This document shows, piece by piece, positions 1 through 64,000 of a stretch of DNA of 64,000 bases. The notes under the pieces are model-generated. The model did no database searches. It worked only from the letters and a program-made list of their open reading frames with translations, and was not told the DNA's origin. Origin of the DNA: Pseudomonas berkeleyensis. Lineage in GTDB: Bacteria; Pseudomonadota; Gammaproteobacteria; Pseudomonadales; Pseudomonadaceae. The stretch spans positions 3,786,001-3,850,000 of the forward strand of contig NZ_CP059139.1 in the NCBI RefSeq assembly GCF_014109765.1. Reading direction: 5' to 3'. The position numbers were made by a program, and so were the translations under genes. Numbering within the stretch: position 1 is the stretch's first letter; each line of letters starts with the position of its first letter.

Positions 1-166
1 CGCTGATCGCGATGGGCACGTCGCCAGCCTTCTCCGGGCGCTGGCGGGCATTGACGCTGAGGTCATCGAGTTGTAGCAGCGCCGGCTCCTCGCCGGCCAC
101 CTGCGCCAGTGCCGTGCTGCCGAGCAACGCCAGCAGGCCGGGCCAGCACGGCCACAGACGCCTCAT
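1..166 (-). CDS. TonB-dependent receptor, N-terminal fragment
   Basis: Only the first 55 codons are inside the window. They read as a signal peptide (MRRLWPCWPGLLALLG, then STALAQ) followed by LDDLSVNARQRPEKAGDVPI, the usual start of the plug domain of outer-membrane TonB-dependent receptors (a 'V.ARR.E.A.DVPIAIS' signature). The ATG at 166 overlaps the TGA of the upstream sensor kinase, so it is the last visible gene of a four-gene minus-strand operon with two kinases and a response regulator. Ligand unknown. The family call is fairly secure from the N-terminus alone; the full length cannot be judged. Confidence 0.7.
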   Translation of the reverse strand, partial: MRRLWPCWPGLLALLGSTALAQVAGEEPALLQLDDLSVNARQRPEKAGDVPIAIS

Positions 167-2106
167 GCCAGAGCCTCCACTCGCTCGCCCGGCAGCGCCA
201 GGTTCAGCTCAAAGCTGAAGCGGCTACCTGACACGCCGTCGCTCTGTACCTGCAGGGCGCTGCCCATGGCCTGCAACGCCTGAGTGACGATGGCCAGACC
301 AAGGCCACTGCCCTCGACTGCCTCGACTCCCGCGCCTCGCTCGAAAGGTTGCAGCAGGCGCTGCTGGTCGTCAGGGTGTATGCCCGGCCCCGTATCTGCC
401 ACCTGCAGTTGCAGGCTTAGCCCAGCAACACCACGCGGCAGGCAGCTCACATGTAGCTGGATGCGACCGTCACGGGTGAACTTGGCGGCATTGCCCAGCA
501 AGTTCAGCAACACCGTGCGCAGGCGCCGGAAATCGGCACTCACCTGCTGCGGTACATCCGTCGCCAGGTGCAGCTCAAAATCGTTGGCTTGCCGCCGAGC
601 CAGCGGCTCCACCTCCTCCGCGATCTCCCGCAGGAAGAGGTGCAGATCACCCGGCACCTCATGCTGTGGCTGCTCGCTGTGGGAGAACTCCAGCAACTCG
701 TCGATCAACGCCAATTGGCGGTGAGCACTGCGTGCGATCCGCTGTGGATAGTCATGGCGACTCTCGGCGACCAGACGCCACGCATAGTCGACGATATCCA
801 GCAATGGCGTGCGCAGGTCATGAGTGATGCGTGCCAGCATCGCCCCACGTGCCCGTAGAGACTCGCTCAACTGCTCGGTACGGCGTTGCACCATGCCTTC
901 CAGCCGGCCCTGTTCCGCCTGACGCAGATCCTCAAGTTCGCTGCGCGCCCGCATCGCTCGCTTGCGGCTGCGGTAAAGCTCGGTGAGCAGCGTACAGGTC
1001 AGCATCACCACCCCCGGAACGATGGAGGAGAGGCTGAAAAAATCCTGGCGCGACTGCCAGATCACCTGGTCAGCCTGCAGCACGTAGCGCATGAAGAACT
1101 GCACCAGATACAGCAGCGGCACGGCCCAGGCCATCCAGATCAGCGATACCCCGCGGTACCAGGCGACCAGCAAGGTCAGCGGCATCAGCAGGTAGACGGT
1201 GAAGCGTCTGAGCAGATCGGTGAAGGCGCCGCCCTGCGCGTGATCTAGCAAGAGCGTCCACAGATGGCTGCCGATGAACAGCACCAGCAAAGCGCCGTAC
1301 AACACCCCCCAGTAGCGCGGCAGATGACGCACCTGCAGCAGCACGCGGGCATAGCCCAGGAAGCAGGCGAAGCTGATCACGCTGACCAGCGAACGGATCA
1401 CGTCGCTCCACGGCAGCAACGCCGGCCAATGGGTCAGATAGCCGTTCAGCACACAGGTCACGACGATATAGCTGAGCACGGTTGCCGCGTGCGCGAGCAA
1501 CAAGGGCGAGCGCATGATGGCGCCTACGATCAGGCTGAAAGGCACCACCAGCAACACGATCCCCAGGCTCAGGCCATCGACCAACGCACTGATCTGACGC
1601 TGCATGAGCATCGCCTGCGATGACCACAGGATAGGTTCGACGATCAGCGCCGAGCGGCTCGTCGCGCGAATCAACACCCTACCGTCGTCCTCGGCGTACA
1701 GGGGGAAACTCGGCTGGCGCGCCAGTACCGGCCACTCCTCGGCGGGATAGGCACTGCCGGCATGCATGCGCTGCCATTGGCCAGCGCGCTGGATGAACAC
1801 CTGAATATCGTTCAGGCGCGGATCGCCCACCGTCAGCCAGCGCATGCACTCGCGGCTCGCCACATCGGCCAGGGAGAAGCGCACCCAATACGCAGAATGG
1901 GTGTAATTGGCGAACAGATAGCCCTGTTCGAGGTTGCTGAAAGCCTGATCCGGCAAAGCCAGAATCTGCTCCAGACGCAATTGCGCGCCACGATCCTCGA
2001 ACGCTGCCAGGTGCTCGAGGCGCGCAGGTGATTGATCGGCACATACCGTGGCTACGGCCATCTCACTGACAACCAGCAGGACGAACAGCAGCGCCAGACG
2101 CATCAT
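163..2106 (-). CDS. 7TMR-DISM sensor histidine kinase
   Basis: A 647-residue membrane sensor kinase. A signal peptide (about 1-23) is followed by a periplasmic 7TMR-DISM extracellular domain (about 35-155), a seven-helix 7TMR-DISM membrane block (about 175-380), a short coiled coil and a kinase core. The H-box is ARITHDLRTPLLDI with His429. The ATPase shows the N-box NLLGNAAKF, G1 DTGPGI and G2 GSGLGLAIV. There is no receiver domain, unlike its neighbour. It is a paralogue of the next gene along its whole shared length and starts within that gene's stop codon (ATGATG start), so the two are translationally coupled. DISM domains often bind carbohydrates or other small ligands; the ligand here is unknown. 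Confidence 0.9.
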   Translation of the reverse strand: MMRLALLFVLLVVSEMAVATVCADQSPARLEHLAAFEDRGAQLRLEQILALPDQAFSNLEQGYLFANYTHSAYWVRFSLADVASRECMRWLTVGDPRLNDIQVFIQRAGQWQRMHAGSAYPAEEWPVLARQPSFPLYAEDDGRVLIRATSRSALIVEPILWSSQAMLMQRQISALVDGLSLGIVLLVVPFSLIVGAIMRSPLLLAHAATVLSYIVVTCVLNGYLTHWPALLPWSDVIRSLVSVISFACFLGYARVLLQVRHLPRYWGVLYGALLVLFIGSHLWTLLLDHAQGGAFTDLLRRFTVYLLMPLTLLVAWYRGVSLIWMAWAVPLLYLVQFFMRYVLQADQVIWQSRQDFFSLSSIVPGVVMLTCTLLTELYRSRKRAMRARSELEDLRQAEQGRLEGMVQRRTEQLSESLRARGAMLARITHDLRTPLLDIVDYAWRLVAESRHDYPQRIARSAHRQLALIDELLEFSHSEQPQHEVPGDLHLFLREIAEEVEPLARRQANDFELHLATDVPQQVSADFRRLRTVLLNLLGNAAKFTRDGRIQLHVSCLPRGVAGLSLQLQVADTGPGIHPDDQQRLLQPFERGAGVEAVEGSGLGLAIVTQALQAMGSALQVQSDGVSGSRFSFELNLALPGERVEALA

Positions 2107-4478
2107 GCCGTGTCCAGCAACCTGGCTATCTGTTCGAGCAACTCGCCGCCATCGGCAGGTTTCAGCAGCGCGGCATCGAAGGCCAAGGCCGGGCTGCAGG
2201 ATGCTGGGCGCAGAGGCGGCGCTGCGGAGTACAACAATACCGGTAGCGCTGGATACGACGTGCGAACCGCCGACAGCAACTGCCAGCCGTCCATCACCGG
2301 CATCATCTGATCGGTGATCAACAGGTCGAAGGCCGTCTCTTCGAGCGCCAGCAGAGCCTGGGCGCCGTCTTCGGCGACGAAGGTATCGAAGCCATAGCCA
2401 CCGAGCAGATCGCTGATGCTTTCGCGGTTCTGCTCGGTGTCATCGACGATCAGCACACGACGGTCTTCGCCACGGATGGCAATGCCGCGGCTCTCTTCCA
2501 TCACCACGTCGAGTTCGTGCTCATCGGCAGTCGCCAGCAGCAGGTGGAAGGAGAAGCAGCTGCCGTGTCCCGGTCGCGTATCGATCAGCAACTCGCTACC
2601 CATCTGCTCCAGGAGTTGATTGACGATCGACAACCCCAAACCGCTGCCCTCGTAGCGCCTGGCATTGCGCCCGCGGCTGAAGGGCTGCAGCAAATGTTCA
2701 CGATCTTCCGGATGAATACCGATGCCAGTATCGCTGACGCTGAAAGACAGCTCCACTTCATCAACTTCGGCCCTGACCAAGCTCACGCTGAAATCGATCC
2801 GGCCCTGGTGCGTGAACTTGCCGGCATTGGCCAGCAGGTTGACCAAAATCCGCCGCAGGCGGCGGAAATCGGCCTGCACCAGCGGCGGCAGATCGACACC
2901 GAACTGACAGTGCAACTGATTGCCCTGGCGCTGAGCGAAGAAGCGCGCCTCGTCCTCGATCTCACTCAGAAAGCCGTACAGGTAGCCGGGCGCCAACACC
3001 AGTTCCTGCTGTTGCAATTCACTGCGCGAGAACTCCAGCAGCTCGTCGATCAGCTCCAGCTGACGGCGCGCATTGCGCTCGATCTTCTGCGGATAATCCT
3101 GACGGGTCTCGGCACGCAGCAGGCGGGCATAGTCGATAATGCTCGACAGCGGCGAACGCAGATCATGAGTGATGCGTGCCAACAGCGAACTACGCGCACG
3201 CAAGGATTCGCGCAACTGCTCGGTACGCCGCTCCACAGTGTTTTCCAGACGCTCGTGCTCGGCGTTGCGCTGGGCATCCAACTCGGCCAGGGCCAGGCGC
3301 TCGCGGCGCCGGCTATGGGCAAACTCCATGATCAGGGTGCAAACCAGCAACAGCACACCGGGCAGGCTGGAGGCCAGCCCGAGAGAGTCCTCGCCGTACT
3401 GCCACGCGGCATCGCTGATGCCGAAGACATAACGCGCCAGTGCCTGCAGGGTAAAGAAACCACTCAGCGACCAGGCCAGCCAGCTCGGCCGCAGGCCACT
3501 GTGCCAGGCGGCCAGGCAGAGCAGCGGCACCAGCACGTAGAATACCCAGCGCAACTCACTAAACAGGCCGCGGGTGACGGTGTAGTCGAGCAGCACCCCC
3601 GACAACAGCAGGCCTCCGAGCAGCAGCGCGCTGATCATGAGCAGCGTACGCCAGAATCCGGACATCTGCCGCACCTTGAACAGCACATACAGGTACGACA
3701 TGAACAACAGCAGGGCCGTACAGCCCATCAGGCTGCTGACTTCGCTACCGTAGGGCAGCAGCGCAGGCAGGTAGAACAGGTAGCCATTGGCGATGCACGC
3801 CAGCATCACGTAAGCGAGGATCGCCAGGGCGTTGATCACCAGCAGCCCGGAACGAATCTGCAAGCCGACGATCAGGCTGAACGGCACGATCAGCAGCACG
3901 ATGCCGAAAACCAGGCCGTCCGCCATGTACAGTTGCGGGCTGTTCTGCAGCAATTCCAGCTCGCCCCACAGGCGCGGCTGAATCATCAGCACGCCGCGAG
4001 TCGTCACCCTCGCCAGCACCTCGACCTGCTCGCCCTCCTCCAGCATCAACGGAAACAGTGGAGTACGTGTGCGGGTCGGCCATTGCTCGATGGGATAGTC
4101 GCGTCCGGCGTGCATCCGATTCATCTCGTCGCCACGCCGCACATAGACCTGTACATCGTTGAGCCGGGGCTCGCCTACGCTCAACCAGTTGGAACAGGAG
4201 GCATCCGCAGGGGCGCTGAGGGTGAATCGCAACCAGAAGGCCGAGTGACTGAACTCGATCGGAAAAGAGCCTGGCGGCAGGCTCCAGAAATCCTGTTCGT
4301 CTGCAGCCAGCACCCGTTCCACGCCCAGCTCGCGGGAGGCGTCCTCCAACACCCGGATCGGCACATCACCGTCGAGATGGCAGGACGGCCTGCCATCTGC
4401 CGCCAGCGCCTGTTGCATAAGCATCAGCAACAGCGCAAGCAGTAGACAACTGCTCCAGTTGGGCAGCGCCCCGCTCAA
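2103..4478 (-). CDS. hybrid 7TMR-DISM sensor kinase with C-terminal receiver
   Basis: A 791-residue hybrid kinase: signal peptide (about 1-27), periplasmic 7TMR-DISM extracellular domain, seven membrane helices (about 185-390), HisKA with ARITHDLRSPLSSI, an ATPase with N-box NLLANAGKF, G1 DTGIGI and G2 GSGLGLSIV, then a receiver from about residue 673 (VLIVDD) with predicted phospho-Asp723 in LLITDQMMPVMDG. The start is a TTG at 4478, chosen because it gives a complete signal peptide and overlaps the stop of the response regulator gene (TTGA). It probably feeds a phosphorelay ending in the adjacent AraC-type regulator; that link is inference from gene order. Confidence 0.9.
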   Translation of the reverse strand: MSGALPNWSSCLLLALLLMLMQQALAADGRPSCHLDGDVPIRVLEDASRELGVERVLAADEQDFWSLPPGSFPIEFSHSAFWLRFTLSAPADASCSNWLSVGEPRLNDVQVYVRRGDEMNRMHAGRDYPIEQWPTRTRTPLFPLMLEEGEQVEVLARVTTRGVLMIQPRLWGELELLQNSPQLYMADGLVFGIVLLIVPFSLIVGLQIRSGLLVINALAILAYVMLACIANGYLFYLPALLPYGSEVSSLMGCTALLLFMSYLYVLFKVRQMSGFWRTLLMISALLLGGLLLSGVLLDYTVTRGLFSELRWVFYVLVPLLCLAAWHSGLRPSWLAWSLSGFFTLQALARYVFGISDAAWQYGEDSLGLASSLPGVLLLVCTLIMEFAHSRRRERLALAELDAQRNAEHERLENTVERRTEQLRESLRARSSLLARITHDLRSPLSSIIDYARLLRAETRQDYPQKIERNARRQLELIDELLEFSRSELQQQELVLAPGYLYGFLSEIEDEARFFAQRQGNQLHCQFGVDLPPLVQADFRRLRRILVNLLANAGKFTHQGRIDFSVSLVRAEVDEVELSFSVSDTGIGIHPEDREHLLQPFSRGRNARRYEGSGLGLSIVNQLLEQMGSELLIDTRPGHGSCFSFHLLLATADEHELDVVMEESRGIAIRGEDRRVLIVDDTEQNRESISDLLGGYGFDTFVAEDGAQALLALEETAFDLLITDQMMPVMDGWQLLSAVRTSYPALPVLLYSAAPPLRPASCSPALAFDAALLKPADGGELLEQIARLLDTA

Positions 4479-5251
4479 CTCGGCTCTCGCATCTGCTGGC
4501 GAAATTGGCTGGGCGTCATGCCCTGACGCTCACGGAACGCCGTGGTGAAGTTACAGGCGCTGCGAAAGCCGATCAGCTCGGCGATGTCCTGCACGCTCAT
4601 GCCACTACTAGTCAACAACTCCTGGCCCTTGCGCAGGCGTGCCTCGCGGACGTAAGCAAAGACAGTGGTTTGCAGATGCTGACGGAAGATCGCCGATAGA
4701 CGCTTGTCATGAGTGCCGACCTTGCGGGCGATCTCGGCCAGCGAAGGCAGATCCGCCAGGTTCTGCGCGATCAGGCGCATCGCAGCCTGCAGAATCACTA
4801 CCTCTTCATCCACCGGCTCGAGCGGATTGTCGATCGCCCCCTGCGGCTGTCCGGTACGCGACAGCTGCAGGTGAATGCGAATGCGCGCCATGACCTCGGC
4901 GGCTTCGAAAGGCTTGAGCACGTAGTCGACGCCGCCCATCTCCAGGCCTTCGAGGCGCTCTTCGAGGCTACCGGCCGAGGTCAGGAAGATGATCGGCGTA
5001 TTGCGCGTGGCCGGTGCCTCGCGCAGCAGACGGCATAGGGTGAAGCCATCCATCTGCGGCATGCGCACATCGAGCACGATGAGATCGGGGCGCAGAGCCA
5101 GGGCACGTTGCAGCCCCTGCCGGGCTTCGCTGGCCAGCGATAGACGCCAGCCCTGGGCACGAATTTGCTGCAGCAGCGTTTGCAGCGCTTCCGGCATATC
5201 GTCGATCACCAGAATCAACGGACTCTGAACGGCTTCTTTGCTTGCGAACAT
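4475..5251 (-). CDS. response regulator with AraC-type DNA-binding domain
   Basis: A 258-residue cytoplasmic regulator with an N-terminal receiver (about 12-130; acidic pair in LVIDD, phospho-acceptor Asp61 in VLDVRMPQMDG, conserved Lys in YVLKPF) and a C-terminal AraC/XylS double helix-turn-helix (about 160-258, ending GMTPSQFRQQMR). The ATG at 5251 is preferred over longer in-frame options because residues upstream do not resemble a receiver and a purine-rich stretch (GGAAGGGAAACGAG) lies just upstream. First gene of the operon with the two DISM kinases and the TonB-dependent receptor; the likely output is transcription of that operon or other uptake genes. Confidence 0.88.
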   Translation of the reverse strand: MFASKEAVQSPLILVIDDMPEALQTLLQQIRAQGWRLSLASEARQGLQRALALRPDLIVLDVRMPQMDGFTLCRLLREAPATRNTPIIFLTSAGSLEERLEGLEMGGVDYVLKPFEAAEVMARIRIHLQLSRTGQPQGAIDNPLEPVDEEVVILQAAMRLIAQNLADLPSLAEIARKVGTHDKRLSAIFRQHLQTTVFAYVREARLRKGQELLTSSGMSVQDIAELIGFRSACNFTTAFRERQGMTPSQFRQQMREPS

Positions 5252-5379
5252 GACTACTCGTTTCCCTTCCAGGTGTGAGGAAACCGGTAGCAATCCCCTC
5301 AAGCAAAACCTTCGTCCGCTCCAGCAAAAGCCCGTGTTCGGAGCGGCGCATAAGATAGCGCATTGCCGGGGGAAGCTGA

Positions 5380-6381
5380 ATGAATGACCGTTCACACGGA
5401 TCGAACACTACGTACCGAAAACAGCAACTGCAGACCAACATGGCCGCCAGGATGCTGGGTGATCTCTATTGGTTCGTGCAGGTGGTCGAGGCCGGCAGCT
5501 TCTCTGGAGCGGCTGATCGCACTGGCGTGGCCAAGTCCAGCTTGAGTCGGCGCATCGCCCAACTGGAACGTGCGCTCAACGTGCAACTGCTCAATCGCAA
5601 CACCCGGCTGTTCGCCATGACCACCATCGGCGAGCAGATCTATCGCCACGCCCTGGACATGATCAACGCCATGGAAGCGGCGCTGCTCTGTGCACTGGAA
5701 ACCAACAACACGGCCAGCGGCCTGATCCGTCTGGCGGCGCCCAGCTCATTATCGGAGTGGACGCTCAATACCATGGCCAGCTTCCAGCGCAGCCACCCCA
5801 GTGTGCAGTTCGCCCTGACATTGGAAGACGGCTCGCTGGATCTCGCCGCCCAGCGCCTGGATCTGGCATTGAGCCTCGATGAGGTGCCCACCGACAGCAG
5901 CACCCTGGTGGCCCGGCCGCTTGCCGAGCTGACCATGGTGATCGTCGGCACGCCAGCCTTGCTCGCCCGGCTTGGCAACCCGAAACACCTCGACGAGGTG
6001 GGTGACGAACACCTGCTGACGCTTGGCACCAACACCCTGCCACGGCCCTGGAAGCTGCAAGCCGGCCTGCGCGATATCCATCAGCCGGCGCTGCTGGCCG
6101 ATAACACCAATACCCTGCTCAAGGCGGCCCGAGCCGGCCTGGGGCTGGCATGCGTACCGCTCTATGCCTGCAGCGAGGATCTGATCGAGCAGCGCCTGCA
6201 ACGTGCCTGTCTCAGCGAGCAACTCTGCCCAACGATCCTGCATGCCCTTACTCCGCCGCACAAAGGGATCACCTCGACAGCCCGTCAATTGATCGAACAC
6301 ATGCGCCAGCGGCTGATCAGCAAGGAACGCCAAGGCATCAGCCTGCTCTTCGAAGCCGCGCCTGGAGAGCGAGACCGATGA
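5380..6381 (+). CDS. LysR-family transcriptional regulator
   Basis: A 333-residue regulator with an N-terminal winged helix (DLYWFVQVVEAGSFSGAA, then KSSLSRRIAQLE) and a LysR substrate-binding domain. The start at 5380 follows GGGGGAAG by a few bases; ATGs at 5440 or 5452 would give a more typical length and remain possible. It is divergent from the two-component operon, so the 128 bases between the two starts carry both promoters. Its stop overlaps the start of the small gene at 6378. Target genes unknown. Confidence 0.85.
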   Translation: MNDRSHGSNTTYRKQQLQTNMAARMLGDLYWFVQVVEAGSFSGAADRTGVAKSSLSRRIAQLERALNVQLLNRNTRLFAMTTIGEQIYRHALDMINAMEAALLCALETNNTASGLIRLAAPSSLSEWTLNTMASFQRSHPSVQFALTLEDGSLDLAAQRLDLALSLDEVPTDSSTLVARPLAELTMVIVGTPALLARLGNPKHLDEVGDEHLLTLGTNTLPRPWKLQAGLRDIHQPALLADNTNTLLKAARAGLGLACVPLYACSEDLIEQRLQRACLSEQLCPTILHALTPPHKGITSTARQLIEHMRQRLISKERQGISLLFEAAPGERDR

Positions 6382-6647
6382 ACTACAAACGCCCTTATCT
6401 ACAACCTCTGCCGACAGTGAGCCTACCCGTCAGGCGTCATGCGCTGCCCCGCCAGGGCTTTGCGCTGCCTTTGCCTCGCCGCGATGAACCCTGCCAGCAT
6501 CAAGCCGCCGCCGAATACCAGGCCGCTCGCCTGAGCAAGCTGCTCAGAAGCCAGCCGAGTCCGGAACAGTCGGACATGGCCAATGCCCTGCTGCAGGAGC
6601 TGGTCGAGGCCTATCGCCTGGCATTGCACAAAGCCAGACAGGGCTGA
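6378..6647 (+). CDS. small conserved protein of unknown function
   Basis: An 89-residue basic protein whose ATG overlaps the TGA of the LysR gene (ATGA), arguing for translational coupling. The N-terminal half is Pro/Arg/Leu-rich. The C-terminal half, beginning CQHQAAAEYQAARLSKLL, predicts as two amphipathic helices and matches the C-terminal half of the small protein at 60785 (CPLQAAAEYRAALLAKLL). The shared Q-A-A-A-E-Y-x-A-A pattern shows they are paralogues. No enzymatic motif is visible; function unknown. Confidence 0.65.
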   Translation: MNYKRPYLQPLPTVSLPVRRHALPRQGFALPLPRRDEPCQHQAAAEYQAARLSKLLRSQPSPEQSDMANALLQELVEAYRLALHKARQG

Positions 6648-6651
6648 ACGC

Positions 6652-7053
6652 TCACAGGCCGCTGAACAGGTCATTGGCGTCGAGCAGACGCCAGGCGATT
6701 TCCGGGCGCTTCTCCATGGCCCGGCGGATCGCCGCCGGGATGCTCTGCCGCGTCTTGCGACACAAACCAGGATGCGCATCGAAGCGCATGTGAATGCCGC
6801 GCATGCTGCGTACCTCGCCATACGCGGGTTCGATATGCAGGCGAATGCCCAGGTTTTCGAACATACGCTGCTGCATGCGTTCGAGGTCTTCAAGACTTTG
6901 CAGGTTTTCCAGACGCTCGAGCAGGCGCTGCTCCTCGTTGCGAGTCAACAGCAACACACGTGTGTCGGCGCCCGGCCTGGCCAACAGCTCATCGCGTTGA
7001 CAGTCACAGGCACCCGGCGGGCAGGAATTTCGTATGGGCAGCGGAGAATTCAT
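6652..7053 (-). CDS. conserved hypothetical protein with Cys-rich N-terminus
   Basis: 133 residues, with SCPPGACDC near the N-terminus (three cysteines that could bind metal or form disulphides) followed by a charged, mostly helical protein containing LLLTRNEEQRLLERLENL. No transmembrane segment. ATG 7053 was chosen over 7071 because the longer form adds nothing conserved-looking; neither has a strong ribosome binding site. Convergent with the small gene at 6378, only 4 bases apart. Function not recognised. Confidence 0.6.
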   Translation of the reverse strand: MNSPLPIRNSCPPGACDCQRDELLARPGADTRVLLLTRNEEQRLLERLENLQSLEDLERMQQRMFENLGIRLHIEPAYGEVRSMRGIHMRFDAHPGLCRKTRQSIPAAIRRAMEKRPEIAWRLLDANDLFSGL

Positions 7054-7170
7054 GGCCCTGATCATAGCCATCGCCGCAGGCGCTGCCCATCCACGCCTAT
7101 CGGCTGGCTTGCCAGTGCGGCAGACTCCGTTAAGCTGACGCTATTCCCCCCCGATGCAAGGATGAACACC

Positions 7171-7848
7171 ATGTTGCGCCTCACCACGTTCGCCGCTGGC
7201 CTGCTGCTCTCGGCCAACGTCTTCGCCCTGTCCCTCTCCGACCTGAGCCAGCAGGACGCCAGTGGCGGCCTGAAAGACGCGCTGATCCAGGGCGCCCAGG
7301 TGGCCGTCAAGCAGTTGGGCGCTCCCGGCGGTTTCAGCAACAACCCGGACGTGCGCATCGAGTTGCCGGGCAAACTCGGCAAAGCCGCCAAGACCATGAA
7401 GATGATGGGCATGGGCGCCCAGGTCGATCAGCTCGAAGAGAGCATGAACAAGGCCGCCGAAGCCGCCGTGCCACAAGCCCAGGCGCTGCTGGTCGATGCC
7501 GTGAAGAAGATGACCGTGGCTGACGCCAAGGCGATTCTCAGCGGCGGCAATGATTCCGCCACGCAGTACCTGAACAAGAGCAGCCGCGAGCAGATTCGTG
7601 CCAAGTTCCTGCCCATCGTCAAGCAGGCCACCGACAAGGTCGGCCTGGCCCAGCAGTACAACGCCTTTGCCAGCCAGGCCGCCAGTTTCGGTGTAGGCGA
7701 CGCGAAGAACGCCACGGCCGAAGGCTACGTCACCGAGCAGGCGCTCAATGGCCTGTTCGAGATGATCGCCAAGCAGGAAGCCAGCATCCGTGAGAACCCG
7801 GCCGCAGCCGCCACCAGCCTGGCGAAGAAGGTGTTCGGCGCTTTGTAA
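7171..7848 (+). CDS. DUF4197 domain-containing secreted protein
   Basis: 225 residues. Signal peptide MLRLTTFAAGLLLSANVFA, then the DUF4197 domain over nearly the whole mature protein: LKDALIQGAQVAVKQL near the start, the SMNKAAEAAVPQA region, and TEQALNGLFEMIAKQE near the end. ATG 7171 is preferred over 7162 because AAGGA lies 8 bases upstream of it. Predicted periplasmic. The family is common in Proteobacteria and has no established function. A repeat element begins at its stop codon. Confidence 0.85.
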   Translation: MLRLTTFAAGLLLSANVFALSLSDLSQQDASGGLKDALIQGAQVAVKQLGAPGGFSNNPDVRIELPGKLGKAAKTMKMMGMGAQVDQLEESMNKAAEAAVPQAQALLVDAVKKMTVADAKAILSGGNDSATQYLNKSSREQIRAKFLPIVKQATDKVGLAQQYNAFASQAASFGVGDAKNATAEGYVTEQALNGLFEMIAKQEASIRENPAAAATSLAKKVFGAL

Positions 7849-8089
7849 GAACCAGTTCACGATCTGCTGCGCGTCGGCCCTACTGCGTTAAAAACAGGCT
7901 GGAGCGCCAGCCCGGTCGGAAGCTGCTTGCAGCTAACGCGCTTTAGCGCGGCCCGAAGGGCGAACGAAGTGAGTACTGCTCATTTACCGCTTGTAAAGTC
8001 GAGCGCGACTCCGACCGTTCCTCACCTGTTTTTGCGGGATCGCCATCGGTGTTGTATGGCTCTAGCTCGCGAGATCGTGAACGGGTTCT
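7848..8089. repeat. 242-bp palindromic repeat element
   Basis: Bounded by inverted copies of AGAACC(A/C)GTTCACGATCT (7848-7865 and 8072-8089, 17 of 18 matching). Inside are CTGCGTTAAAAACAGGCT, TGCTCATTTAC and CCTGTTTTTGC, blocks shared with the shorter element at 36287. There is no open reading frame and no transposase. It starts at the stop codon of the DUF4197 gene. It looks like a non-autonomous MITE-like or structured intergenic repeat; the mechanism of spread is not visible. Confidence 0.65.
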
Positions 8090-8110
8090 AAGACTGAGCC
8101 ACGCAGTGCG

Positions 8111-8146
8111 AACGCCCCGTTCGGCCCCTCGCCGACGGGGCGTTTT
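8111..8146. terminator. Rho-independent terminator, probably bidirectional
   Basis: Inverted repeat AACGCCCCGTTCGGC / GCCGACGGGGCGTT with a short loop, followed by TTTTC on the plus strand. It sits between the palindromic repeat and the end of the EAL gene, and can end transcription from the convergent EAL gene as well. Confidence 0.7.
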
Positions 8147-8190
8147 CATGTCTGCTGAAGCGCGATACCGGCAAGACGAACAAGCTTGCC

Positions 8191-8970
8191 TCAGTGCTGA
8201 CCGACCAGAGCAAGCTGGGGACGCGCGAACAGGTAGCCCTGCATGTAACGAATACCCAGCTCGCTCAGCGCATCACGCTCCCCTGGGGTCTCGATGCCTT
8301 CGGCAATGATTCGAATGCCCAGGCGTCGAGCGACCAGCACGATCCCGGCGACTATGGCCTGGCGCACCGGATCATGGTCGATGCCACGGGTCAGCAGCAT
8401 GTCCAGCTTGAGAACGTGCGGCTGGAAAGCCGCCAGCAGGTTGAGCCCTGAGTAACCCGCGCCGAAGTCATCGATGGCGGTAGTGAAACCCTGTCGCCCA
8501 TATTCGGTGAAGATTCGTTTGAGGTGCTCGGCATCGTGAATCTGCTCGCCCTCGGTCACCTCGAACATCAACCGCTCACGCGGGAAATCGAAGCGCCTGG
8601 CGGCTTCCAGGGTGGCGCTAATGCAGGTCTCGGCACGATAGATCGCATTGGGCAGAAAATTGATGCTGAGCAGGCAGTCGGGAATCCTGTGCAGGCCGAG
8701 GTGCGCCGCCAGTTCGATGGCCTTGACCCGGCACGCCTGATCGAAGCGATAGCGATTGCCGTCGTTGACCCGCCCGAGTATCTCCCCCGCAGACTCGCCA
8801 TTGAGCCCGCGTACCAGCGCCTCGTAAGCGAACGGCCGCTGCTCCTCGACATCCAGGATCAACTGGAACGCCATGGTGAAATCGAACCCCAGCGCTGCGG
8901 GCTTATGGCACTCGGCACAGCCAACCGCACGAAAGGGTTCAGGGAAGATGCTCTGGCTGACAATGTCCAT
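8191..8970 (-). CDS. EAL-domain protein (c-di-GMP phosphodiesterase)
   Basis: 259 residues, essentially a free-standing EAL domain. Catalytic signatures are intact: EALVRG (Glu50), LSINFLPN (metal-binding Asn), FEVTEGE, AIDDFGAGYSG (two Asp), KLDMLL, AEGIET and MQGYLFARP. It is therefore predicted to hydrolyse cyclic di-GMP to pGpG. A short N-terminal extension carries CAEC (Cys18, Cys21), which could bind a metal or sense redox; that is speculative. No membrane segment or other sensor domain. It lies 42 bases downstream of the chemoreceptor gene on the same strand. Confidence 0.9.
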   Translation of the reverse strand: MDIVSQSIFPEPFRAVGCAECHKPAALGFDFTMAFQLILDVEEQRPFAYEALVRGLNGESAGEILGRVNDGNRYRFDQACRVKAIELAAHLGLHRIPDCLLSINFLPNAIYRAETCISATLEAARRFDFPRERLMFEVTEGEQIHDAEHLKRIFTEYGRQGFTTAIDDFGAGYSGLNLLAAFQPHVLKLDMLLTRGIDHDPVRQAIVAGIVLVARRLGIRIIAEGIETPGERDALSELGIRYMQGYLFARPQLALVGQH

Positions 8971-9012
8971 TGAACGGTTCCTGATCAGGAGAAGACGCCG
9001 GCTGCTGACGAA

Positions 9013-10644
9013 TCAGAGCTTGAAGTGATCCACCTGTCTTTCCAGGGACAGGGCCAGCTGCTGCAGATCCCTTGCCGTGCGTGCGGTATCGGCCACGGCC
9101 TCGCTGTTCTGCATCGACATCTGCGCGATGCGCTCGACGTTGCGCGCCACGTCCTGGCTGGCCACCGTCTGCTCGCGTAGAGCCAGGGAGATCTGATCGA
9201 CCACACCGACCACGCGCTCGGAGGCCGCACGGATGGTGACGATTGCGTCGCCGGCCTGATTGGCCTGCTCCACCCCGCTACTGACCTGCTGCACGCCGAC
9301 CTCCATGTTGCCCACCGCATTGCGCGTACCGGTCTGGATCTTCTTGATCATCTCGGTGATCTCCTGCGTGGAGTTGGCGGTGCGCTGCGCCAGCAGGCGC
9401 ACCTCATCCGCCACCACGGCGAAACCACGTCCCTGCTCACCGGCACGCGCAGCCTCGATGGCGGCGTTGAGCGCGAGCAGATTGGTCTGGTCGGCGATTT
9501 CCTTGATCACGTTGACGATGGAGGAAATCTGATCCGAATGCTGGCCCAACTCGGCGATCTGCGCCGCCGCTCCCTGCACCGTGTCGGCGATGCGCTGCAT
9601 GCTCGACAGCGTACTCTGGATCACCGTACCGCCCTCGGCCGACTGCCTTCCCGACTCGCTCGACAGGCCGTGAGCCTCGTTGGCGTTGTCGGCGACATGG
9701 TTGATGCTGACCGTCAGTTCCTCGACCGTGGCCGCCATGCTGGAGGCCGCATGCGACTGCTCCTGAGTCGATACCGACAGCTGCGTGGACGCACTGGAAA
9801 TGTTTTGCGCCGACGCCACCAGTTGCTCGGCACCAGAGCGAATCTGCCCGATCATTTCGCGCAGGCGATCCTGCATGGTGATGAAGGCATCGAGCAGCAC
9901 GCCAATTTCATCGCGCCCTGCCTGCTCGATCTTCGAATCGAGACGGCCATCGGCGACCCTGCGAGCGACTTCGACCACCTGCTGCAGACGCCCGGCAATA
10001 CTGCGCGACATGGCGAGCGCCACCCCGACGGAAAGCACCGTGGCCAACAGTCCGCCGAGCAGAAGGATGGTGAGCGACATCGACTTGGCGCTGTTCATGG
10101 CCACGGTGCGTTGTTCGAGCAGCGCGCTTTCTTCCCCACGGATATCGTCCAGCAACTGCCGCATGGCGTCCATCTTCGCCTTGTCATGGCCGGCAGCGAT
10201 CTGCTCGACGACGGCATCCAGGCCCCTGGCACCGCTCGACACCTGGCGACGCAGTTCGACACTGCTGTCGATGTCCTCGCGCAACCACTGGTCATGCAGC
10301 GCCTGCAACTGATCGAGGCGGCGCTGCTGCGCCGGGTTGTCACGAGTCAGTTGACGCAATTGCGCGAAATGCGTCTGGAAACTGCTCTCGCCAGCGGTCA
10401 GGGGTGCGAGGAACTGCTCACGCCCGGTCAGTGCGAACCCCCGCATGCCGGTCTCGATGTTGATCAGGCTGACCAGCAAGGAGGCTGACTCATTGATCAC
10501 GTTATAGGTGTGGATGTTCTTTTTCACCGTGCTGTCGACCTGATCGAAGCCTCGCCATGTTGAAAGCACGAGCCCGACGATGACCAACAGGACGAGACCG
10601 AAACCCGCATACAACTTCTGAGACATGCTGAGATTGGCAAACAT
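9013..10644 (-). CDS. methyl-accepting chemotaxis protein with CHASE3-like sensor
   Basis: 543 residues: N-terminal membrane helix (about 10-30), a periplasmic helical domain with CHASE3-like text ([20 protein letters not shown] and [15 protein letters not shown]), a second membrane helix (about 185-210), HAMP, and a cytoplasmic signalling domain with the hairpin tip [35 protein letters not shown] (quoted as consecutive conserved blocks [20 protein letters not shown] and [15 protein letters not shown]). Signals to CheA/CheW. No C-terminal CheR-tethering pentapeptide. Ligand unknown. Confidence 0.93.
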
Positions 10645-10843
10645 CGAAGACCTCTGAGCTGAGGAAATGGACAGGCGCAGGAATCCAACGACCTCGGCAC
10701 ACAGGCCAAGGCACGCTAAACACTGAAACAGGAGAGATGCATGCCATGAGGTGGCACAGCGACATTATGCATACTGCGGAAAATTGTACAAATAACTATT
10801 TATGTACAACTTAAATATAGGATTAATCAAAAGCAGGAAATGA

Positions 10844-10878
10844 AAAGCCCCGCCGGGCTTGTGGCCGGGCGGGGCTTT
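10844..10878. terminator. terminator downstream of acsA
   Basis: GC-rich hairpin with arms AAAGCCCCGCC and GGCGGGGCTTT, 16 bases before the acsA stop on its downstream side; the minus-strand transcript ends in a U-rich stretch. The symmetry means it could also act on plus-strand transcription. Confidence 0.75.
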
Positions 10879-10894
10879 GGTGTGCCGTTGCCGA

Positions 10895-12856
10895 TCAGGC
10901 GCAGGCGGCTTGCATCTGGCGATGCGTGTCGATGAGGTGCTGCACCACGCCAGGATCGGCCAGCGTGGAGATGTCGCCGAGGGAATCGTATTCGGCGGTA
11001 GCGATCTTGCGCAGGATACGGCGCATGATCTTGCCCGAACGAGTCTTCGGCAGCCCCGGCGCCCACTGGATCACATCCGGCGTGGCGATCGGGCCGATTT
11101 CCTTGCGCACCCAGTTACGCAGTTCCTGACGCAGTTGCTCGGAGGACTCCTCGCCCGCATTCAGGGTCACGTAGACGTAGATGCCCTGGCCTTTGATGTC
11201 GTGTGGCACACCCACCACTGCGGCCTCGGCCACTTTTGGGTGGGCGACCATGGCGCTCTCGATTTCGGCGGTGCCCATGCGGTGGCCGGAGACGTTGAGT
11301 ACGTCATCGACGCGGCCGGTGATCCACCAGTAGCCATCTTCGTCGCGGCGCGCACCGTCACCGGTGAAATACATGCCACGGAAGGTCTTGAAGTAGGTGT
11401 CGACGAAGCGATCGTGATCGCCGTACAGGGTACGTGCCTGACCCGGCCAGGAATCGATGATCACCAGGTTGCCTTCGGCAGCGCCTTCGATGATGTTGCC
11501 CAGGTTGTCCACCAGAGCCGGCTGTACACCGAAGAACGGACGGGCAGCGGAACCCGGTTTCATCGGGTGAGCACCCGGCAGCGGGGTCATCAGGCAGGCA
11601 CCGGTTTCAGTCTGCCACCAGGTATCGACGATCGGGCAGCGGCTCTGACCGACGTTCTCGTAGTACCACTGCCAGGCTTCGGGGTTGATCGGCTCGCCCA
11701 CCGAACCGAGCAGGCGCAGGCTGGAACCATCGGCACCGGCCACGGCAGCCTTACCTTCGGCCATCATGGCGCGAATGGCAGTCGGTGCGGTGTAGAGGAT
11801 GTTGACCTTGTGCTTGTCGATGATCTTCGCCACGCGGGTGACGTCCGGGTAGTTCGGCACGCCTTCGAACATCACGGTGGTGGCGCCGTTGGAGAGCGGC
11901 CCGTAGATCAGGTAGGTGTGGCCGGTGACCCAGCCGATGTCGGCGGTGCACCAGAAGACTTCGCCCGGGCGGTAGTCGAACACGCGCTCATGGGTCAGCG
12001 AAGCGTAGGTCAGGTAGCCGCCAGTGGTGTGCAGCACGCCCTTGGGCTTGCCGGTGGAGCCGGAGGTGTAGAGGATGAACAGGGCTTCTTCGGCGCCCAT
12101 TTCCTTCGGTGCGCAGACGCTGCCAGCGACCTTCATCAGGTCTTCGTACCAGATGTCGCGGTGCTGGTTCCACTTGATGCTGCCACCGGTGCGGTTGACC
12201 ACGATGATCTTCTGCACGCTGCTGGTTTCCGGGTTGGTCAGCGCGTCGTCGACGTTGGCCTTCAGCGGTACCTTCTTGCCACCGCGCACACCCTCGTCGG
12301 CAGTGATCACCACCTTGGACTTGCAGTCGATGATGCGACCGGCCAGCGCTTCCGGGGAGAAGCCGCCGAACACCACCGAGTGGATGGCGCCGATACGGGC
12401 ACAGGCCAACATGGCCACGGCCGCCTCGGGGATCATCGGCATGTAGATGGTCACCACATCGCCGCGGTGAACGTCCTGGCCACGCAGGGCGTTGGCGAAC
12501 TTGCTCACTTGTTCGTGCAGCTCGCGGTAGGTGATTTCCTTGTGCTCGGACGGGTCGTCACCTTCCCAGATGATCGCGATCTGGTCGCCGCGCTCTTCCA
12601 GGTGACGGTCGAGGCAGTTGTAGGAGACGTTCAGGGTGCCGTCGGCGTACCACTTGATGTCGACATGGTGGTCGTCGAAAGAGGTTTGCTTGACCTTGGT
12701 GTAAGGCTTGATCCAGTCGATGCGCTTGCCTTGCTCGCGCCAGAAGCCTTCGGGGTTGACCACCGACTGCTGGTACATGGCCTTGTAGGTGGCCTCGTCG
12801 GTCAGGGTTCGGGCAGCCACCTCGGGACGCACGGGATACAGGGACGCAGCACTCAT
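10895..12856 (-). CDS. acsA: acetyl-CoA synthetase
   Basis: 653 residues, the normal length. It activates acetate with ATP to acetyl-AMP and then acetyl-CoA. Seen: the nucleotide-binding loop [14 protein letters not shown], the adenylation motif [20 protein letters not shown], and the C-terminal [11 protein letters not shown] whose Lys is the known acetylation site controlling activity. ATG 12856 is chosen for its match to family N-termini ([17 protein letters not shown]) and the upstream GGAGAGG. In PAO1 the equivalent gene also follows the itaconate cluster. A perfect 13-bp dyad lies about 70-100 bases upstream of the start. Confidence 0.96.
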
Positions 12857-12927
12857 CGGGGAAACCTCTCCGGTAGTTGTTTTTCTATGCTGCCTTTTGT
12901 ATCTCCCAACCCTTCGTGAGGCCATTC

Positions 12928-12959
12928 GACCATGGTCTTACCGGTCTAAGACCATGGTC
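12928..12959. promoter_or_regulatory. 13-bp inverted repeat upstream of acsA (operator candidate)
   Basis: Arms GACCATGGTCTTA and TAAGACCATGGTC are perfect inverted repeats with a 6-bp spacer, and each arm contains the self-palindrome GACCATGGTC, so two palindromes sit 22 bp centre to centre, about two helical turns. Position (72-103 bases before the acsA start) and geometry suit a dimeric or tetrameric regulator. No T-run follows on either strand, so a terminator is less likely. The binding protein is unknown. Confidence 0.5.
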
Positions 12960-13042
12960 TTGAGGTGGCCTGTGGTTCGGCTGGATTGCCCTCAATGGAC
13001 AGACCACCGCGCCATGGCAGGCGTGACCGAATTACCCACGCG

Positions 13043-14050
<1,008 letters not shown>

Positions 14051-14113
14051 TCATTGTTTTTGTAGGTCGGTACGTGGGTGGAGGGTGGCCGGACGTGATC
14101 GCCCGACCGGTTT

Positions 14114-14941
14114 TCAGGCGGGAGACTCTCCCGCGCGTTGCAGCAAGCGACGGGCACGACCAAGCACCGGGGCATCGACCATCTGGCCGTCGACCACGAA
14201 TACGCCCTCGCCGCTGCTGGCAGCCGCCATCACTCGCCGTGCCCAGTCCAGTTCCTCTGGCGCCGGGCAGAGGGCGCGATGGATGGTGTCGACCTGCGTC
14301 GGGTGAATGCACAGCAGGCCGTCGAAGCCCATGTCACGGGCATCACGCGCAGTGCGAGTGAGCCCCTCGCGGTCTTCGATGGCCGGGAACACGCTGTCCA
14401 ACGGCGCCGCCAGAGCGGCCGTGCGCGAGTGCAGCAGCAAGGCGTAACGAGCCTGGTCGAGGATGCGTTCAGCGGCGACGCTACCACTGCTCAGCCCCAG
14501 GTCGAGGCCCAGATCGAGAGCGCCGAAGGACAACCGCTCGACGCCGTTGGCGCGGGCGATGGAAGGCAGCTCCAGCAGTCCCGCAGCACTCTCGATGATC
14601 GGCCATACCGGCTTGCCACAGGCCGCCACGCGCGCCACCTGAGCAGCGCACTCCACCTTGGGCAGCAACACGCCGATGACACCAGCATGACGGCCACATA
14701 ACTCGATGTCGGCAGCGTGCCCGGCATGTTCCGGCGCGTTGATCCGCACCAGCAGTCGCGCCTCGGGATTGCTGCTGAGAAAGGTATCGAGATTGGCCCG
14801 AGCCTCGACCTTCAGGCTTTCCTGCACGGCATCTTCAAGGTCGACGATGACCGCATCGGCACCGACGGCGAGCGCTTTGGGAATGCGCTCGGGCCGGCTC
14901 GCCGGCACGAACAGGGCACTGCGGATTATCTGTGAATTCAT
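14114..14941 (-). CDS. ccl: citramalyl-CoA lyase (CitE/HpcH family)
   Basis: 275 residues of the HpcH/HpaI aldolase-CitE family: LFVPASRPERIPKALAVGAD, VIVDLEDAV (Mg-binding Asp-Leu-Glu-Asp), LLVRINAPEH, LPKVE, SFGALDLGLDLG and LCIHPTQVDTI. In the itaconate pathway it cleaves (S)-citramalyl-CoA to acetyl-CoA and pyruvate. ATG 14941 is preferred to upstream options because the family starts at the LFVPA strand. It lies between the CoA transferase and dctP, as in the Pseudomonas itaconate locus. The specific substrate is inferred from context; malyl-CoA-type activity cannot be excluded from sequence alone. Confidence 0.88.
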   Translation of the reverse strand: MNSQIIRSALFVPASRPERIPKALAVGADAVIVDLEDAVQESLKVEARANLDTFLSSNPEARLLVRINAPEHAGHAADIELCGRHAGVIGVLLPKVECAAQVARVAACGKPVWPIIESAAGLLELPSIARANGVERLSFGALDLGLDLGLSSGSVAAERILDQARYALLLHSRTAALAAPLDSVFPAIEDREGLTRTARDARDMGFDGLLCIHPTQVDTIHRALCPAPEELDWARRVMAAASSGEGVFVVDGQMVDAPVLGRARRLLQRAGESPA

Positions 14942-14950
14942 ACCTTGCCC

Positions 14951-15010
14951 CGTAGGGTGCGCCGTGCGCACCAGCTTCTGGGTTCATCGGTGCGCACAGC
15001 GCACCCTACG
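14951..15010. repeat. REP-type inverted repeat
   Basis: Arms CGTAGGGTGCGCCGTGCGCA and its near-complement at 14989-15010 form a long hairpin in the only sizeable gap of the itaconate operon, between ccl and the CoA transferase gene. The same family recurs at 24115 and 25884. It could stabilise or attenuate the operon transcript. Confidence 0.75.
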
Positions 15011-15050
15011 CAGCGACACGCAACCGGATTGAATCCGCAAACAGGCGAGT

Positions 15051-16253
15051 TCATATCGCCCCCTGTTCATGCAGGCGCTGGATGTCACTGGCGGCGTAAC
15101 CCAGCTCGGCGAGCAGCGCATCGGTGTGCTGACCCAGCGCAGGCACGGCGTCCATGCGCGGTTCGAAGGCGCTGTTGCGCCCCGGTGGCAGCAACGCCGG
15201 TAGACGACCACTGGGGCTGTCGACCTGGCGCCAGCGCTGGCGAGCTTCGAGTTGTGGGTGAGCCCAGACGCCGGCCATGTCGTTGACCTGGGCATTGGCG
15301 ATCTGCGCCTGCTCCAGGCGCTCGATGACCTGCGCTGCGCTCAACTTGGCGAAGGATTCGACGATGATCGCGCGCAGCTCGGCGCGGTTGGCCGAACGCT
15401 TGAAGTTGGCGGAAAAGCGCTCGTCACCAGCCAGTTCCGGCTGCTCCAGCACCTTGGCGCAGAACGCCTGCCATTCGCGTTCGTTCTGCAAACCGAGCAT
15501 CACCGTGCCGCCGTCGCCAGCCGGGAACGGACCGTAGGGATAGATGGTCGAGTGCGCGGCCCCGGCACGCGGTGGTGGCGTGGCGCCGTCGTAGGCGTAG
15601 TACAGCGGGTAGCCCATCCACTCCACCAGACTTTCCAGCATCGACACGTCGACGCGACTACCGACGCCAGTCTTGCCGCGCAACATCAGCGCCGACAGCA
15701 CGCCGGTGTAGGCGTACATGCCGGCGGCGATATCGGCGATGGAACAGCCGGCCTTGGCCATCTCCTCCTCGCCCGGCCCGCCGGTGACGGAAAGAAAACC
15801 GCCCTCGCTCTGGATCAGCAGGTCGTAGGCCTTCTTCTGCTCGTACGGGCCACCTTCGCCGTAGCCGGAGATGTCGCAGACGATCAACTGGGGAAAGCGC
15901 TCGTGCAACGCCTCGAACGACAGGCCCATGCGTGCCGCCGCGCCGGGCGCGAGGTTCTGCACCAGCACGTCGGCATCGGCCAGCAGGCTGCCGAGCACCT
16001 GCATGGCGTCGTCCTGCTTGAGGTCGAGGGTCAGGCTTTCCTTGGAACGGTTGGTCCAGACGAAGTGCGAGGCCAAGCCGTTGACGCGCTCGTCATAACC
16101 ACGGGCGAAGTCGCCACTGCCGGGACGCTCGACCTTGATCACCCGCGCGCCGAGGTCGGCGAGCTGGCGGGTGCAGAACGGCGCGGCGATGGCGTGCTCC
16201 AGGCTGACCACGGTGATGCCATCCAGTGGCCGGGGTTGTTGTGCGTTGTTCAT
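15051..16253 (-). CDS. ict: itaconate CoA-transferase (CaiB/family III)
   Basis: 400 residues of the family III CoA transferases: N-terminal LDGITVVSLEHAIAAPFCTR, LADLGARVIKVERPGSGDFA, NRSKESLTLDLK and GASARMG-type text around LAPGAAARMG, with a conserved catalytic-region Asp-Ile-Ser-Gly-Tyr-Gly (CDISGYGEGGP). Predicted to transfer CoA from succinyl-CoA to itaconate. The start at 16253 is preferred over 16259 because GAGGA then has a normal 7-base spacing. Position equals PA0882 of PAO1; substrate by context. Confidence 0.88.
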   Translation of the reverse strand: MNNAQQPRPLDGITVVSLEHAIAAPFCTRQLADLGARVIKVERPGSGDFARGYDERVNGLASHFVWTNRSKESLTLDLKQDDAMQVLGSLLADADVLVQNLAPGAAARMGLSFEALHERFPQLIVCDISGYGEGGPYEQKKAYDLLIQSEGGFLSVTGGPGEEEMAKAGCSIADIAAGMYAYTGVLSALMLRGKTGVGSRVDVSMLESLVEWMGYPLYYAYDGATPPPRAGAAHSTIYPYGPFPAGDGGTVMLGLQNEREWQAFCAKVLEQPELAGDERFSANFKRSANRAELRAIIVESFAKLSAAQVIERLEQAQIANAQVNDMAGVWAHPQLEARQRWRQVDSPSGRLPALLPPGRNSAFEPRMDAVPALGQHTDALLAELGYAASDIQRLHEQGAI

Positions 16254-16267
16254 GTCCATGTCCTCGA

Positions 16268-17617
16268 TCAGGCCAGTTGGCTCAGGTCATCGGTCTCGCG
16301 CAGACGCCAGACCTTGGCGATCAGCTCGCCCGCCTCATCACTGCTGCGTTTGCCGGCGAAGGCCAGCAGGCGGCGGAATTTGTCTTCCAGCTCGGTGCGG
16401 CTGAGGGTATTGCCGGGGTCGCCCTTGGGCTCGTCGATGGCGCCGCGCAGGGGGCGACCATCGACCGTGACCACCTCGACCCGGCCCAGCCAGCGCGCCG
16501 GGTAGGCGTTGTCCACCTCGGGGTCGAGACGCATGCTGACCTTGTCGCGAAACTCGGCGACGTCATCGTCGTTAAGCGCCAGGTTCTCGAACTCGGTGAG
16601 CTGCGCCTTACCATGCACGGCGATCAGGCCGAGCACCGTACCCATAGAGAACTTGGCCTGGTGCACGGTCTGCGGCACCTGCACGCGGCCGAGCACGTCG
16701 ATGGCGCCCTGGTGCACATGGGTGATGACCCTGGCGATATCGCCGTGACGCAGCTTCTCGCGCTGCATCAGCGCCAGCAGCGCGTCGGCAGCCGGATGGG
16801 TGTGACGGCAGGAGGCGTGGTACTTGAACGAGGTCTCCACCAGCGCCCAGCGGCGACCAAGACGGTCGGACAACGCCGCTGGATCGGCATCGCTCGACAT
16901 GCCGGCAGCCATGCCCTGCTCGCCTTCGAGAATGTTCTGCGCACCAGTCAGGCCCTGCTCGGTGAAGTAGGCGGCCAGCAGGCCATCGGCGGCCGCCTTG
17001 GCGGTGTGCAGCTGCTTGGAGTCGGCGGCGTCACGCAGGAATTCCCACAGCCCAGCAGCCTGAGTGCCGGCGTTGCCGAGCAGGTGAATGAACTGCTGCC
17101 GGTCGAAGTCCAGCAGCTTGCCCACCGCCACGGCGGCAGCCAGGGTGCCGACCGTCGCGGTAGTGTGGAAGATGCGGTAGTGCGAACGGCCGAGGAATTC
17201 GCCGATGCGAATGCCCGCCTCGTAGCCGGCCACCGAGGCCAGCAGCAGCTCGCGACCGGACTTGCCGAGATCCTGCGCCGCCGCCAGGGCCGCCGGGAAC
17301 ACCACGGTGGCCGGGTGCAGCACTGAGCTGTTGTGCAGGTCGTCCTGCTCCACCAGATGGGACGACGCGCCGTTGACCAGGGCGGCAAAGTAGGCCGAAG
17401 TGCCGCGGCCGTTGACCAGAATGCGCGCCGGGCCAGCGGCCGGTCCCATCTTCTGCGCATAGGCCTCGAACAGCGGGATCGGCCTTGCACCTTCACTGGC
17501 CAGGGCCGAACCGAGCCAATCGAGGAACAGATCTTCGGTGCGTTCCAGTACGTGCTCGGGGAGCTGTTCGTAGGAAAGTTCGGCGAGGAAGCTTGCCAGG
17601 ACTTGGGTATGGCTCAT
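16268..17617 (-). CDS. MmgE/PrpD family protein
   Basis: 449 residues of the MmgE/PrpD fold (2-methylcitrate dehydratase / cis-aconitate decarboxylase relatives). Seen: LFLDWLGSALASEGARPI, LVNGASSHLVEQDDLH, LHPATVVFPAALAAAQ, AGYEAGIRIG and SFKYHASCRHTHPAADAL. ATG 17617 follows GAGG and replaces a GTG nine bases upstream. Equivalent in position to PAO1 PA0881. Its exact reaction in itaconate breakdown is not established; isomer conversion of a C5/C6 acid is one possibility. It starts 10 bases after the acyl-CoA dehydrogenase stop. Confidence 0.88.
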   Translation of the reverse strand: MSHTQVLASFLAELSYEQLPEHVLERTEDLFLDWLGSALASEGARPIPLFEAYAQKMGPAAGPARILVNGRGTSAYFAALVNGASSHLVEQDDLHNSSVLHPATVVFPAALAAAQDLGKSGRELLLASVAGYEAGIRIGEFLGRSHYRIFHTTATVGTLAAAVAVGKLLDFDRQQFIHLLGNAGTQAAGLWEFLRDAADSKQLHTAKAAADGLLAAYFTEQGLTGAQNILEGEQGMAAGMSSDADPAALSDRLGRRWALVETSFKYHASCRHTHPAADALLALMQREKLRHGDIARVITHVHQGAIDVLGRVQVPQTVHQAKFSMGTVLGLIAVHGKAQLTEFENLALNDDDVAEFRDKVSMRLDPEVDNAYPARWLGRVEVVTVDGRPLRGAIDEPKGDPGNTLSRTELEDKFRRLLAFAGKRSSDEAGELIAKVWRLRETDDLSQLA

Positions 17618-17627
17618 GACGGGCACC

Positions 17628-18791
17628 TCAGAACGAACGTGGCAGTTCGAGCAGATGCTCAGCCACGTAGCTCAGAATCAGGTTGGTGGAGATCGGTGCC
17701 ACCTGGTACAGGCGGGTCTCGCGGAACTTGCGCTCGACGTCGTATTCGTTGGCAAAACCGAAGCCACCGTGGGTCTGCAAGCAGGCGTTGGCCGCCTCCC
17801 AGCTGGCTTTGGCCGCCAGGTACTTGGCCATGTTCGCTGCCGCTCCGGCGTTGCGCCCGGCGTCGTATTCCTCGCAGGCGCGCCAGCGCATCAGGTCGGC
17901 GGCCTCGATCTCGATATGCGCCTCGGCGATGGGGAACTGCACGCCCTGGTTCTGCCCGATGGGCCGACCGAACACCACGCGATCACGGGCGTACTGCGCG
18001 GACTTCTCGATGAACCAGCGGCCGTCGCCGATGCACTCGGCAGCGATCAGCGTGCGTTCGGCATTGAGGCCGTCGAGGATGTAGCGAAAACCCTTGCCCT
18101 CCTCGCCGATCAGGCTGCTGGCGGGGATTTCCAGGTTGTCGAAGAACAGCTCGTTGGTCTCGTGGTTGACCATGTTGGCGATCGGCTGCACGGTCAGGCC
18201 GTTGCCGATGGCTTCGCGCAGGTCGACCAGGAAGATCGACATGCCCTCGGACTTGCGCTGCACCTCGGCCAGCGGCGTGGTGCGCGCCAGCAGGATCATC
18301 AGATCGGAATGCTGAACGCGCGAGATCCACACCTTCTGGCCGTTGATCACGTACTTGTCGCCCTGACGCACGGCGGTGGTCTTGATCTTGGTGGTGTCGG
18401 TGCCGGTGGTCGGCTCGGTGACGCCCATCGATTGCAGGCGCAGCTCGCCGCTGGCCAGCTTGGGCAGGTAGTAGCGCTTCTGCTCCTCGCTGCCGTTACG
18501 CAGCAGGGTGAACATGTTGTACATCTGCCCGTGGATGGTGCCGGAGTTACCGCCGCAGTGGTTGACCTCCTCGAGGATCACCGACGCTTCGGCCAGGCCC
18601 AGACCCGAGCCGCCGTACTCTTCCGGGATCATCGCCGACAGCCAGCCGGCTTCGGTCATGGCGGTGACGAAGGCTTCGGGGAAGCCCTTCTCCTCATCGA
18701 TCTTGCGCCAGTATTCGGCGGGAAATTCCGCGCACAGGGCACGCACGCCTTCGCGGATGGCGTTGAGTTCTTCGTTATTGTTGTGGTTCAT
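17628..18791 (-). CDS. acyl-CoA dehydrogenase family protein
   Basis: 387 residues with the three acyl-CoA dehydrogenase domains: helical N-terminus ending MIPEEYGGSGLGL, central beta domain with MGVTEPTTGTDTTKIKTTA and VWISRVQHSDLM, and a C-terminal helical domain with ERTLIAAECIGDGRW, FGRPIGQNQGVQF and LQTHGGFGFANEYDVERKFR. FAD enzyme; position matches PA0879 of PAO1. Its role in itaconate use is undefined; it may handle a side acyl-CoA such as methylsuccinyl-CoA, which is inference. Confidence 0.9.
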   Translation of the reverse strand: MNHNNNEELNAIREGVRALCAEFPAEYWRKIDEEKGFPEAFVTAMTEAGWLSAMIPEEYGGSGLGLAEASVILEEVNHCGGNSGTIHGQMYNMFTLLRNGSEEQKRYYLPKLASGELRLQSMGVTEPTTGTDTTKIKTTAVRQGDKYVINGQKVWISRVQHSDLMILLARTTPLAEVQRKSEGMSIFLVDLREAIGNGLTVQPIANMVNHETNELFFDNLEIPASSLIGEEGKGFRYILDGLNAERTLIAAECIGDGRWFIEKSAQYARDRVVFGRPIGQNQGVQFPIAEAHIEIEAADLMRWRACEEYDAGRNAGAAANMAKYLAAKASWEAANACLQTHGGFGFANEYDVERKFRETRLYQVAPISTNLILSYVAEHLLELPRSF

Positions 18792-18948
18792 CGGTCTTCC
18801 TCGGAATCATGTGTGGCATATGTCTGCTCGGGTACCAAACGTAGGGCGTACCGGGACGCCGGCCGCTCGGAAGCAGTACGCCGCTTGGTGTTGGGCTCAC
18901 CTCAGTCGGCGAACTGTTCGCTTAGGCTCCTGAGTCCGCCCTACAAAA
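18792..18948. repeat. intergenic gap with degenerate REP-type repeat
   Basis: The gap holds GTAGGGCGTACCGGGACGCC near 18841 and the inverse GTCCGCCCTAC near 18934, which pair as a degenerate hairpin of the CGTAGGG repeat family. It separates the hydratase gene from the rest of the operon. No gene is seen. Confidence 0.5.
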
Positions 18949-19776
18949 TCAGTCGAATTGCACGTCGGCGCGTTGTGCCAGGCCGGCTTCGTTGCCGGCC
19001 CACAGCTCGGCCTGGCCTTCGCCCAGCAGACGCCCGCCCACCTCGAAGGGTTGCGGCGAGATCAGCGGACGCAGGCCGCGGTAGGCGAAGCGGCGCAGAC
19101 GTGCCTCGGGGTTGGCACGGCAGAAGGCGCGCAGGTTCAGCGTGGCGATCAGCGGGCCGTGCACGACAAGACCGCCGTAGCCTTCGGTTTCGGTGCCGTA
19201 GGGCCAGTCGTAATGAATGCGATGCCCGTTGAAGGTCACCGCGCTGTAGCGAAACAGCAGGATGCTGGACGGCGTCACCGCCTCGCGCCAATCGCCCGCC
19301 ACCAGCGGCTCGCCACTGCTGGCCTTGGGTGGGCTGGGCTCGCGGTAGACGATGTCCTGCTCTTCGCGAATGGCAAGTTGGCCGTCCTGCAGGTAGTCGT
19401 GCTGCACGGTGACGAACAGCAGCGCGCCGGTGCGCCCGTGCTTTTCCTCGATGTGCTTGATGGTCGATACCCGGCTGGCTTCGCCGCCCACGCGCAGCGG
19501 CTGGAAGAACTCGACACGACCGCCAGCCCACATGCGGTTGCGATTGTCCGCTGGCGGCAGGAAGCCTCCGCGTGCCGGATGCCCGTCCTCGCCCAGTTGG
19601 TTCTCGCTCAACGGCTCCTGAAAGAAGGCCCAATGCCACAGCGGCGGCAGCGCCTCGCCATGCGCCGGTGTGGCTTCGCCGAGGGTGGCGGCAATGCGCT
19701 TGACCAGATTGCGACTGAGTTGGTCGTGAGCCTCTTCGCTACGACCGATCCAGGCAGAAACAGCAGAGTCACTCAT
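18949..19776 (-). CDS. ich: itaconyl-CoA hydratase (MaoC-like)
   Basis: 275 residues in two hot-dog halves (FAS1-like dehydratase plus MaoC-like). The N-terminal half contains PPLWHWAFFQEPL and MWAGGRVEFFQPLRVG. The C-terminal half has the hydratase signature FNGHRIHYDWPYG, then EGYGGLVVHGPL, with the Asp/His catalytic pair typical of (R)-specific hydratases. Predicted to hydrate itaconyl-CoA to citramalyl-CoA. First gene of the minus-strand itaconate operon and divergent from the LysR regulator, as PA0878 is in PAO1. Confidence 0.88.
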   Translation of the reverse strand: MSDSAVSAWIGRSEEAHDQLSRNLVKRIAATLGEATPAHGEALPPLWHWAFFQEPLSENQLGEDGHPARGGFLPPADNRNRMWAGGRVEFFQPLRVGGEASRVSTIKHIEEKHGRTGALLFVTVQHDYLQDGQLAIREEQDIVYREPSPPKASSGEPLVAGDWREAVTPSSILLFRYSAVTFNGHRIHYDWPYGTETEGYGGLVVHGPLIATLNLRAFCRANPEARLRRFAYRGLRPLISPQPFEVGGRLLGEGQAELWAGNEAGLAQRADVQFD

Positions 19777-19860
19777 GGGGGCAGGTTCCAGCTCGTTCTT
19801 GTGTGAGCCGAAGCATGCAACGCTGACGAGCGTTCATAGAATCCGCATTTATTTAACCCA

Positions 19861-19881
19861 GCGTTCGGATATTCTGAACGC
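19861..19881. promoter_or_regulatory. LysR-type operator candidate
   Basis: GCGTTCGGATATTCTGAACG followed by C is a near-perfect 21-bp dyad with a TTC-N9-GAA (T-N11-A) core, the standard LysR recognition pattern. It lies between the divergent ich (start 19776) and lysR (start 19991) genes, and a related half-site (GCGTTCATAGAATCC) lies nearer ich at about 19830, as expected for an activation site. Confidence 0.6.
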
Positions 19882-19891
19882 CATATTTCTA

Positions 19892-19975
19892 TGTGGGAGG
19901 GGCTTTAGCCGCGATGTTTTCCGGGGAAGCCAGGGCGTCGCGGCTAAAGCGGATCGCCGCCCGGCCCCTCCCACA
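19892..19975. repeat. REP element
   Basis: TGTGGGAGGGGCTTTAGCCG at the left and GGCCCCTCCCACA at the right form the outer arms, with GCGGCTAAAGC inside. Same family as the copies at 53650-53862. It ends 15 bases before the LysR start. Confidence 0.75.
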
Positions 19976-19990
19976 GAAGCAGAGGAACCC

Positions 19991-20878
19991 ATGCACTTCG
20001 ATCTTGCCGACCTGCGCCTGTTCATCCATATCGCCGAGTCGCCCAGCCTGACTCAAGGTGCACGCAAGGCGTTCCTCTCACCGGCCGCCGCCAGCGCACG
20101 GATCAAGGCACTGGAAAGCCAGCTCGGCAGTCGTCTGTTGTATCGCGACAGTCGCGGTGTCGAGCTGACGCCGGCCGGCCAGCGCCTGCTGCAACATGCA
20201 CGGCTGATCATGCGCCAGGTGGACTACCTGAAAAGCGAATTCACCGAATACGGCACCGATGCCGCCGGGCATATGCGCATCTTCGCCAACACCACGGCGG
20301 TGACCGAATTCCTCCCCGAGGTGCTGGCCGGCTTTCTCGCCGAACGCCCCGGCGTCACCGTCGACCTGCAGGAGCGCCTCAGCCGCGACATCGTGCGTGG
20401 CGTACTCGATGGTGCAGCAGATCTCGGCATCATCGCCGGCCCGGTGCAGGCGCCCGGCCTGCAAGTGCTGCACTTCAGCACCGACCGCCTGGTGCTGGCC
20501 GTGCCACTGGGCCATGCGCTGGCGCATCACAAGTCGGTGAGTTTCGCCGACACCCTCGCCTATCAGCATATCGGCCTGCACGAAGGCAGCACCCTGCTGA
20601 GCTTTTTGCGCGAACAGGTGGAAAAGCTCGGTGGCAGCCTGGCGCTGAGAATTCAGGTTTCAAGCTTCGAGGCGATCTGCCGGATGGTCGAGGCCGGTGT
20701 GGGCATCGGCATCATTCCCGAGTCATCGGCATTGCGGCACAGCCGCACCATGCAACTGGCGACCCTGCAACTGGACGAAGCCTGGGCGGTGCGCGAACGC
20801 AGCATGCTGGTGCGTGAACTGGACGCGCTGCCAGGTAGCGTGCGCGCGCTGATCGAGCGGCTGAACCAGGGCGTCTAG
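19991..20878 (+). CDS. LysR-family regulator of the itaconate cluster
   Basis: 295 residues: winged helix (DLADLRLFIHIAESPSLTQG, LSPAAASARIKALESQLG) and a LysR effector-binding domain with GVGIGIIPESSA near the end. ATG 19991 sits after AGAGGA at good spacing; upstream in-frame codons run through a REP element and are rejected. Divergent from ich, and equivalent in position to PAO1 PA0877. Likely activates the itaconate genes in response to itaconate or a pathway intermediate; the inducer is inferred. Confidence 0.88.
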   Translation: MHFDLADLRLFIHIAESPSLTQGARKAFLSPAAASARIKALESQLGSRLLYRDSRGVELTPAGQRLLQHARLIMRQVDYLKSEFTEYGTDAAGHMRIFANTTAVTEFLPEVLAGFLAERPGVTVDLQERLSRDIVRGVLDGAADLGIIAGPVQAPGLQVLHFSTDRLVLAVPLGHALAHHKSVSFADTLAYQHIGLHEGSTLLSFLREQVEKLGGSLALRIQVSSFEAICRMVEAGVGIGIIPESSALRHSRTMQLATLQLDEAWAVRERSMLVRELDALPGSVRALIERLNQGV

Positions 20879-20893
20879 GCAGAACCGACAGGC

Positions 20894-20921
20894 AAAAAAA
20901 GGGCGACCAAATTGGTCGCCC
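20894..20921 (-). terminator. Rho-independent terminator of phhR
   Basis: Perfect stem GGGCGACCAA / TTGGTCGCCC at 20901-20921. On the minus strand it is followed by seven T residues (A7 on the plus strand at 20894-20900), which fits termination of phhR. The plus-strand side lacks a T-run, so it is a weaker stop for the convergent lysR gene. Confidence 0.8.
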
Positions 20922-21050
20922 GCCCATTCAAGGCATTCCAGGGGAGGAATGCGGAAACGCTTGCACCCAAATCACGCAGGATCATTGGGACGGCCTCAGT
21001 GTCGCTGCAGGTGCCTGCCCTGCCTATTGCACCAAGGTCGTAGGTCGCTG

Positions 21051-22604
21051 CTATTCCTTGCCCAACCCATGCTGACGCAGCTTGTTGGCGATGGTGGTAT
21101 GGGAAACCCCGAGCCGCTTGCCCAATTGGCGGCTGCTCGGGTGCTCGTGATACAGGCGCTCCAGCACAGCCTTTTCGAAGCGCCCGAGAATATCGTCGAG
21201 GCTGCCTTCCACCGAGAATTCACCCAGAGGCTGCGGTGCGCCGTAATCCGGCAGGCGAATATGCTCGACCTTCACCGTACCGCCGTCGCACAGCGATACG
21301 GCCTGGAACAGCACGTTCTCCAGTTGCCGCACATTGCCCGGCCAGTGGTAATGCGCCATGCGTTCGAAGGCCTGCGGCGCCAGCTTCGGCAGACTGCAAC
21401 CGATCTGCCGGCTGGCCGAATCAAGGAAGTGATCGACCAGCGGCGCCAGGCCATCGAGGCATTCGCGCAACGGCGGGATATGCAGGCTGAGCACGTTGAG
21501 ACGGTGGTAGAGATCCTGGCGAAATTCGCCACGTGCGCACAGTTCGGACAAGTCCACCTGGGTGGCGCAGATCACTCGCACGTCCAGGTACACCTCCTCG
21601 TCGCTGCCCACGCGGCGGAAGCAACCATCCTGCAGAAAACGCAGCAGCTTGGCCTGCATGCGCGGGCTCATCTCACCGACGCCATCGAGAAACAGCGTGC
21701 CGCCTGCGGTCAGCTCCAACAGGCCGAGCTTGCCTTCCGGACGCGCGCCCTCGAAGGCCCCAGGGCCGTAGCCGAACAGCTCGGTCTCGGCCATCGACTC
21801 CGGCAGGCCGGCACAGTTGAGCGCCATGAACGGTGATTGCCCACGCGGGCTGGCCAGGTGGCAGGCGCGCGCCAGCAGCTCCTTGCCCGTACCGGTTTCG
21901 CCCTCGATCAACAGCGGTGCATCCAGCGGCGCCATGCGCCGCGCCTCACGCACCACCGCGGCCATCACCTTGGAGCTCTGGAAGATCGAATCGAAACCGC
22001 GCAGCTCCTGCTTGCGCACGTGGTAGATGCGCTCACCGACACGATCAGCCCGGTGCAGGGTGAGCACCGCACCAGCCAGTGCCTCGCTCTCGTCATGCTC
22101 ACTTTGCAGCGGTGCGATATCGGCAAGAAACACGTCGCCCTTGATCTGCACGCGCAAGCCGTTGATCCGCGCCTTGTTGGCCCGCACCAGCTCGGGCAGG
22201 TCGAATTCCTCGGCGTAGCGCGAGAGCGGAATTCCCGGCACCTCGTCAACACGCACGCCGAGCAACTGCGCAGCACTGCGATTGGCCGCGACGATGGAAC
22301 CGCCCATGTCGATGGACAGCACCGGGAAATCCAGGGCGCCGAGCAAAGCATTGAGCTCTAGGTGACGGCGCTCGCTGGGCATCAGGCCAACACGTTTGAC
22401 GCCAAACACCCCGGCAATGGCCTCCAGCTTCGGGCGCAGCGCCTGGAACTGCAGGTTGATCAGGTTCGGGCAATGCAGGTAGATGGCGTTGCCCTGCTCG
22501 CCCCCGACTTCGCCGCGTGCCACGTTGATGCCGTAGTCGACCAGCAGTTCGAGGATGTCGCGCAGGATGCCGACACGGTTCTGGCAGTGGATCTTGATAC
22601 GCAT
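21051..22604 (-). CDS. phhR: PhhR, sigma-54-type regulator of aromatic amino acid catabolism (TyrR family)
   Basis: 517 residues: N-terminal ACT domain (IHCQNRVGILRDILELLVDY), PAS domain (about 80-190), AAA+ core with Walker A EGETGTGKELLAR and Walker B region GGTLFLDGVGEM, and a C-terminal Fis-type helix-turn-helix (SSRQLGKRLGVSHTTIANKL). The sigma-54 contact loop is not a clean GAFTGA: the sequence reads GYGPGAFEGARPEG, consistent with TyrR/PhhR proteins that act at sigma-70 promoters. Divergent from phhA, with a TyrR-like box in between. Responds to phenylalanine or tyrosine in relatives. Confidence 0.92.
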   Translation of the reverse strand: MRIKIHCQNRVGILRDILELLVDYGINVARGEVGGEQGNAIYLHCPNLINLQFQALRPKLEAIAGVFGVKRVGLMPSERRHLELNALLGALDFPVLSIDMGGSIVAANRSAAQLLGVRVDEVPGIPLSRYAEEFDLPELVRANKARINGLRVQIKGDVFLADIAPLQSEHDESEALAGAVLTLHRADRVGERIYHVRKQELRGFDSIFQSSKVMAAVVREARRMAPLDAPLLIEGETGTGKELLARACHLASPRGQSPFMALNCAGLPESMAETELFGYGPGAFEGARPEGKLGLLELTAGGTLFLDGVGEMSPRMQAKLLRFLQDGCFRRVGSDEEVYLDVRVICATQVDLSELCARGEFRQDLYHRLNVLSLHIPPLRECLDGLAPLVDHFLDSASRQIGCSLPKLAPQAFERMAHYHWPGNVRQLENVLFQAVSLCDGGTVKVEHIRLPDYGAPQPLGEFSVEGSLDDILGRFEKAVLERLYHEHPSSRQLGKRLGVSHTTIANKLRQHGLGKE

Positions 22605-22734
22605 GGCGCAGGCTCTTATCGGTCTTGTTATGGGCCGCCAAGGCGAGCAATCGACCGTGGCTGCGAATTTTCCGTCAAGAATATGTGACAGATTAGCGCA
22701 GCAGCAAGGTGACGCTCTGTGGCTGCCGGAAATC

Positions 22735-22752
22735 CGTAATCAATTCTTTACG
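22735..22752. promoter_or_regulatory. TyrR/PhhR-box candidate
   Basis: CGTAATCAATTCTTTACG, an 18-bp dyad with GTAA-N8-TTAC, which matches the TyrR box layout TGTAAA-N6-TTTACA except at the outermost base of each arm. It lies 102 bases upstream of the phhA start and 131 upstream of phhR, so it can serve both. Confidence 0.6.
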
Positions 22753-22853
22753 AAATTACCGCAGGCGCGCATGGGCACCCGTCGCTCGGCCTCTGCCACA
22801 TACGGCACAACGGGCCCATTCTCCGGTCAAGACAATAACAACAGGAGGCAGCG

Positions 22854-23639
22854 ATGAAGAGCACGCAGTACCTGGCACGGGAACCGGATGAAAGCGGCTT
22901 TATCCACTATCCGGACAGTGAACATCAGGTCTGGCACACGCTGATCACCCGCCAGCTCGAGGTGATCCAGGGGCGTGCCTGCCAGGAGTACCTCGACGGT
23001 ATCGAGCAGCTCGCCCTGCCCCTCGAGCGCATCCCGCAGCTTGGCGAAGTCAACCGCGTGCTCGAAGCCAGCACCGGCTGGAACGTCGCTCGGGTACCGG
23101 CGCTGATCCCCTTCCAGACCTTCTTCGAGCTGCTGGCCAGCAAGCGTTTTCCCGTGGCCACCTTCATCCGCACGCCCGAGGAACTGGACTACTTGCAAGA
23201 GCCAGACATCTTCCACGAGCTTTTCGGTCACTGCCCGCTGCTGACCAATCCCTGGTTCGCCGAATTCACCCACACCTACGGCAAGCTCGGCCTCAAGGCG
23301 AGCAAGGAAGAGCGCGTCTACCTGGCGCGGCTGTACTGGCTGACCATCGAGTTCGGCCTGGTCGACACGCCAACGGGTCGACGCATCTATGGCGGCGGCA
23401 TCCTTTCCTCGCCGAAGGAAACCCGCTACGCACTGTCCGACGTGCCCGAGCACCAGGCCTTCGATCCGCTGGAGGCGATGCGTACGCCCTACCGCATCGA
23501 TATCCTGCAACCTCTGTATTTCGTCCTGCCGGATCTCAAGCGTCTGTTCGAGCTGGCCCAGGAGGACATCATGGCGCTGGTACAACAGGCCAGACAGATG
23601 GGGCTGCATGCGCCTAAATTTCCACCGAAAGCCGCATAG
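22854..23639 (+). CDS. phhA: phenylalanine 4-monooxygenase
   Basis: 261 residues, the usual size of the bacterial enzyme. It hydroxylates L-phenylalanine to L-tyrosine with tetrahydropterin and O2. Iron ligands are visible: His121 and His126 in [11 protein letters not shown], and Glu166 in [13 protein letters not shown] 22854 follows GGAGG. Cytoplasmic. It is followed by phhB, which recycles the pterin cofactor; phhC (aminotransferase), next in PAO1, is not in this position here. Confidence 0.96.
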
Positions 23640-23668
23640 AGCGGACATGCCGTCAGGCTTGCCAGCGA

Positions 23669-23728
23669 GTAGCCCGGATGAAATCCGGGATCACCCACAG
23701 ACATGGCCCCGGATTTCATCCGGGCTAC
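23669..23728. repeat. REP element between phhA and phhB
   Basis: Inverted arms GTAGCCCGGATGAAATCCGG (23669) and CCCCGGATTTCATCCGGGCT (23707), ending just upstream of the phhB ribosome binding site. A possible mRNA-stabilising stem that sets phhA:phhB expression ratio. Confidence 0.8.
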
Positions 23729-23746
23729 AAAAACCAGGAGAACTCC

Positions 23747-24100
23747 ATGAGCCTTGCCCAAGCCCAATGCGAAGCCTGCCGCGCCGACGCACCGCACGTC
23801 TCGGAAGAGGAACTTGCCGAACTGATTCGCGAGATTCCGGACTGGAACATCGAAGTGCGCGACGACCACATGGAACTGGAGCGGGTCTACCTGTTCAAGA
23901 ATTTCCGCCACGCCCTGGCCTTCACCAACGCCGTGGGCGCCATCGCCGAGGAAGTCGGCCATCACCCGGCATTGCTCACCGAATGGGGCAAGGTCACCGT
24001 GACCTGGTGGAGCCATGAAATGCGCGGCCTGCACCGTAACGACTTCATCATGGCAGCCCGCACCGACGTGCTCGCCGCCAATGCCGAGGGGCGTAAGTAA
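23747..24100 (+). CDS. phhB: pterin-4a-carbinolamine dehydratase
   Basis: 117 residues. Removes water from 4a-hydroxytetrahydropterin to recycle the PhhA cofactor. Seen: [40 protein letters not shown], and the active-site [20 protein letters not shown] with the His-His-Pro motif. ATG 23747 follows AGGAG at 6 bases. An upstream in-frame start would run through the REP palindrome and is rejected. Confidence 0.94.
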
Positions 24101-24114
24101 ACGTGGGCTGAGCC

Positions 24115-24181
24115 GTAGGGTGCGCTGTGCGCACCGACTCCAATATCGCGTCAAACCAGCGGTGCGCACAGCGCACCCTAC
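24115..24181. repeat. REP element with perfect 21-bp arms
   Basis: GTAGGGTGCGCTGTGCGCAC plus C at 24115-24135 is exactly complementary to 24161-24181. Same family as 14951 and 25884. Within the 320-base gap after phhB; a second, looser inverted pair GTAACCCACCA / TGGTGGGTTAC follows at 24258-24302. Nothing else is seen in the gap apart from the terminator at 24378. Confidence 0.85.
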
Positions 24182-24377
24182 CCGGTTGTCGCAGTCCCGT
24201 AAGCTGGGTTAGCCGCCCGTCACAGTTGCCAGGATCACCCACAATGTCTGCTGCGGCGTAACCCACCATCGGCGCAACGAGGTCTATCGCCTGGTGGGTT
24301 ACGCGGCGCACCACTACAGCGGTGACTGCTATTCTGCGTTCCGCGCCGCTAACCCACCCTACAGACCCGCAGAAACG

Positions 24378-24404
24378 ACAAGGCCCGTCAGTGACGGGCC
24401 TTGT
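24378..24404 (-). terminator. terminator of the cold-shock gene
   Basis: ACAAGGCCCGTCA / TGACGGGCCTTGT is a perfect 13-bp stem with a one-base centre, 17 bases beyond the csp stop; a modest T-rich stretch follows on the minus strand. Confidence 0.7.
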
Positions 24405-24420
24405 GCTTTCGAGCTACAGC

Positions 24421-24630
24421 TCAGAGTGCAGAAACGTCTTCCGCCTGCAGTCCTTTCTGGCCCTGGGTCACGCTGTACTCGACCTTCTGGCCTTCGACCA
24501 GAGTGCGGTGACCATCGCCGCGGATGGCGCGGTAGTGAACGAATACGTCCGGGCCGCTTTCGCGCTGAATGAACCCGTAACCCTTGGAATCATTGAACCA
24601 TTTGACGGTACCCGTCTCGCGATCTGCCAT
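24421..24630 (-). CDS. cold-shock domain protein
   Basis: 69 residues, a single cold-shock domain. RNP1 is KGYGFIQ and RNP2 is DVFVHY, with the N-terminal [11 protein letters not shown]. Binds single-stranded RNA/DNA; likely an RNA chaperone. The ATG at 24630 follows GGAGAAG and fits the family length. More than 150 bases of AT-richer leader precede it before the next gene, consistent with a long 5' UTR as in cspA-type genes. Which paralogue (CspA, CapB, CspD) cannot be fixed from sequence alone. Confidence 0.94.
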
Positions 24631-24860
24631 TACCAACTTCTCCAAACTCGCTATGTTTTTATTATCCCGAAGGCGCTTTGATGGCTCGGTAAAAACGTTC
24701 TTCTCATCGCTCGCCGACCCCGGCACTTCGAGCGTGGAGCAGGTCAAGCGAATAGCGTTCTTGCTGCAGCCGAAGGCCGAGTATAGAGCATGATCTGTGA
24801 CTGAAAAGCACTTTTTTGGAACCAATAGAAAACCAGAAAATATAAGGCTTAGCGCCGGCT
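24631..24860 (-). promoter_or_regulatory. leader and promoter region of the cold-shock gene
   Basis: This gene-free, AT-richer stretch precedes the cold-shock coding region. It is long enough for the extended, temperature-responsive leader typical of csp transcripts. No precise promoter or cold box was identified. Confidence 0.35.
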
Positions 24861-25853
24861 TTACCCGCTTTTAGCCAGTAGATCGCGCAACTTCTTCGTC
24901 AGCCGCTGAACCTGATCTGCGTCCAGTCGATAGGCCCAGTCACCGTGCCCAATCACCTCATCAGCCTTGAAGCCTTCGTGCTTGCCGAGCACCAGCCAAT
25001 GCTGATCACCCTGCTTGTACAAGGCGCCCGCCAGTGACTGCCCATCGAACCCGCTCAGTTGGAATTTCAACATCGGCGCCTGTTTGAAACCGATCTGCGA
25101 CAACGGCGCGGCATCGGCAAACAGCAGATTGGAAAACAGCGTGACCATGCCATTGGCGGCGCCCTCGAAACTCAGCGTCTGGTTACTGGCCAATTGCTCG
25201 ACGGCAAAATTGTATTGCTGGGCATCGGCCTTGCTCAGTGTCAGCTTCTCACCGTCGGCGTAGTTCAACGCCAGGCGTTGCACGCTGGTGAATGGAATAT
25301 CCGTGATCCGGCGATCCAGCCATTCCAACTCGATCACAGGGGGCGCGAGCGACTGATCGATCTGCCAGACCTGATCCTCCCCCGCACGACGTACCAGTTG
25401 GCCACTGCCCTGCAGAGACGGATTGCCCAGGCGCAGATTCAGATCGGGGTGCCCCTCGAACTGTAATTTCAATCGCAGCGCCTGCTCGCCCTCCTTGCCA
25501 CTTTCGGCCAGGCCCAGGCGCCCATGCCACTGCGCGTTGGTCGTCTTGGCCTCTACCGTCCGCGCCTCGCGCAGTGCCCGCAGCAGCTCGGCCAAGGGTT
25601 GCGGCGCTGCGGGATAGTCCGCCTTGGCCGGCACCACCCAGGCATCGCCGCGACGCTCGATACGCACCGCCGGCTGGCCAGGCTGCTCGATCTCGAGGGC
25701 TTGCAGACTGCTCAGGTAAGCCTGCTCGGCCGCCAACCAGGGCGCCCGCTCGACCTGCGCCGTGCGTTGCTGCTGGTTCTGCTGCACGGCCAGATAACCG
25801 AGCACGCAGAGCAGCACGATAACGATCAATGCGATCAGACCTTTACGTCCCAT
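24861..25853 (-). CDS. DUF4340 domain-containing protein of a Gld-type ABC system
   Basis: 330 residues with one N-terminal membrane helix ([18 protein letters not shown]) and a periplasmic DUF4340 region with repeated beta-rich units ([39 protein letters not shown]). It is the last gene of a four-gene minus-strand cluster (ATPase, permease, GldG-like, DUF4340), the standard arrangement in gammaproteobacteria. Function of the system is not established outside Bacteroidetes gliding. Confidence 0.88.
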
Positions 25854-25883
25854 GAACTCTCACTCTCGAATACGACTGAGTCA

Positions 25884-25956
25884 CGTAGGGTGTCGCGGGG
25901 CCGCCCAGGCTATGCGCACCGATACATCCACTGTGGTACGCACGGCGCACCCTACG
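25884..25956. repeat. REP-type inverted repeat
   Basis: CGTAGGG at 25884 and CCCTACG at 25950 with imperfect arms (TATGCGCACC against GGTACGCACGG) fill the gap between the GldG-like and DUF4340 genes. Confidence 0.65.
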
Positions 25957-25965
25957 TTCCGAAAC

Positions 25966-27798
25966 CTAAGCGACGCGGCGACGCCGCCATAGCCACAGCG
26001 CCAGCACACCGAGGGTCAGCAGCGCCGGCACCAGGGCGATATTGATCACCTTGAGCGTGCGGCCCAGCGCCTCGATATCGGCATTGAGCTGGTAACGCAC
26101 ATCGCGCAGCTCCTTGCGTATCTCCAGCTTCTGCTGGATGAAACGCTGCAGTGCCGTCTGCTGCTCCGGCGTCAACTCCAGTGCCTTGCTGGGGTCGTCG
26201 CTCTGCTGCAGTGCCGCCAGTTGCTGCTCGGTTTCTGCCAGGCGCGCCTGCAGCGCCTGCTCCTTGTCACGGAAACGCTGCTCGGCAGCACGTTGCAACG
26301 CTTCCACCACCACGAACGGACGGCTGAAGCGGCCACGCGAACGCACGCTGATGAGTGCTTCGGAACCGGCCAGATTATCCAGCGCATTGATGGTGAAGGT
26401 GCCATTGTCGGCCCAGGGCTGCGGAATGCGCTGACCGAAGAAATCCTGCACCTGCACCCACATGCGGTCGCTGAGGATATCGGTGTCGGCCACGGCGATC
26501 ACGTTGATGTTGTCAGCCTGCTTGAGCCCATCCTTGCGCCCTTCGATGCCATCGGGAAAGGCGCTCTGCGCCGGGCCGTCGATACGTGCGGCAATGGTGT
26601 AGCGCTCGCCGGTCGGCTCCAGTTCGCGGATCAGCTCCTCCGGGTTGCTCAGCATGGCGAAGCGCTGGGCATCGAACGGCATGGCGTATTCGGAGCTCTG
26701 CATCAGCGGCGTGAAACGCGTCTTCGCGCCTTCCACCGGTTCGAGAATCCCGGCAGTGGCGACGGTGATGCTCTCCAGCCCGGCGGTGGCGATATCGGTC
26801 TGATCCAGCGCCTTGCGCGGCAGGCTCAACCAGGCGGCGTGACGCACGGGGCGCTGGTTCTGGCCCATGTTCACCGACATCGCGTAGGAGCCGTCGCCCA
26901 GCACCTTGTCCGGCACCATGCGCAAACCCCAGGCCTTGAACAGCGGCTCGATGTTCGATGCTCTGTCCATCGCCACCTCGCCCGGCATATCACCCGTATC
27001 GGCCTCGGCGTAAGGGTCGACGAACACCATCAGCTTGCCGCCGCGCAGCACGAACTGGTCGATGGCGTACAACGCCTGCTCGGGCAGATGCTTCGGATGC
27101 ACCAGCCACAGCACCGAGATGTTGTCGGGGATCAGGTCGATGTCGGCCTTGAGGGTCTCGATATCGAACAGCTGGCGCACCTGCTCCAGCACCATCCACG
27201 GCGGCGTCGGTTGGCGTGCGGCCATGTCGAAGCCGCCGGTCATGGGCAGCCCGGAGAGCACGCCAACCACCGGCAACTGCGGCTGAGCCAGGGTCTGCAC
27301 CAGACGGCTCAGCTCATATTCAAGATGCTCCTCCTGATCCAGGGCGAAGAACGGGATCACCTGGGTGTCGTCCAGCGCGTTGGTGCCGGCCAGGCCGAAG
27401 TAGATCGAATCACCACCCTGTTGCAGCGGGATGCCCTGCAGGCCGAACTCGGCGGCCTTGTCCTCGTCCTCGGAGAACGGCTCGGGGTCGATGATGTGCA
27501 GGCGAATCTTGCCGCCGGCCTGCGCCTGGTAGGCCTTGAGCATTTCTTCCACGCGCTGGGCGTAGGTGCGCAGCGCCGGCAGATCCTTGGCCACCTTGTC
27601 CGAGTAGAAGAAGTACAGATTGATCGGCTCGTCCAGCTCGCCAAGTATCTGCTTGGTGCCGTCGGAAATGGTGTAGAGCTTCTGCTCGGTCAGATCCAGG
27701 CGGGCACCGCCCAGACCCAGGCCGGCCAGCAGGTTGAAGGCGACGAAGGCGACCGCGATCAGCAGCAACCCGGCGCCGGAATAGATCAGCTTTTTCAT
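25966..27798 (-). CDS. GldG-like ABC auxiliary protein
   Basis: 610 residues. An N-terminal membrane helix (LIYSGAGLLLIAVAFVAFNL), a large periplasmic region of the GldG/ABC-type uncharacterised family (LDLTEQKLYTISDGTKQILG; LPVVGVLSGLPMTGGFD; GGKLMVFVDPYAEAD), a coiled coil (about 500-560), and a C-terminal membrane helix (INIALVPALLTLGVLALWLW) ending in RRRRVA. Starts 9 bases after the permease stop. Probably a periplasmic partner of the transporter. Confidence 0.88.
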   Translation of the reverse strand: MKKLIYSGAGLLLIAVAFVAFNLLAGLGLGGARLDLTEQKLYTISDGTKQILGELDEPINLYFFYSDKVAKDLPALRTYAQRVEEMLKAYQAQAGGKIRLHIIDPEPFSEDEDKAAEFGLQGIPLQQGGDSIYFGLAGTNALDDTQVIPFFALDQEEHLEYELSRLVQTLAQPQLPVVGVLSGLPMTGGFDMAARQPTPPWMVLEQVRQLFDIETLKADIDLIPDNISVLWLVHPKHLPEQALYAIDQFVLRGGKLMVFVDPYAEADTGDMPGEVAMDRASNIEPLFKAWGLRMVPDKVLGDGSYAMSVNMGQNQRPVRHAAWLSLPRKALDQTDIATAGLESITVATAGILEPVEGAKTRFTPLMQSSEYAMPFDAQRFAMLSNPEELIRELEPTGERYTIAARIDGPAQSAFPDGIEGRKDGLKQADNINVIAVADTDILSDRMWVQVQDFFGQRIPQPWADNGTFTINALDNLAGSEALISVRSRGRFSRPFVVVEALQRAAEQRFRDKEQALQARLAETEQQLAALQQSDDPSKALELTPEQQTALQRFIQQKLEIRKELRDVRYQLNADIEALGRTLKVINIALVPALLTLGVLALWLWRRRRVA

Positions 27799-27807
27799 GG
27801 GCGCTCC

Positions 27808-28539
27808 TCAGTCGGCTTTCTTCAGATCGATGACCACGGCAGTGGCGGTCAGCCAGGCAGCGATCAGCGAGAGGAAATACAGCAGGTCGCGCAAATCGAT
27901 CACGCCCTTGCTGATGGCATCGAAGCGCACCAGGAAGCTCAGCGAAGCGATGGCATCCACCAGCCACTGCGGCGCCCAGGCAAAGGCGTCGAGCACCATC
28001 GGAAAACCGCTGACGATGAACAGGAAGCAGGCACTGACCGCGAGGATGAAGGCGATCACCTGGTTCTTGCTCAGCGCCGACATGCACGAGCCGATGGCCA
28101 GATAAGCCCCCGCCAACAACCAGCTGCCGATGTAACCGGTGACGATGGCGCCGTTGTCCGGCTCGCCCAGGTAGTTGACGGTGATGATCATCGGGAAGGT
28201 CAGCAGCAGTGCAATGCCGGCGAACACCCAGGCCGCCAGGAACTTGCCGGTGACCGCCTCGAAGCGGGTGATCGGCAGGGTCATCAGCAGCTCGATGGAA
28301 CCGGACTTGCGCTCCTCGGCCCACAGGCGCATGGCGATGGCCGGCACCAGGAACAGGTACAGCCAGGGGTGGAAGTTGAAGAAGGCCGAGAGGTTGGCCT
28401 GGCCGCCTTCGAAGAAGCCGCCCAGGTAGAAGGTGAACACCCCGGACAGCACCAGGAAGATCACGATGAACACGTAGGCCAGCGGCGTGGCGAAGTAGCT
28501 CGCCAGCTCACGTTTGAAGATCACGGGCAACTGGGTCAT
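27808..28539 (-). CDS. ABC transporter permease, GldF-like
   Basis: 243 residues with six predicted membrane helices and typical ABC-2 text (FKRELASYFATPLAYVFIVI; AEERKSGSIELLMTLPITR). Its ATG overlaps the stop of the ATPase gene (ATGA). Forms the membrane part of the Gld-type exporter. Confidence 0.9.
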   Translation of the reverse strand: MTQLPVIFKRELASYFATPLAYVFIVIFLVLSGVFTFYLGGFFEGGQANLSAFFNFHPWLYLFLVPAIAMRLWAEERKSGSIELLMTLPITRFEAVTGKFLAAWVFAGIALLLTFPMIITVNYLGEPDNGAIVTGYIGSWLLAGAYLAIGSCMSALSKNQVIAFILAVSACFLFIVSGFPMVLDAFAWAPQWLVDAIASLSFLVRFDAISKGVIDLRDLLYFLSLIAAWLTATAVVIDLKKAD

Positions 28540-29459
28540 GGCTGCTCTCCCCGGGTCAGGGTGCGGAACACTTCATCGAGTCGGCCACGCTCCACATTGA
28601 GTTCGCGCACCTTCCAGCCACGCTCGGCGATCAGCGCATTGACCTGCGGGAAGATCACCTCGCCCGCTTGCGCGAGCACGCTCAGGCTGTGCTCGCGGGT
28701 GTTTTCCTCGACACCGGCAACACCCGGCAGCGCCGCGAGGGCGGCCTGATCCAGTGCTTCATCGGCCACCAGCGTCACCGCCTGGTGGTAGCGCGAACGG
28801 CTCTCCAGCTCCAGCGGCGTGCCATCGGCCAGCAGGCGGCCCTGGGCAATCACCACGGCGCGGGTGCACAGCGCCGTGACCTCTTCGAGGATGTGGGTGG
28901 AAATGATCACGATCTTGTCCTGCGCCAGGCCCTGGATTAGCTGACGCACCTGATGTTTCTGGTTGGGGTCGAGGCCGTCGGTGGGCTCGTCGAGGATCAG
29001 CACGCGCGGGTCATGCAGAATCGCCTGGGCCAGACCGACACGGCGCTTGAAGCCTTTGGACAACGTTTCGATGCTCTGCGCCAGCACCTTCTCCAGCTCC
29101 ACCTGCTCCACCGCGCGCTGGACGCGCAGCGTCTTCTCGGCGCCGCGAAAGCCGCGAACCTCGGCAATGAACTCAAGGAAACCACGCACCGTCATGTCGC
29201 CATAGCACGGCGCACCTTCCGGCAGATAACCGATCTGCCGCTGGGCCTTGAGGGTCTGGGTCTGGATATCGCAACCGAGAATGCTCGCCGTGCCGGAAGT
29301 CGGTGCGAGAAAGCCGGTGAGCATCTTCATGGTGGTGGATTTACCGGCCCCGTTGGGACCGAGAAAGCCCAGCACTTCCCCTGGCTGGACTTGGAACGAC
29401 AGATCATCGACTGCCGTGTGCTGCGCAAAACGCTTGGTCAGGTTTCTTATTTCGATCAT
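28536..29459 (-). CDS. ABC transporter ATP-binding protein, GldA-like
   Basis: 307 residues. Walker A GPNGAGKSTTMKML, signature motif LSKGFKRRVGLAQA (degenerate LSxGx), Walker B RVLILDEPTDGLDPN, switch His in IIISTHILEE. The C-terminal 80 residues form the extra domain seen in ABC-2 ATPases (VTLVADEALDQAALAALPGV). First gene of its operon; substrate unknown. Confidence 0.93.
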   Translation of the reverse strand: MIEIRNLTKRFAQHTAVDDLSFQVQPGEVLGFLGPNGAGKSTTMKMLTGFLAPTSGTASILGCDIQTQTLKAQRQIGYLPEGAPCYGDMTVRGFLEFIAEVRGFRGAEKTLRVQRAVEQVELEKVLAQSIETLSKGFKRRVGLAQAILHDPRVLILDEPTDGLDPNQKHQVRQLIQGLAQDKIVIISTHILEEVTALCTRAVVIAQGRLLADGTPLELESRSRYHQAVTLVADEALDQAALAALPGVAGVEENTREHSLSVLAQAGEVIFPQVNALIAERGWKVRELNVERGRLDEVFRTLTRGEQP

Positions 29460-29623
29460 GGCCTCTCACCGTCGCGAAAACACCCGCGCCGAGCGAAACC
29501 ACCGCACCAACGCAGGCCGCAAGAACGCCGGGCAAAAACCGCTTCCCCGGACGAGGGCAAGACCGTAGCACAACGAAAAAGTTCAGTCGGCAGCTGGAAA
29601 CATGTAGTAAATGGAATATGTGC

Positions 29624-30586
29624 TCAGCGATCCAGGGGGCTGAGAACCGCAAGGCCACCTCGGTTGAGAACATGGGTATAGATCTGCGTGGTTCTGATAT
29701 CTGCATGACCAAGCAGTTCCTGAACAGTACGAATATCCTGCCCGGCCTCCAACAAATGCGTCGCAAAACAATGACGCAACGTATGAGGTGAAATGGGCTT
29801 TACGATACCGGTCGCTTTGGCTACTCGTTTGAGAGTGCGCTGTACACGCTTCTCATCCAGATGATGACGCCGCACGGCTCCGGAGCGCGGATCAACTGAT
29901 AACCCAGCTGCCGGGAAGACATACTGCCAGCCCAGTTCATGGGGCGCATTGGGGTACTTGCGAGACAAGGCAAAAGGCAACCATACATCGCCGCGCCCTT
30001 GCGCCAACTCCAACTCATGCAGCGCCTTCACCACCGCAAGGTGATTGCGCAGCGGTTGCTCCAAGCGTTGTGGCAGCATGGTCACGCGATCCTTCATACC
30101 CTTACCATCGCGAATGATGATTTCGTATCGGGAGAAATCCACATCCTTGATGCGCAAACGCAGTGCCTCCATCAAACGCATCCCCGTGCCATACAGCAGA
30201 CTGCACACCAACCAAATATCGCCATCCAGCCCACTCAGCACTCGACGCACCTCATCGACAGACAATACCACCGGTAACCGTTGCGGCTTCTTCGCCCGAA
30301 CAATATCGGCTAACCAAGGCAGATCCAGCCCCAGCACTTCCTTGTAAAGAAACAATAGCGCCGCCAGTGCCTGATTCTGAGTAGAAGCCGAGACATCCCG
30401 CCGTACAGCAAGATCAGTCAGGAAGGCCTCAACCTCCGCAGCGCCCATATCCTGGGGATGTCTGTAACGATGAAAGCGAATGAAACGCTTCACCCACTCG
30501 CAATAGACTCGCTCGGTACGGATGGAGTAGTGTTTGAGGCGAATTCGATCACGCATCTGATCGAGTAAACGAGGCTTATCATCCAT
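29624..30586 (-). CDS. intI: integron integrase (tyrosine recombinase)
   Basis: 320 residues, the normal length. Catalytic residues are all present: Arg137 ([10 protein letters not shown]), Lys162/165 (GKGMKDR), His268 and Arg271 ([13 protein letters not shown]), His294 ([10 protein letters not shown]) and nucleophile Tyr303 (QIYTHV). The IntI-specific insert is recognisable at about 235-258 ([19 protein letters not shown]). ATG 30586 has GGAAGG upstream; longer in-frame starts run through attI. Encoded divergently from the cassette array, as in all integrons. It catalyses attI x attC and attC x attC exchange. A leader inverted repeat overlaps its start (see 30585-30700). Confidence 0.96.
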
Positions 30587-30700
30587 GGTGCATAACCTTC
30601 CAAAATGGTCGTCCTGACCCGGAAAGCACCAGCCTAGACAGGGAATCGCACGATGACAAGGAAGGTTATCCACCAAAGCAGGCCGCAGGTTATGCACCAT
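30585..30700. promoter_or_regulatory. intI leader with repeated 14-15-bp motif
   Basis: ATGGTGCATAACCT (30585-30598), overlapping the intI start codon, is perfectly complementary to AGGTTATGCACCAT (30687-30700). A third copy, GGAAGGTTATCCACC, lies at 30660-30674. In the intI mRNA the outer copies could pair and hide the start region; alternatively they are integrase or repressor binding sites next to attI. Confidence 0.5.
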
Positions 30701-30723
30701 TTGGTGTCTATTTATAGTTAGGC
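30660..30723 (+). other. attI site of the integron
   Basis: The junction with the first cassette is the core GTTAGGC at 30717-30723; the crossover is expected between G30717 and T30718. The limits upstream are approximate and were set to include the two motif copies that may bind integrase. Confidence 0.7.
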
Positions 30724-30728
30724 AAATC

Positions 30729-31100
30729 ATGATCTCAGCAGTCATAAAAGTCACATTCAAAATTTCAGACATTCTAAGCTGGGTTGCGTGTCTATTTTTT
30801 GGGGCGCTCGCACTCAGCTATCCATTCATTAGTTTAAAGTTAGCTGCAAGAGATCCAAGTTACGGATCAATCGGCTTCATTGTCACAGTGATCGCAATAT
30901 CAACTGCCATGACCGCGTTATTCTATCTAAATACAAGAAGAAAATTTTTTGCGGCACTGATAATTTCAATTTACTTCCTATGCCTTGCAATCTACAAATC
31001 AACCGCAGTGCACTACTCGGTTTCGGCAGTAATAATTTTTATCATTACCGCCCCGCTATTGCTCTCATACATAAAAATGAAATTATTCAAAAACGCCTAA
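30729..31100 (+). CDS. cassette 1: small multi-helix membrane protein
   Basis: 123 residues, four predicted transmembrane helices ([73 protein letters not shown]), ending KMKLFKNA. Starts 12 bases after the attI junction with no evident ribosome binding site, so it may depend on the cassette promoter and leader. Stop codon lies inside attC1. Cassette spans 30718-31164. AT-rich compared with the chromosome. No family recognised. Confidence 0.7.
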
Positions 31101-31170
31101 CAAATGGTTCAAACCGCTCGCTTCGCTCACTGGGACGGGCTAAAGCCCGCCCCTTAACCAAACGTTAGCT
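31095..31170 (+). repeat. attC1 (76 bp)
   Basis: R'' GCCTAAC at 31095 and R' GTTAGCT at 31164, with GGTTCAA / TTAACC inner boxes and a GGGCTAAAGCCC hairpin tip. All complete attC sites here share this plan. Confidence 0.9.
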
Positions 31171-31179
31171 GTCCACACC

Positions 31180-31704
31180 ATGACCAACGCGTCCGCTCTG
31201 CTTCGAAAAATACATGAGGAATTTGGCTCCATCCCATTTCCAACTCATTGTGGCCTGTATGCGGCAATGGCGATGGATGATTGGATTTCTGACGAAACAG
31301 AATTGAGGAAGATTACACTTGAGAAGGATTACATAGGTGAGTGGTGGGATGTTCCGCTGGAGCACCTGAAAGATTGCCTTCATTACTCGCTTTGCTACCT
31401 AGATTCGAGCGGTGTTGAGTTCTATCTGCCTGCGTACATGGTCGCTCTGCTTAGGTTTCCAGAGCAATTTGATTGCCCAAAGTATTCTAGTGCTTGGAGT
31501 GTGATAATCCACTTCAGACTGAATGATGACGATGACGAGCTTAGGGAATACTCGCGAGATAAGTTCTCTAAAATTGACGGTGGGAAGAAACGAGTTTGCC
31601 GTGAGTTTCTGCAGTACGTTGCAGCATGCCCACTCTACAATAACCACGCAGCAGAACTTGCAAAGGAAGCCCTAGAGAATGAATTTTGGGCAGTTGACAG
31701 CTAA
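31180..31704 (+). CDS. cassette 2: DUF6714-like protein
   Basis: 174 residues, acidic and cytoplasmic. The segment SSGVEFYLPAYMVALLRFPE, preceded by WWDVPLEHLKDC, resembles DUF6714 proteins, whose hallmark is an A-Y-Y-L-P-A-F-like stretch. ATG 31180 is 15 bases into the cassette; the stop (TAA) overlaps attC2. Cassette spans 31165-31769. The protein at 33575 appears to belong to the same broad family. Function unknown; the family name is from memory. Confidence 0.65.
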   Translation: MTNASALLRKIHEEFGSIPFPTHCGLYAAMAMDDWISDETELRKITLEKDYIGEWWDVPLEHLKDCLHYSLCYLDSSGVEFYLPAYMVALLRFPEQFDCPKYSSAWSVIIHFRLNDDDDELREYSRDKFSKIDGGKKRVCREFLQYVAACPLYNNHAAELAKEALENEFWAVDS

Positions 31705-31775
31705 CAAATGGTTCAAGTCGCTCGTTTCGCTCACTCGGGACGGGCTAGAGCCCGCCCCTTAACCAAACGTTAGGC
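31699..31775 (+). repeat. attC2 (77 bp)
   Basis: R'' AGCTAAC at 31699, exactly complementary to this cassette's own leading GTTAGCT, and R' GTTAGGC at 31769. One extra base in CTCGGGA relative to attC1. Confidence 0.9.
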
Positions 31776-31780
31776 ACAAC

Positions 31781-32098
31781 ATGAGCCTTGAGAATCTCCA
31801 ACAGTATTCAGCATCAACGAGGGAGCTCGTTCTTCCCTTGCCGCTGGCTCTTGAAGCAATTGCACTTATGGAACAACTCAAAATTCCAGTATTTGGCTGG
31901 GAGGGCTGGATTCGTCTTCCAGGTGGCCGTCTTGGTCATTCAGCTTTGCATCAGGGCACAGCATTCGAGTGCGCAATTACTACCTCTTCAGAATACACCT
32001 GGCTAAAGCAGACTATCCAAGAGTCCTACGATTTACATCAGTCGCCCCCCGAAGCACCTAGCATTGAACTGCTCTTTTGTATCACTACAGGAGCCTAA
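31781..32098 (+). CDS. cassette 3: unknown small protein
   Basis: 105 residues, soluble. Contains PVFGWEGWIRLPGGRLGHS followed by GTAFECAITT; the Gly-Trp-Glu-Gly-Trp block followed by G-H-S gives it a recognisable signature, seen in my recollection in other cassette proteins. Begins 12 bases inside the cassette; stop overlaps attC3. Cassette spans 31770-32162. Function unknown. Confidence 0.65.
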   Translation: MSLENLQQYSASTRELVLPLPLALEAIALMEQLKIPVFGWEGWIRLPGGRLGHSALHQGTAFECAITTSSEYTWLKQTIQESYDLHQSPPEAPSIELLFCITTGA

Positions 32099-32168
32099 CA
32101 AGTGGTTCAAACCGTTCGCTTCGCTCACTGGGACGGGCTAAAGCCCGCCCCTTAACCAAACGTTATAG
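32093..32168 (+). repeat. attC3 (76 bp)
   Basis: R'' GCCTAAC at 32093, R' GTTATAG at 32162. Body nearly identical to attC1. Confidence 0.9.
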
Positions 32169-32175
32169 GGCAAAC

Positions 32176-32553
32176 ATGGATAACCTCGACAAGATTCGAA
32201 AACTCATACCGCTGTGGTATGCCCACAGAAAGTGGGCCGAGGAGCTTCTTGTCCGTGTATTTGATTTGGAATTCGCTGAGGAAATACTAAAACTAGAAAA
32301 CCGAGGAAATAAGCAAATTCCCGGGACAAACTGGATGTATCGGACTCACGGAGTTGGCGTAGACATATATCGAACCGCAGATGTAGGCGGCATTGACTTC
32401 GATTTCAATAAGGCCGATCCAGATGAGTGGCATTTACAGGTATTCTTTGAAAAACAATACAACGAAGGAAACCTGCCTTTCGCAGAGTATCGAGAACTTT
32501 ATGAAGATGAGGGGCTACTCCAGTGCTTCATAAAAATGGCGCTTGAGGAGTGA
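32176..32553 (+). CDS. cassette 4: DUF6896-like protein
   Basis: 125 residues, acidic. Contains THGVGVDIYRTADVGGIDFD followed by FNKADPDEWHLQVFFEKQYN; the G-x-x-V...DFDFN...D.W.L..F pattern resembles DUF6896, a family seen in immunity-like and cassette proteins. ATG 32176 lies 13 bases inside the cassette (32163-32626); a longer reading frame running back through attC3 is rejected. Family call from memory, moderate confidence. Confidence 0.65.
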   Translation: MDNLDKIRKLIPLWYAHRKWAEELLVRVFDLEFAEEILKLENRGNKQIPGTNWMYRTHGVGVDIYRTADVGGIDFDFNKADPDEWHLQVFFEKQYNEGNLPFAEYRELYEDEGLLQCFIKMALEE

Positions 32554-32556
32554 GCC

Positions 32557-32632
32557 CTATAACAAATGGTTCAAATCGCTCGCTTCGCTCACTGGGACGG
32601 GCTAGAGCCCGCCCCTTAACCAAACGTTAGCC
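32557..32632 (+). repeat. attC4 (76 bp)
   Basis: R'' CTATAAC at 32557, complementary to the cassette's leading GTTATAG, and R' GTTAGCC at 32626. Confidence 0.9.
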
Positions 32633-32651
32633 GGCAAAGAGAGAATATGGA

Positions 32652-33056
32652 GTGAACCAAAGCGAAGACGTCGAGTATCGGCAGGCTGCAGCAAACTACA
32701 GCACCTCCTATATGAGTAGTGCAAAATGGCTAAAGCTATTTCGTGCAGTGATTTCTGCTGGTATTCCGCTTGAGCGAGTACGATGGAAGTTTATTGATAC
32801 GGAGCATTTCATTGAGGTGTCTTTCCCTGATGAATGGGATCTACAACCTACACGTTTTGCTGATGGTAAGTTTCAGCCGTTCGAGTATCGGTGGTTGGAG
32901 TTCGTCTTCATTCCACATGCGTTTAAACCGAGGGCTGGCGTGGCGTATGAAAAGAAGCAAGATACGGCCACTGTTGTGGCGGTTTTGGAAAAGATCGGCC
33001 AGTTCCCCATCGAGGTTTCTCCGGAAGGCATCACAATCCGTGGGTATCGTGTCTAA
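32652..33056 (+). CDS. cassette 5: unknown protein
   Basis: 134 residues, soluble. Contains SAKWLKLFRAVISAGIPLER, RVRWKFIDTEHFIEVSFPDE and EYRWLEFVFIPHAF. GTG start at 32652, 25 bases into the cassette (32627-33135); an internal ATG at residue 21 is an alternative. The stop falls just upstream of attC5. No family recognised with confidence. Confidence 0.6.
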   Translation: MNQSEDVEYRQAAANYSTSYMSSAKWLKLFRAVISAGIPLERVRWKFIDTEHFIEVSFPDEWDLQPTRFADGKFQPFEYRWLEFVFIPHAFKPRAGVAYEKKQDTATVVAVLEKIGQFPIEVSPEGITIRGYRV

Positions 33057-33065
33057 GACGTTGCC

Positions 33066-33141
33066 GGTTAACAATCGGTTCAAATCGTTCGCTTCGCTCA
33101 CTGGGACGGGCTAAAGCCCGCACCTTAACCAAACGTTAGAG
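33066..33141 (+). repeat. attC5 (76 bp)
   Basis: R'' GGTTAAC at 33066 (one mismatch to the complement of the cassette start GTTAGCC) and R' GTTAGAG at 33135. Confidence 0.88.
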
Positions 33142-33150
33142 GCACATGCT

Positions 33151-33477
33151 ATGGACAGCAGCGTTGCAAGTGTCATGAACAACACAAAGTGGGATGAAAT
33201 CAGGCTTACTATGGCCGCCCTTGATCCAAGCCCAAGCTACAGAACCCGTTGCATTGATAATGGTTACATTTCCAACTGGGATCACGATTGGCTTTATCAC
33301 TTTCGCATTGGCGGGTACGAGTGCATTGAATGGCTTGAAATTTCCTGCCAAACAGAGCAAGAAAAAAGCAATGTATTAAATGCGCTCAAAATCATTCACG
33401 TCCCAGGTGGCGCCACAGCTACTGGCTTCATGATCTATGGCTATATAAAAGCAGGGCAAGCAATTGAGTACATATGA
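33151..33477 (+). CDS. cassette 6: DUF6678-like protein
   Basis: 108 residues. NTKWDEIRLTMAALDPSPSY, then GYISNWDHDWLYHFRIGGYE and CIEWLEI match my recollection of DUF6678 (a W-D-G-E-W-F-Y-H-F-like core followed by I-E-W). No transmembrane segment. ATG 33151 is 15 bases inside the cassette (33136-33562). DUF6678 proteins often occur near polymorphic toxin or cassette loci; an immunity-type role is speculative. Confidence 0.65.
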   Translation: MDSSVASVMNNTKWDEIRLTMAALDPSPSYRTRCIDNGYISNWDHDWLYHFRIGGYECIEWLEISCQTEQEKSNVLNALKIIHVPGGATATGFMIYGYIKAGQAIEYI

Positions 33478-33479
33478 GC

Positions 33480-33568
33480 CTCTAACTACTGGTTCAAATC
33501 GCTCGCTTCGCTCACTGGGGCAGTCAAACTGCTACGCGCTTGACTGCCCCTTAACCTGAACGTTAGGT
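33480..33568 (+). repeat. attC6 (89 bp, divergent tip)
   Basis: R'' CTCTAAC at 33480 and R' GTTAGGT at 33562. The tip differs from the others: GGGGCAGTCAA and TTGACTGCCCC form an 11-bp stem in place of the GGGACGGGCT/AGCCCGCCCC stem, so structure is kept while sequence changes. Confidence 0.88.
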
Positions 33569-33574
33569 GCAATC

Positions 33575-34033
33575 GTGGATATCGTTGGTTTCGTAGAAAG
33601 TACGTATCAATTATTCGAGGCCTTTGAAAAGCCTGAGTCAGCTACAGATATTGAACACTGCGAAGAATGTAGAGATCATAACGACGAGATCAATAATGTA
33701 AACAAGCGCGATTTGTCACCTGAACAAATTGGTACTGTATGCTGGGGTGTCTCTTCCTTTTTAACACCTCAGGCAATGGGCTATTATATACCAAGATTTA
33801 TCGAACTAGCCGTAACAGGGCAGAACGACAAAGAAGGCTCGCCTTACATGTGTCTATTCATTAACCAAATAGGATTAAATGCAGAGTCTTTGCAATTTTC
33901 AGAGTTTTCGGCCGAACAACGACAGGCAGTGCATAAAAGTTTAATTATTCTCAAAACAAAATACATGAGCACATTACTTGAGCACTGCTGGGAAAACGAT
34001 ATTGATACGGCAATAACACAGTGGAGCACCTAA
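33575..34033 (+). CDS. cassette 7: DUF6714-like protein
   Basis: 152 residues, acidic. HCEECRDHNDE near residue 30 and SSFLTPQAMGYYIPRFIELA in the middle fit the DUF6714 pattern. GTG start at 33575, 12 bases into the cassette (33563-34097); no ATG nearby in frame. The stop overlaps attC7. Two Cys in HCEEC may bind metal. A likely distant relative of the cassette 2 protein. Confidence 0.65.
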   Translation: MDIVGFVESTYQLFEAFEKPESATDIEHCEECRDHNDEINNVNKRDLSPEQIGTVCWGVSSFLTPQAMGYYIPRFIELAVTGQNDKEGSPYMCLFINQIGLNAESLQFSEFSAEQRQAVHKSLIILKTKYMSTLLEHCWENDIDTAITQWST

Positions 34034-34103
34034 CAACTGGTTCAAACCGCTCGCTGCGCTCACTGGGACGGGCTAAAGCCCGCCCTTTAACCAAACGTTA
34101 AGC
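34028..34103 (+). repeat. attC7 (76 bp)
   Basis: R'' ACCTAAC at 34028, complementary to GTTAGGT at the cassette start, and R' GTTAAGC at 34097. Confidence 0.9.
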
Positions 34104-34122
34104 GATCACAAGGAAGTTTCCA

Positions 34123-34503
34123 ATGCACCCTGAGCTAAAACATGCCTTAAGCGTATTCTTTTACGCCCTCGCTTACATCTTTTCTCCCTTCTTCTTAATT
34201 TATGGCCTATTTACAGGTGGAGTTTCAGGGCATGCTATATTGGGAATTTCATTATCCATTCTCTCTGCAAGCTACGTACTTGCAAGCCTGCCTAAAGCAC
34301 CAGTTGCCAATGGAGAGGCTCTTACCGAAGCCATATTTTGGTTACTATCGTCAGGGAGCATTGCAGCAGGACTAGTTTCTTTATTAAGACAATCATGGAT
34401 AGCGCTCTCAATATCGCTAGCACTATGTGCTCTATCGCTATTAGTCTGGGATCTATCCACCGACAAAACAAAAACCAGAATTAAACGTGCACCGGTCAGC
34501 TAG
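34123..34503 (+). CDS. cassette 8: small membrane protein
   Basis: 126 residues with four predicted transmembrane helices (about 8-30, 35-55, 68-85, 90-108) and a basic C-terminal tail (KTKTRIKRAPVS). ATG 34123 has AGGAAG 6 bases upstream, so it carries its own translation start. Cassette spans 34098-34579. Unrelated in sequence to cassette 1. Function unknown. Confidence 0.7.
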   Translation: MHPELKHALSVFFYALAYIFSPFFLIYGLFTGGVSGHAILGISLSILSASYVLASLPKAPVANGEALTEAIFWLLSSGSIAAGLVSLLRQSWIALSISLALCALSLLVWDLSTDKTKTRIKRAPVS

Positions 34504-34508
34504 TGTGC

Positions 34509-34585
34509 GCCTAACAACTGGTTCAAACCGTTCGCTTCGCTCACTCGGGATCGGCTGAAGCCGGCCCCTTAACTAAACGTTATGT
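34509..34585 (+). repeat. attC8 (77 bp)
   Basis: R'' GCCTAAC at 34509 (one mismatch to the complement of GTTAAGC) and R' GTTATGT at 34579. The tip reads GATCGGCTGAAGCCGGCCCC, a compensated variant. Confidence 0.88.
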
Positions 34586-34592
34586 GTACCTT

Positions 34593-35206
34593 ATGAAATC
34601 ACTACTAGCTTTAGTCTCTTTGATACTCGCAATTAATTGCTATGCGAGTGAACCCAGCAGTAGCTTGATGAGGGAGCTAGACACTATTAATGAGCAGCCG
34701 ATTAAAAATCTAGCCACATCACCCAACAAAGAAATCTATCGTTTTTATTGGTCTCGCAGCTCAAACAGCACTCTGACCTACACAATCGACCTAACCCCCA
34801 CTAGCAAACCAACTTTAATCATAAAAAAATTTTCCAGAAATCATCCTCGAACCTTATTATCGGAGAAAAAACTGAACTAACTAAAACCCATCTTCAGAAC
34901 CTTAAAAGTTTTCTGAATGGTGCACAATTCTGGACGCTACCTTCCGAAGAGAAGAATGCCGGGCTTGATGGAGCCACATGGATATTGGAAGGAATAAAAA
35001 ATGGCCAATATCACTACACCGAGCGCTGGTCACCATTACCGCCATATTTTGGCTGGAGCGGCGCATGGAAAGACGGCGAGCTGGTTATGAAACGCTTGAA
35101 CCCGCCATTTAAAAAACAAGTTAAGCACTCGGACGAAGTCGGCCTTGACTTCCTCTGTCTTTACATCATGCTCATGGCAGATCAAGAGCCAGAGGTTATC
35201 TACTAG
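34593..35206 (+). pseudogene. cassette 9: secreted protein gene split by a -1 frameshift
   Basis: The first part (34593-34880) encodes a signal peptide (MKSLLALVSLILAINCYA) and runs to a stop at 34880. The -1 frame continues without a stop from about 34829 to 35206 and contains FWTLPSEEKNAGLDGATWIL, then GQYHYTERWSP, a signature I associate with a family of small secreted proteins ('FW.LP...G.DGA.WILEG...G.YH...RWSP'). The change of frame falls on A AAA AAA (34823-34829), in the phase required for -1 slippage. The joined product would be 204 residues. It is either a one-base loss from an A8 tract (decay or sequencing error) or real frameshifting. Cassette spans 34580-35278. Confidence 0.7.
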
Positions 35207-35216
35207 TGCCAGGCAC

Positions 35217-35284
35217 ATATAACAACTGGTTCAAGCCGCTCACTCGGGACTGGCTAAAGCCCGCCCCTTAGCCAAACGTTAGAC
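35217..35284 (+). repeat. attC9 (68 bp, shortened)
   Basis: R'' ATATAAC at 35217 and R' GTTAGAC at 35278. Eight or nine bases of the CGCTTCGCTC arm are missing compared with the others; the tip stem is also imperfect (ACTGGCTAAAGCCCGC). Confidence 0.85.
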
Positions 35285-35300
35285 CCTTCAGGAGAAGTCG

Positions 35301-35597
35301 ATGATATTCGCCGAAATGGAGTACTCAGAAGAATATTGGGAATTTCATGAAGAGCTAAAGCAGTACCTATCTCAATATTTCGATAATGTCGAGCATGGAC
35401 TGCAATCTGACTCTTATATTTGGATACTCATCGAAAAAAACAAGATAACCCTAGATACATTTTCCTCAATGAAACATCAAGTCAAATCCGCTAAGCCAGG
35501 AGCACACGTCCAGCAAGTCATCAGTGTGCTTCAGAAAAAATACAAAATTAATGTTTACGCAACTCCCGACCTGGAAGGGCATGAAGATTTTTTATAA
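35301..35597 (+). CDS. cassette 10: unknown small protein
   Basis: 98 residues, acidic. MEYSEEYWEFHEELKQYLSQ, then SYIWILIEKNKITLDTFSSM and KHQVKSAKPG; the W-I-(W/L)...D-T-F-x-S-M-K-x-x-V-K-S run is distinctive and, in my recollection, shared by many cassette proteins. ATG 35301 follows GGAGAAG. The cassette begins at 35279 and its attC is truncated. Function unknown. Confidence 0.65.
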   Translation: MIFAEMEYSEEYWEFHEELKQYLSQYFDNVEHGLQSDSYIWILIEKNKITLDTFSSMKHQVKSAKPGAHVQQVISVLQKKYKINVYATPDLEGHEDFL

Positions 35598-35616
35598 TCT
35601 GCCCCGCAGTGGCGAG

Positions 35617-35669
35617 CCATAACAAATGGCTCAAGTGACTCAAACCGCTCGCTGCGCTCACTGGGACGG
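35617..35669 (+). repeat. truncated attC10 (array end)
   Basis: R'' CCATAAC and the left half through CTCACTGGGACGG are present, with a small internal duplication (CAAGTGACTCAAACC). The right half and R' are missing; similarity stops at about 35669. Cassette 10 therefore could not be excised as a unit, and the array ends here. Confidence 0.8.
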
Positions 35670-35781
35670 AGGAAAAGGGGAAAATTTATTTATTAGCACC
35701 CTAAGCAATCGAAAAATAAATCTGCTCTTTTACTTCACCCACTTTTCTTTTCATTTCCCTCTAACTCAAGTAGGAAACTAT

Positions 35782-36210
35782 ATGCCAGCATGGAAACCAA
35801 CGGGAAATCGCGATTCACTTCTCAACACACGTTTGAATGCAGGCAGCTGGAATGGCCGACCAATTTATATCCACTTAACTTCAGCAGCCGGCTATACCGC
35901 AATCAACCTTAACAAACGCATCAACGCCACGCGCACGGGTGGAAAAAATGGAATTTATCTTAGCCCCTCCTACCAATGTTTTAGCCCAGCCGATGCATTT
36001 ACCCTGCTATTTTTTGAAAATGCGTTGTATCAAAACAACGCCAGTCATTGCCTGGTATTCTCTTTCAACTTTGAAGCCGAAGTGGAGGATAACCCAATCA
36101 GTTCAGGAAGTTGGGTACGCGAAATAATTTACCGCAGGGATATCACTTTCCCTGAAATCACCATATTGTATCGTGGCGCAAATATTTTCGTGGATGGCAA
36201 CTGGGAATAA
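35782..36210 (+). CDS. possible ADP-ribosyltransferase-like protein
   Basis: 142 residues, AT-rich. IYIHLTSAAGYTAINLNKRI, then GGKNGIYLSPSYQCFSPADA, fits the H-x-T-x-x-(A)-G-x-x-x-I ... G-I-Y-L layout of small ART toxins (HYD1-like), and SWVREIIYRRDITFPEITIL ends like their last strands with a candidate catalytic Glu. This is a weak, memory-based match. ATG 35782 follows AGGAAACT; a longer frame back into the broken attC is rejected. It lies directly after the truncated array end, with no attC of its own. It could be toxin, toxin fragment or neither. Confidence 0.5.
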   Translation: MPAWKPTGNRDSLLNTRLNAGSWNGRPIYIHLTSAAGYTAINLNKRINATRTGGKNGIYLSPSYQCFSPADAFTLLFFENALYQNNASHCLVFSFNFEAEVEDNPISSGSWVREIIYRRDITFPEITILYRGANIFVDGNWE

Positions 36211-36286
36211 ATCAGCACAAAGAGAAAAGTCCGAAACAAGGGAGACAAAGAAGCAATCCATACTTTTTGCTCACTCTGTTCATTCT

Positions 36287-36433
36287 CTAGGCTCTGTACG
36301 AAAAGTGTCTGCGCTCGGTGATGCTGCGTTAAAAACAGGCTCAGAATGCTCATTTACAGCATGTAAACTCCGCTTCCTCGCCTGTTTTTGCCTTGCCTGA
36401 CCTTCGCTCGACGACTTTTCGTACAGACCCTAG
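36287..36433. repeat. 147-bp palindromic repeat element
   Basis: Ends CTAGG(C/G)TCTGTACGAAAAGT at 36287-36306 and 36414-36433 (19 of 20 matching as inverted repeats). The core carries CTGCGTTAAAAACAGGCT, TGCTCATTTACAGC, TGTAAA and CCTGTTTTTGCC, shared with the element at 7848 although the ends differ. No coding capacity. Confidence 0.7.
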
Positions 36434-36483
36434 TTTTCGCCTCCAATCGAAACAACTTGCGCCTGCCGCCAATACGAGTAGAA

Positions 36484-36921
36484 ATGCCCTCACTCCTCTC
36501 CCAATCAAGAATCATGATCCTCGCAAACCGTATCGGGTTGCTAACACCGGACGAGTTGATCGCTTGGGCAGATGGGATGATTCTGGGCACCAGTGAACCA
36601 CCCTGCTATCTCATCGACCTCGCATTGGGAGACCTGCCGACAGACCCCGAAGCGCTGGATCTCGTTCGCAACGAGCCCAATGAGTCAGAAATCGCTCAAC
36701 TGGCGCAGCTCATTCTGGAGAGATTCAACGACACCTCGGAGATGAACGCGCTTGGCCTTCACTGCTATCAACTGGCGTTGCTCGCAAAAGGCCAATCCCG
36801 CGAGCGGCTGCTTTGGATGTCGGACGAAATTCATCTGTGCGTTGAAGGCATCAAGTCTTTATCGGACTCAGAGCCCCTGCTCATGGAAGCCCTGCTGGAG
36901 ACTGCACGCCCCACCATTTAA
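36484..36921 (+). CDS. unknown soluble protein
   Basis: 145 residues, acidic, all-helical in appearance: RIGLLTPDELIAWADGMILG, EPPCYLIDLALGDLP, LQAL-like EALLETARPTI at the end. ATG 36484 is chosen because upstream in-frame codons fall in the palindromic repeat; ATG 36514 is an alternative. GC content is intermediate. The L-T-P-D-E-L-I-A-W-A-D motif is shared, in my recollection, with uncharacterised Pseudomonas proteins found near polymorphic toxins, but no function is assigned. Confidence 0.6.
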   Translation: MPSLLSQSRIMILANRIGLLTPDELIAWADGMILGTSEPPCYLIDLALGDLPTDPEALDLVRNEPNESEIAQLAQLILERFNDTSEMNALGLHCYQLALLAKGQSRERLLWMSDEIHLCVEGIKSLSDSEPLLMEALLETARPTI

Positions 36922-36971
36922 AGCTGACAAGACGAACTCTTCCTCCTTCACCCTGACTGTCGAGACGACCG

Positions 36972-37376
36972 TTGAAATACCTCTACCCTCTACTTCTACT
37001 CATTTCGACCACTGTCCTCGCCGCCGAGGCAGACGAAGATCCCTGCAACGCCCAGGGTGGTGGCGTGATGGCCGGTTACCTGTGCATCGCCCAGAAAGCC
37101 AAGGTGGTGGATGAACAGTTGAACGCCGAATACCAGCTCGCCCTGAAACGCATCGAGGAAGAAGAACGCGCCCTGCGTCAGACCTGGCCGAACACCGAGC
37201 TGGTCAGCCTGTTTCGCGCAGCACAACGGGCGTGGCTGAACTTCCGCGATGCCGAGTGTCAGTTCGCGGGTATCTCTTCGACGCCTTCGCCCTGGCAAGG
37301 CGTTCAGGTCGAGGAATGCAAGTTGAGAATGACCATCGAGCGCACGGAGTACTTCAGGGGTGTGGTGGCAGGATGA
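36972..37376 (+). CDS. LprI-like (DUF1311) secreted protein
   Basis: 134 residues. Signal peptide KYLYPLLLLISTTVLAAEA, then a lysozyme-inhibitor LprI/DUF1311 domain: DPCNAQGGGVMAGYLCIAQK, LNAEYQLALKRIEEEER, FRAAQRAWLNFRDAECQF and EECKLRMTIERTEYF, with the four Cys in the family pattern. The start is TTG at 36972 (no in-frame ATG at the signal peptide). Its stop overlaps the next gene, so both are made together. Periplasmic. Confidence 0.82.
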   Translation: MKYLYPLLLLISTTVLAAEADEDPCNAQGGGVMAGYLCIAQKAKVVDEQLNAEYQLALKRIEEEERALRQTWPNTELVSLFRAAQRAWLNFRDAECQFAGISSTPSPWQGVQVEECKLRMTIERTEYFRGVVAG

Positions 37377-37912
37377 ACAACCTGATCGGAGCCGTTTCGA
37401 TGGGCCTTCTCGCCCTGACGTCCACATCTGCTCTCGGGGAGGAGCGCACACCCGTCGACTCCATCCTGACAGCCACCTGGCAACAGTTCGCCAGCGAGTA
37501 CTGGCCAAGCTCTCTGTGTGGCAAAGATGAACTCACCCTGTGGAGTTGCGAGGCCGGCAGTCGCGCCTACGCGTTCTGTTCGTCCCGCGAGGTAACCCGC
37601 ACCTCAGGCTATATGCAGTACCGCGCATCCCGGCACGGCAAGGTCGAATTCACCTACCCGAAGCAGAAGAAACCACCGCTGGGTTCGTTTACCTACAACT
37701 CCTTCGGTAACGGCAATGCCTCCATCGAATTCAGCAACGGTGGGTACCAATACACACTGTTCGATCCGCTCAGAGGAGCATCGTCCATCCTCGTCACACC
37801 GCCCTCCGCTCAGAGCAAGCAGATAGAGATCGCCTGTGGTGGCAACCAGACCCTGCAGCTCAATTACACGATGCGGCTGATGTACGACGCCGGTATCTGG
37901 AGCGATTACTGA
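37373..37912 (+). CDS. unknown secreted protein
   Basis: 179 residues. Signal peptide MNNLIGAVSMGLLALTSTSA, then a beta-rich domain with paired Cys (SSLCGKDELTLWSCEAGSRA, YAFCSSREVTR, IEIACGGNQT) likely to form disulphides. ATG overlaps the stop of the LprI-like gene (ATGA). No recognised family; co-translation suggests a shared envelope role. Confidence 0.72.
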   Translation: MNNLIGAVSMGLLALTSTSALGEERTPVDSILTATWQQFASEYWPSSLCGKDELTLWSCEAGSRAYAFCSSREVTRTSGYMQYRASRHGKVEFTYPKQKKPPLGSFTYNSFGNGNASIEFSNGGYQYTLFDPLRGASSILVTPPSAQSKQIEIACGGNQTLQLNYTMRLMYDAGIWSDY

Positions 37913-37959
37913 GCGCGATTCCCGGTAGAATCGCCGCTCCCACTCCCGAGTCGAACACG

Positions 37960-38175
37960 ATGAGCAACGATCCCCTTCACGGCCTGACGCTCAAGGCCAT
38001 TCTCCAGGCGCTGGTCGACAAGCACGGCTGGGATCGGCTCGGACAGCTGATCAGCATCCGCTGCTTCCAGCATGAGCCGAGCATCGAGTCGAGTCTGAAA
38101 TTTCTGCGCAAGACGCCCTGGGCGAGGGAGAAGGTCGAAGCGCTTTACATCAAGGATATCGCGCGGCACGCCTGA
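37960..38175 (+). CDS. VF530-family DNA-binding protein
   Basis: 71 residues, the full length of the VF530/DUF2132 family: DPLHGLTLKAILQALVDKHG, WDRLGQLISIRCF, SLKFLRKTPWAREKVEALYI. A small helical domain annotated as DNA-binding from structural work on a Vibrio protein. Convergent with the DUF3087 gene, 6 bases apart. Confidence 0.88.
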   Translation: MSNDPLHGLTLKAILQALVDKHGWDRLGQLISIRCFQHEPSIESSLKFLRKTPWAREKVEALYIKDIARHA

Positions 38176-38181
38176 TCGCCC

Positions 38182-38727
38182 TCAGGCGCGCGTGGTCTCT
38201 ATGCGCTTGACTGCTTCGACCCAGGCTAGGTCAAGGCGAGTCTGCTCCACATCCAGCCCCTGTTGCTCCATCGCCTCTCGGTGCGCGTCGATCTCGTGAA
38301 CCATCTGGCTCAGTTCACTGGAGTTGCCATCGAGCTGGTGCATCTGGGTTACGCCAAGGTGATAGAAGCGCAGCAGTTTCATTGCCGTCTCATCGCCCTG
38401 GGCAACGCCCGCCTTGACGTGATGCATGACGTTGGTGATGCGCATCAGGCTGCGCTTGAGCCGCCAGCCGTAAACGGCCGGCGCCATCCACGGGCGTGAC
38501 CAGAACTGCAGGCGCACCAGTGCCGCTGTCAGGGTAAAGCCAGTCAGCACACCGAGCAGGTTCCAGCGGAAGTTGTCGTCACCACCCGGCTCACCGAACA
38601 GCTGCACGCTGAGTGTCGCCAGCAACATGGCGAGGATGACGAAGATCGCCGCCACCAGCATCGTGATACGGCGGGTCTGCTGACGATATTTCTCGGGACT
38701 GGTGGGGACAATTTCAAACATGCGCAT
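38182..38727 (-). CDS. DUF3087 membrane protein
   Basis: 181 residues with two N-terminal transmembrane helices (MLVAAIFVILAMLLATLSVQ; WNLLGVLTGFTLTAALV) and a cytoplasmic helical tail (HLGVTQMHQLDGNSSELSQM). Matches DUF3087 along its length. Function unknown. Confidence 0.85.
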   Translation of the reverse strand: MRMFEIVPTSPEKYRQQTRRITMLVAAIFVILAMLLATLSVQLFGEPGGDDNFRWNLLGVLTGFTLTAALVRLQFWSRPWMAPAVYGWRLKRSLMRITNVMHHVKAGVAQGDETAMKLLRFYHLGVTQMHQLDGNSSELSQMVHEIDAHREAMEQQGLDVEQTRLDLAWVEAVKRIETTRA

Positions 38728-38826
38728 GGGCTCTGAAACGAGGGCAAGGCGCGATGTTACGCCAGCGCAGCGGATTGCACGAACCTGCGATCGTTACCGA
38801 CCGCTTGCCGCAAGCCGCTGCACACG

Positions 38827-39657
38827 TCAGGGAACAGCATGGCGCAACCATTCACTGGGGCTGGCTCCGACCTTGCGGCGAAACGCACGCGCCAGCGCCG
38901 AGGGGCTTTCGTAGCCGACCTCATCGGCGATCAGCGCCATGGGCCGGCCTTCACGCAGGCGCTTCTGTGCCAGGCTGACGCGCCAGCCCACCAGATAATC
39001 CGCCGGGGTGGCGCCGACCACCTGGTGAAAATGCGCCGCGAAACTGGCGCGTGACATGCCAGCCAGCGCCGCCAGCTCGGCCACCGACCAGCCATGTTCC
39101 GGTCTCTCATGCAGTTGATTGAGCGCACGCGCCAGGCGCGGCTCGGCCAACCCGGCCATCATCCCCGAAGCCAGCTCGCGGCTGTTCATCAAATGCCGCA
39201 GCAGCTGGATCACCATCAACTCGAACAGGCGGTTGAGCACCAGCTCACGACCGCAGTCCTCCCCTTCTGCCTCGGCGAACAGCCAGTCCAGGCAACCGCT
39301 CAGGCTCGGCAGCTCGCGCAACGGTTTGACGATGGCGCCAGGCAAGGCGCGCGACAGCGGATTGTCGATACCACCGTCGAACGCCAGCGTGGCGCACACC
39401 AGTTCGGCGCCATCGGCCTCGCTGGCCGTCATCCGGTGCAGGCGCGGCTGCGCCACCAGCATCAGGCTCGGTTCTTCCAGGCGCAGCTCGCGGCCATCGC
39501 CCTCGCGAAAGCTCATGCGCCCGGCGCGCAACAGGTGAATGTAGCCATGCGGCTCATGCTCGCCATGGTTACTGGTGCCGCAGAACCCGCCACGGTGGAA
39601 GGTGCTGGCGTGCAGGTTGAAGTGATGCAGCAGGCTGGACAGGCGATCCATGGTCAT
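38827..39657 (-). CDS. AraC-family regulator with cupin-type N-domain
   Basis: 276 residues: a cupin_6-like sensor (SSLLHHFNLHASTFHRGGFC, HGYIHLLRAGRMSF) and a C-terminal AraC double helix-turn-helix (WSVAELAALAGMSRASFAAH; DEVGYESPSALARAFRRKVG). ATG 39657 follows AGGAG at 6 bases. Divergent from the AhpD-like and glutaredoxin genes and probably regulates them. The paired Cys/His residues of the N-domain could sense electrophiles or redox state (inference). Confidence 0.88.
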   Translation of the reverse strand: MTMDRLSSLLHHFNLHASTFHRGGFCGTSNHGEHEPHGYIHLLRAGRMSFREGDGRELRLEEPSLMLVAQPRLHRMTASEADGAELVCATLAFDGGIDNPLSRALPGAIVKPLRELPSLSGCLDWLFAEAEGEDCGRELVLNRLFELMVIQLLRHLMNSRELASGMMAGLAEPRLARALNQLHERPEHGWSVAELAALAGMSRASFAAHFHQVVGATPADYLVGWRVSLAQKRLREGRPMALIADEVGYESPSALARAFRRKVGASPSEWLRHAVP

Positions 39658-39778
39658 TGCGCACTCCTGGACGATCTGTCGCATAACATCGACGATCTGA
39701 ATCCGAAAAGCCAGATCGATTCACTAGCATGGCTCCAGGCTTGAACAACAAGCTCCCCATCAAGACTGGAGAATCACC

Positions 39779-40297
39779 ATGACGCGTATCACTGCATTGC
39801 CCTTCGAACAAGCCTCGGCCAGCGCCCAGGCGCAACTGGAAGGCATCCGCAAGGGCCTCGGTTTCATTCCCAACACCTTCGCCACCCTGGCTCACGCCCC
39901 TGCGGCATTGAGCGGCTACCTGGCGCTGTCCCAGGCGCTCGGCAAGGGCACGCTGAATGCCAAGGCGCGCGAAGTGGTGGCGCTGGCCAGCTCGCAGGTC
40001 AATGGCTGCGAATACTGCCTGGCCGCGCACACCCTGTTCGCCGGCAAGGCTGGCCTGAGCGAGGCGGATATTCGCAGCGCCCGTGACGGCGAATTCGATG
40101 CCGTGGCGCGCCTGACCCAACAGGTCGTCGATAGTCGCGGCCGCCTCAGCGATGCGCAACTGCAGGCCGCACGTGAGGCCGGGCTGAGCGATGCCGCCAT
40201 CGTCGAAGTGGTGGCCAACGTCGCCCTGATGACGCTGACCAACTACCTCAACAACCTGGCGGAAACCGATGTCGACTTTCCGCCCGTAGCCGTCTGA
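39779..40297 (+). CDS. AhpD/carboxymuconolactone decarboxylase-family protein
   Basis: 172 residues of the CMD/AhpD-like peroxidase-related family. The active-site block is SSQVNGCEYCLAAHTLFAGK with the C-x-x-C-x-x-x-H pattern used for thiol peroxidase chemistry. FIPNTFATLAHAPAALSGYL and the C-terminal VEVVANVALMTLTNYLNNLA are typical. Operon with the glutaredoxin gene 18 bases downstream, supporting a thiol-redox role. Confidence 0.88.
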   Translation: MTRITALPFEQASASAQAQLEGIRKGLGFIPNTFATLAHAPAALSGYLALSQALGKGTLNAKAREVVALASSQVNGCEYCLAAHTLFAGKAGLSEADIRSARDGEFDAVARLTQQVVDSRGRLSDAQLQAAREAGLSDAAIVEVVANVALMTLTNYLNNLAETDVDFPPVAV

Positions 40298-40315
40298 CAA
40301 GACAGGAGGTGCGCC

Positions 40316-40570
40316 ATGCAAGCCGTCACTCTTTACACCACCGGCCACTGCCCCTACTGCGTGAACGCCAAAGCACTGCTGACGCGCAAGGGCGTGGCCT
40401 TCAAGGAAATCGACGTGGGCAGTTCGCCACAGCGGCTGGCGGAAATGCTGCAACGCAGCAACCGCCGCAGTGTGCCGCAGATCTTCATCGGCGAACGCCA
40501 TGTCGGCGGCTTCGATGATCTTGCCGCACTGGAGCGCGGCGGCGAACTGGATACGCTGCTGCAAGCCTGA
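40316..40570 (+). CDS. grxC: glutaredoxin 3
   Basis: 84 residues. Thioredoxin fold with active site CPYC in TTGHCPYCVNAKALLTRKGV, cis-Pro region SVPQIFIGERHVGG and GSH-contacting GGFDD. Reduces disulphides with glutathione in the cytoplasm. ATG follows AGGAGGTG. A perfect GGCCGGCC stem (40579-40598) after the stop may end the operon. This may be a second glutaredoxin specialised for the AhpD-like partner. Confidence 0.92.
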   Translation: MQAVTLYTTGHCPYCVNAKALLTRKGVAFKEIDVGSSPQRLAEMLQRSNRRSVPQIFIGERHVGGFDDLAALERGGELDTLLQA

Positions 40571-40578
40571 ACGTCGAA

Positions 40579-40598
40579 GGCCGGCCTGATGGCCGGCC
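40579..40598 (+). terminator. hairpin after grxC
   Basis: GGCCGGCC-TGAT-GGCCGGCC, perfect 8-bp arms; no clear T-run follows, so Rho-independent termination is only possible. The following 210 bases up to the chemoreceptor hold a half REP copy (CGTAGGGTGTCGCGCC at 40640) and no gene. Confidence 0.5.
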
Positions 40599-40808
40599 AT
40601 CGCCTAATGCCAGTCAGTTAAGCATCAGGATAAGGTTACGTAGGGTGTCGCGCCCTCCTGGCCGGTAATTGTGCTGGCCTACTCCTTTTCGCTACGGAGG
40701 TCGCCTTTGCCCTCATGCGTCGGGCCATCGCTGCCGATACAGAAGCGGCAACATCGGCCCGATAGGCTGAGCATTGCCCTGCGCCTTATCTCGAAATGGA
40801 GTATCCCC

Positions 40809-42455
40809 ATGCGCCTCGACGCCCTCTCTCTGAAAACCCGCCTGATCATCGCGGTGGCGATCCCCTGCATCGCCCTGCTGCTGGTGGCGCTGACCAGCCT
40901 GAGCAGCATGTCGAGCATGCACCGGGACACGGAGGTGCTCTATCTCAATACCGCCGCGCCGATGCGCGCCATGGCCGAGGTGGCGTCGCGCATTCCGCGC
41001 ATGCGCGTAGGCCTCGACATGATGCTGTTGCAGGAAACCCCGCTGCGTGACGAACGTGGCGTGAAATCACGCGTACAGGACGCCCGCAACGAAGACGTGC
41101 CCGGCATGCGCGAAGCGATGCGCCAGGCCGTGGCTGCCCAGGTCAACCCGGAGCGCAAGGCGCAGGCGCAGCAACTGCTGGATCAGTTCGAGGCGATGGT
41201 CAACAACGAACTGAACCCGATGCTCGCCGCCTTCGACGCTGGCGACATGGCCAGGGCGCAGCAGATCTACCGCGATCAGTACGCCAAGACCTACGGGGTG
41301 ATGCGCCAGGGTGCCAACGACCTGCTCGATGCGTTGCTCAAGCAGGCCGAGCAACAGAACCTGCATAGCGCGCAAAGCTATGACGATGGCCTGACCCGCC
41401 AAATCGCCATCATCGTCACCGGCCTGCTGGTCTCGATCCTCATTTCCTGGCTGATCGTCATCCAGCTACGCCGCCGCGTCAGCGTGCTGCAGAACAGCCT
41501 GGGCCAGGCCGCCGACAACCTGGCCCTGAATACCCGCATCGACCTGCCCGGCCAGGACGAGCTGAGCGAGATCGCGCGCAGCTTCAACCAGTTCATCGAC
41601 AAGGTGCATGGCGCCATGCGCGAGCTCGCCGACAACTCGCGCCAGCTCTCGGGCATGGCCCGCGATGTGGCCGAACGCGCGCGCCTGACGCAAAGCAACT
41701 GCACCGCGCAGAGCGACCGCACGGTACAGGTAGCGACCGCGATCAACGAGCTGGGCTCGACCGTCAACGAGATCGCGCGTAACGCCGAGAACGCCGCAGA
41801 AGTCGCCCGCGAAGCGACTCAGCATGCCAGCGACGGCAGCGCCGTGGTCAGCCAGGCGCATCGTCAGGTCGACGCCCTCAACGGCGAACTGGAGCAGGCC
41901 GCCAAGGTGATAGAAGCGCTGGCCGCACAGACCAACGCCATCAGCACCACGCTCAACACCATCCGCAGCATTTCCGAGCAAACCAACCTGCTCGCTCTCA
42001 ACGCCGCCATCGAGGCTGCACGTGCGGGCGAACAGGGCCGTGGCTTCGCCGTGGTGGCCGACGAGGTACGCACCCTGGCCAGCCGTTCCGGCGCCTCCAC
42101 CGAGGAAATCCAGCAGGTCATCGACCGCCTGCAGAACGAGTCACGCTCGGCCGTCGAGGCCATGGCCAAGGGACAACGGCAGAGCGCGCTGGTGGTGGAA
42201 TACGCGAGCAAGGCATCGGCGGCGCTGGAGCAGATCAACAGCCATATCGGTCAGATCAGCGATCAGAACATCCAGGTCGCCACCGCCACCGAAGAACAGT
42301 CCAGCGTGGTCGAGGACATCAACCGCAATATCGTCGACATCAACGAACTGACCGTCGGCACCACGCACATCGCCGATCAGCTCAACCAGGCCAGCAGCGA
42401 CTTGCAGGCACTGTCGACCCAGCTGGATGGCCTGGTCGGTCGCTTCCGGTTGTAA
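40809..42455 (+). CDS. methyl-accepting chemotaxis protein, 4-helix-bundle sensor
   Basis: 548 residues. Membrane helix 1 (about 10-32), a periplasmic four-helix-bundle (TarH-like) domain (about 35-190), membrane helix 2 (about 195-215), HAMP (about 215-270) and a signalling domain with [20 protein letters not shown], then [19 protein letters not shown] 40809 follows GGAG; the upstream extension lacks any membrane or signal character. Ligand unknown. No C-terminal pentapeptide. Confidence 0.93.
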
Positions 42456-42542
42456 CCTGAACCTTACTCCGATCAAGCCAATACACCCGTAGGGTGCACC
42501 GTGCGCACCGAGCCCAAGCCCAAGCAGCCTCGCGCTGCCGCC

Positions 42543-43988
42543 CTACAGGTCTTCGTCGATACGCTCACGCAGATAGGCGTAGAACGGGTTGGAGGTCACG
42601 CGCTGCAGGCCGGCGAGCCCGACCACCAGCACGCCCCGCTCCCCGCGCGGCGCCAGCGTGCCAAGGGCCACGCCATAGAACTCCTCGGAAGTCGGTTCGC
42701 TGCCATACAGCGGGTCGTCCGGGGGGAACGGCAAGGCAACGTGGGACAGCGAGAACAGCTGGCTCGGGTACTCGACGTTCAACGGCGTGACCACCGCCTC
42801 ACGCTCGCCTGCAGCGATGCGACGCGCCTCGACCTGGTGCCCGCCCTGCTCGCCCACACCGACCACGGTCAGGTCGTAGTCACGCTGCGCCGGTGGTACG
42901 AGCTGCTCCAGCAGACCGCTCATGTCCGGGCGCAACAACGAGCCGATGGCCTGCGAACGGTTGATGTCGAAGATCACCAGCTCGCTGCCATTGGCGGGCA
43001 GACGCTCGAACAGGTCATGCACCACCGCCGGCGTGCTCACCGTGCTGTCGGCCAGTGACTGGAAGGCCAGCACCGGCGGCAGTTGCGCCAGCCGCCCAGC
43101 GCGCGCGGCGCTGTCGAAGGCCCCCTGCACCTCATGCGTCAGCTCGTAGGTCTGCCGCGCGGCATGCACCGGGAAGGAGTTGTACTTGAACGGATTGAAC
43201 TCCGGCAGCACGTTCATCCAGGCCGACTTGGCGAACGCTGGCAGCACGGCCGGCAACGCTGCCAGCCCGGCATAGCGCGCATAGCTGGTGACGCCGACCA
43301 TCGGCGAGATCAGTACCAGCCGCTGCGGCATCGCCAGGCTCCGATCCTCCAATGCCGCCAGGCTGTAACGCAGGGCCAGGGCACCGCCGTTGGAATAGCC
43401 GACGAGATACAACGGGCCATCCGGCACCTGCTCACGCGCCTCGCGAACCGCCATCCGAGTGGTCGCCAGCCATTGTTCCCAACGAACATCGGTCAGCCCG
43501 GACGGCAGCGTGCCGTGGCCCGGCATGCGCGGCACCAGGCTGACGAAACCCTGCTCGCTCAGATGCTGAGCGAGATGCCGCAGGCTGTAGGGCGAATCGG
43601 TCAGGCCGTGCAGCAGCACCACCACGCCACGCGCCTTGCCCGGTGGTTGCAGGATGAAGGAACGGTTCCAGTCGCGTGGCAGGTTGCCCGGGTACACCGG
43701 GCTGGCACTGGAGTAGCGGTTATAGCTATGCGCATTACCGTCACTCAGGGGCTCGATGATCTGGCGGCGCAGCGCCTCGAACACCTGCTCCTCGGCAGCC
43801 TGGTAGGCGGCCCAGTCCATGTCATCGAGTTCGGCGGCGCTCGGCTCATCGAGTATCAGCCGATGCCAGGGCTCCAGCTCCGGCAACGAGGACAACCCGG
43901 CGATGCGCACGCCCAGCAGCACCACGGCAATCAGCAGCACCAACACCAGCACCCAGGCGAAGATGCTGCGCAGGCGTGACAGACTCAT
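42543..43988 (-). CDS. membrane-anchored alpha/beta hydrolase
   Basis: 481 residues. One N-terminal membrane helix (IFAWVLVLVLLIAVVLLGV), then a serine hydrolase of the S33/monoacylglycerol-lipase type: oxyanion region VVVLLHGLTDSPYSLRHLA, nucleophile Ser199 in LVGYSNGGALAL, and a likely catalytic Asp in AFQSLADSTVS with a His near GGHQVEAR. Longer than most family members because of a C-terminal extension of about 120 residues (SLSHVALPFPPDDPLYGS). Probably active in the periplasm; substrate unknown. Confidence 0.85.
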   Translation of the reverse strand: MSLSRLRSIFAWVLVLVLLIAVVLLGVRIAGLSSLPELEPWHRLILDEPSAAELDDMDWAAYQAAEEQVFEALRRQIIEPLSDGNAHSYNRYSSASPVYPGNLPRDWNRSFILQPPGKARGVVVLLHGLTDSPYSLRHLAQHLSEQGFVSLVPRMPGHGTLPSGLTDVRWEQWLATTRMAVREAREQVPDGPLYLVGYSNGGALALRYSLAALEDRSLAMPQRLVLISPMVGVTSYARYAGLAALPAVLPAFAKSAWMNVLPEFNPFKYNSFPVHAARQTYELTHEVQGAFDSAARAGRLAQLPPVLAFQSLADSTVSTPAVVHDLFERLPANGSELVIFDINRSQAIGSLLRPDMSGLLEQLVPPAQRDYDLTVVGVGEQGGHQVEARRIAAGEREAVVTPLNVEYPSQLFSLSHVALPFPPDDPLYGSEPTSEEFYGVALGTLAPRGERGVLVVGLAGLQRVTSNPFYAYLRERIDEDL

Positions 43989-44108
43989 CAGACGTCTCCT
44001 TCATCGATTCAATGGCCTCCTCGGTTCGGCTGCCAGGCAGCACCTGACGCCGATCCGCAGCCTGGCTATTGAACCAGAAGCGCCACCCTTTCAGCAGGCC
44101 CGAAAGAT

Positions 44109-45452
44109 TCAGATTGTGTGCAGACGCGCTCGCTTTACCATCGCGCAGCCCAGTGTCAGACCGATGACCGCCGCCGTGACCGAGGCCAGCAGCACACCGA
44201 GTTTCGCCGCGCTGAGCAGGGCCGGCGAGGCGAACGCCAGGTTGGCGATGAAGATCGACATGGTGAAACCGATGCCGGCCAGGCAACCCACCAGGCACAT
44301 CCAGTTCCAGCTCATGCCCTCCGGCATGCGGCAACCACCGACGCGGATCAGCAGCCAGCTCGACAGCATGATGCCCACCGGCTTGCCCACCACCAGCGCC
44401 AGCATCACACCGAGCATCACGCTCATACCACTACCCTGAGTGAGATCCACATCGCTCAGCGCCACGCCGGCGTTGGCCAGTGCGAACAGCGGCATCACGC
44501 CGTAGGCCACCCACGGGTGCAGCGCCATCTGCACACGCACGGCCGGCGGCATCAGCTCGCGCTGGGCATAGCGCAGATTGCGCACGGAGTGCGCCAGCAC
44601 CTCGGGCGTGGAACGGTCATCGAGGGCGCGCAGCGCATCGCGAGCCAGCTCCAGCGGTCGATCCTCGAAACGCACCGGGCGTACCGGCGTCATCAACCCC
44701 AGCACCACCCCGGCCAGGGTCGGGTGCGCACCGGTCTTGAGCAGACCGAACCACAGCAACGCGCCCGGCAGCAGATAGAACCAGGCGCAACCAACGCCGA
44801 TGCGCTGCAGGCCGAGCACCATGAGCATCCCCACACCGGCGATGGCGAAGCCTTCCAGCGCCAGCCCCTCGGAATAGAACAGCGCGATGATCAGCACGGC
44901 GATGATGTCGTCGATGATCGCCAGGGTGAGCAGGAAGATGCGCGCGGAAGATGGAATCGAGCGACCGAGAATAGCCAGCACGCCCACGGCGAAGGCGATG
45001 TCGGTGGCGGTCGGCACCGCCCAGCCATGGCGCACGTTTTCTGCTCCATTCAGCGACAGGTAGATCAGCGCCGGCACCATTACCCCGCCGATGGCCGCAA
45101 CCATCGGCAAAGCCACCTGACCGACCGTCGACAACGAACCATCGTGGATCTCCCGGCGTATCTCCATGCCGACGACCAGGAAGAACACGGTCATCAGCGC
45201 ATCGTTGATCCAGAAGTGCAGCGAATAGGACAGGCTGAAATCGCCGATGCCGACGTACAGCGGTGTGTGCCAGAGGTGTTCGTAGCTGGCGGCGTAAGGC
45301 GAGTTGGCCCAGATCAGCGCGATGGCGGCGGCAATCAGCAGGACGATGCCACTGACCGCTTCGATATGGAGGAATTTCTCAAGGCTGGCGAAGGCCTTGT
45401 CGGCCAGGCGCCGTGCAGCCGGCACGACCTTGGAGGGAGGATGCTGATTCAT
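44109..45452 (-). CDS. nhaA: Na+/H+ antiporter NhaA
   Basis: 447 residues, about 12 transmembrane helices. Diagnostic residues: [15 protein letters not shown] with the paired Asp (E. coli Asp163/164 equivalents), [15 protein letters not shown], and [20 protein letters not shown]. Exchanges Na+ for H+ and supports pH and salt homeostasis. Slightly longer N-terminus than the E. coli protein. Monocistronic between convergent-like neighbours. Confidence 0.95.
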
Positions 45453-45653
45453 GGGCGCACGCAGAGGCAGTGTGCGGCGGCCCGACCAGCACGATTAAAC
45501 CTGCCATGCGCACCATGCGCGTGACACCCGAAATCTACATTACACAGGCGCCTGCGACTTGAACAGAGCCCGCCCGGCGTCCATTGGTCGAATCCCGCAG
45601 GCGGCGCCAAGTCCGGCGTCGCGGCGACAGCGAGGAGACAATGCAGAGCGCGG
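45453..45653. other. gap between nhaA and the DUF2236 gene
   Basis: Promoter region of nhaA on the minus strand plus a short unannotated stretch after the DUF2236 gene. No gene or clear repeat is seen. Confidence 0.3.
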
Positions 45654-46892
45654 TCAGGGCTCAGTCGAGGCGATCTGCAGCGGTGATGCCAGGCTCGCAT
45701 GACCCGCACCGAACAGCGTCGACAGATAGGCCTCCTGACGACGGCCTCCGCGCTCGATCAGCCACTGACGCCCACCCGGCAGGCAGCGTGCCAGGCGGTA
45801 CAGCACATAGCGCGGTGGCGCACTGAGCAGCGGATACCACGGCAGAATGCGCTCCGGCAGCCCCAGGGCACGACATCCCTCAGCATCTATGAAGGTGCGC
45901 GCGATACTCAGGTGAATCGCCCGATTGAGCCGGCCGCGAAGCCACGGCAGGTTCGGGTAATGCCGCTGCAGCGGCTCATCGATCAGCGCCGAGCCAAGCT
46001 GACGACTGCTGGCATCGGCCGGCGCCTGCGACAGCAGGTTATGGTAGAGCGCGCGCACGGCATCGTTCTCATGAAGGTGCAACCACCGCGCCTCCACGCC
46101 CATCAACCAGGCGATGTAACGCCACAGATGCATCACCGCCTCACGCTCGCCCACCGACAGCGGCACACCGAGCATGCGCTGGCCGATCAGGAAGATCACC
46201 GAGAACGCCAGGTAGGTAGCGTGCATGTCGCCCTGGTTGATCGGCACCCCGTGATAATCCGCATCCCACTCGGCCATGTCTGACACGCTCCGACGCACCA
46301 GCGCATGCACCAACCTTACGTGCAAGGTGCCACGGTAACCGGCAGCACCGCGATCCATACCACCCGGCCGCGTACAGTCGACCCACCACTTGGTGGTTTC
46401 CGCGACACGGCGCTGAGCGCCCTTCTCCAACGCGCCAGTCAACACCAAGGTGCGATTGATCGCCGAGGCCTGATAACCCGCCAGCAAACCCAGATCACGC
46501 AGCACACGCATGCCGGTCAAACCTGACAGACAGCAGACCCGAGCGCCCTCGAGCAAGCGTGCGCGATCCAGCCAATCCGGCATCACCTCGATGCTCGCGA
46601 AGAAGCGTTGCAGGGCAAGCGGCGCATCGGTCACCGCCGCCACACCCTGCGCCAACGCCTGGTTATAAAGTGGCATGGCCTGCGCCAGGCCGACCTCGAA
46701 CATCCACTCCACCAGCTCGTCCATGGGCGCATCGCCCTGCAACAGCGACTCACCGATGGCCTGCCAATGCGCAGGCTCAGGCTCACTCGCCCCCTTGATG
46801 AAACGCCGAATCGGCGCAGCCACCTGCCGTGCACGCAGCATGTCCGCACCATGGCGGGTCGGGATAACGCGGGAGTCGATGGAGGTTTTCAT
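45654..46892 (-). CDS. oxygenase MpaB family (DUF2236) protein
   Basis: 412 residues. The DUF2236 domain occupies the middle: RVCCLSGLTGMRVLRDLG, HVRLVHALVRRSVSDM, INQGDMHATYLAFSVIFLIG and RYIAWLMGVEARWLH, containing His and Arg residues used for haem binding in latex-clearing protein and MpaB relatives. ATG 46892 is used because the longer frame overlaps the divergent tetR coding region. Possible haem-dependent oxygenase; substrate unknown. Divergent from TetR, its likely regulator. Confidence 0.8.
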   Translation of the reverse strand: MKTSIDSRVIPTRHGADMLRARQVAAPIRRFIKGASEPEPAHWQAIGESLLQGDAPMDELVEWMFEVGLAQAMPLYNQALAQGVAAVTDAPLALQRFFASIEVMPDWLDRARLLEGARVCCLSGLTGMRVLRDLGLLAGYQASAINRTLVLTGALEKGAQRRVAETTKWWVDCTRPGGMDRGAAGYRGTLHVRLVHALVRRSVSDMAEWDADYHGVPINQGDMHATYLAFSVIFLIGQRMLGVPLSVGEREAVMHLWRYIAWLMGVEARWLHLHENDAVRALYHNLLSQAPADASSRQLGSALIDEPLQRHYPNLPWLRGRLNRAIHLSIARTFIDAEGCRALGLPERILPWYPLLSAPPRYVLYRLARCLPGGRQWLIERGGRRQEAYLSTLFGAGHASLASPLQIASTEP

Positions 46893-46974
46893 ACCTTGGT
46901 TGGTTGCCTGCTGATGGGGTCGCTCTACGCTATTGCGACTAATTGCTCGCAAACAACTCGCGGACGGGACGCGC

Positions 46975-47595
46975 ATGAGAAAGCAGCCAAAGCAGCATCG
47001 CGCCAACCAGATGATCGCCCTGCTGCTCGAGGCCACGGCCCTGGAAATCGCCGACCGCGGCCTGGATCGGCTCACCACCAATCACGTCGCGCAACGCGCC
47101 GGCGTCAGCATCGGCTCGCTTTATCAGTACTTCGCCAACAAGGAGATGCTCGTCGATGCGCTGTTGATGCAAAAGGCCGAGCGGCTGATGGGCGTGGTTC
47201 ACGAACGCCTGCCCCCGCTGCTGGGTGGGGACATCGCCACGGTGACCCGCGCAGTGCTGCTTGGCATCTTCGAGCAGGTCGCTGGCGACCCGACGCAACG
47301 CGAATTGCTGCGGCACTGGCAGCGACTGAATGCAGCGCCGGTATTCCAGACCCTGGAAAGGCAAATGACCGAGCTGTGTCGCCAGTACCTGATGCGTCAT
47401 GTCGACGAGTACCGGATCGAGAATCTGCCGGCGCTGCTGTTCGTGCTGATCAACGCGGTGCAATACACCACAGCCCGCTATCTCGTCGAGGAAAGGTCGC
47501 TGCTTGGCCGGGACGAGGTGATCGAAGCCCTGGTACGGATGGTCGAGGCGCTGTGTCAGCCAACCGCGCAGCAGGCAGTAAAACGCGGCGGCTGA
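46975..47595 (+). CDS. TetR-family regulator
   Basis: 206 residues. N-terminal helix-turn-helix IADRGLDRLTTNHVAQRAGV followed by SIGSLYQYFANKEMLVDALL; the C-terminal ligand domain is of the type found beside DUF2236 genes (TLERQMTELCRQYLMRHVDE). The 82 bases separating it from the DUF2236 gene should hold the shared promoters and its operator. Ligand unknown. Confidence 0.88.
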   Translation: MRKQPKQHRANQMIALLLEATALEIADRGLDRLTTNHVAQRAGVSIGSLYQYFANKEMLVDALLMQKAERLMGVVHERLPPLLGGDIATVTRAVLLGIFEQVAGDPTQRELLRHWQRLNAAPVFQTLERQMTELCRQYLMRHVDEYRIENLPALLFVLINAVQYTTARYLVEERSLLGRDEVIEALVRMVEALCQPTAQQAVKRGG

Positions 47596-47607
47596 TAGGC
47601 TGCACGC

Positions 47608-48168
47608 ATGACGCCCATCGCTCGTATCCAGGTCCTGATCAAGGCCGACCCGCAACGCCTGCTGATCCTCAAACAGGTACGTAACCTCGGCCTGCCCGAC
47701 TGCTGGGTGGCTGCCGGTTTCGTGCGCAGCGCCGTCTGGGATCACCTCCACCAACGTACGCACTCACCGCTGCCGCCCGACATCGACGTGATCTGGTTCG
47801 ACCGCCAGCAAACCACCGCCGAGCACGACGCCAAACTCGAAGCACGGCTGCAAGGCGACGACGGCAGCGTCACCTGGTCCGTGAAGAATCAGGCCCGCAT
47901 GCACCTGCGCAATGGCGACGCGCCCTATACCTCGGCCACCGAGGCGATGATGCACTGGCCGGAAACCGCAACGGCAGTCGCCGTGCGCATGGATGAACAC
48001 GACTGCATCGACGTTGCCGCACCACTCGGGCTGGACGACCTGTTCGCCCTCATCGTGCGCCCGAGCGAACGTTTTCGCGGTGAGAAACTGCCGCTGTACC
48101 GACAGAGGTTGCATGAGAAGAACTGGCTAGCCCGCTGGCCAAAGCTGAAGATTCACGGCATGCCGTAG
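47608..48168 (+). CDS. nucleotidyltransferase-fold protein (DUF925)
   Basis: 186 residues. VRNLGLPDCWVAAGFVRSAV, then DIDVIWFDRQQTTAEHDAKL, is the DUF925 pattern, with the D-x-D-V of a nucleotidyltransferase fold; SVKNQARMHLRNGDAPYTSA follows. Cytoplasmic. 12 bases after tetR on the same strand, possibly co-transcribed. Role unknown. Confidence 0.85.
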   Translation: MTPIARIQVLIKADPQRLLILKQVRNLGLPDCWVAAGFVRSAVWDHLHQRTHSPLPPDIDVIWFDRQQTTAEHDAKLEARLQGDDGSVTWSVKNQARMHLRNGDAPYTSATEAMMHWPETATAVAVRMDEHDCIDVAAPLGLDDLFALIVRPSERFRGEKLPLYRQRLHEKNWLARWPKLKIHGMP

Positions 48169-48291
48169 GGTGGACCGGAACGCCGGCCGCTCGTAGCGAA
48201 GCGAACAGTCCACCAACCCCCTACGGCAAAAACACAGTGGGAAGCGCCTCAGCAACAACCGCCGCCGCTGAAGCCCCTCCCACTATGCCGA
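48169..48291. repeat. two REP-type fragments after the DUF925 gene
   Basis: GTAGGGTGGACCGGAACGCC with the inverse GTCCACCAACCCCCTACG (48168-48224), followed by a GTGGGAAGCGCCTCAG / CTGAAGCCCCTCCCAC pair (48237-48284). Both fall between convergent genes and can form stems. Confidence 0.6.
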
Positions 48292-49248
48292 TCAGATACC
48301 CGCCACCACCGCGCAGAGCCCCTGCGCTGAACTGGCGAACTGGCTGCACAGGTGATTGATGGAAGTCACCAATACCTGCTCGGGCGAGGAGATGAAATCC
48401 ACCGACATCATCACGCTGAGCATGGTGATGGTGACGATGGAGAAGGTGAACAGCTTGCGCGCCCACACCCGATCATCGACGGCCTTGTAACCCGACACGC
48501 CCATCCACAGCCAGTAGGCGCCGCTCAAGGCAGCGACCACGAAGTAGCTGTAACCGGCGTAACCGCTGAGCGTCAGCATCAGGGTCGCGACCACGAAGGC
48601 CGCGATGTACAGCACGATCTGCCGCTTGGCAGCCGAGATCCCCTTGATGACGGGCAGCACCGGAATGTTCGCGGCCTGGTAGTCATTGAAACGGAAGATG
48701 GCGATGGCATAGGAATGCGGCATCTGCCACAGGCTGAAGATCAACAACAGGATGGCCGCGCCAGCATCGAACTCGTTGCTCACCGCGCAGTAGCCGACCA
48801 CGGGCGGAGCCGCCCCGGACAGGCTACCGACCAGGGTGCCATACACCGAGCCACGCTTGAGCCACAGGCTGTAGAGGCCGACGTAGACCACGAAACCCAT
48901 GAGCACCAGCATCACCGCCAGGGTGTTGGTGGCGGCGTACAGCACGGCCACCCCCGCTACCCCGAGCACGCAGGCATAGACGATGGCGTGCACAGGGGAC
49001 ACCAGCCCCTGCGCCAGGACGCGATTACGCGTGCGCTCCATCTTCTGGTCGATGTCCCTGTCGATGTAGTTGTTGAACACGCAGCCTGAGGCGATCACCA
49101 GCGAAACCCCTAGCGCTGTCGCGAGGAACAGCGCCAGGTTCGCATCGCCACGCGAAGCCAGGAAGAAACCACCCGTCACGGAAATCAGATTGCCGAAGAC
49201 GATGCCTGGCTTGGCGAGGTTGAGGTACTGCTTCAGGAGAGCCAGCAT
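48292..49248 (-). CDS. cyoE: protohaem IX farnesyltransferase
   Basis: 318 residues, UbiA-family prenyltransferase with about nine membrane helices. The prenyl-diphosphate motif is [20 protein letters not shown]. It makes haem O for the bo-type oxidase. ATG 49248 overlaps the cyoD stop (ATGA). Last gene of cyoABCDE. Confidence 0.95.
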
Positions 49249-49583
49249 CAGTTGGTCATCATGTGATAGTGCATGCTCCACATGATCCAGACCGACAGGC
49301 CGACCACGAACGCGATGATCAACACGGTGAAGATCATCGAAATCACGTTCCAGCGGCCTTCCGCGTCGGTCTTCATGTGCAGGAAGTACACGAGGTGGAC
49401 GAGCACCTGCGCCAGACCGAAGAGCACCACGGTAATCAGGGTCGCGCCACGGCTCAGGCCCAGTGCTTCAGGATGCATGACCAGCATGAAAGGGATCACG
49501 GTGAGGATCACCGACAGGATGAAACCAATCAGGTAATCCTTGAAGCCCACAGCGTGAGCGGCGTGATTGTCTTGGTGAGCCAT
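49248..49583 (-). CDS. cyoD: cytochrome bo ubiquinol oxidase subunit IV
   Basis: 111 residues, three transmembrane helices ([60 protein letters not shown]) with the short FLHMK loop typical of CyoD. Its ATG shares a base with the cyoC TAA (TAATG), so coupled translation is likely. Assembly subunit. Confidence 0.94.
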
Positions 49584-50209
49584 TACAGCACCCCCATCAG
49601 GTAGACGACGGTAAACACGCAGATCCACACCACGTCGAGGAAGTGCCAGAACAGGCTGAGCAGCCCCACGCGGGTCTTGTTGGTGTCGGTCAGGCCACGG
49701 CTGCCGACCTGGAACATCAGCACCAGCATCCACAGCAGACCGGCACTGACGTGCAGGCCGTGGGTGCCGACCAGGGTGAAGAACGCCGACCAATAGGCGC
49801 TGACCTGCGGCCCGGCACCTTCATGGATCAGGTGGCGGAACTCGTACAGCTCGATGCTGATGAAGGCCACGCCGAACAGGAAGGTGATGCCCAGCCAGCG
49901 CAGCACCGCACCCTTGTCGCCACGGTAGGTGGCCAGCATGGCCATGCCGTAGGTGATACTGGAGAACAGCAGCGCGAAGGTTTCCACCAGCACCAGGTGC
50001 AGGCCGCCACCGAGCATTTCCTTCGCGGTGGGGCCACCGGCGAAGGAGTTGCTCAGCACCGCGAAGGTGGCGAACACCGTGGCGAAGATCAGCAGGTCGG
50101 TCATCAGGTAAACCCAGAAGCCGAACAGCTTGATTCCACTGGTGTCGTGGTGGTGCTCATGGCCGTGGCCATGAGCGTCGTGTGGATAGTGGGGTTCGTA
50201 AGCGGTCAT
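49583..50209 (-). CDS. cyoC: cytochrome bo ubiquinol oxidase subunit III
   Basis: 208 residues, five membrane helices, His-rich N-terminus ([13 protein letters not shown]). [40 protein letters not shown] and [19 protein letters not shown] are standard CyoC text. ATG 50209 matches family N-termini. Overlaps cyoD; 2 bases from cyoB. Confidence 0.95.
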
Positions 50210-50211
50210 GG

Positions 50212-52200
50212 TTATGCCTGTACGACTGCGTTGGCTTTGGTTTGGTGGTGCGCCTGCTCGATCCGCGCGATCTCTTCGGGCTGCACGTAGTAGTCGATGT
50301 CTTCGTCGTAGGAACGCACGATGAAGCTGACCACGGCGCCGACCAGACCCACGATGGCGAGCCACCAGATGTGCCAGATCATGGCGAAGCCGAAGGCGAT
50401 GACGAACGCCGACACCACCAGGCCGTTACCGGTGTTCTTCGGCATGTGGATCGGCTCGTAGTGCTCCGGCGCGGGCATCAGCTCGACACCGTTCTTCTTC
50501 GCCTCATAGAAGGCGTCGATCTTGTCCGCCGTCGGGATGACCGCGAAGTTGTAGAACGGTGGCGGCGAGGACGTCGCCCACTCCAGGGTGCGGCCATCCC
50601 ACGGGTCGCCGGTGACGTCGCGGTTTTCCTTGCGCTTGATGTAGCTGGTGACGAACTGCACCACGGTGAACACGATGCCGATACCGATCAGCACCGCCCC
50701 GACCACGGCCACCTGCACCCACGGCACCCAGGCCGGGTTGTCGAAGTGGTTCAGACGACGGGTCATGCCCATGAAGCCCAGCACGTACAGCGGCATGAAG
50801 GCGAAGTAGAAGCCCAGCAGCCAGCACCAGAAGGAGTAACGGCCGAAGCGATCAAGCAGCTTGAAGCCGAAGGCTTTCGGGAACCAGTAGATGATGCCGG
50901 CCAGGTAGCCGAACACCGCACCGCCGATGATCACGTTGTGGAAGTGAGCGATCAGGAACAGGCTGTTGTGCAGCACGAAGTCCGCCGCCGGCACCGCCAT
51001 CAGCACACCGGTCATACCGCCGATGGAGAAGGTCACCAGAAAGCCCAGGGTCATCCAGGTCATGGCGTTCAGTTGCAGACGGCCACGGAAGATGGTGAAC
51101 AGCCAGGTGAAGATCTTCACCCCGGTGGGGATGGCGATGATCGAGGTCATGATGCCGAAGAACGCGTTGACACTGGCACCCGAGCCCATGGTGAAGAAGT
51201 GGTGCAACCACACCACGAACGACAGGATGCCGATGGCAGCGGTCGCCCAGACCATCGAGGCATAGCCGAACAGGGTCTTGCGCGAGAAGGTCGCCACCAC
51301 CTCGGAGAACACGCCGAACGCCGGCAGGATCAGGATGTACACCTCCGGGTGACCCCAGACCCAGAACAGGTTGGCATACATCATCGGGTTGCCGCCCAGT
51401 TCATTGGTGAAGAAGTGGAAATCCAGGTAGCGGTCGAGCGACAGCATCGCCAGGGTCGCGGTCAGCGGAGGGAAGGCGCCGCAGATCAGGATGCAGGTGA
51501 TCAGGATGGTCCAGGTGAAGATCGGCATCTTCATCAGGCTCATGCCCGGCGCGCGCATCTTGAGGATGGTGGCGATGAAGTTGACCCCCGTCAGCGTCGT
51601 CCCCAAGCCCGATAACTGCATGCTCCATATGTAGTAATCCATCCCCACGCCGGGACTGTACTGAATCCCTGATAACGGCGGATAAGCCACCCAGCCGGTC
51701 TTGGCGAATTCGCCCAGGCCCAGCGACAGGTTGATCAGCAGCGCGCCGCCGACGAACAGCCAGAAGCTCAGCGAGTTCAGGTAGGGGAAGGCCACGTCAC
51801 GCGCGCCGATCTGCAGCGGCACGACGATGTTCATCAGGCCGGTGACCAAGGGCATCGCCACGAAGATCAGCATGATGATGCCGTGCGCGGTGAAGATCTG
51901 GTCGTAGTGTTCCGGCGGCAGGTAGCCCTGCCCGTCACCATGGGCCATCGCCAGGTGAGTACGCATCATGATCGCGTCAGCGAAACCACGCACCAGCATG
52001 ACCAGTGCGACGAGGATGTACATAACGCCGATTTTCTTGTGATCCACCGAGGTGAGCCACTCGCGCCACAGGTAGCCCCACTTCTTGAAGTAGGTCACCG
52101 CCGCGAAAATCCCCAGACCACCAAGCGCCACGATGGCCAGGGTGATCATGATGATTGGCTCGTGGTACGGAATCGCGTCCAGAGTCAGTTTTCCAAACAT
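50212..52200 (-). CDS. cyoB: cytochrome bo ubiquinol oxidase subunit I
   Basis: 662 residues, about 15 membrane helices. Haem-copper residues are present: [11 protein letters not shown] (low-spin haem His), [14 protein letters not shown] (CuB His and the cross-linked Tyr), WLHHFFTMG (two CuB His) and [11 protein letters not shown] (haem His). It reduces O2 to water with ubiquinol electrons and pumps protons. ATG 52200 follows cyoA by 2 bases. Confidence 0.97.
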
Positions 52201-52202
52201 AT

Positions 52203-53120
52203 TCACTCCTGCACCTCCGCTGCTTCGTGCATGGCTGTGCTGTGGGAATCTTTCAGGGTCACGTACTGCCCGATCACCTTGTTGAACAGGTTCGGTTCGG
52301 TCTGGCCGAAGTAGCGGATCGGGTAGATCGGATAGCGGTGGTTGACCATCTCGCCAGGCTCGCCCACCTGCTTGAAGGTGGCGAAGTCCATGACCTCGGG
52401 CGATTGCTTGACCTTGTCGACCCACTGCGCGAACGCTTCGTCGCTGACCGAGTGAGTGGTGAAGCGCATGGCCGAGAAACCTTCGCCGCTGAAATTGCCG
52501 GACTGGCCGAAGAACTCGCCCTGCTCGTTGGCAATCAGATTGAGCTGGGTGCGCTGGCCGCCCATGGCGTAGATCATCCCGCCGAGCTGCGGGATCGACA
52601 GCGCGTTCATCACCGTGTCGGAGGTGATGTGGAAGGTCACCGGCGTCTTCTCTGGAATCACCAGTTCATTGACCACGGCCACGCCCTGATCCGGGTAGAT
52701 GAACAGCCATTTCCAGTCGAGCGAGACCACCTCGATGTTCAGCGCCGGCTTGTCCGATTCGATCGGGCGATAGGGGTCGAGCGAATGCGAGGTTTGCCAG
52801 ATGATGACCGCCAGAACGGCGACGATGATCAGGGGAACACCCCAGACGACCAGTTCGATCTTGTGCGAGTGTGCCCACTCGGGCATGTAGGTGGCCTTCT
52901 CGTTCGACTCGCGGTAACGCCAGCCAAACAGGAAGGTCATGATGATCACGGGTACCACCACGATCAGCATGAGTCCGATGGAGATCAGGATCAGATTGCC
53001 CTGCTCGGCGCCGATCTGCCCTTTCGAGTTGAACAGCGCCCAGTCACATCCACCGAGCGCTGAGCAGGCAATCGCCATCAGCAACCAGCGCACACAACGA
53101 TGGTATTTCTCTTCTTTCAT
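52203..53120 (-). CDS. cyoA: cytochrome bo ubiquinol oxidase subunit II
   Basis: 305 residues. Lipoprotein signal peptide with lipobox ending at Cys25 ([13 protein letters not shown]), two membrane helices, then a cupredoxin domain ([40 protein letters not shown]) lacking the CuA ligands, as expected for a quinol oxidase. ATG 53120 follows AAGG. First gene of the operon; the promoter lies in the 790-base gap upstream. Confidence 0.95.
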
Positions 53121-53606
53121 GTCACGACCTTCAACTGAGTGATGTCCCACATGCGGCTTCAGTTGCCGTGCGGCCCATCGAGCGAAGGCCGGCAGCGGGA
53201 ACTCAGAGCTTGAGCATCCGTGCAAGCGAAGCGGTAAATCCGTGGGAATCGCCGATGTTGAAGGCTAAAAGGGCCTCATACAATTCATTAGCGGCCTACT
53301 TATGAGCGAACTTACAGCACCTTATCGACATGTTTAGAAACATTTACGCAAAGATTTGAAACACTTTCCGGCAAGAAGCCAGCAAAGAACCGCAGGGGTG
53401 CGACAAATGATCACAGGCCCGTTTTAGAGCTGTTTGTCAGCAAATTGACAGGAATCATTGCAAGGAAAGATGCCGCTAGCTGATTGCACGATTGGCCTTG
53501 ACATTAATGGCCACTCGATATTTCGACTGCGAGCGAGAGGCGCTTGAGCCAAGCGAAAGGCCGAGGTGCACGCGGCGTTCAGGTAGCGGATGGGAACGAC
53601 TGACTG
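53121..53606 (-). promoter_or_regulatory. cyo operon upstream region
   Basis: No gene is seen. The part nearest cyoA is AT-richer (for instance around 53320-53480) and is the probable promoter and regulatory region of cyoABCDE. No ANR, Fur or other box could be assigned with confidence. Confidence 0.4.
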
Positions 53607-53770
53607 CGTAGCCCGGATGCAGTCCGGGATCATTGGCTGCGGCCCAAAAGCATCGCGGCTGAAGCCGCTCCTACGGAGTAGGTGAATGTCTGTAGGAGCG
53701 GCTTCAGCCGCGATAGCTATACCAAACACGCATACAGATTCGATGCATGCCCCCGGATTACATCCGGCTA
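53607..53770. repeat. nested REP elements
   Basis: Outer arms GTAGCCCGGATGCAGTCCGG (53610) and CCCCGGATTACATCCGGCTA (53749) belong to the family also seen at 23669. Inside is an independent palindrome, ATCGCGGCTGAAGCCGCTCC (53651) against GGAGCGGCTTCAGCCGCGAT (53696). One REP appears inserted within another. Confidence 0.8.
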
Positions 53771-53793
53771 CGCAATGGCGGCCGGCAAGGGCC

Positions 53794-53862
53794 CGTGGGA
53801 GCGGCTGAGCGGCATTCGGCTTTAGCAGCGACAAGCATCGCGGCTAAAGCCCCTCCCACAGG
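53794..53862. repeat. REP element
   Basis: GTGGGAGCGGCTGAGCGGCA and GGCTAAAGCCCCTCCCACAG form imperfect arms; same family as 19892. Lies just downstream of the DUF6436-like gene. Confidence 0.7.
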
Positions 53863-53909
53863 CACAGTCAACCCTGCCCTGCTCCAAATCCCACAACCGG
53901 ATTACGCCC

Positions 53910-54485
53910 CTACTTCCAAGCGCAGTAACACCCCACCGCCAACCCACTGGCCAGAGACACCTTACGCCCCTGGGTCAACGCATCGAGTACCGGCTCGACG
54001 AAGCTGTTGCTGGAGTTGCACACCAGCCCTTCGCTGTAAGGCCCGGCATAGGCCAGATTGCCGTCGTGATCCCAGATCGCCAGGGCCGGGCTGGCCGGCA
54101 GCGCCTCCATGCCCTCGATCCCCGGCAAGGGCTGCATCCGCCCGCGCAGGAAGGGCGCGATCTCGCCCGTGCTGCCCGGCTTCTGCACACTGAAGAACGC
54201 CACGTCGGCATTGCGATGCAGGCCGATCAGATAGCGCAGGTGCGCGTCGGTCTCGGCGTTGCAGGGGCAGTCAGGATCCCAGAAGTGCACCACGCGAATG
54301 GGGCCGGGGCCAGCCAGCTCAGGCGGCAGCTTCAACTCGCCCTGACCGAAGATCACCATCTGCTCGGCATAGGGCCGCAGATAAGCCGCACCGCTGAGCC
54401 ACCAGATCAGCACCACGGCACCCAGCGCCAACACGCAGAAGCCCACCACCAGATGCTTGAAGCTCAAACGCTCCAGCAGGTTCAT
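53910..54485 (-). CDS. DUF6436-like membrane-anchored thioredoxin-fold protein
   Basis: 191 residues. One N-terminal membrane helix (LVVGFCVLALGAVVLIWWLS), then a periplasmic domain with VVHFWDPDCPCNAETDAHLR, a thioredoxin-like C-x-C (CPC) site, and a late Cys pair region GCYCAWK. The family name is from memory. ATG 54485 overlaps the stop of the small upstream gene. A redox or thiol-transfer role at the membrane is plausible. Confidence 0.78.
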   Translation of the reverse strand: MNLLERLSFKHLVVGFCVLALGAVVLIWWLSGAAYLRPYAEQMVIFGQGELKLPPELAGPGPIRVVHFWDPDCPCNAETDAHLRYLIGLHRNADVAFFSVQKPGSTGEIAPFLRGRMQPLPGIEGMEALPASPALAIWDHDGNLAYAGPYSEGLVCNSSNSFVEPVLDALTQGRKVSLASGLAVGCYCAWK

Positions 54486-54745
54486 GGCTGATGGCCGAAC
54501 TTGCGCAGGAACTGCTTCTCCATTTCCTGGCAACTTTCCTCGGTAAAGCTACGTTCGGTGGCCTGCGCGCTTTTCCAGCAGGCTTCGATGGCCGCACGCT
54601 CGGCCGCCTCGATCTCGCCATCCTGGGGGCGGGTCATGATGTAGATGAGGCCGGCGAATATCAGCACCACGAACGCCAAACCAGCCAGAAACAGGCCCAG
54701 GCAGCCACGGCGCCCCAGCCCGACGCTTTCATCATTCACGCTCAT
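54482..54745 (-). CDS. small single-pass membrane protein
   Basis: 87 residues. One transmembrane helix (CLGLFLAGLAFVVLIFAGLI) followed by a charged periplasmic tail with two Cys (IEACWKSAQ; EESCQEMEKQF). Translationally coupled to the next gene (ATGA overlap), so it is probably a partner of the thioredoxin-like protein. Function unknown. Confidence 0.75.
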   Translation of the reverse strand: MSVNDESVGLGRRGCLGLFLAGLAFVVLIFAGLIYIMTRPQDGEIEAAERAAIEACWKSAQATERSFTEESCQEMEKQFLRKFGHQP

Positions 54746-54777
54746 ATTTCTCTATTTCCGCATTCATCAGTGGATAG

Positions 54778-54799
54778 CTCGCCCCACCGCCGGGGCGAG
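54778..54799 (-). terminator. hairpin after hrpA
   Basis: CTCGCCCC-ACCGCC-GGGGCGAG, perfect 8-bp arms, 10 bases beyond the hrpA stop. No T-run follows. Confidence 0.5.
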
Positions 54800-54808
54800 C
54801 GCCGATCA

Positions 54809-57800
54809 TCAACTTTCAACCAGCGTCCACTGCTTGCTCAGGCGCTTGTCCGACACCGCCATCTTAGTGCCCAGTTGCTGGGCGAACAGCGACACGCGGT
54901 ATTCCTCCAGCATCCAGCGGTACAGCGTCAGCTCCGGATCACGCTTGCCTTCCTGGGCATGCTTGGCAGCGCGAGCCTTGTACTGCTCCCAGTAGCCAGC
55001 CAGTTCGCCCGTCCATACGCGGTCACGCTGCACCTGCGCGCCGACCTTGTCCAGGCGCTGCTCGATGGCCTTCAGATAACGCGGAATTTCCTTGAGCCAC
55101 TCGCCCGGCGTCTCGCGCACGAAGCCGGCATACACCAGGCCCGCGAGCTGCTGCTTGATATCGTTGAGCGCCATCGCCTGGGCAAGGTCGATCTTGCCCT
55201 TGAAGCGCTTCTGCAAGCCATGGTGCAGCTTGAGAAGCTCCAACACCTGGCGGGCAATACGCTCGGCATGCGCCGTCCAGTCACCGCGCTTGCGCTCGGC
55301 CAGTTGCGCCAGGGCCGCACCGTCGCGCGGCAGCGTCGCTTCGCCGTCGAGGATGCAGGCATCCAGGCTGGCCAGCAGGATATCCTCGACCAGCGCCTCG
55401 ACGCGGCCGATATCGCGATACAGCAGGCCCAGCTCGGTCAGCCCCGGCAGCTTGCCGCGCAGGAACTTCGCCTGTTCGGCCAGCTGTTGCAGCAGCAGGC
55501 GTTGCAGCGCACGACGGTGCTGGAAGTCGGCCTCGGCCTGGGTCGGGAAGCGCCCTTCCTTGACCACGCCCGCTTCCTCCACCAGCGCCGGGTAGACCGT
55601 CATCGACAGCCCGGCGATCTTCTGCTGAGTCTTCTCCGCCACCTGGGCGAAGGCCTTGGCCTCCACCGTTTTCGGCGTCTTGTCCTGCTGTGGGATGGCC
55701 AGCGCAGCCTGGCTGGCTTCGGCGAAGCGCGCGGTCAGCTCGGCCAGGTCGCGGCCCTCGCCAAGGAACTTGCCCTGGGCATCAACCACCTCGATGTTCA
55801 TCTTCAGGTGGTTTTCCAGCCCGGCGGCGGACTCCTGCCAAGCCTCATCGGGCACTCGCGCACCAGTCATGCGCAGCAGTTCATGCCCCAGCGCCTGCGG
55901 CAACGAACCCTGGCCGAACACCAGCTTGTCCAGCGCCGCACCGACGAAGTCCGGCACCGGCACGAAGTTCTTGCGCAACGCCTTGGGCAGGCCGCGCACC
56001 AGCGCCACGCACTTGGCCTCCAGCAGGCCCGGCACCAGCCATTCCAGGCGCTCGGGCGGCAGTTGCGGCAGCAGCGGCGCCGGCACGCGCAGGGTCACGC
56101 CGTCACGCGGGTGGTTGGGCTCGAAGTGATAGCTCAGCGGCAGTTGCAGCTCGCCGATGCGCAAGGTGTCCGGGTACTGCGCGGCGGTGACTTCCTTGGC
56201 ATCGCGGGCCAGGGCGTCTTCCTCACGCATGATCAACAGCTGCGGGTCGGCGGTGCTGCCTTTCTTGTACCAGCTCTCGAAACTGGCGGCCTGGTAGATG
56301 TCCTGCGGGATACGCGCATCGTAGTAGCCGAACAGGGTTTCCTCGTCGGCGAGAATATCGCGGCGACGCGACTTGGCCTCCAGCTCGTCGAGACGTTCGA
56401 GCAACTGGCGGTTGGCGGTCAGGCAGCGCACGCGGCTGTTGATCTCGCCGCGCACCAGGCCCTCGCGAATGAACATCTCGCGCGCCACCGGCGGGTCGAT
56501 GGGGCCGTAATGCACCGGACGGCGACCGACGATGATCATGCCGTACAGGGTGACCTGCTCGAACGCCACCACCTGGCCACGCTTCTTCTCCCAGTGCGGT
56601 TCCAGATGGTTCTTCTTCACCAGATGCGCTGCCAGCGGCTCGATCCAGTCCGGCTCGATCTTCGCCACCATACGGGCGAACAGCTTGGTGGTTTCCACCA
56701 GCTCGGCGGCCATGATCCAGTTGGGCTTCTTGCGCCCGATCACGCTGGACGGGTGAATCCAGAAGCGCCGCTGGCGCGCGCCGAGGTAGTCGCCCTCCTC
56801 GGTCTTCTGGCCGATCTGGCTGAGCAGGCCGGCGAGAATCGCCTTGTGCACGGCGGCGTAATTCTTCGCCCGCACCGCGGCTTCGCTGGCCTCGGCCTGC
56901 TGGCGGGCAATGGCGTTGACGCGGGTGTCCTTGGTCGGCTGCGGCGTGTTCGCCGTTTGCTCGCCCTGCGCTTCCGAGCGGTTCTGGCTGCCTTTGCCCA
57001 TCAACTGCAGATCACGGGCGATCAACACCAGTTGCCGATGCGCATCGCGCCATTCGCGCAGGCGCATGTAGTTGAGGAAGTTCTTCTTGCACCAGGTGCG
57101 CAGCGGGTTGCTGCCCAGCTCCTGGCGTTTTTCCTCGAAACCGCGCCACAGGTTGATCAGCGCGGCGAAGTCCGAATCCACATCCTTCCACTGCGCATGG
57201 GCCTGGTCAGCAGCCTGCTGGCGATCCATCGGTCGCTCGCGCGGGTCTTGCACCGACAGCGCGGCGGCGACGATAAGGATTTCCTCCAGACTGCCCTGCT
57301 TGGCGCCTTCCAGCACCATACGCCCCAGGCGCGGGTCGATGGGCAGGCGCGCCAGTTGCCGGCCGATGGGCGTGAGCTGGCTTTCGCGGTTGACCGCCGA
57401 CAGCTCCTGCAACAGGTTGAAGCCATCGCTGATGGCCTTGCCGTCTGGCGGCTCGATAAAGGGGAAGTCTTCGATGCTGCCCAAGCGCAGGTGCAGCATC
57501 TGCAGGATCACCGCCGCGAGGTTGGTACGCAGAATCTCCGGGTCGGTGAACGTCGGCCGACCGAGAAAATCCTCCTCGCTGTACAGACGAATGCAGATAC
57601 CCGGCTCGACCCGGCCGCAACGGCCCTTGCGCTGGTTGGCGCTGGCCTGCGACACCGGCTCGATGGGCAGGCGCTGCACCTTGGCGCGGTAGCTGTAGCG
57701 GCTGATGCGCGCGGTACCGCTGTCGATCACGTAGCGGATGCCCGGCACGGTCAGCGAGGTTTCCGCGACGTTGGTGGCCAGCACGATCTTGCGCCCGGCC

Positions 57801-58825
57801 ATGGGTGCGAAAATCTTCTGCTGCTCGGCTGGCGTCAGCCGCGCATACAGCGGCAGCACCTCGGTAAAACGCAGGTTAGCCTTGCGCAGCACCTCGGCCG
57901 CCTCGCGAATCTCACGCTCGCCGGGCAGGAACACCAGCACGTCGCCAGGGCGCTTGCCCACACTGCGCTCGTGCTCGGCGATCTCGTCCAGCGCGGCGAG
58001 AATGCCCTGGTCGATGGACAGGTCATCGAGCAGACGCTCGCCCTCCTCGTCCACCTCCGCCGCCAGCGGGCGGTACCAGGTTTCCACCGGGTAGGTGCGA
58101 CCGGAAACCTCGATGATCGGCGCGTCATTGAAGTGCTTACTGAACCGCTCCAGATCGATGGTCGCCGACGTGATGATCAGCTTCAGATCCGGGCGACGCG
58201 GCAGCAGGGTCTTCAGGTAGCCGAGCAGGAAGTCGATGTTGAGGCTACGTTCGTGCGCCTCGTCGACGATGATGGTGTCGTACTTTTCCAGAAAGCGGTC
58301 GTGCTGGGTCTCGGCGAGCAGGATGCCGTCGGTCATCAGCTTGATCAGCGTACCGTCCTTGCTCTGATCCTCGAAGCGCACCTGATAGCCGACCAGCTCA
58401 CCCAGCGGTGTGCCGATCTCCTCGGCTACCCTTGTGGCCACACTGCGCGCTGCCAAGCGACGCGGCTGGGTGTGACCGATCAGCCCATGCACGCCACGGC
58501 CAATCTCCAGGCAGATCTTCGGCAACTGCGTGGTCTTGCCCGAGCCGGTCTCACCGGCGATCACCACCACCTGGCTCTTCTCCAGCGCCGCCTTGATCTC
58601 GTCGCGCTTGGCTGCAATCGGCAGCGCATCGTCGTAGCGCATGGTGGGGATGCTGCTACGCCGCGCCGCCACCTTGTCGCTGGACGCCTGAAAACGCTCC
58701 AGCCACTGCGCCAGCTTGGCCTCGTCGGGGTGCTTCTGCAGCTCATGCAATTGCCGGCGCAAGCGATGGCGCTCGGCGATCATGACGTGGTCGAGGTTCT
58801 TCTGCAGCGTGGCGAGGTCAGTCAT
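54809..58825 (-). CDS. hrpA: ATP-dependent RNA helicase HrpA
   Basis: 1338 residues, the usual size. DEAH-box helicase core: Walker A GETGSGKTTQ (91-100), DEAHERS, SATIDLERF (motif III SAT), then the ratchet, HA2 and OB-fold regions and the long HrpA-specific C-terminal region (DUF3418) ending LSKQWTLVES. Involved in translation-linked mRNA handling and rescue of stalled ribosomes in E. coli. ATG 58825 fits the family N-terminus. A long open frame on the opposite strand (about 1500 codons) is a GC-driven artefact. Confidence 0.96.
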   Translation of the reverse strand: MTDLATLQKNLDHVMIAERHRLRRQLHELQKHPDEAKLAQWLERFQASSDKVAARRSSIPTMRYDDALPIAAKRDEIKAALEKSQVVVIAGETGSGKTTQLPKICLEIGRGVHGLIGHTQPRRLAARSVATRVAEEIGTPLGELVGYQVRFEDQSKDGTLIKLMTDGILLAETQHDRFLEKYDTIIVDEAHERSLNIDFLLGYLKTLLPRRPDLKLIITSATIDLERFSKHFNDAPIIEVSGRTYPVETWYRPLAAEVDEEGERLLDDLSIDQGILAALDEIAEHERSVGKRPGDVLVFLPGEREIREAAEVLRKANLRFTEVLPLYARLTPAEQQKIFAPMAGRKIVLATNVAETSLTVPGIRYVIDSGTARISRYSYRAKVQRLPIEPVSQASANQRKGRCGRVEPGICIRLYSEEDFLGRPTFTDPEILRTNLAAVILQMLHLRLGSIEDFPFIEPPDGKAISDGFNLLQELSAVNRESQLTPIGRQLARLPIDPRLGRMVLEGAKQGSLEEILIVAAALSVQDPRERPMDRQQAADQAHAQWKDVDSDFAALINLWRGFEEKRQELGSNPLRTWCKKNFLNYMRLREWRDAHRQLVLIARDLQLMGKGSQNRSEAQGEQTANTPQPTKDTRVNAIARQQAEASEAAVRAKNYAAVHKAILAGLLSQIGQKTEEGDYLGARQRRFWIHPSSVIGRKKPNWIMAAELVETTKLFARMVAKIEPDWIEPLAAHLVKKNHLEPHWEKKRGQVVAFEQVTLYGMIIVGRRPVHYGPIDPPVAREMFIREGLVRGEINSRVRCLTANRQLLERLDELEAKSRRRDILADEETLFGYYDARIPQDIYQAASFESWYKKGSTADPQLLIMREEDALARDAKEVTAAQYPDTLRIGELQLPLSYHFEPNHPRDGVTLRVPAPLLPQLPPERLEWLVPGLLEAKCVALVRGLPKALRKNFVPVPDFVGAALDKLVFGQGSLPQALGHELLRMTGARVPDEAWQESAAGLENHLKMNIEVVDAQGKFLGEGRDLAELTARFAEASQAALAIPQQDKTPKTVEAKAFAQVAEKTQQKIAGLSMTVYPALVEEAGVVKEGRFPTQAEADFQHRRALQRLLLQQLAEQAKFLRGKLPGLTELGLLYRDIGRVEALVEDILLASLDACILDGEATLPRDGAALAQLAERKRGDWTAHAERIARQVLELLKLHHGLQKRFKGKIDLAQAMALNDIKQQLAGLVYAGFVRETPGEWLKEIPRYLKAIEQRLDKVGAQVQRDRVWTGELAGYWEQYKARAAKHAQEGKRDPELTLYRWMLEEYRVSLFAQQLGTKMAVSDKRLSKQWTLVES

Positions 58826-59060
58826 CTGGATCGGGGCAATCAGGGCAAAGGCGGGATTGTCGCAGATTACGGCGTGGGGCGGGCAGCGCGTAGGGTGGAC
58901 TCAGGAGCGCCAGCGAACAGTCCACCAGCCAGAAAAAAGGCGCACTGCTTCGCGAGTACGCTCTACGATACTGCTACGCAAGCATAGCGCCGAGTTTCCC
59001 GAGGAACTCGCATGTGGAGGCCCAAGCGCGCCACCAATGCCTAGCACTAGACACTAACCG
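58826..59060. other. gap upstream of hrpA
   Basis: Holds the hrpA promoter region and a degenerate REP fragment (GTAGGGTGGACTCAGGAGCG near 58891 with GAACAGTCCACCA near 58914). GC content falls towards 59060, marking the edge of the CHAT gene island. No gene is seen. Confidence 0.4.
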
Positions 59061-60116
59061 TCAATACTTGGGCTTAACTAGCACTAAGTCAGCCTCCTCA
59101 ACACCCTTTCGCAAGTGAAGTTCTGGAGTTGACTCTTCAGGTATACCCTCAAGCATCAAAGCATTCTTAGCTTGCTTAAAAGCGTTGGGAATCGACTTCC
59201 CGAAGCCAATTGCTGAATAGAATTGCGCAGAAAATACACGTGCTGCTGTGTCGCCAATTTCCTGATTCATTCCAATCGCGGCATCCACATATTGCGTGCA
59301 TGCGGCTGCTTGGTTGTATGAATGGCAGGTATTAAAGAAAACTAGCCGAACCGAATCATAGAGCTCAAAAGTACCAACAATACTTGCAAGAGAAACAAAA
59401 GCTGCATCACCGTTGCGATTCTGCAGAACCAATTCGTCCTGGTTAGTACCGTGCCCGCTAAAGTGAACGATAGTAGGCTCCAACTCGTTCATGTACTGCA
59501 ATATGTCACCAGATCGTAACGCCCAACGCGACTCCAGCTTGACCGCATCACGATGGTCTGAAAGCCTGATCTTCTGCTGTATCTCTCTAACCTCCTCATC
59601 CAGAAGGAGCCTGCGATCAGAAGCTGTCGCAGGATCAGTAGCGAAGAACGCAACCACAATTTGCTCGGGTAAAGCGCTCAGCCGATCTACACGCGCAATG
59701 GTTTCTCGATGAAGCGATTCATGGTGCGTCAAGCTAGACTCCACTGCACGAAACTGCCTCTGTTGAGCATCCTGCTGACGCTTCTGCTCGTCATTCCTTT
59801 TCTTGAGTGCTTTTGTCTCCTCGCTATCCAGCCGCCCTTGAGCACCTACGAGCTTTTTCTGTTCGTCCGCAATTTTTTTTTCTAGTTTTGCAACCTCACG
59901 CTCGTGCCTAGCTTGGTCATCAGCGTACCGACTGGCTTCGCGCAGCTTGGTTTGAAGTGTTGATGTAGAACTAGCTTTGCTCGCTGCAGTTTGTGCGGCA
60001 AGCGATCTCTTACCCGCGTCTGCTGCCTTTTGCACTTCTCGTGCCTTCTGCTCCATCAATTTAGCAATACCCGAACGAATCTGAATTACTTGGCGCCGGT
60101 ACATATCTATGCTCAT
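59061..60116 (-). CDS. CHAT-domain (caspase-like) protein with N-terminal coiled coil
   Basis: 351 residues. The first ~125 residues are a highly charged coiled coil rich in Lys, Ala and Glu, with a Ser/Thr stretch (SKASSTSTLQTKLREASRYA). The rest is a CHAT protease domain: VVAFFATDPATASDRRLLLD, catalytic His222 in IVHFSGHG, catalytic Cys264 in LVFFNTCHSYN, and DTAARVFSAQFYSAIGFGKS with a late helix. The N-terminal layout is like that of several antiviral effectors carrying TIR or CHAT domains; that comparison is from memory. Lower GC than the flanking hrpA. No partner protease target, STAND sensor or gasdermin-like gene is adjacent. Candidate defence or cell-death effector. Confidence 0.85.
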   Translation of the reverse strand: MSIDMYRRQVIQIRSGIAKLMEQKAREVQKAADAGKRSLAAQTAASKASSTSTLQTKLREASRYADDQARHEREVAKLEKKIADEQKKLVGAQGRLDSEETKALKKRNDEQKRQQDAQQRQFRAVESSLTHHESLHRETIARVDRLSALPEQIVVAFFATDPATASDRRLLLDEEVREIQQKIRLSDHRDAVKLESRWALRSGDILQYMNELEPTIVHFSGHGTNQDELVLQNRNGDAAFVSLASIVGTFELYDSVRLVFFNTCHSYNQAAACTQYVDAAIGMNQEIGDTAARVFSAQFYSAIGFGKSIPNAFKQAKNALMLEGIPEESTPELHLRKGVEEADLVLVKPKY

Positions 60117-60514
60117 ACATTATCCCTTGTGATGCTCGTGCCGCTCATAAAAAATATGCAGCCATCATCTTATTCAACATCAAGTTTCAACATCAAAGTA
60201 CTGGGCATTTACACAATTATCTGTAAAAACGAATCATCGTTTATTGCTCTCGATCATCTGATATCTGTTCTGGCTATAAATTTTCGGCCATATATCATTA
60301 GAGTCTTACGTATACCGACTAGACGATGCCACAGCTACGGCAAACTAGTCACCGACGACCGGTGACTCGCCCCTGTCTGGAAGCGCTCGATGACCGCGTC
60401 TAACCAATAGTCCCCCCCACACCTTGTCCTCTCTACTTGCCCGCGCTACAGTCCGCCCGTCACGGTCAATCCCGTGACCGGGCGTGAGAACCCGAATTTC
60501 GTCCAAGGCGCGGA
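60117..60514. other. AT-rich gap upstream of the CHAT gene
   Basis: About 60120-60350 is AT-rich with no convincing gene, and must contain the CHAT promoter. Towards 60480 a hairpin GTCACGG-TCAATC-CCGTGAC (60459-60478) begins the structured region that precedes the C4-like RNA. Confidence 0.4.
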
Positions 60515-60546
60515 AGCGCCATAGCAGTGTAGCCGGCGCTTTTTTT
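60515..60546 (+). terminator. attenuator-like terminator before the C4-like RNA
   Basis: AGCGCC (60515) pairs with GGCGCT (60535), followed by seven T residues to 60546. It would stop plus-strand transcription just before the structured RNA, an arrangement like the leader terminators of P4-type immunity regions. Confidence 0.65.
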
Positions 60547-60569
60547 GTGCCCGGTTACCGCATTTCTAT

Positions 60570-60644
60570 GGCGGGCCGTGTGAGGCAGGCCTCGGCCTGG
60601 CCGGTTCCCTTGGACGCCGGTTTCTCACCCTTGCACGGTCCGCC
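60570..60644 (+). ncRNA. C4-like antisense/immunity RNA candidate
   Basis: GGCGGGCCGTG (60570-60580) pairs with CACGGTCCGCC (60634-60644) with one G-U; inside are the hairpin CAGG-CCTCGG-CCTG and GGCCGGTTCCC with a partner GCCGGTTTCT. This layout recalls the C4 antisense RNA of phages P1/P7 and the P4 immunity RNA, which block expression of downstream genes. Recognition is from memory. The two small genes at 60785 and 61020 are the likely regulated genes. Confidence 0.5.
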
Positions 60645-60784
60645 TCCATAGCTCGTGAGAAGGCTGGGAAGCGGCTCCTTAATCTGTCCAAGGAGCATAA
60701 GGAAAATGCACTATCCCCCTTTTACCCAAGGGCTCCGCCCTGGGCTGCTGGCTGTTGTGCCGACTTCCGCTTTGGAGGTGCTGC

Positions 60785-61027
60785 ATGACCAAGTCTGAAT
60801 CCGTCGTTATCCCCTTCCCTTCACCACGTAATCCGTTGCAGAGCTTTGTCGCGGACGAGTGTCCGTTGCAGGCAGCAGCCGAGTATCGGGCAGCGTTGCT
60901 GGCCAAGCTGTTGCGGCGAATGCCGGAGCCGGAGTTGGCCAATAGCACCAGTGCGCTGCTGAGCGAGTTGATCGTGCTCTACCGCCGAGCCATCGCTCAG
61001 GCATCCGGGAGGGCAGCCCATGATTGA
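60785..61027 (+). CDS. small conserved protein, paralogue of the 6378 protein
   Basis: 80 residues, soluble. C-terminal half CPLQAAAEYRAALLAKLLRR, then TSALLSELIVLYRRAIAQAS, matches the 6378 gene product (QAAAEYQAARLSKLL; NALLQELVEAYRLALHKA). ATG 60785 follows GGAGG at 7 bases. Preceded by the terminator and C4-like RNA, and overlaps the next gene by 8 bases. Helical, no enzymatic motif; possibly a protein-protein adaptor. Confidence 0.68.
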   Translation: MTKSESVVIPFPSPRNPLQSFVADECPLQAAAEYRAALLAKLLRRMPEPELANSTSALLSELIVLYRRAIAQASGRAAHD

Positions 61028-61322
61028 ACTGCAAAGGCACCTCACCCATCTGCCCGCCCATGACGGGCAACCGCCTGCCAACTTCGGCTGGAACGCAGAT
61101 TGTCAGGCGAGCTTCGGCCACGGCGTGCAAACCGCGCAGGCCTGGCTGGACGACGCCAACAGCGGCTGGCTATGGGCCAATCTGCTGCTGGAACGCCAGC
61201 TGTACCCGCCGGGTGCTCAGCGCCATGCCTTCGAACTGGGCTTTCTCAGCCGCATCCACCAGCGCTTGTGCTCGCCGCTGGGCGGAGGGCATCAGGCCTT
61301 ACGGACGGAATTGCGCTTGTGA
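61020..61322 (+). CDS. small conserved protein of unknown function
   Basis: 100 residues. Contains ASFGHGVQTAQAWLDDANSG, WLWANLLLERQLYPPGAQRH and AFELGFLSRIHQRL. Begins inside the previous gene, so it is translationally coupled. A Trp-rich helical protein with no membrane segment. I recall similar proteins in Pseudomonas but no function. Confidence 0.65.
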   Translation: MIELQRHLTHLPAHDGQPPANFGWNADCQASFGHGVQTAQAWLDDANSGWLWANLLLERQLYPPGAQRHAFELGFLSRIHQRLCSPLGGGHQALRTELRL

Positions 61323-61327
61323 CGACA

Positions 61328-61351
61328 GAGGCGAGGGCATGCCCTCGCCTC
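61328..61351 (+). terminator. perfect 24-bp palindrome after the small-gene pair
   Basis: GAGGCGAGGGCA followed by TGCCCTCGCCTC, directly after the stop at 61322, followed by TTCCTT. Probable terminator of the small operon. Confidence 0.65.
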
Positions 61352-61457
61352 TTCCTTGGCAATGTATTTTTTGTGGGCACCGTTCACAAAGCTGAGCAGC
61401 CACGAGACGGTGCGCAAGACTTTGCACATAGGGCGCTGGTTAAGATTTGACTCTGGT

Positions 61458-61598
61458 ATGGATCAGGCCAAGCGCTGCCCAATGCACATGCCGAGCCCTT
61501 GTGCGGGATTCAAAGCCGAGGTGTTGGTGATCCCGGTAACCCAGCCGCTCCCCGACGCACCAGGCGTGAAGGTGTTTCTCATGCGCAAAGCGCAGTGA
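61458..61598 (+). CDS. possible small ORF
   Basis: 46 residues (MDQAKRCPMHMPSPCAGFKA, then EVLVIPVTQPLPDAPGVKVF). No clear ribosome binding site. Included because the frame is open and sits in an otherwise empty stretch next to the small operon; it may be chance or the remnant of a larger gene. Confidence 0.25.
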   Translation: MDQAKRCPMHMPSPCAGFKAEVLVIPVTQPLPDAPGVKVFLMRKAQ

Positions 61599-61629
61599 CG
61601 TAGTACGCCGGGGTTACGCACAACCGGAG

Positions 61630-61710
61630 AAGGAGACAGATTTTTTCAACCTGTCTCCTTCCAGTTACCGTCCTCTTTGATGGCTCCCACACCGGAGCGT
61701 GGGAGCCATC
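61630..61710. terminator. two hairpins downstream of the AraC gene
   Basis: AAGGAGACAG / CTGTCTCCTT (61630-61660) and GATGGCTCCCAC / GTGGGAGCCATC (61679-61710). Both have perfect arms. The second belongs to the GCTCCCACGC repeat family seen again near 62830. They lie past the end of the AraC gene on the minus strand and may terminate it. Confidence 0.55.
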
Positions 61711-61781
61711 GACAACGTGCAGCTGAAGGGAGACGCCAGCTCAAGCATTCAGCTCGGGAGCACCGGCAGCCCTCGTTGCCA

Positions 61782-62651
61782 CTAACGCAACGGTACATAG
61801 ATATCCGTTTGCCAGTGATCCTTGGGCGTCTCGGGATAAACACTCAGGTATTCAAAGAACAACGGCTGGTCGCGCAGTTCTTCGCCGCTGCTCGGCAGCC
61901 AATCGCGGTAAATCGGGTAGATCGTTTCACCGATATGATCCGGGGAGCCCGCATGCCGAACCACGGCATAACGCCCGCCCGGTATGGTCAGCTCGCGAAT
62001 GTTGAGTTCGTTCGCGGCCACGGCCTGTCGAATCTCGCCGCAAATGGCGAAGCGAAACTCGTGCGCTGGCGTGGTATCGGGATTGCCGTATGGAATGCCA
62101 AAGGATCGGCTCGATGCAATCGGTGATTGCCCGCTTTGCATGCGCCATTGGATGAAGGTGTTGACGCTCTTGTCCACCAGCTCGGGTGGGCCACAGTGTT
62201 CCAATGCGGCGACTCGCACAGGGGAAAAATCGACGATTTGTACGTGCATGGCGACAGTCCTTGAAAAGTGAGGGATGGCAAATACCGTATTCCACACATG
62301 CCAATTGGGTGCCTTTCTGAATTCACGGGGCGACATGCCAAACGCTCGTCTGAACGCCCGACTGAACGCTTCAGGGCTTTCAAAACCTGCCTGGAGTGCG
62401 GCGTTCAATACCGAGAGTTCGGCCCGGGCCACCAGACCATGCGCAGCGCGCCGCAGTCGCATCAGTTGCACATAGCGTGAAACCGGTACGCCAACGAATG
62501 CGCCGAACTGCCGATGGAAGTGAAAGGGCGAAAAGCTGGCCACCTGACTCAGCGCCTTGACCGACAAATCGCCATCGAGGTTGGCATCGATATAGGCGAG
62601 CACAGCATCGAAACGCTGTATGTAAGCAGAGGAAGGTGATCGAACAGACAC
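61782..62651 (-). CDS. AraC-family regulator with GyrI-like ligand domain
   Basis: 289 residues. N-terminal AraC HTH (SVKALSQVASFSPFHFHRQF; LNAALQAGFESPEAFSRAFR), C-terminal GyrI-like domain (MHVQIVDFSPVRVAALEHCG; GGRYAVVRHAGSPDHIGETI; FFEYLSVYPETPKDHWQTDI), as in Rob/SoxS-type ligand-binding regulators. GTG start at 62651. Likely senses small hydrophobic compounds; targets unknown. Confidence 0.88.
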   Translation of the reverse strand: MSVRSPSSAYIQRFDAVLAYIDANLDGDLSVKALSQVASFSPFHFHRQFGAFVGVPVSRYVQLMRLRRAAHGLVARAELSVLNAALQAGFESPEAFSRAFRRAFGMSPREFRKAPNWHVWNTVFAIPHFSRTVAMHVQIVDFSPVRVAALEHCGPPELVDKSVNTFIQWRMQSGQSPIASSRSFGIPYGNPDTTPAHEFRFAICGEIRQAVAANELNIRELTIPGGRYAVVRHAGSPDHIGETIYPIYRDWLPSSGEELRDQPLFFEYLSVYPETPKDHWQTDIYVPLR

Positions 62652-62938
62652 GCTGCAGAAACTCCAGGAATACGGTGAGCACTAGCGTAGGCAATGGCGC
62701 TGTGCCGATGCCTAGCCGCGTTTGCTCAGTTTGGCCTGTTGATCGTTCCCACGCCCTGCGTGGGCATGCAGCCTTCGACGCTCCAGCGTCCATCACGGGC
62801 AGTTACGTGCTGCGCTGTGACGCAGAGCGTCACGGGTTTGCTCCCACGCAGGAGCGTGGGAGCCATCGATGCGGCCCATCCTTGGGTATAGCGCGTGGCA
62901 ACGTGCAGCAGTTGCCGCGCCAGCCATCAACTGTCGCG
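62652..62938. repeat. gap with GC-rich repeat copy
   Basis: GATCGTTCCCACGCCCTGCG (62741) and GCTCCCACGCAGGAGCGTGG (62840) are two halves of the common Pseudomonas repeat, with the internal pair GTGACGCAGAGCGTCAC (62817-62833). The rest must hold the AraC promoter. No gene is seen. Confidence 0.6.
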
Positions 62939-63862
62939 TTATTGGATGAACCTGACACCGGGTTTGGCGCGTTCGTCGACAACCAGTTCGAACACATCGG
63001 GGCGAGCGTAATGGCCAGTCACATCGAAATCGTAGCGCGCCCGCACCAGGTCGGCCGTGTCGATTTCGGCGACCAGCAGGCCACGCCCGCCAGTCATCGG
63101 GCCAGCCAGCACGTCCCCCAGTGGGCCGACGATCACGCTGCCGCCGTTGATCAACGGGCGGTCATCAGCCCAGCCCTCGACCTTGATGCCCAGCGCCGCT
63201 GGGGAGTCCTGCACCTGGCAGGCACTGACCACGAAGCTGCGCCCTTCGCAGGCGATGTGGCGCATCGTGGCGAACCACATTTCCCGCTCATCCACGGTGG
63301 GAGCGCACCAGATGTCGAGGCCTTTGGCATACATCGCGGTACGCAGCAACGGCATGTAGTTTTCCCAGCAGATGGCCGCGCCCAGCCGCCCAGCCTCCCC
63401 TTCCACCACGGGCAGGGTCGAGCCATCGCCCTTGGCCCAGATCAGCCGTTCGGTACCGGTGGGCATCAGCTTGCGGTGCTTGGCGGCCAAGCCTGCTTGG
63501 GGCGTGAAAAACAGCGCACTGCAGTAAAGGCTGTGGCCGCTACGTTCGATGACGCCGACCACCAGATCAGCGCCGGTACGCTCGGACAGCGCTGCCAGTG
63601 CGTCGGTTTCCGCCCCTGGTACGTCGATTGCGTTGTCGTAGTACCGGGCAAAGGCCTCACGCCCTTCCGGCAGACGGTAACCGAGCTGGGTACCAAAACC
63701 TTCGCCCTTGGGATACCCCCCCAGCAAAGCCTCTGGCATGACGACCAGCTTGGCGCCGGCTTCGCGGATGGCCGTCTCGTAAGACAGAATCTGGTCGAGC
63801 GTGTCGGCCTTGCCGCCCGGTAGCGAGCCGATTTGTAGCGCAGCGACGATGGACTTGGACAT
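62939..63862 (-). CDS. nitrilase
   Basis: 307 residues of the nitrilase branch of the carbon-nitrogen hydrolases. Catalytic triad Glu44 (VMPEALLGG), Lys131 (KHRKLMPTG) and Cys165 ([10 protein letters not shown]). The C-W-E-N-Y-M-P signature separates true nitrilases from amidases. Hydrolyses organic nitriles to acid and ammonia; substrate unknown. Monocistronic, divergent from a LysR gene that probably controls it. Confidence 0.92.
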
Positions 63863-63952
63863 TGGGAGACGCTCCTCGATGTGCGATAGGGGTTTCGCAC
63901 ATTCTCAGGCCCGGACAAACTATAAATAAATATCCATTCACTTCTAACTGAT

Positions 63953-64000
63953 ATGAATCAGATGAATATCGTCGATGTCGACCTGAACCTGCTGAAGGTG
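63953..64000 (+). CDS. LysR-family regulator, N-terminal fragment
   Basis: Only 16 codons are in the window: MNQMNIVDVDLNLLKV. The D-L-N-L-L-K-V block is the standard first helix of LysR proteins. Starts possible at 63953 or 63962. Divergent from the nitrilase gene and its likely regulator. Confidence 0.65.
   Translation, partial: MNQMNIVDVDLNLLKV

Follow-up and report, generated by a model that had tools for sequence, protein, structure and literature searches.

The window, a 64,000-nucleotide stretch of the Pseudomonas berkeleyensis genome, contains a complete chromosomal integron, situated on a single contig of 5.65 Mb. An integrase gene (intI) lies beside attI, from which the array begins, its attC sites structurally alike and all in one orientation (Table 1). 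The locus is likely a sedentary Pseudomonas integron with a shared cassette pool, its cargo consisting in part of immunity genes taken up without their toxins. IntI would take up cassettes as single-gene circles, through recombination between the folded attC of each and the attI beside intI. Cassettes 2 and 4, and probably 7, would be immunity genes acquired minus their toxins, shielding the cell from the Rhs-type, contact-delivered toxins of competitors.

Table 1 Features of the integron locus, in positions of the window.
Feature	Position	Strand	Basis or content
ABC transporter operon	25966-29459	−	Marks shared docking site of the integron; comparison with relatives
intI	29624-30586	−	Intact integron tyrosine recombinase; TIGR02249 match
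attI region	30587-30723	none	Between intI and cassette 1; sequence
Cassette 1	30718-31164	+	ORF 30729-31100; small membrane-like protein by eye
attC1	31095-31170
Cassette 2	31165-31769	+	ORF 31180-31704; DUF6714 (Pfam, 1.3e-15); probable orphan immunity protein
attC2	31699-31775
Cassette 3	31770-32162	+	ORF 31781-32098; no family
attC3	32093-32168
Cassette 4	32163-32626	+	ORF 32176-32553; DUF6896 (Pfam, 4.6e-9); probable orphan immunity protein
attC4	32557-32632
Cassette 5	32627-33135	+	ORF 32652-33056; DUF6678 (Pfam, 3e-6)
attC5	33066-33141
Cassette 6	33136-33562	+	ORF 33151-33477; DUF6678 (Pfam, 4e-23)
attC6	33480-33568
Cassette 7	33563-34097	+	ORF 33575-34033; DUF6714-like (25.8 bits, Pfam cut-off 27)
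attC7	34028-34103
Cassette 8	34098-34579	+	ORF 34123-34503; membrane-like by eye; no family above cut-off
attC8	34509-34585
Cassette 9	34580-35278	+	Two ORFs in different frames, 34593-34880 and 34985-35206
attC9	35217-35284
Cassette 10	35279-35669	+	ORF 35301-35597; no family; ends in truncated attC
Tenth attC, truncated	35617-35669		At end of cassette 10
Short AT-rich hairpin element	35667-35735	none	Entered by tenth attC; fold
142-aa ORF after truncated attC	35782-36210	+	Eight database relatives; no family
MITE-like element	36287-36433	none	20-bp inverted ends, CTAG on both sides

The intI gene comprises 320 codons, counted from an ATG close to where other IntI matches start. Its product scores 499 bits in a profile search with TIGR02249 (cut-off 265) and is 91% identical to the IntI of Pseudomonas sp. 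8O. With NF011946, a class-level IntI model that we take to represent the mobile classes, the score is 383.8 bits, under the cut-off of 435; this score, together with the absence of any resistance family among the cassettes, does not fit a class 1 mobile integron. The attI region is closed by the recombination site GTTAGGC at 30717-30723 and carries inverted repeats (30585-30598 with 30687-30700; 30586-30601 with 30660-30675). A scan by consensus alone found no sigma-70-like match for a Pc promoter upstream of cassette 1. The integrase is presumably active, and the cassettes are presumably expressed.

Nine attC sites of 68-89 bp are complete, and a tenth is incomplete, ending at about 35669. 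A model made from the window's own nine sites (R1) scores these at 72-104 bits, high values that follow by construction, and the tenth at 34.5 bits. A second model (R2), composed of 110 sites from the loci of relatives with no row from the window, is independent only in part, since its rows had been found using R1; it recovers all nine sites at 67.9-101.9 bits and what is left of the tenth at 30.4 bits, and at E values up to 0.1 it finds no further attC beyond the ten. Across the 110 rows of R2 the attC fold covaries, with 94.4% of the cells paired against 57.0% at most when the pairing is slid by 1-3 columns, in an alignment fitted to the tested fold, so that the counts are biased towards that fold; another alignment retains 150 of 155 matches. 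When the variable triplet at the 5' start of each cassette is set against its own R'', 25 of 27 points are paired in cassettes 1-9, with G-U counted as half a point, and the pairing is perfect in six of the nine. Shuffled partners give a mean of 12.9, and none of 20,000 shuffles reaches the observed score. In cassette 10 none of the 3 positions pairs, the R'' of the truncated attC mismatching the cassette start. The array has a GC content of 45.6%, compared with 62.6% and 63.6% in the flanks. An earlier note, made from the sequence alone, had described a complete intI, an attI junction at GTTAGGC, nine complete attC sites of 68-89 bp with one truncated, delimitable cassettes and a lower cassette GC. 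All of these descriptions hold, and the attC-model matches whose absence it had named as contrary evidence are present for all ten sites. The integrase exchange, the further cassette sites in the genome and the rearranged right flank go beyond that note.

The right end of the array is a rearrangement breakpoint. The tenth attC runs into the hairpin element (−14.9 kcal/mol for 77 nt, a value without a shuffled control). A similar-looking hairpin was noticed by eye at the locus L148. The 142-aa ORF that follows is possibly a former cassette; considered as an ADP-ribosyltransferase-like toxin, it gives no Pfam match, a model pLDDT of 44.3 and a best PDB profile E value of 0.78. Whole or partial copies of the MITE-like element are numerous both in this genome and among relatives. 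The genome also has a cassette site without intI and, in addition, a probable remnant of a second integron.

Individual cassettes also occur outside this array. Cassette 2 is present whole in the genome G148 (605 of 605 bp, gap-free, 93.6% identity) and cassette 3 end to end in the genome G109 (394 columns, one gap, 91.6% identity), in each case with neighbours that differ at the DNA level. Both cassettes have moved, because whole units recur elsewhere without their neighbours, and the cassette pool appears to be common to other species. Among 12 relatives, several of whose arrays are interrupted by contig ends, tblastn at E values of 1e-5 and 1e-4 finds none of the window's cassette proteins at this locus; the sole distant pair joins cassette 5 to an ORF of L044, at 26% identity. 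The comparison between strains suggested in the earlier note thus reveals varied content, and the fixed set of ten genes in identical order, which the note had named as the contrary case, is not what these relatives show. The cut tenth attC, the probably broken cassette 9, the foreign elements and the rearranged right end would suit a fossil array, with an inactive intI and ten frozen cassettes. The open intI, the perfect end pairings, the missing window cassettes at the same site in the 12 relatives and the close copies in other genomes point the other way, making a fossil very improbable.

The ABC transporter operon adjoining the integron likewise adjoins an integrase gene in 12 loci. In seven related genomes the left flanks form one clade, the integrases fall into two deep lineages, and the switch between them is located at or near the stop codon of intI. 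One flank clade carrying two IntI lineages indicates that the integrase platform has been exchanged at a fixed site. For the IntI trees, rows with stops or with fewer than 300 aligned residues (290 in another tree) were removed, and identical rows were merged in the first; L043 and L121 are absent from the trees and kept in the DNA comparison. The p value of the AU test is descriptive, as the group was chosen after the identities had been seen.

The cassette proteins offer few functional leads: none was obtained for cassettes 1, 3, 5, 6, 8, 9 and 10 (seven of ten). Cassette 1 has no family above cut-off and only a weak NCBIfam match to bacteriocin immunity (E 0.025, 14.9 bits, cut-off 50). Cassette 6 is predicted with confidence as an alpha+beta fold without a clear match in the PDB. 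Cassette 9 is probably a broken gene, and the start of its first ORF resembles a signal peptide by eye. The earlier note's statement that no cassette has a clear known function stands for most of them; cassettes 2, 4 and 7 have an immunity-linked lead. The small enzymes, toxin-antitoxin and defence genes it expected did not appear: PADLOC gives no match among the ten proteins sent (one each from cassettes 2-10, cassette 9 being represented by its first ORF, plus the ORF that follows the array; cassette 1 was left out), and no enzyme family above cut-off occurs among the cassette proteins. Its description needs two small corrections, for the two ORFs of cassette 9 and for the passage of the tenth attC into the hairpin element.

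The immunity-linked lead comes from the neighbourhoods of the families. Outside the window genome, DUF6714 is represented by seven genes in 249 genomes of the genus (E 0.001; one of the seven under the Pfam cut-off). Four lie in tandem behind a single Rhs gene with an Ntox16 C-terminus, one lies behind a second Rhs gene with one small ORF in between, and the remaining two are attC cassettes. The cassette 4 protein is 21-24% identical to seven other members of DUF6896, a family for which 20 loci were inspected from 59 matches outside the window genome. At ten of these loci the upstream sequence matches a 250-residue region from the C-terminus of Rhs, eight over the Rhs core (seven in the adjoining gene, one across another ORF) and two over the toxin end alone; the other ten show no Rhs match, and the control gives 0 of 80 intI loci. 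In seven of the 20 the upstream Rhs region contains DGHHR, the motif of Tox-ParB in the available text of PMC3482391. The families of cassettes 2 and 4 are thus found in the immunity position behind Rhs genes. Cassettes 2, 4 and 7 are probably orphan immunity genes, Ntox16 and Tox-ParB being the likely toxin partners, and the DUF6714 and DUF6896 proteins presumably neutralise toxins. A family neighbourhood next to Rhs toxins falls short of proof of immunity. The family of cassettes 5 and 6 does not share this position: no Rhs neighbour lies within 1.5 kb at any of 12 DUF6678 loci.

Cassettes of relatives were surveyed as ORFs of at least 60 codons between adjacent attC sites no more than 1500 bp apart. 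In 243 of 264 such ORFs, Pfam families with immunity in their name are matched at least eight times; the other 21, from L207, L208 and L210, were omitted because these loci had been chosen for DUF6714 or DUF6678. The flank control consists of 120 of 131 mechanically called ORFs of up to 350 codons, some possibly false frames, and has no named immunity family among the matches listed (71 of 84). The excess over the flanks is weak (one-sided Fisher p 0.04, assuming that the unlisted matches hold none). An ordinary integron holding a random environmental sample, in which immunity families occur by chance and say nothing about its role, comes close to an even prospect, given the seven cassettes without a lead, the empty PADLOC result, and the small share of named immunity families in relatives' cassettes with its weak excess over the flanks. 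It is opposed by the membership of two or three of the ten cassettes in families linked to Rhs and by the recurrence of immunity families in relatives' cassettes alongside their absence from the listed flank matches.

Integrons have reportedly been presented as anti-phage libraries in Science 2025 and Nat Microbiol 2025, and the window resembles these in its cassettes of unexplained function with a possible use in biological conflict. That the cassettes are chiefly anti-phage, as reported in Vibrio, and missed by existing models is unlikely: PADLOC matches none of the proteins sent, and DUF6714 and DUF6896 are found behind Rhs toxins instead, so that the lead concerns contact-delivered bacterial toxins rather than phages. 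HEPN/Abi families do occur among the cassettes of relatives, and Vibrio cassettes without a prediction can be anti-phage according to work cited in the available part of PMC12444791.

Chromosomal integrons of Pseudomonas combine an intI by attI with mutually alike attC sites and single-gene cassettes mostly without known function. They have reportedly been treated by Vaisvila 2001, Holmes 2003, and Coleman and Holmes 2005, works listed among the references of PMC3108266 and PMC2426708. A super-integron is a large array, usually of more than 20 cassettes, which the window array is not by its size. The accessible text of PMC3108266 names P. stutzeri Q and BAM, P. alcaligenes and P. mendocina as carriers of chromosomal integrons. 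The window shares with these the intI by attI, the alike attC, the single-gene cassettes and the chromosomal place, and differs in its ten cassettes, DUF6714 and DUF6896 included, and in its position by an ABC operon where relatives carry another integrase lineage. Such integrons are already known; the readings as an immunity bank and as an exchanged platform are new.

It is an open question how bacteria come to collect immunity genes whose toxins are missing. In the available text of PMC3482391, recombinases alongside polyimmunity loci, for example XerC/D, are suggested as possible drivers of accumulation; the available text of PMC5361080 reports no evidence yet for an integrase in effector-immunity insertion. 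Like polyimmunity loci as described in the former, the window has toxin-less immunity-family genes, an adjoining tyrosine recombinase and the defining variability of content between relatives; unlike them, its genes are cassettes that each carry an attC, and only two to three of ten, the third under cut-off, belong to Rhs-linked families. It is tentatively proposed, with some doubt, that the locus is an integrase-driven polyimmunity bank, through which Pseudomonas trade orphan anti-Rhs immunity via attC, on a platform exchanged between species at a fixed site. Part of the array may act as a store of borrowed antidotes, and cassettes 2, 4 and 7 are concrete immunity candidates with a known recombination mechanism. 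If true, the polyimmunity bank would provide immunity-gene arrays with a recombinase of the kind that had earlier been suspected in them, or for which no evidence had been seen.

The integron in the window is an ordinary chromosomal one, carried on the single 5.65-Mb contig of a genome that its relatives place with Pseudomonas. Past attI come nine complete cassettes (393-699 bp) and a tenth that is cut short, all in the same orientation, with nine complete attC sites of 68-89 bp. A second attC covariance model, built from 110 sites of the relatives' loci with no window row, recovers 9/9 complete attC at 67.9-101.9 bits and the cut tenth at 30.4 bits, with no further match in the 64-kb window at E up to 0.1. 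In the same 110 sites, cells with both sides changed number 137 against a shuffled mean of 34.8; the two results are not fully independent, since these sites were detected with a window-made model and aligned to fit the window fold. The end-pairing and whole-cassette-recurrence tests make no use of the models' folds. Attention is drawn as well to attC-like pieces of the array (30718-35284) that match plasmids of Pseudomonas and others (181 records), suggesting that related attC sites travel on plasmids. Chromosomal integrons of Pseudomonas are already known, as legends and reference lists indicate (PMC3108266, PMC2426708).

Features of the integron, its surroundings and related loci
Feature	Position	Strand	Evidence or remark
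ABC transporter operon	25966-29459	minus	flanks the integron
intI	29624-30586	minus	NCBI integron-integrase model, 499 bits
attI	GTTAGGC end at 30717		in front of intI
Cassette 2			DUF6714, Pfam 1.3e-15
Cassette 4			DUF6896, Pfam 4.6e-9
Cassettes 5, 6			DUF6678, Pfam 3e-6, 4e-23
Cassette 7			DUF6714-like, 25.8 bits, under Pfam cut-off 27
MITE-like element	36287-36433		CTAG at both ends; family with many genome copies
LprI-family gene	36972-37373		downstream of the array
nhaA-I riboswitch-like RNA	45473-45529		upstream of nhaA-like gene (gene name by eye)
Coiled-coil protein	59061-60116		C-terminus looks CHAT/caspase-like by eye; may be a defence gene
C4 antisense RNA and its target	60446-60650		Rfam
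Two attC either side of one cassette	G000:C1:3714280-3714852 (L147 6281-6853)		window genome
243-aa ORF beside the two-attC site	L147 6858-7589		HNH-type look by eye
One attC and one cassette-like ORF	G000:C1:4377480-4377554 (L148 5481-6166)		window genome
MITE-like element, Pseudomonas sp. 8O	L067 10960-11153		70% identical to the window element; between intI and ABC gene
Rhs locus	L206 8756-17593		Ntox16-ended Rhs gene, four tandem DUF6714 genes, some of them separated by small membrane-like ORFs; resembles an immunity island

While a cassette is free and circular, its opening bases pair with the R'' box (the attC end box) that closes it. Across cassettes 1-9, pairing between the variable triplets of the start and those of the cassette's own R'' reaches 25/27 points (G-U counted as half), against a mean of 12.9 with shuffled partners, and 0/20,000 shuffles reach 25; R'' boxes matched instead with the start of whichever cassette follows give 8/27. 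Cassette 10 scores 0/3, so its end is either not its own or altered. Cassette 2 recurs in genome G148 over 605/605 bases, gapless at 93.6%, and cassette 3 aligns end to end in genome G109 over 394 columns with one gap at 91.6%. Among DNA matches longer than 150 bp in the fetched loci, cassettes 2 and 3 alone are shared, each without its neighbours. Both cases resemble the passage of an intact cassette from one genome to another.

Two of the cassette gene families, DUF6714 and DUF6896, are found partly in Rhs neighbourhoods. Outside the window genome, DUF6714 is found in 7 genes at E 0.001 in 249 genus genomes, one of them under the cut-off: a tandem set of four follows one Rhs gene whose end is Ntox16, a fifth gene follows a different Rhs gene after a small ORF, and two are members of attC arrays. 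DUF6896 has 59 matches in 298 genomes outside the window genome. In 10 of the 20 loci looked at, a 250-residue Rhs C-terminal region matches on the upstream side, eight times over the Rhs core (seven in the adjoining gene; L225 with an ORF between) and twice over the toxin end alone (L234, L236); the other 10 have no Rhs match, and the same region matches in 0/80 intI loci. The sequence DGHHR, a motif given for Tox-ParB in a passage of PMC3482391, is present upstream in 7/20 DUF6896 loci. A Rhs link is seen in 0/12 loci of DUF6678, and the remaining window cassettes have no Pfam family above cut-off. The literature searched yielded no paper naming any of the three families.

A survey of 243 cassette ORFs from 46 relative loci gives at least eight matches to immunity-named Pfam families among the matches listed (25 of 27 families in one scan, 25 of 44 in the other): three to Imm-NTF2-2, two to Barstar, and one each to colicin/pyocin immunity, Imm33-like and Tsi6. 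The 120 control ORFs from flanks have no immunity-named family among the matches listed (71 of 84 family rows). Provided that the remaining control rows hold none, the excess in cassettes has a one-sided Fisher p of 0.04 and is suggestive only.

In 12 fetched loci, an integron integrase gene, in some cases broken, adjoins the same ABC transporter operon, with 0 to 17 attC per locus (tallied in 10 of the 12). None of the window cassettes was found in these loci apart from a distant match, at 26%, between cassette 5 and an ORF of L044; several arrays are cut by contig ends, making their contents a lower limit. IntI relatives at E 1e-60 occur in 31/249 genus genomes, the window genome counted in.

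The flank-protein tree (11 rows) joins the window with six relatives (L042, L043, L044, L067, L121, L128) in one clade with support 100/99, and the window's left-flank coding DNA is 88-95% identical to that of each of these relatives. Starting with the first bin of intI, identity to the window is 63-68% in five of the six, 78-86% in L067 (up to 97% in attI), and 73-76% in the more distant S. nitrititolerans. The boundary of the exchange falls after the bin that ends at 29620 and before the intI bin starting at 29624, which puts the break at the stop codon of intI or close to it. Five of the seven clade members have a tree-fit IntI; these split between two deep clades, and a tree that keeps them as one group is rejected (AU p 2e-51, descriptive). 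In a group with support 94 in one tree and 85/85 in the other, the window IntI falls with its counterparts from L067, P. sagittaria, S. stutzeri K1 and S. nitrititolerans, all at the same site, and with the IntI of P. oryzagri (L088), whose fetched stretch yielded no such ABC operon. Given the grouping with same-site integrases, the window type may be the older tenant of the site, and the other five relatives recipients. Homologous recombination via the flanks and repeated insertion are the candidate routes.

Three more attC sites, each with E below 1e-4, are present in the window genome far from the integron, a fourth match (E 0.57) being left out of the count. The two-attC site has no integrase match within the fetched stretch; its flanks recur at ~91-94% in G063 (6 attC), G248 (2) and G202 (0 found). 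At the place matching the 4,377,480 site, G202 carries five attC together with a second intI. The window genome keeps, on the expected side, a stretch of 14 residues, 13 of them identical, that matches the end of this second integrase (E 0.014 alone), and the site is probably the remnant of a decayed second integron.

At the right end of the array, the tenth attC leads into a hairpin element; a 142-aa ORF and then the MITE-like element come next. In the relatives compared, the flank beyond these was not found adjoining their integron. What forms the right flank in the relatives is located in the window genome at C1:3745892-3750838, about 65-70 kb left of the integron, and window 38221-40600, part of the right flank, is located elsewhere in G063, G202 and G248. 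These displacements mark the right edge as a breakpoint: judged from sequence comparison, the genome has undergone a rearrangement with one break there. In the same three genomes, some 23-43 kb separate the counterpart of 38221-40600 from their second cassette site, the one lacking intI, so two cassette regions may have been brought together by the rearrangement. The LprI-family gene is 70% identical to an S. nitrititolerans cassette gene and may thus be a former cassette. C4 antisense RNAs, represented elsewhere in the window, are typical of P1/P7-like phage immunity regions.

Cassette recombination is established for integrons generally. One paper likens immunity-gene arrays to integrons, yet states that no evidence shows an integrase at work in them (PMC5361080), and another proposes that recombinases adjoining polyimmunity loci may help (PMC3482391). 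Immunity proteins are mentioned among the functions of predicted cassette-encoded effectors in a passage of PMC11089894, which gives immunity genes in cassettes a printed precedent. The points worth following here are the immunity-like cassettes and the exchanged platform. We infer IntI activity, cassette expression and an immunity function at this locus: IntI would insert cassettes at attI, and their promoterless genes would be transcribed either from the platform or through read-through. Toxin-less immunity cassettes would then protect against Rhs toxins of neighbours and would be kept or lost as competitors change.
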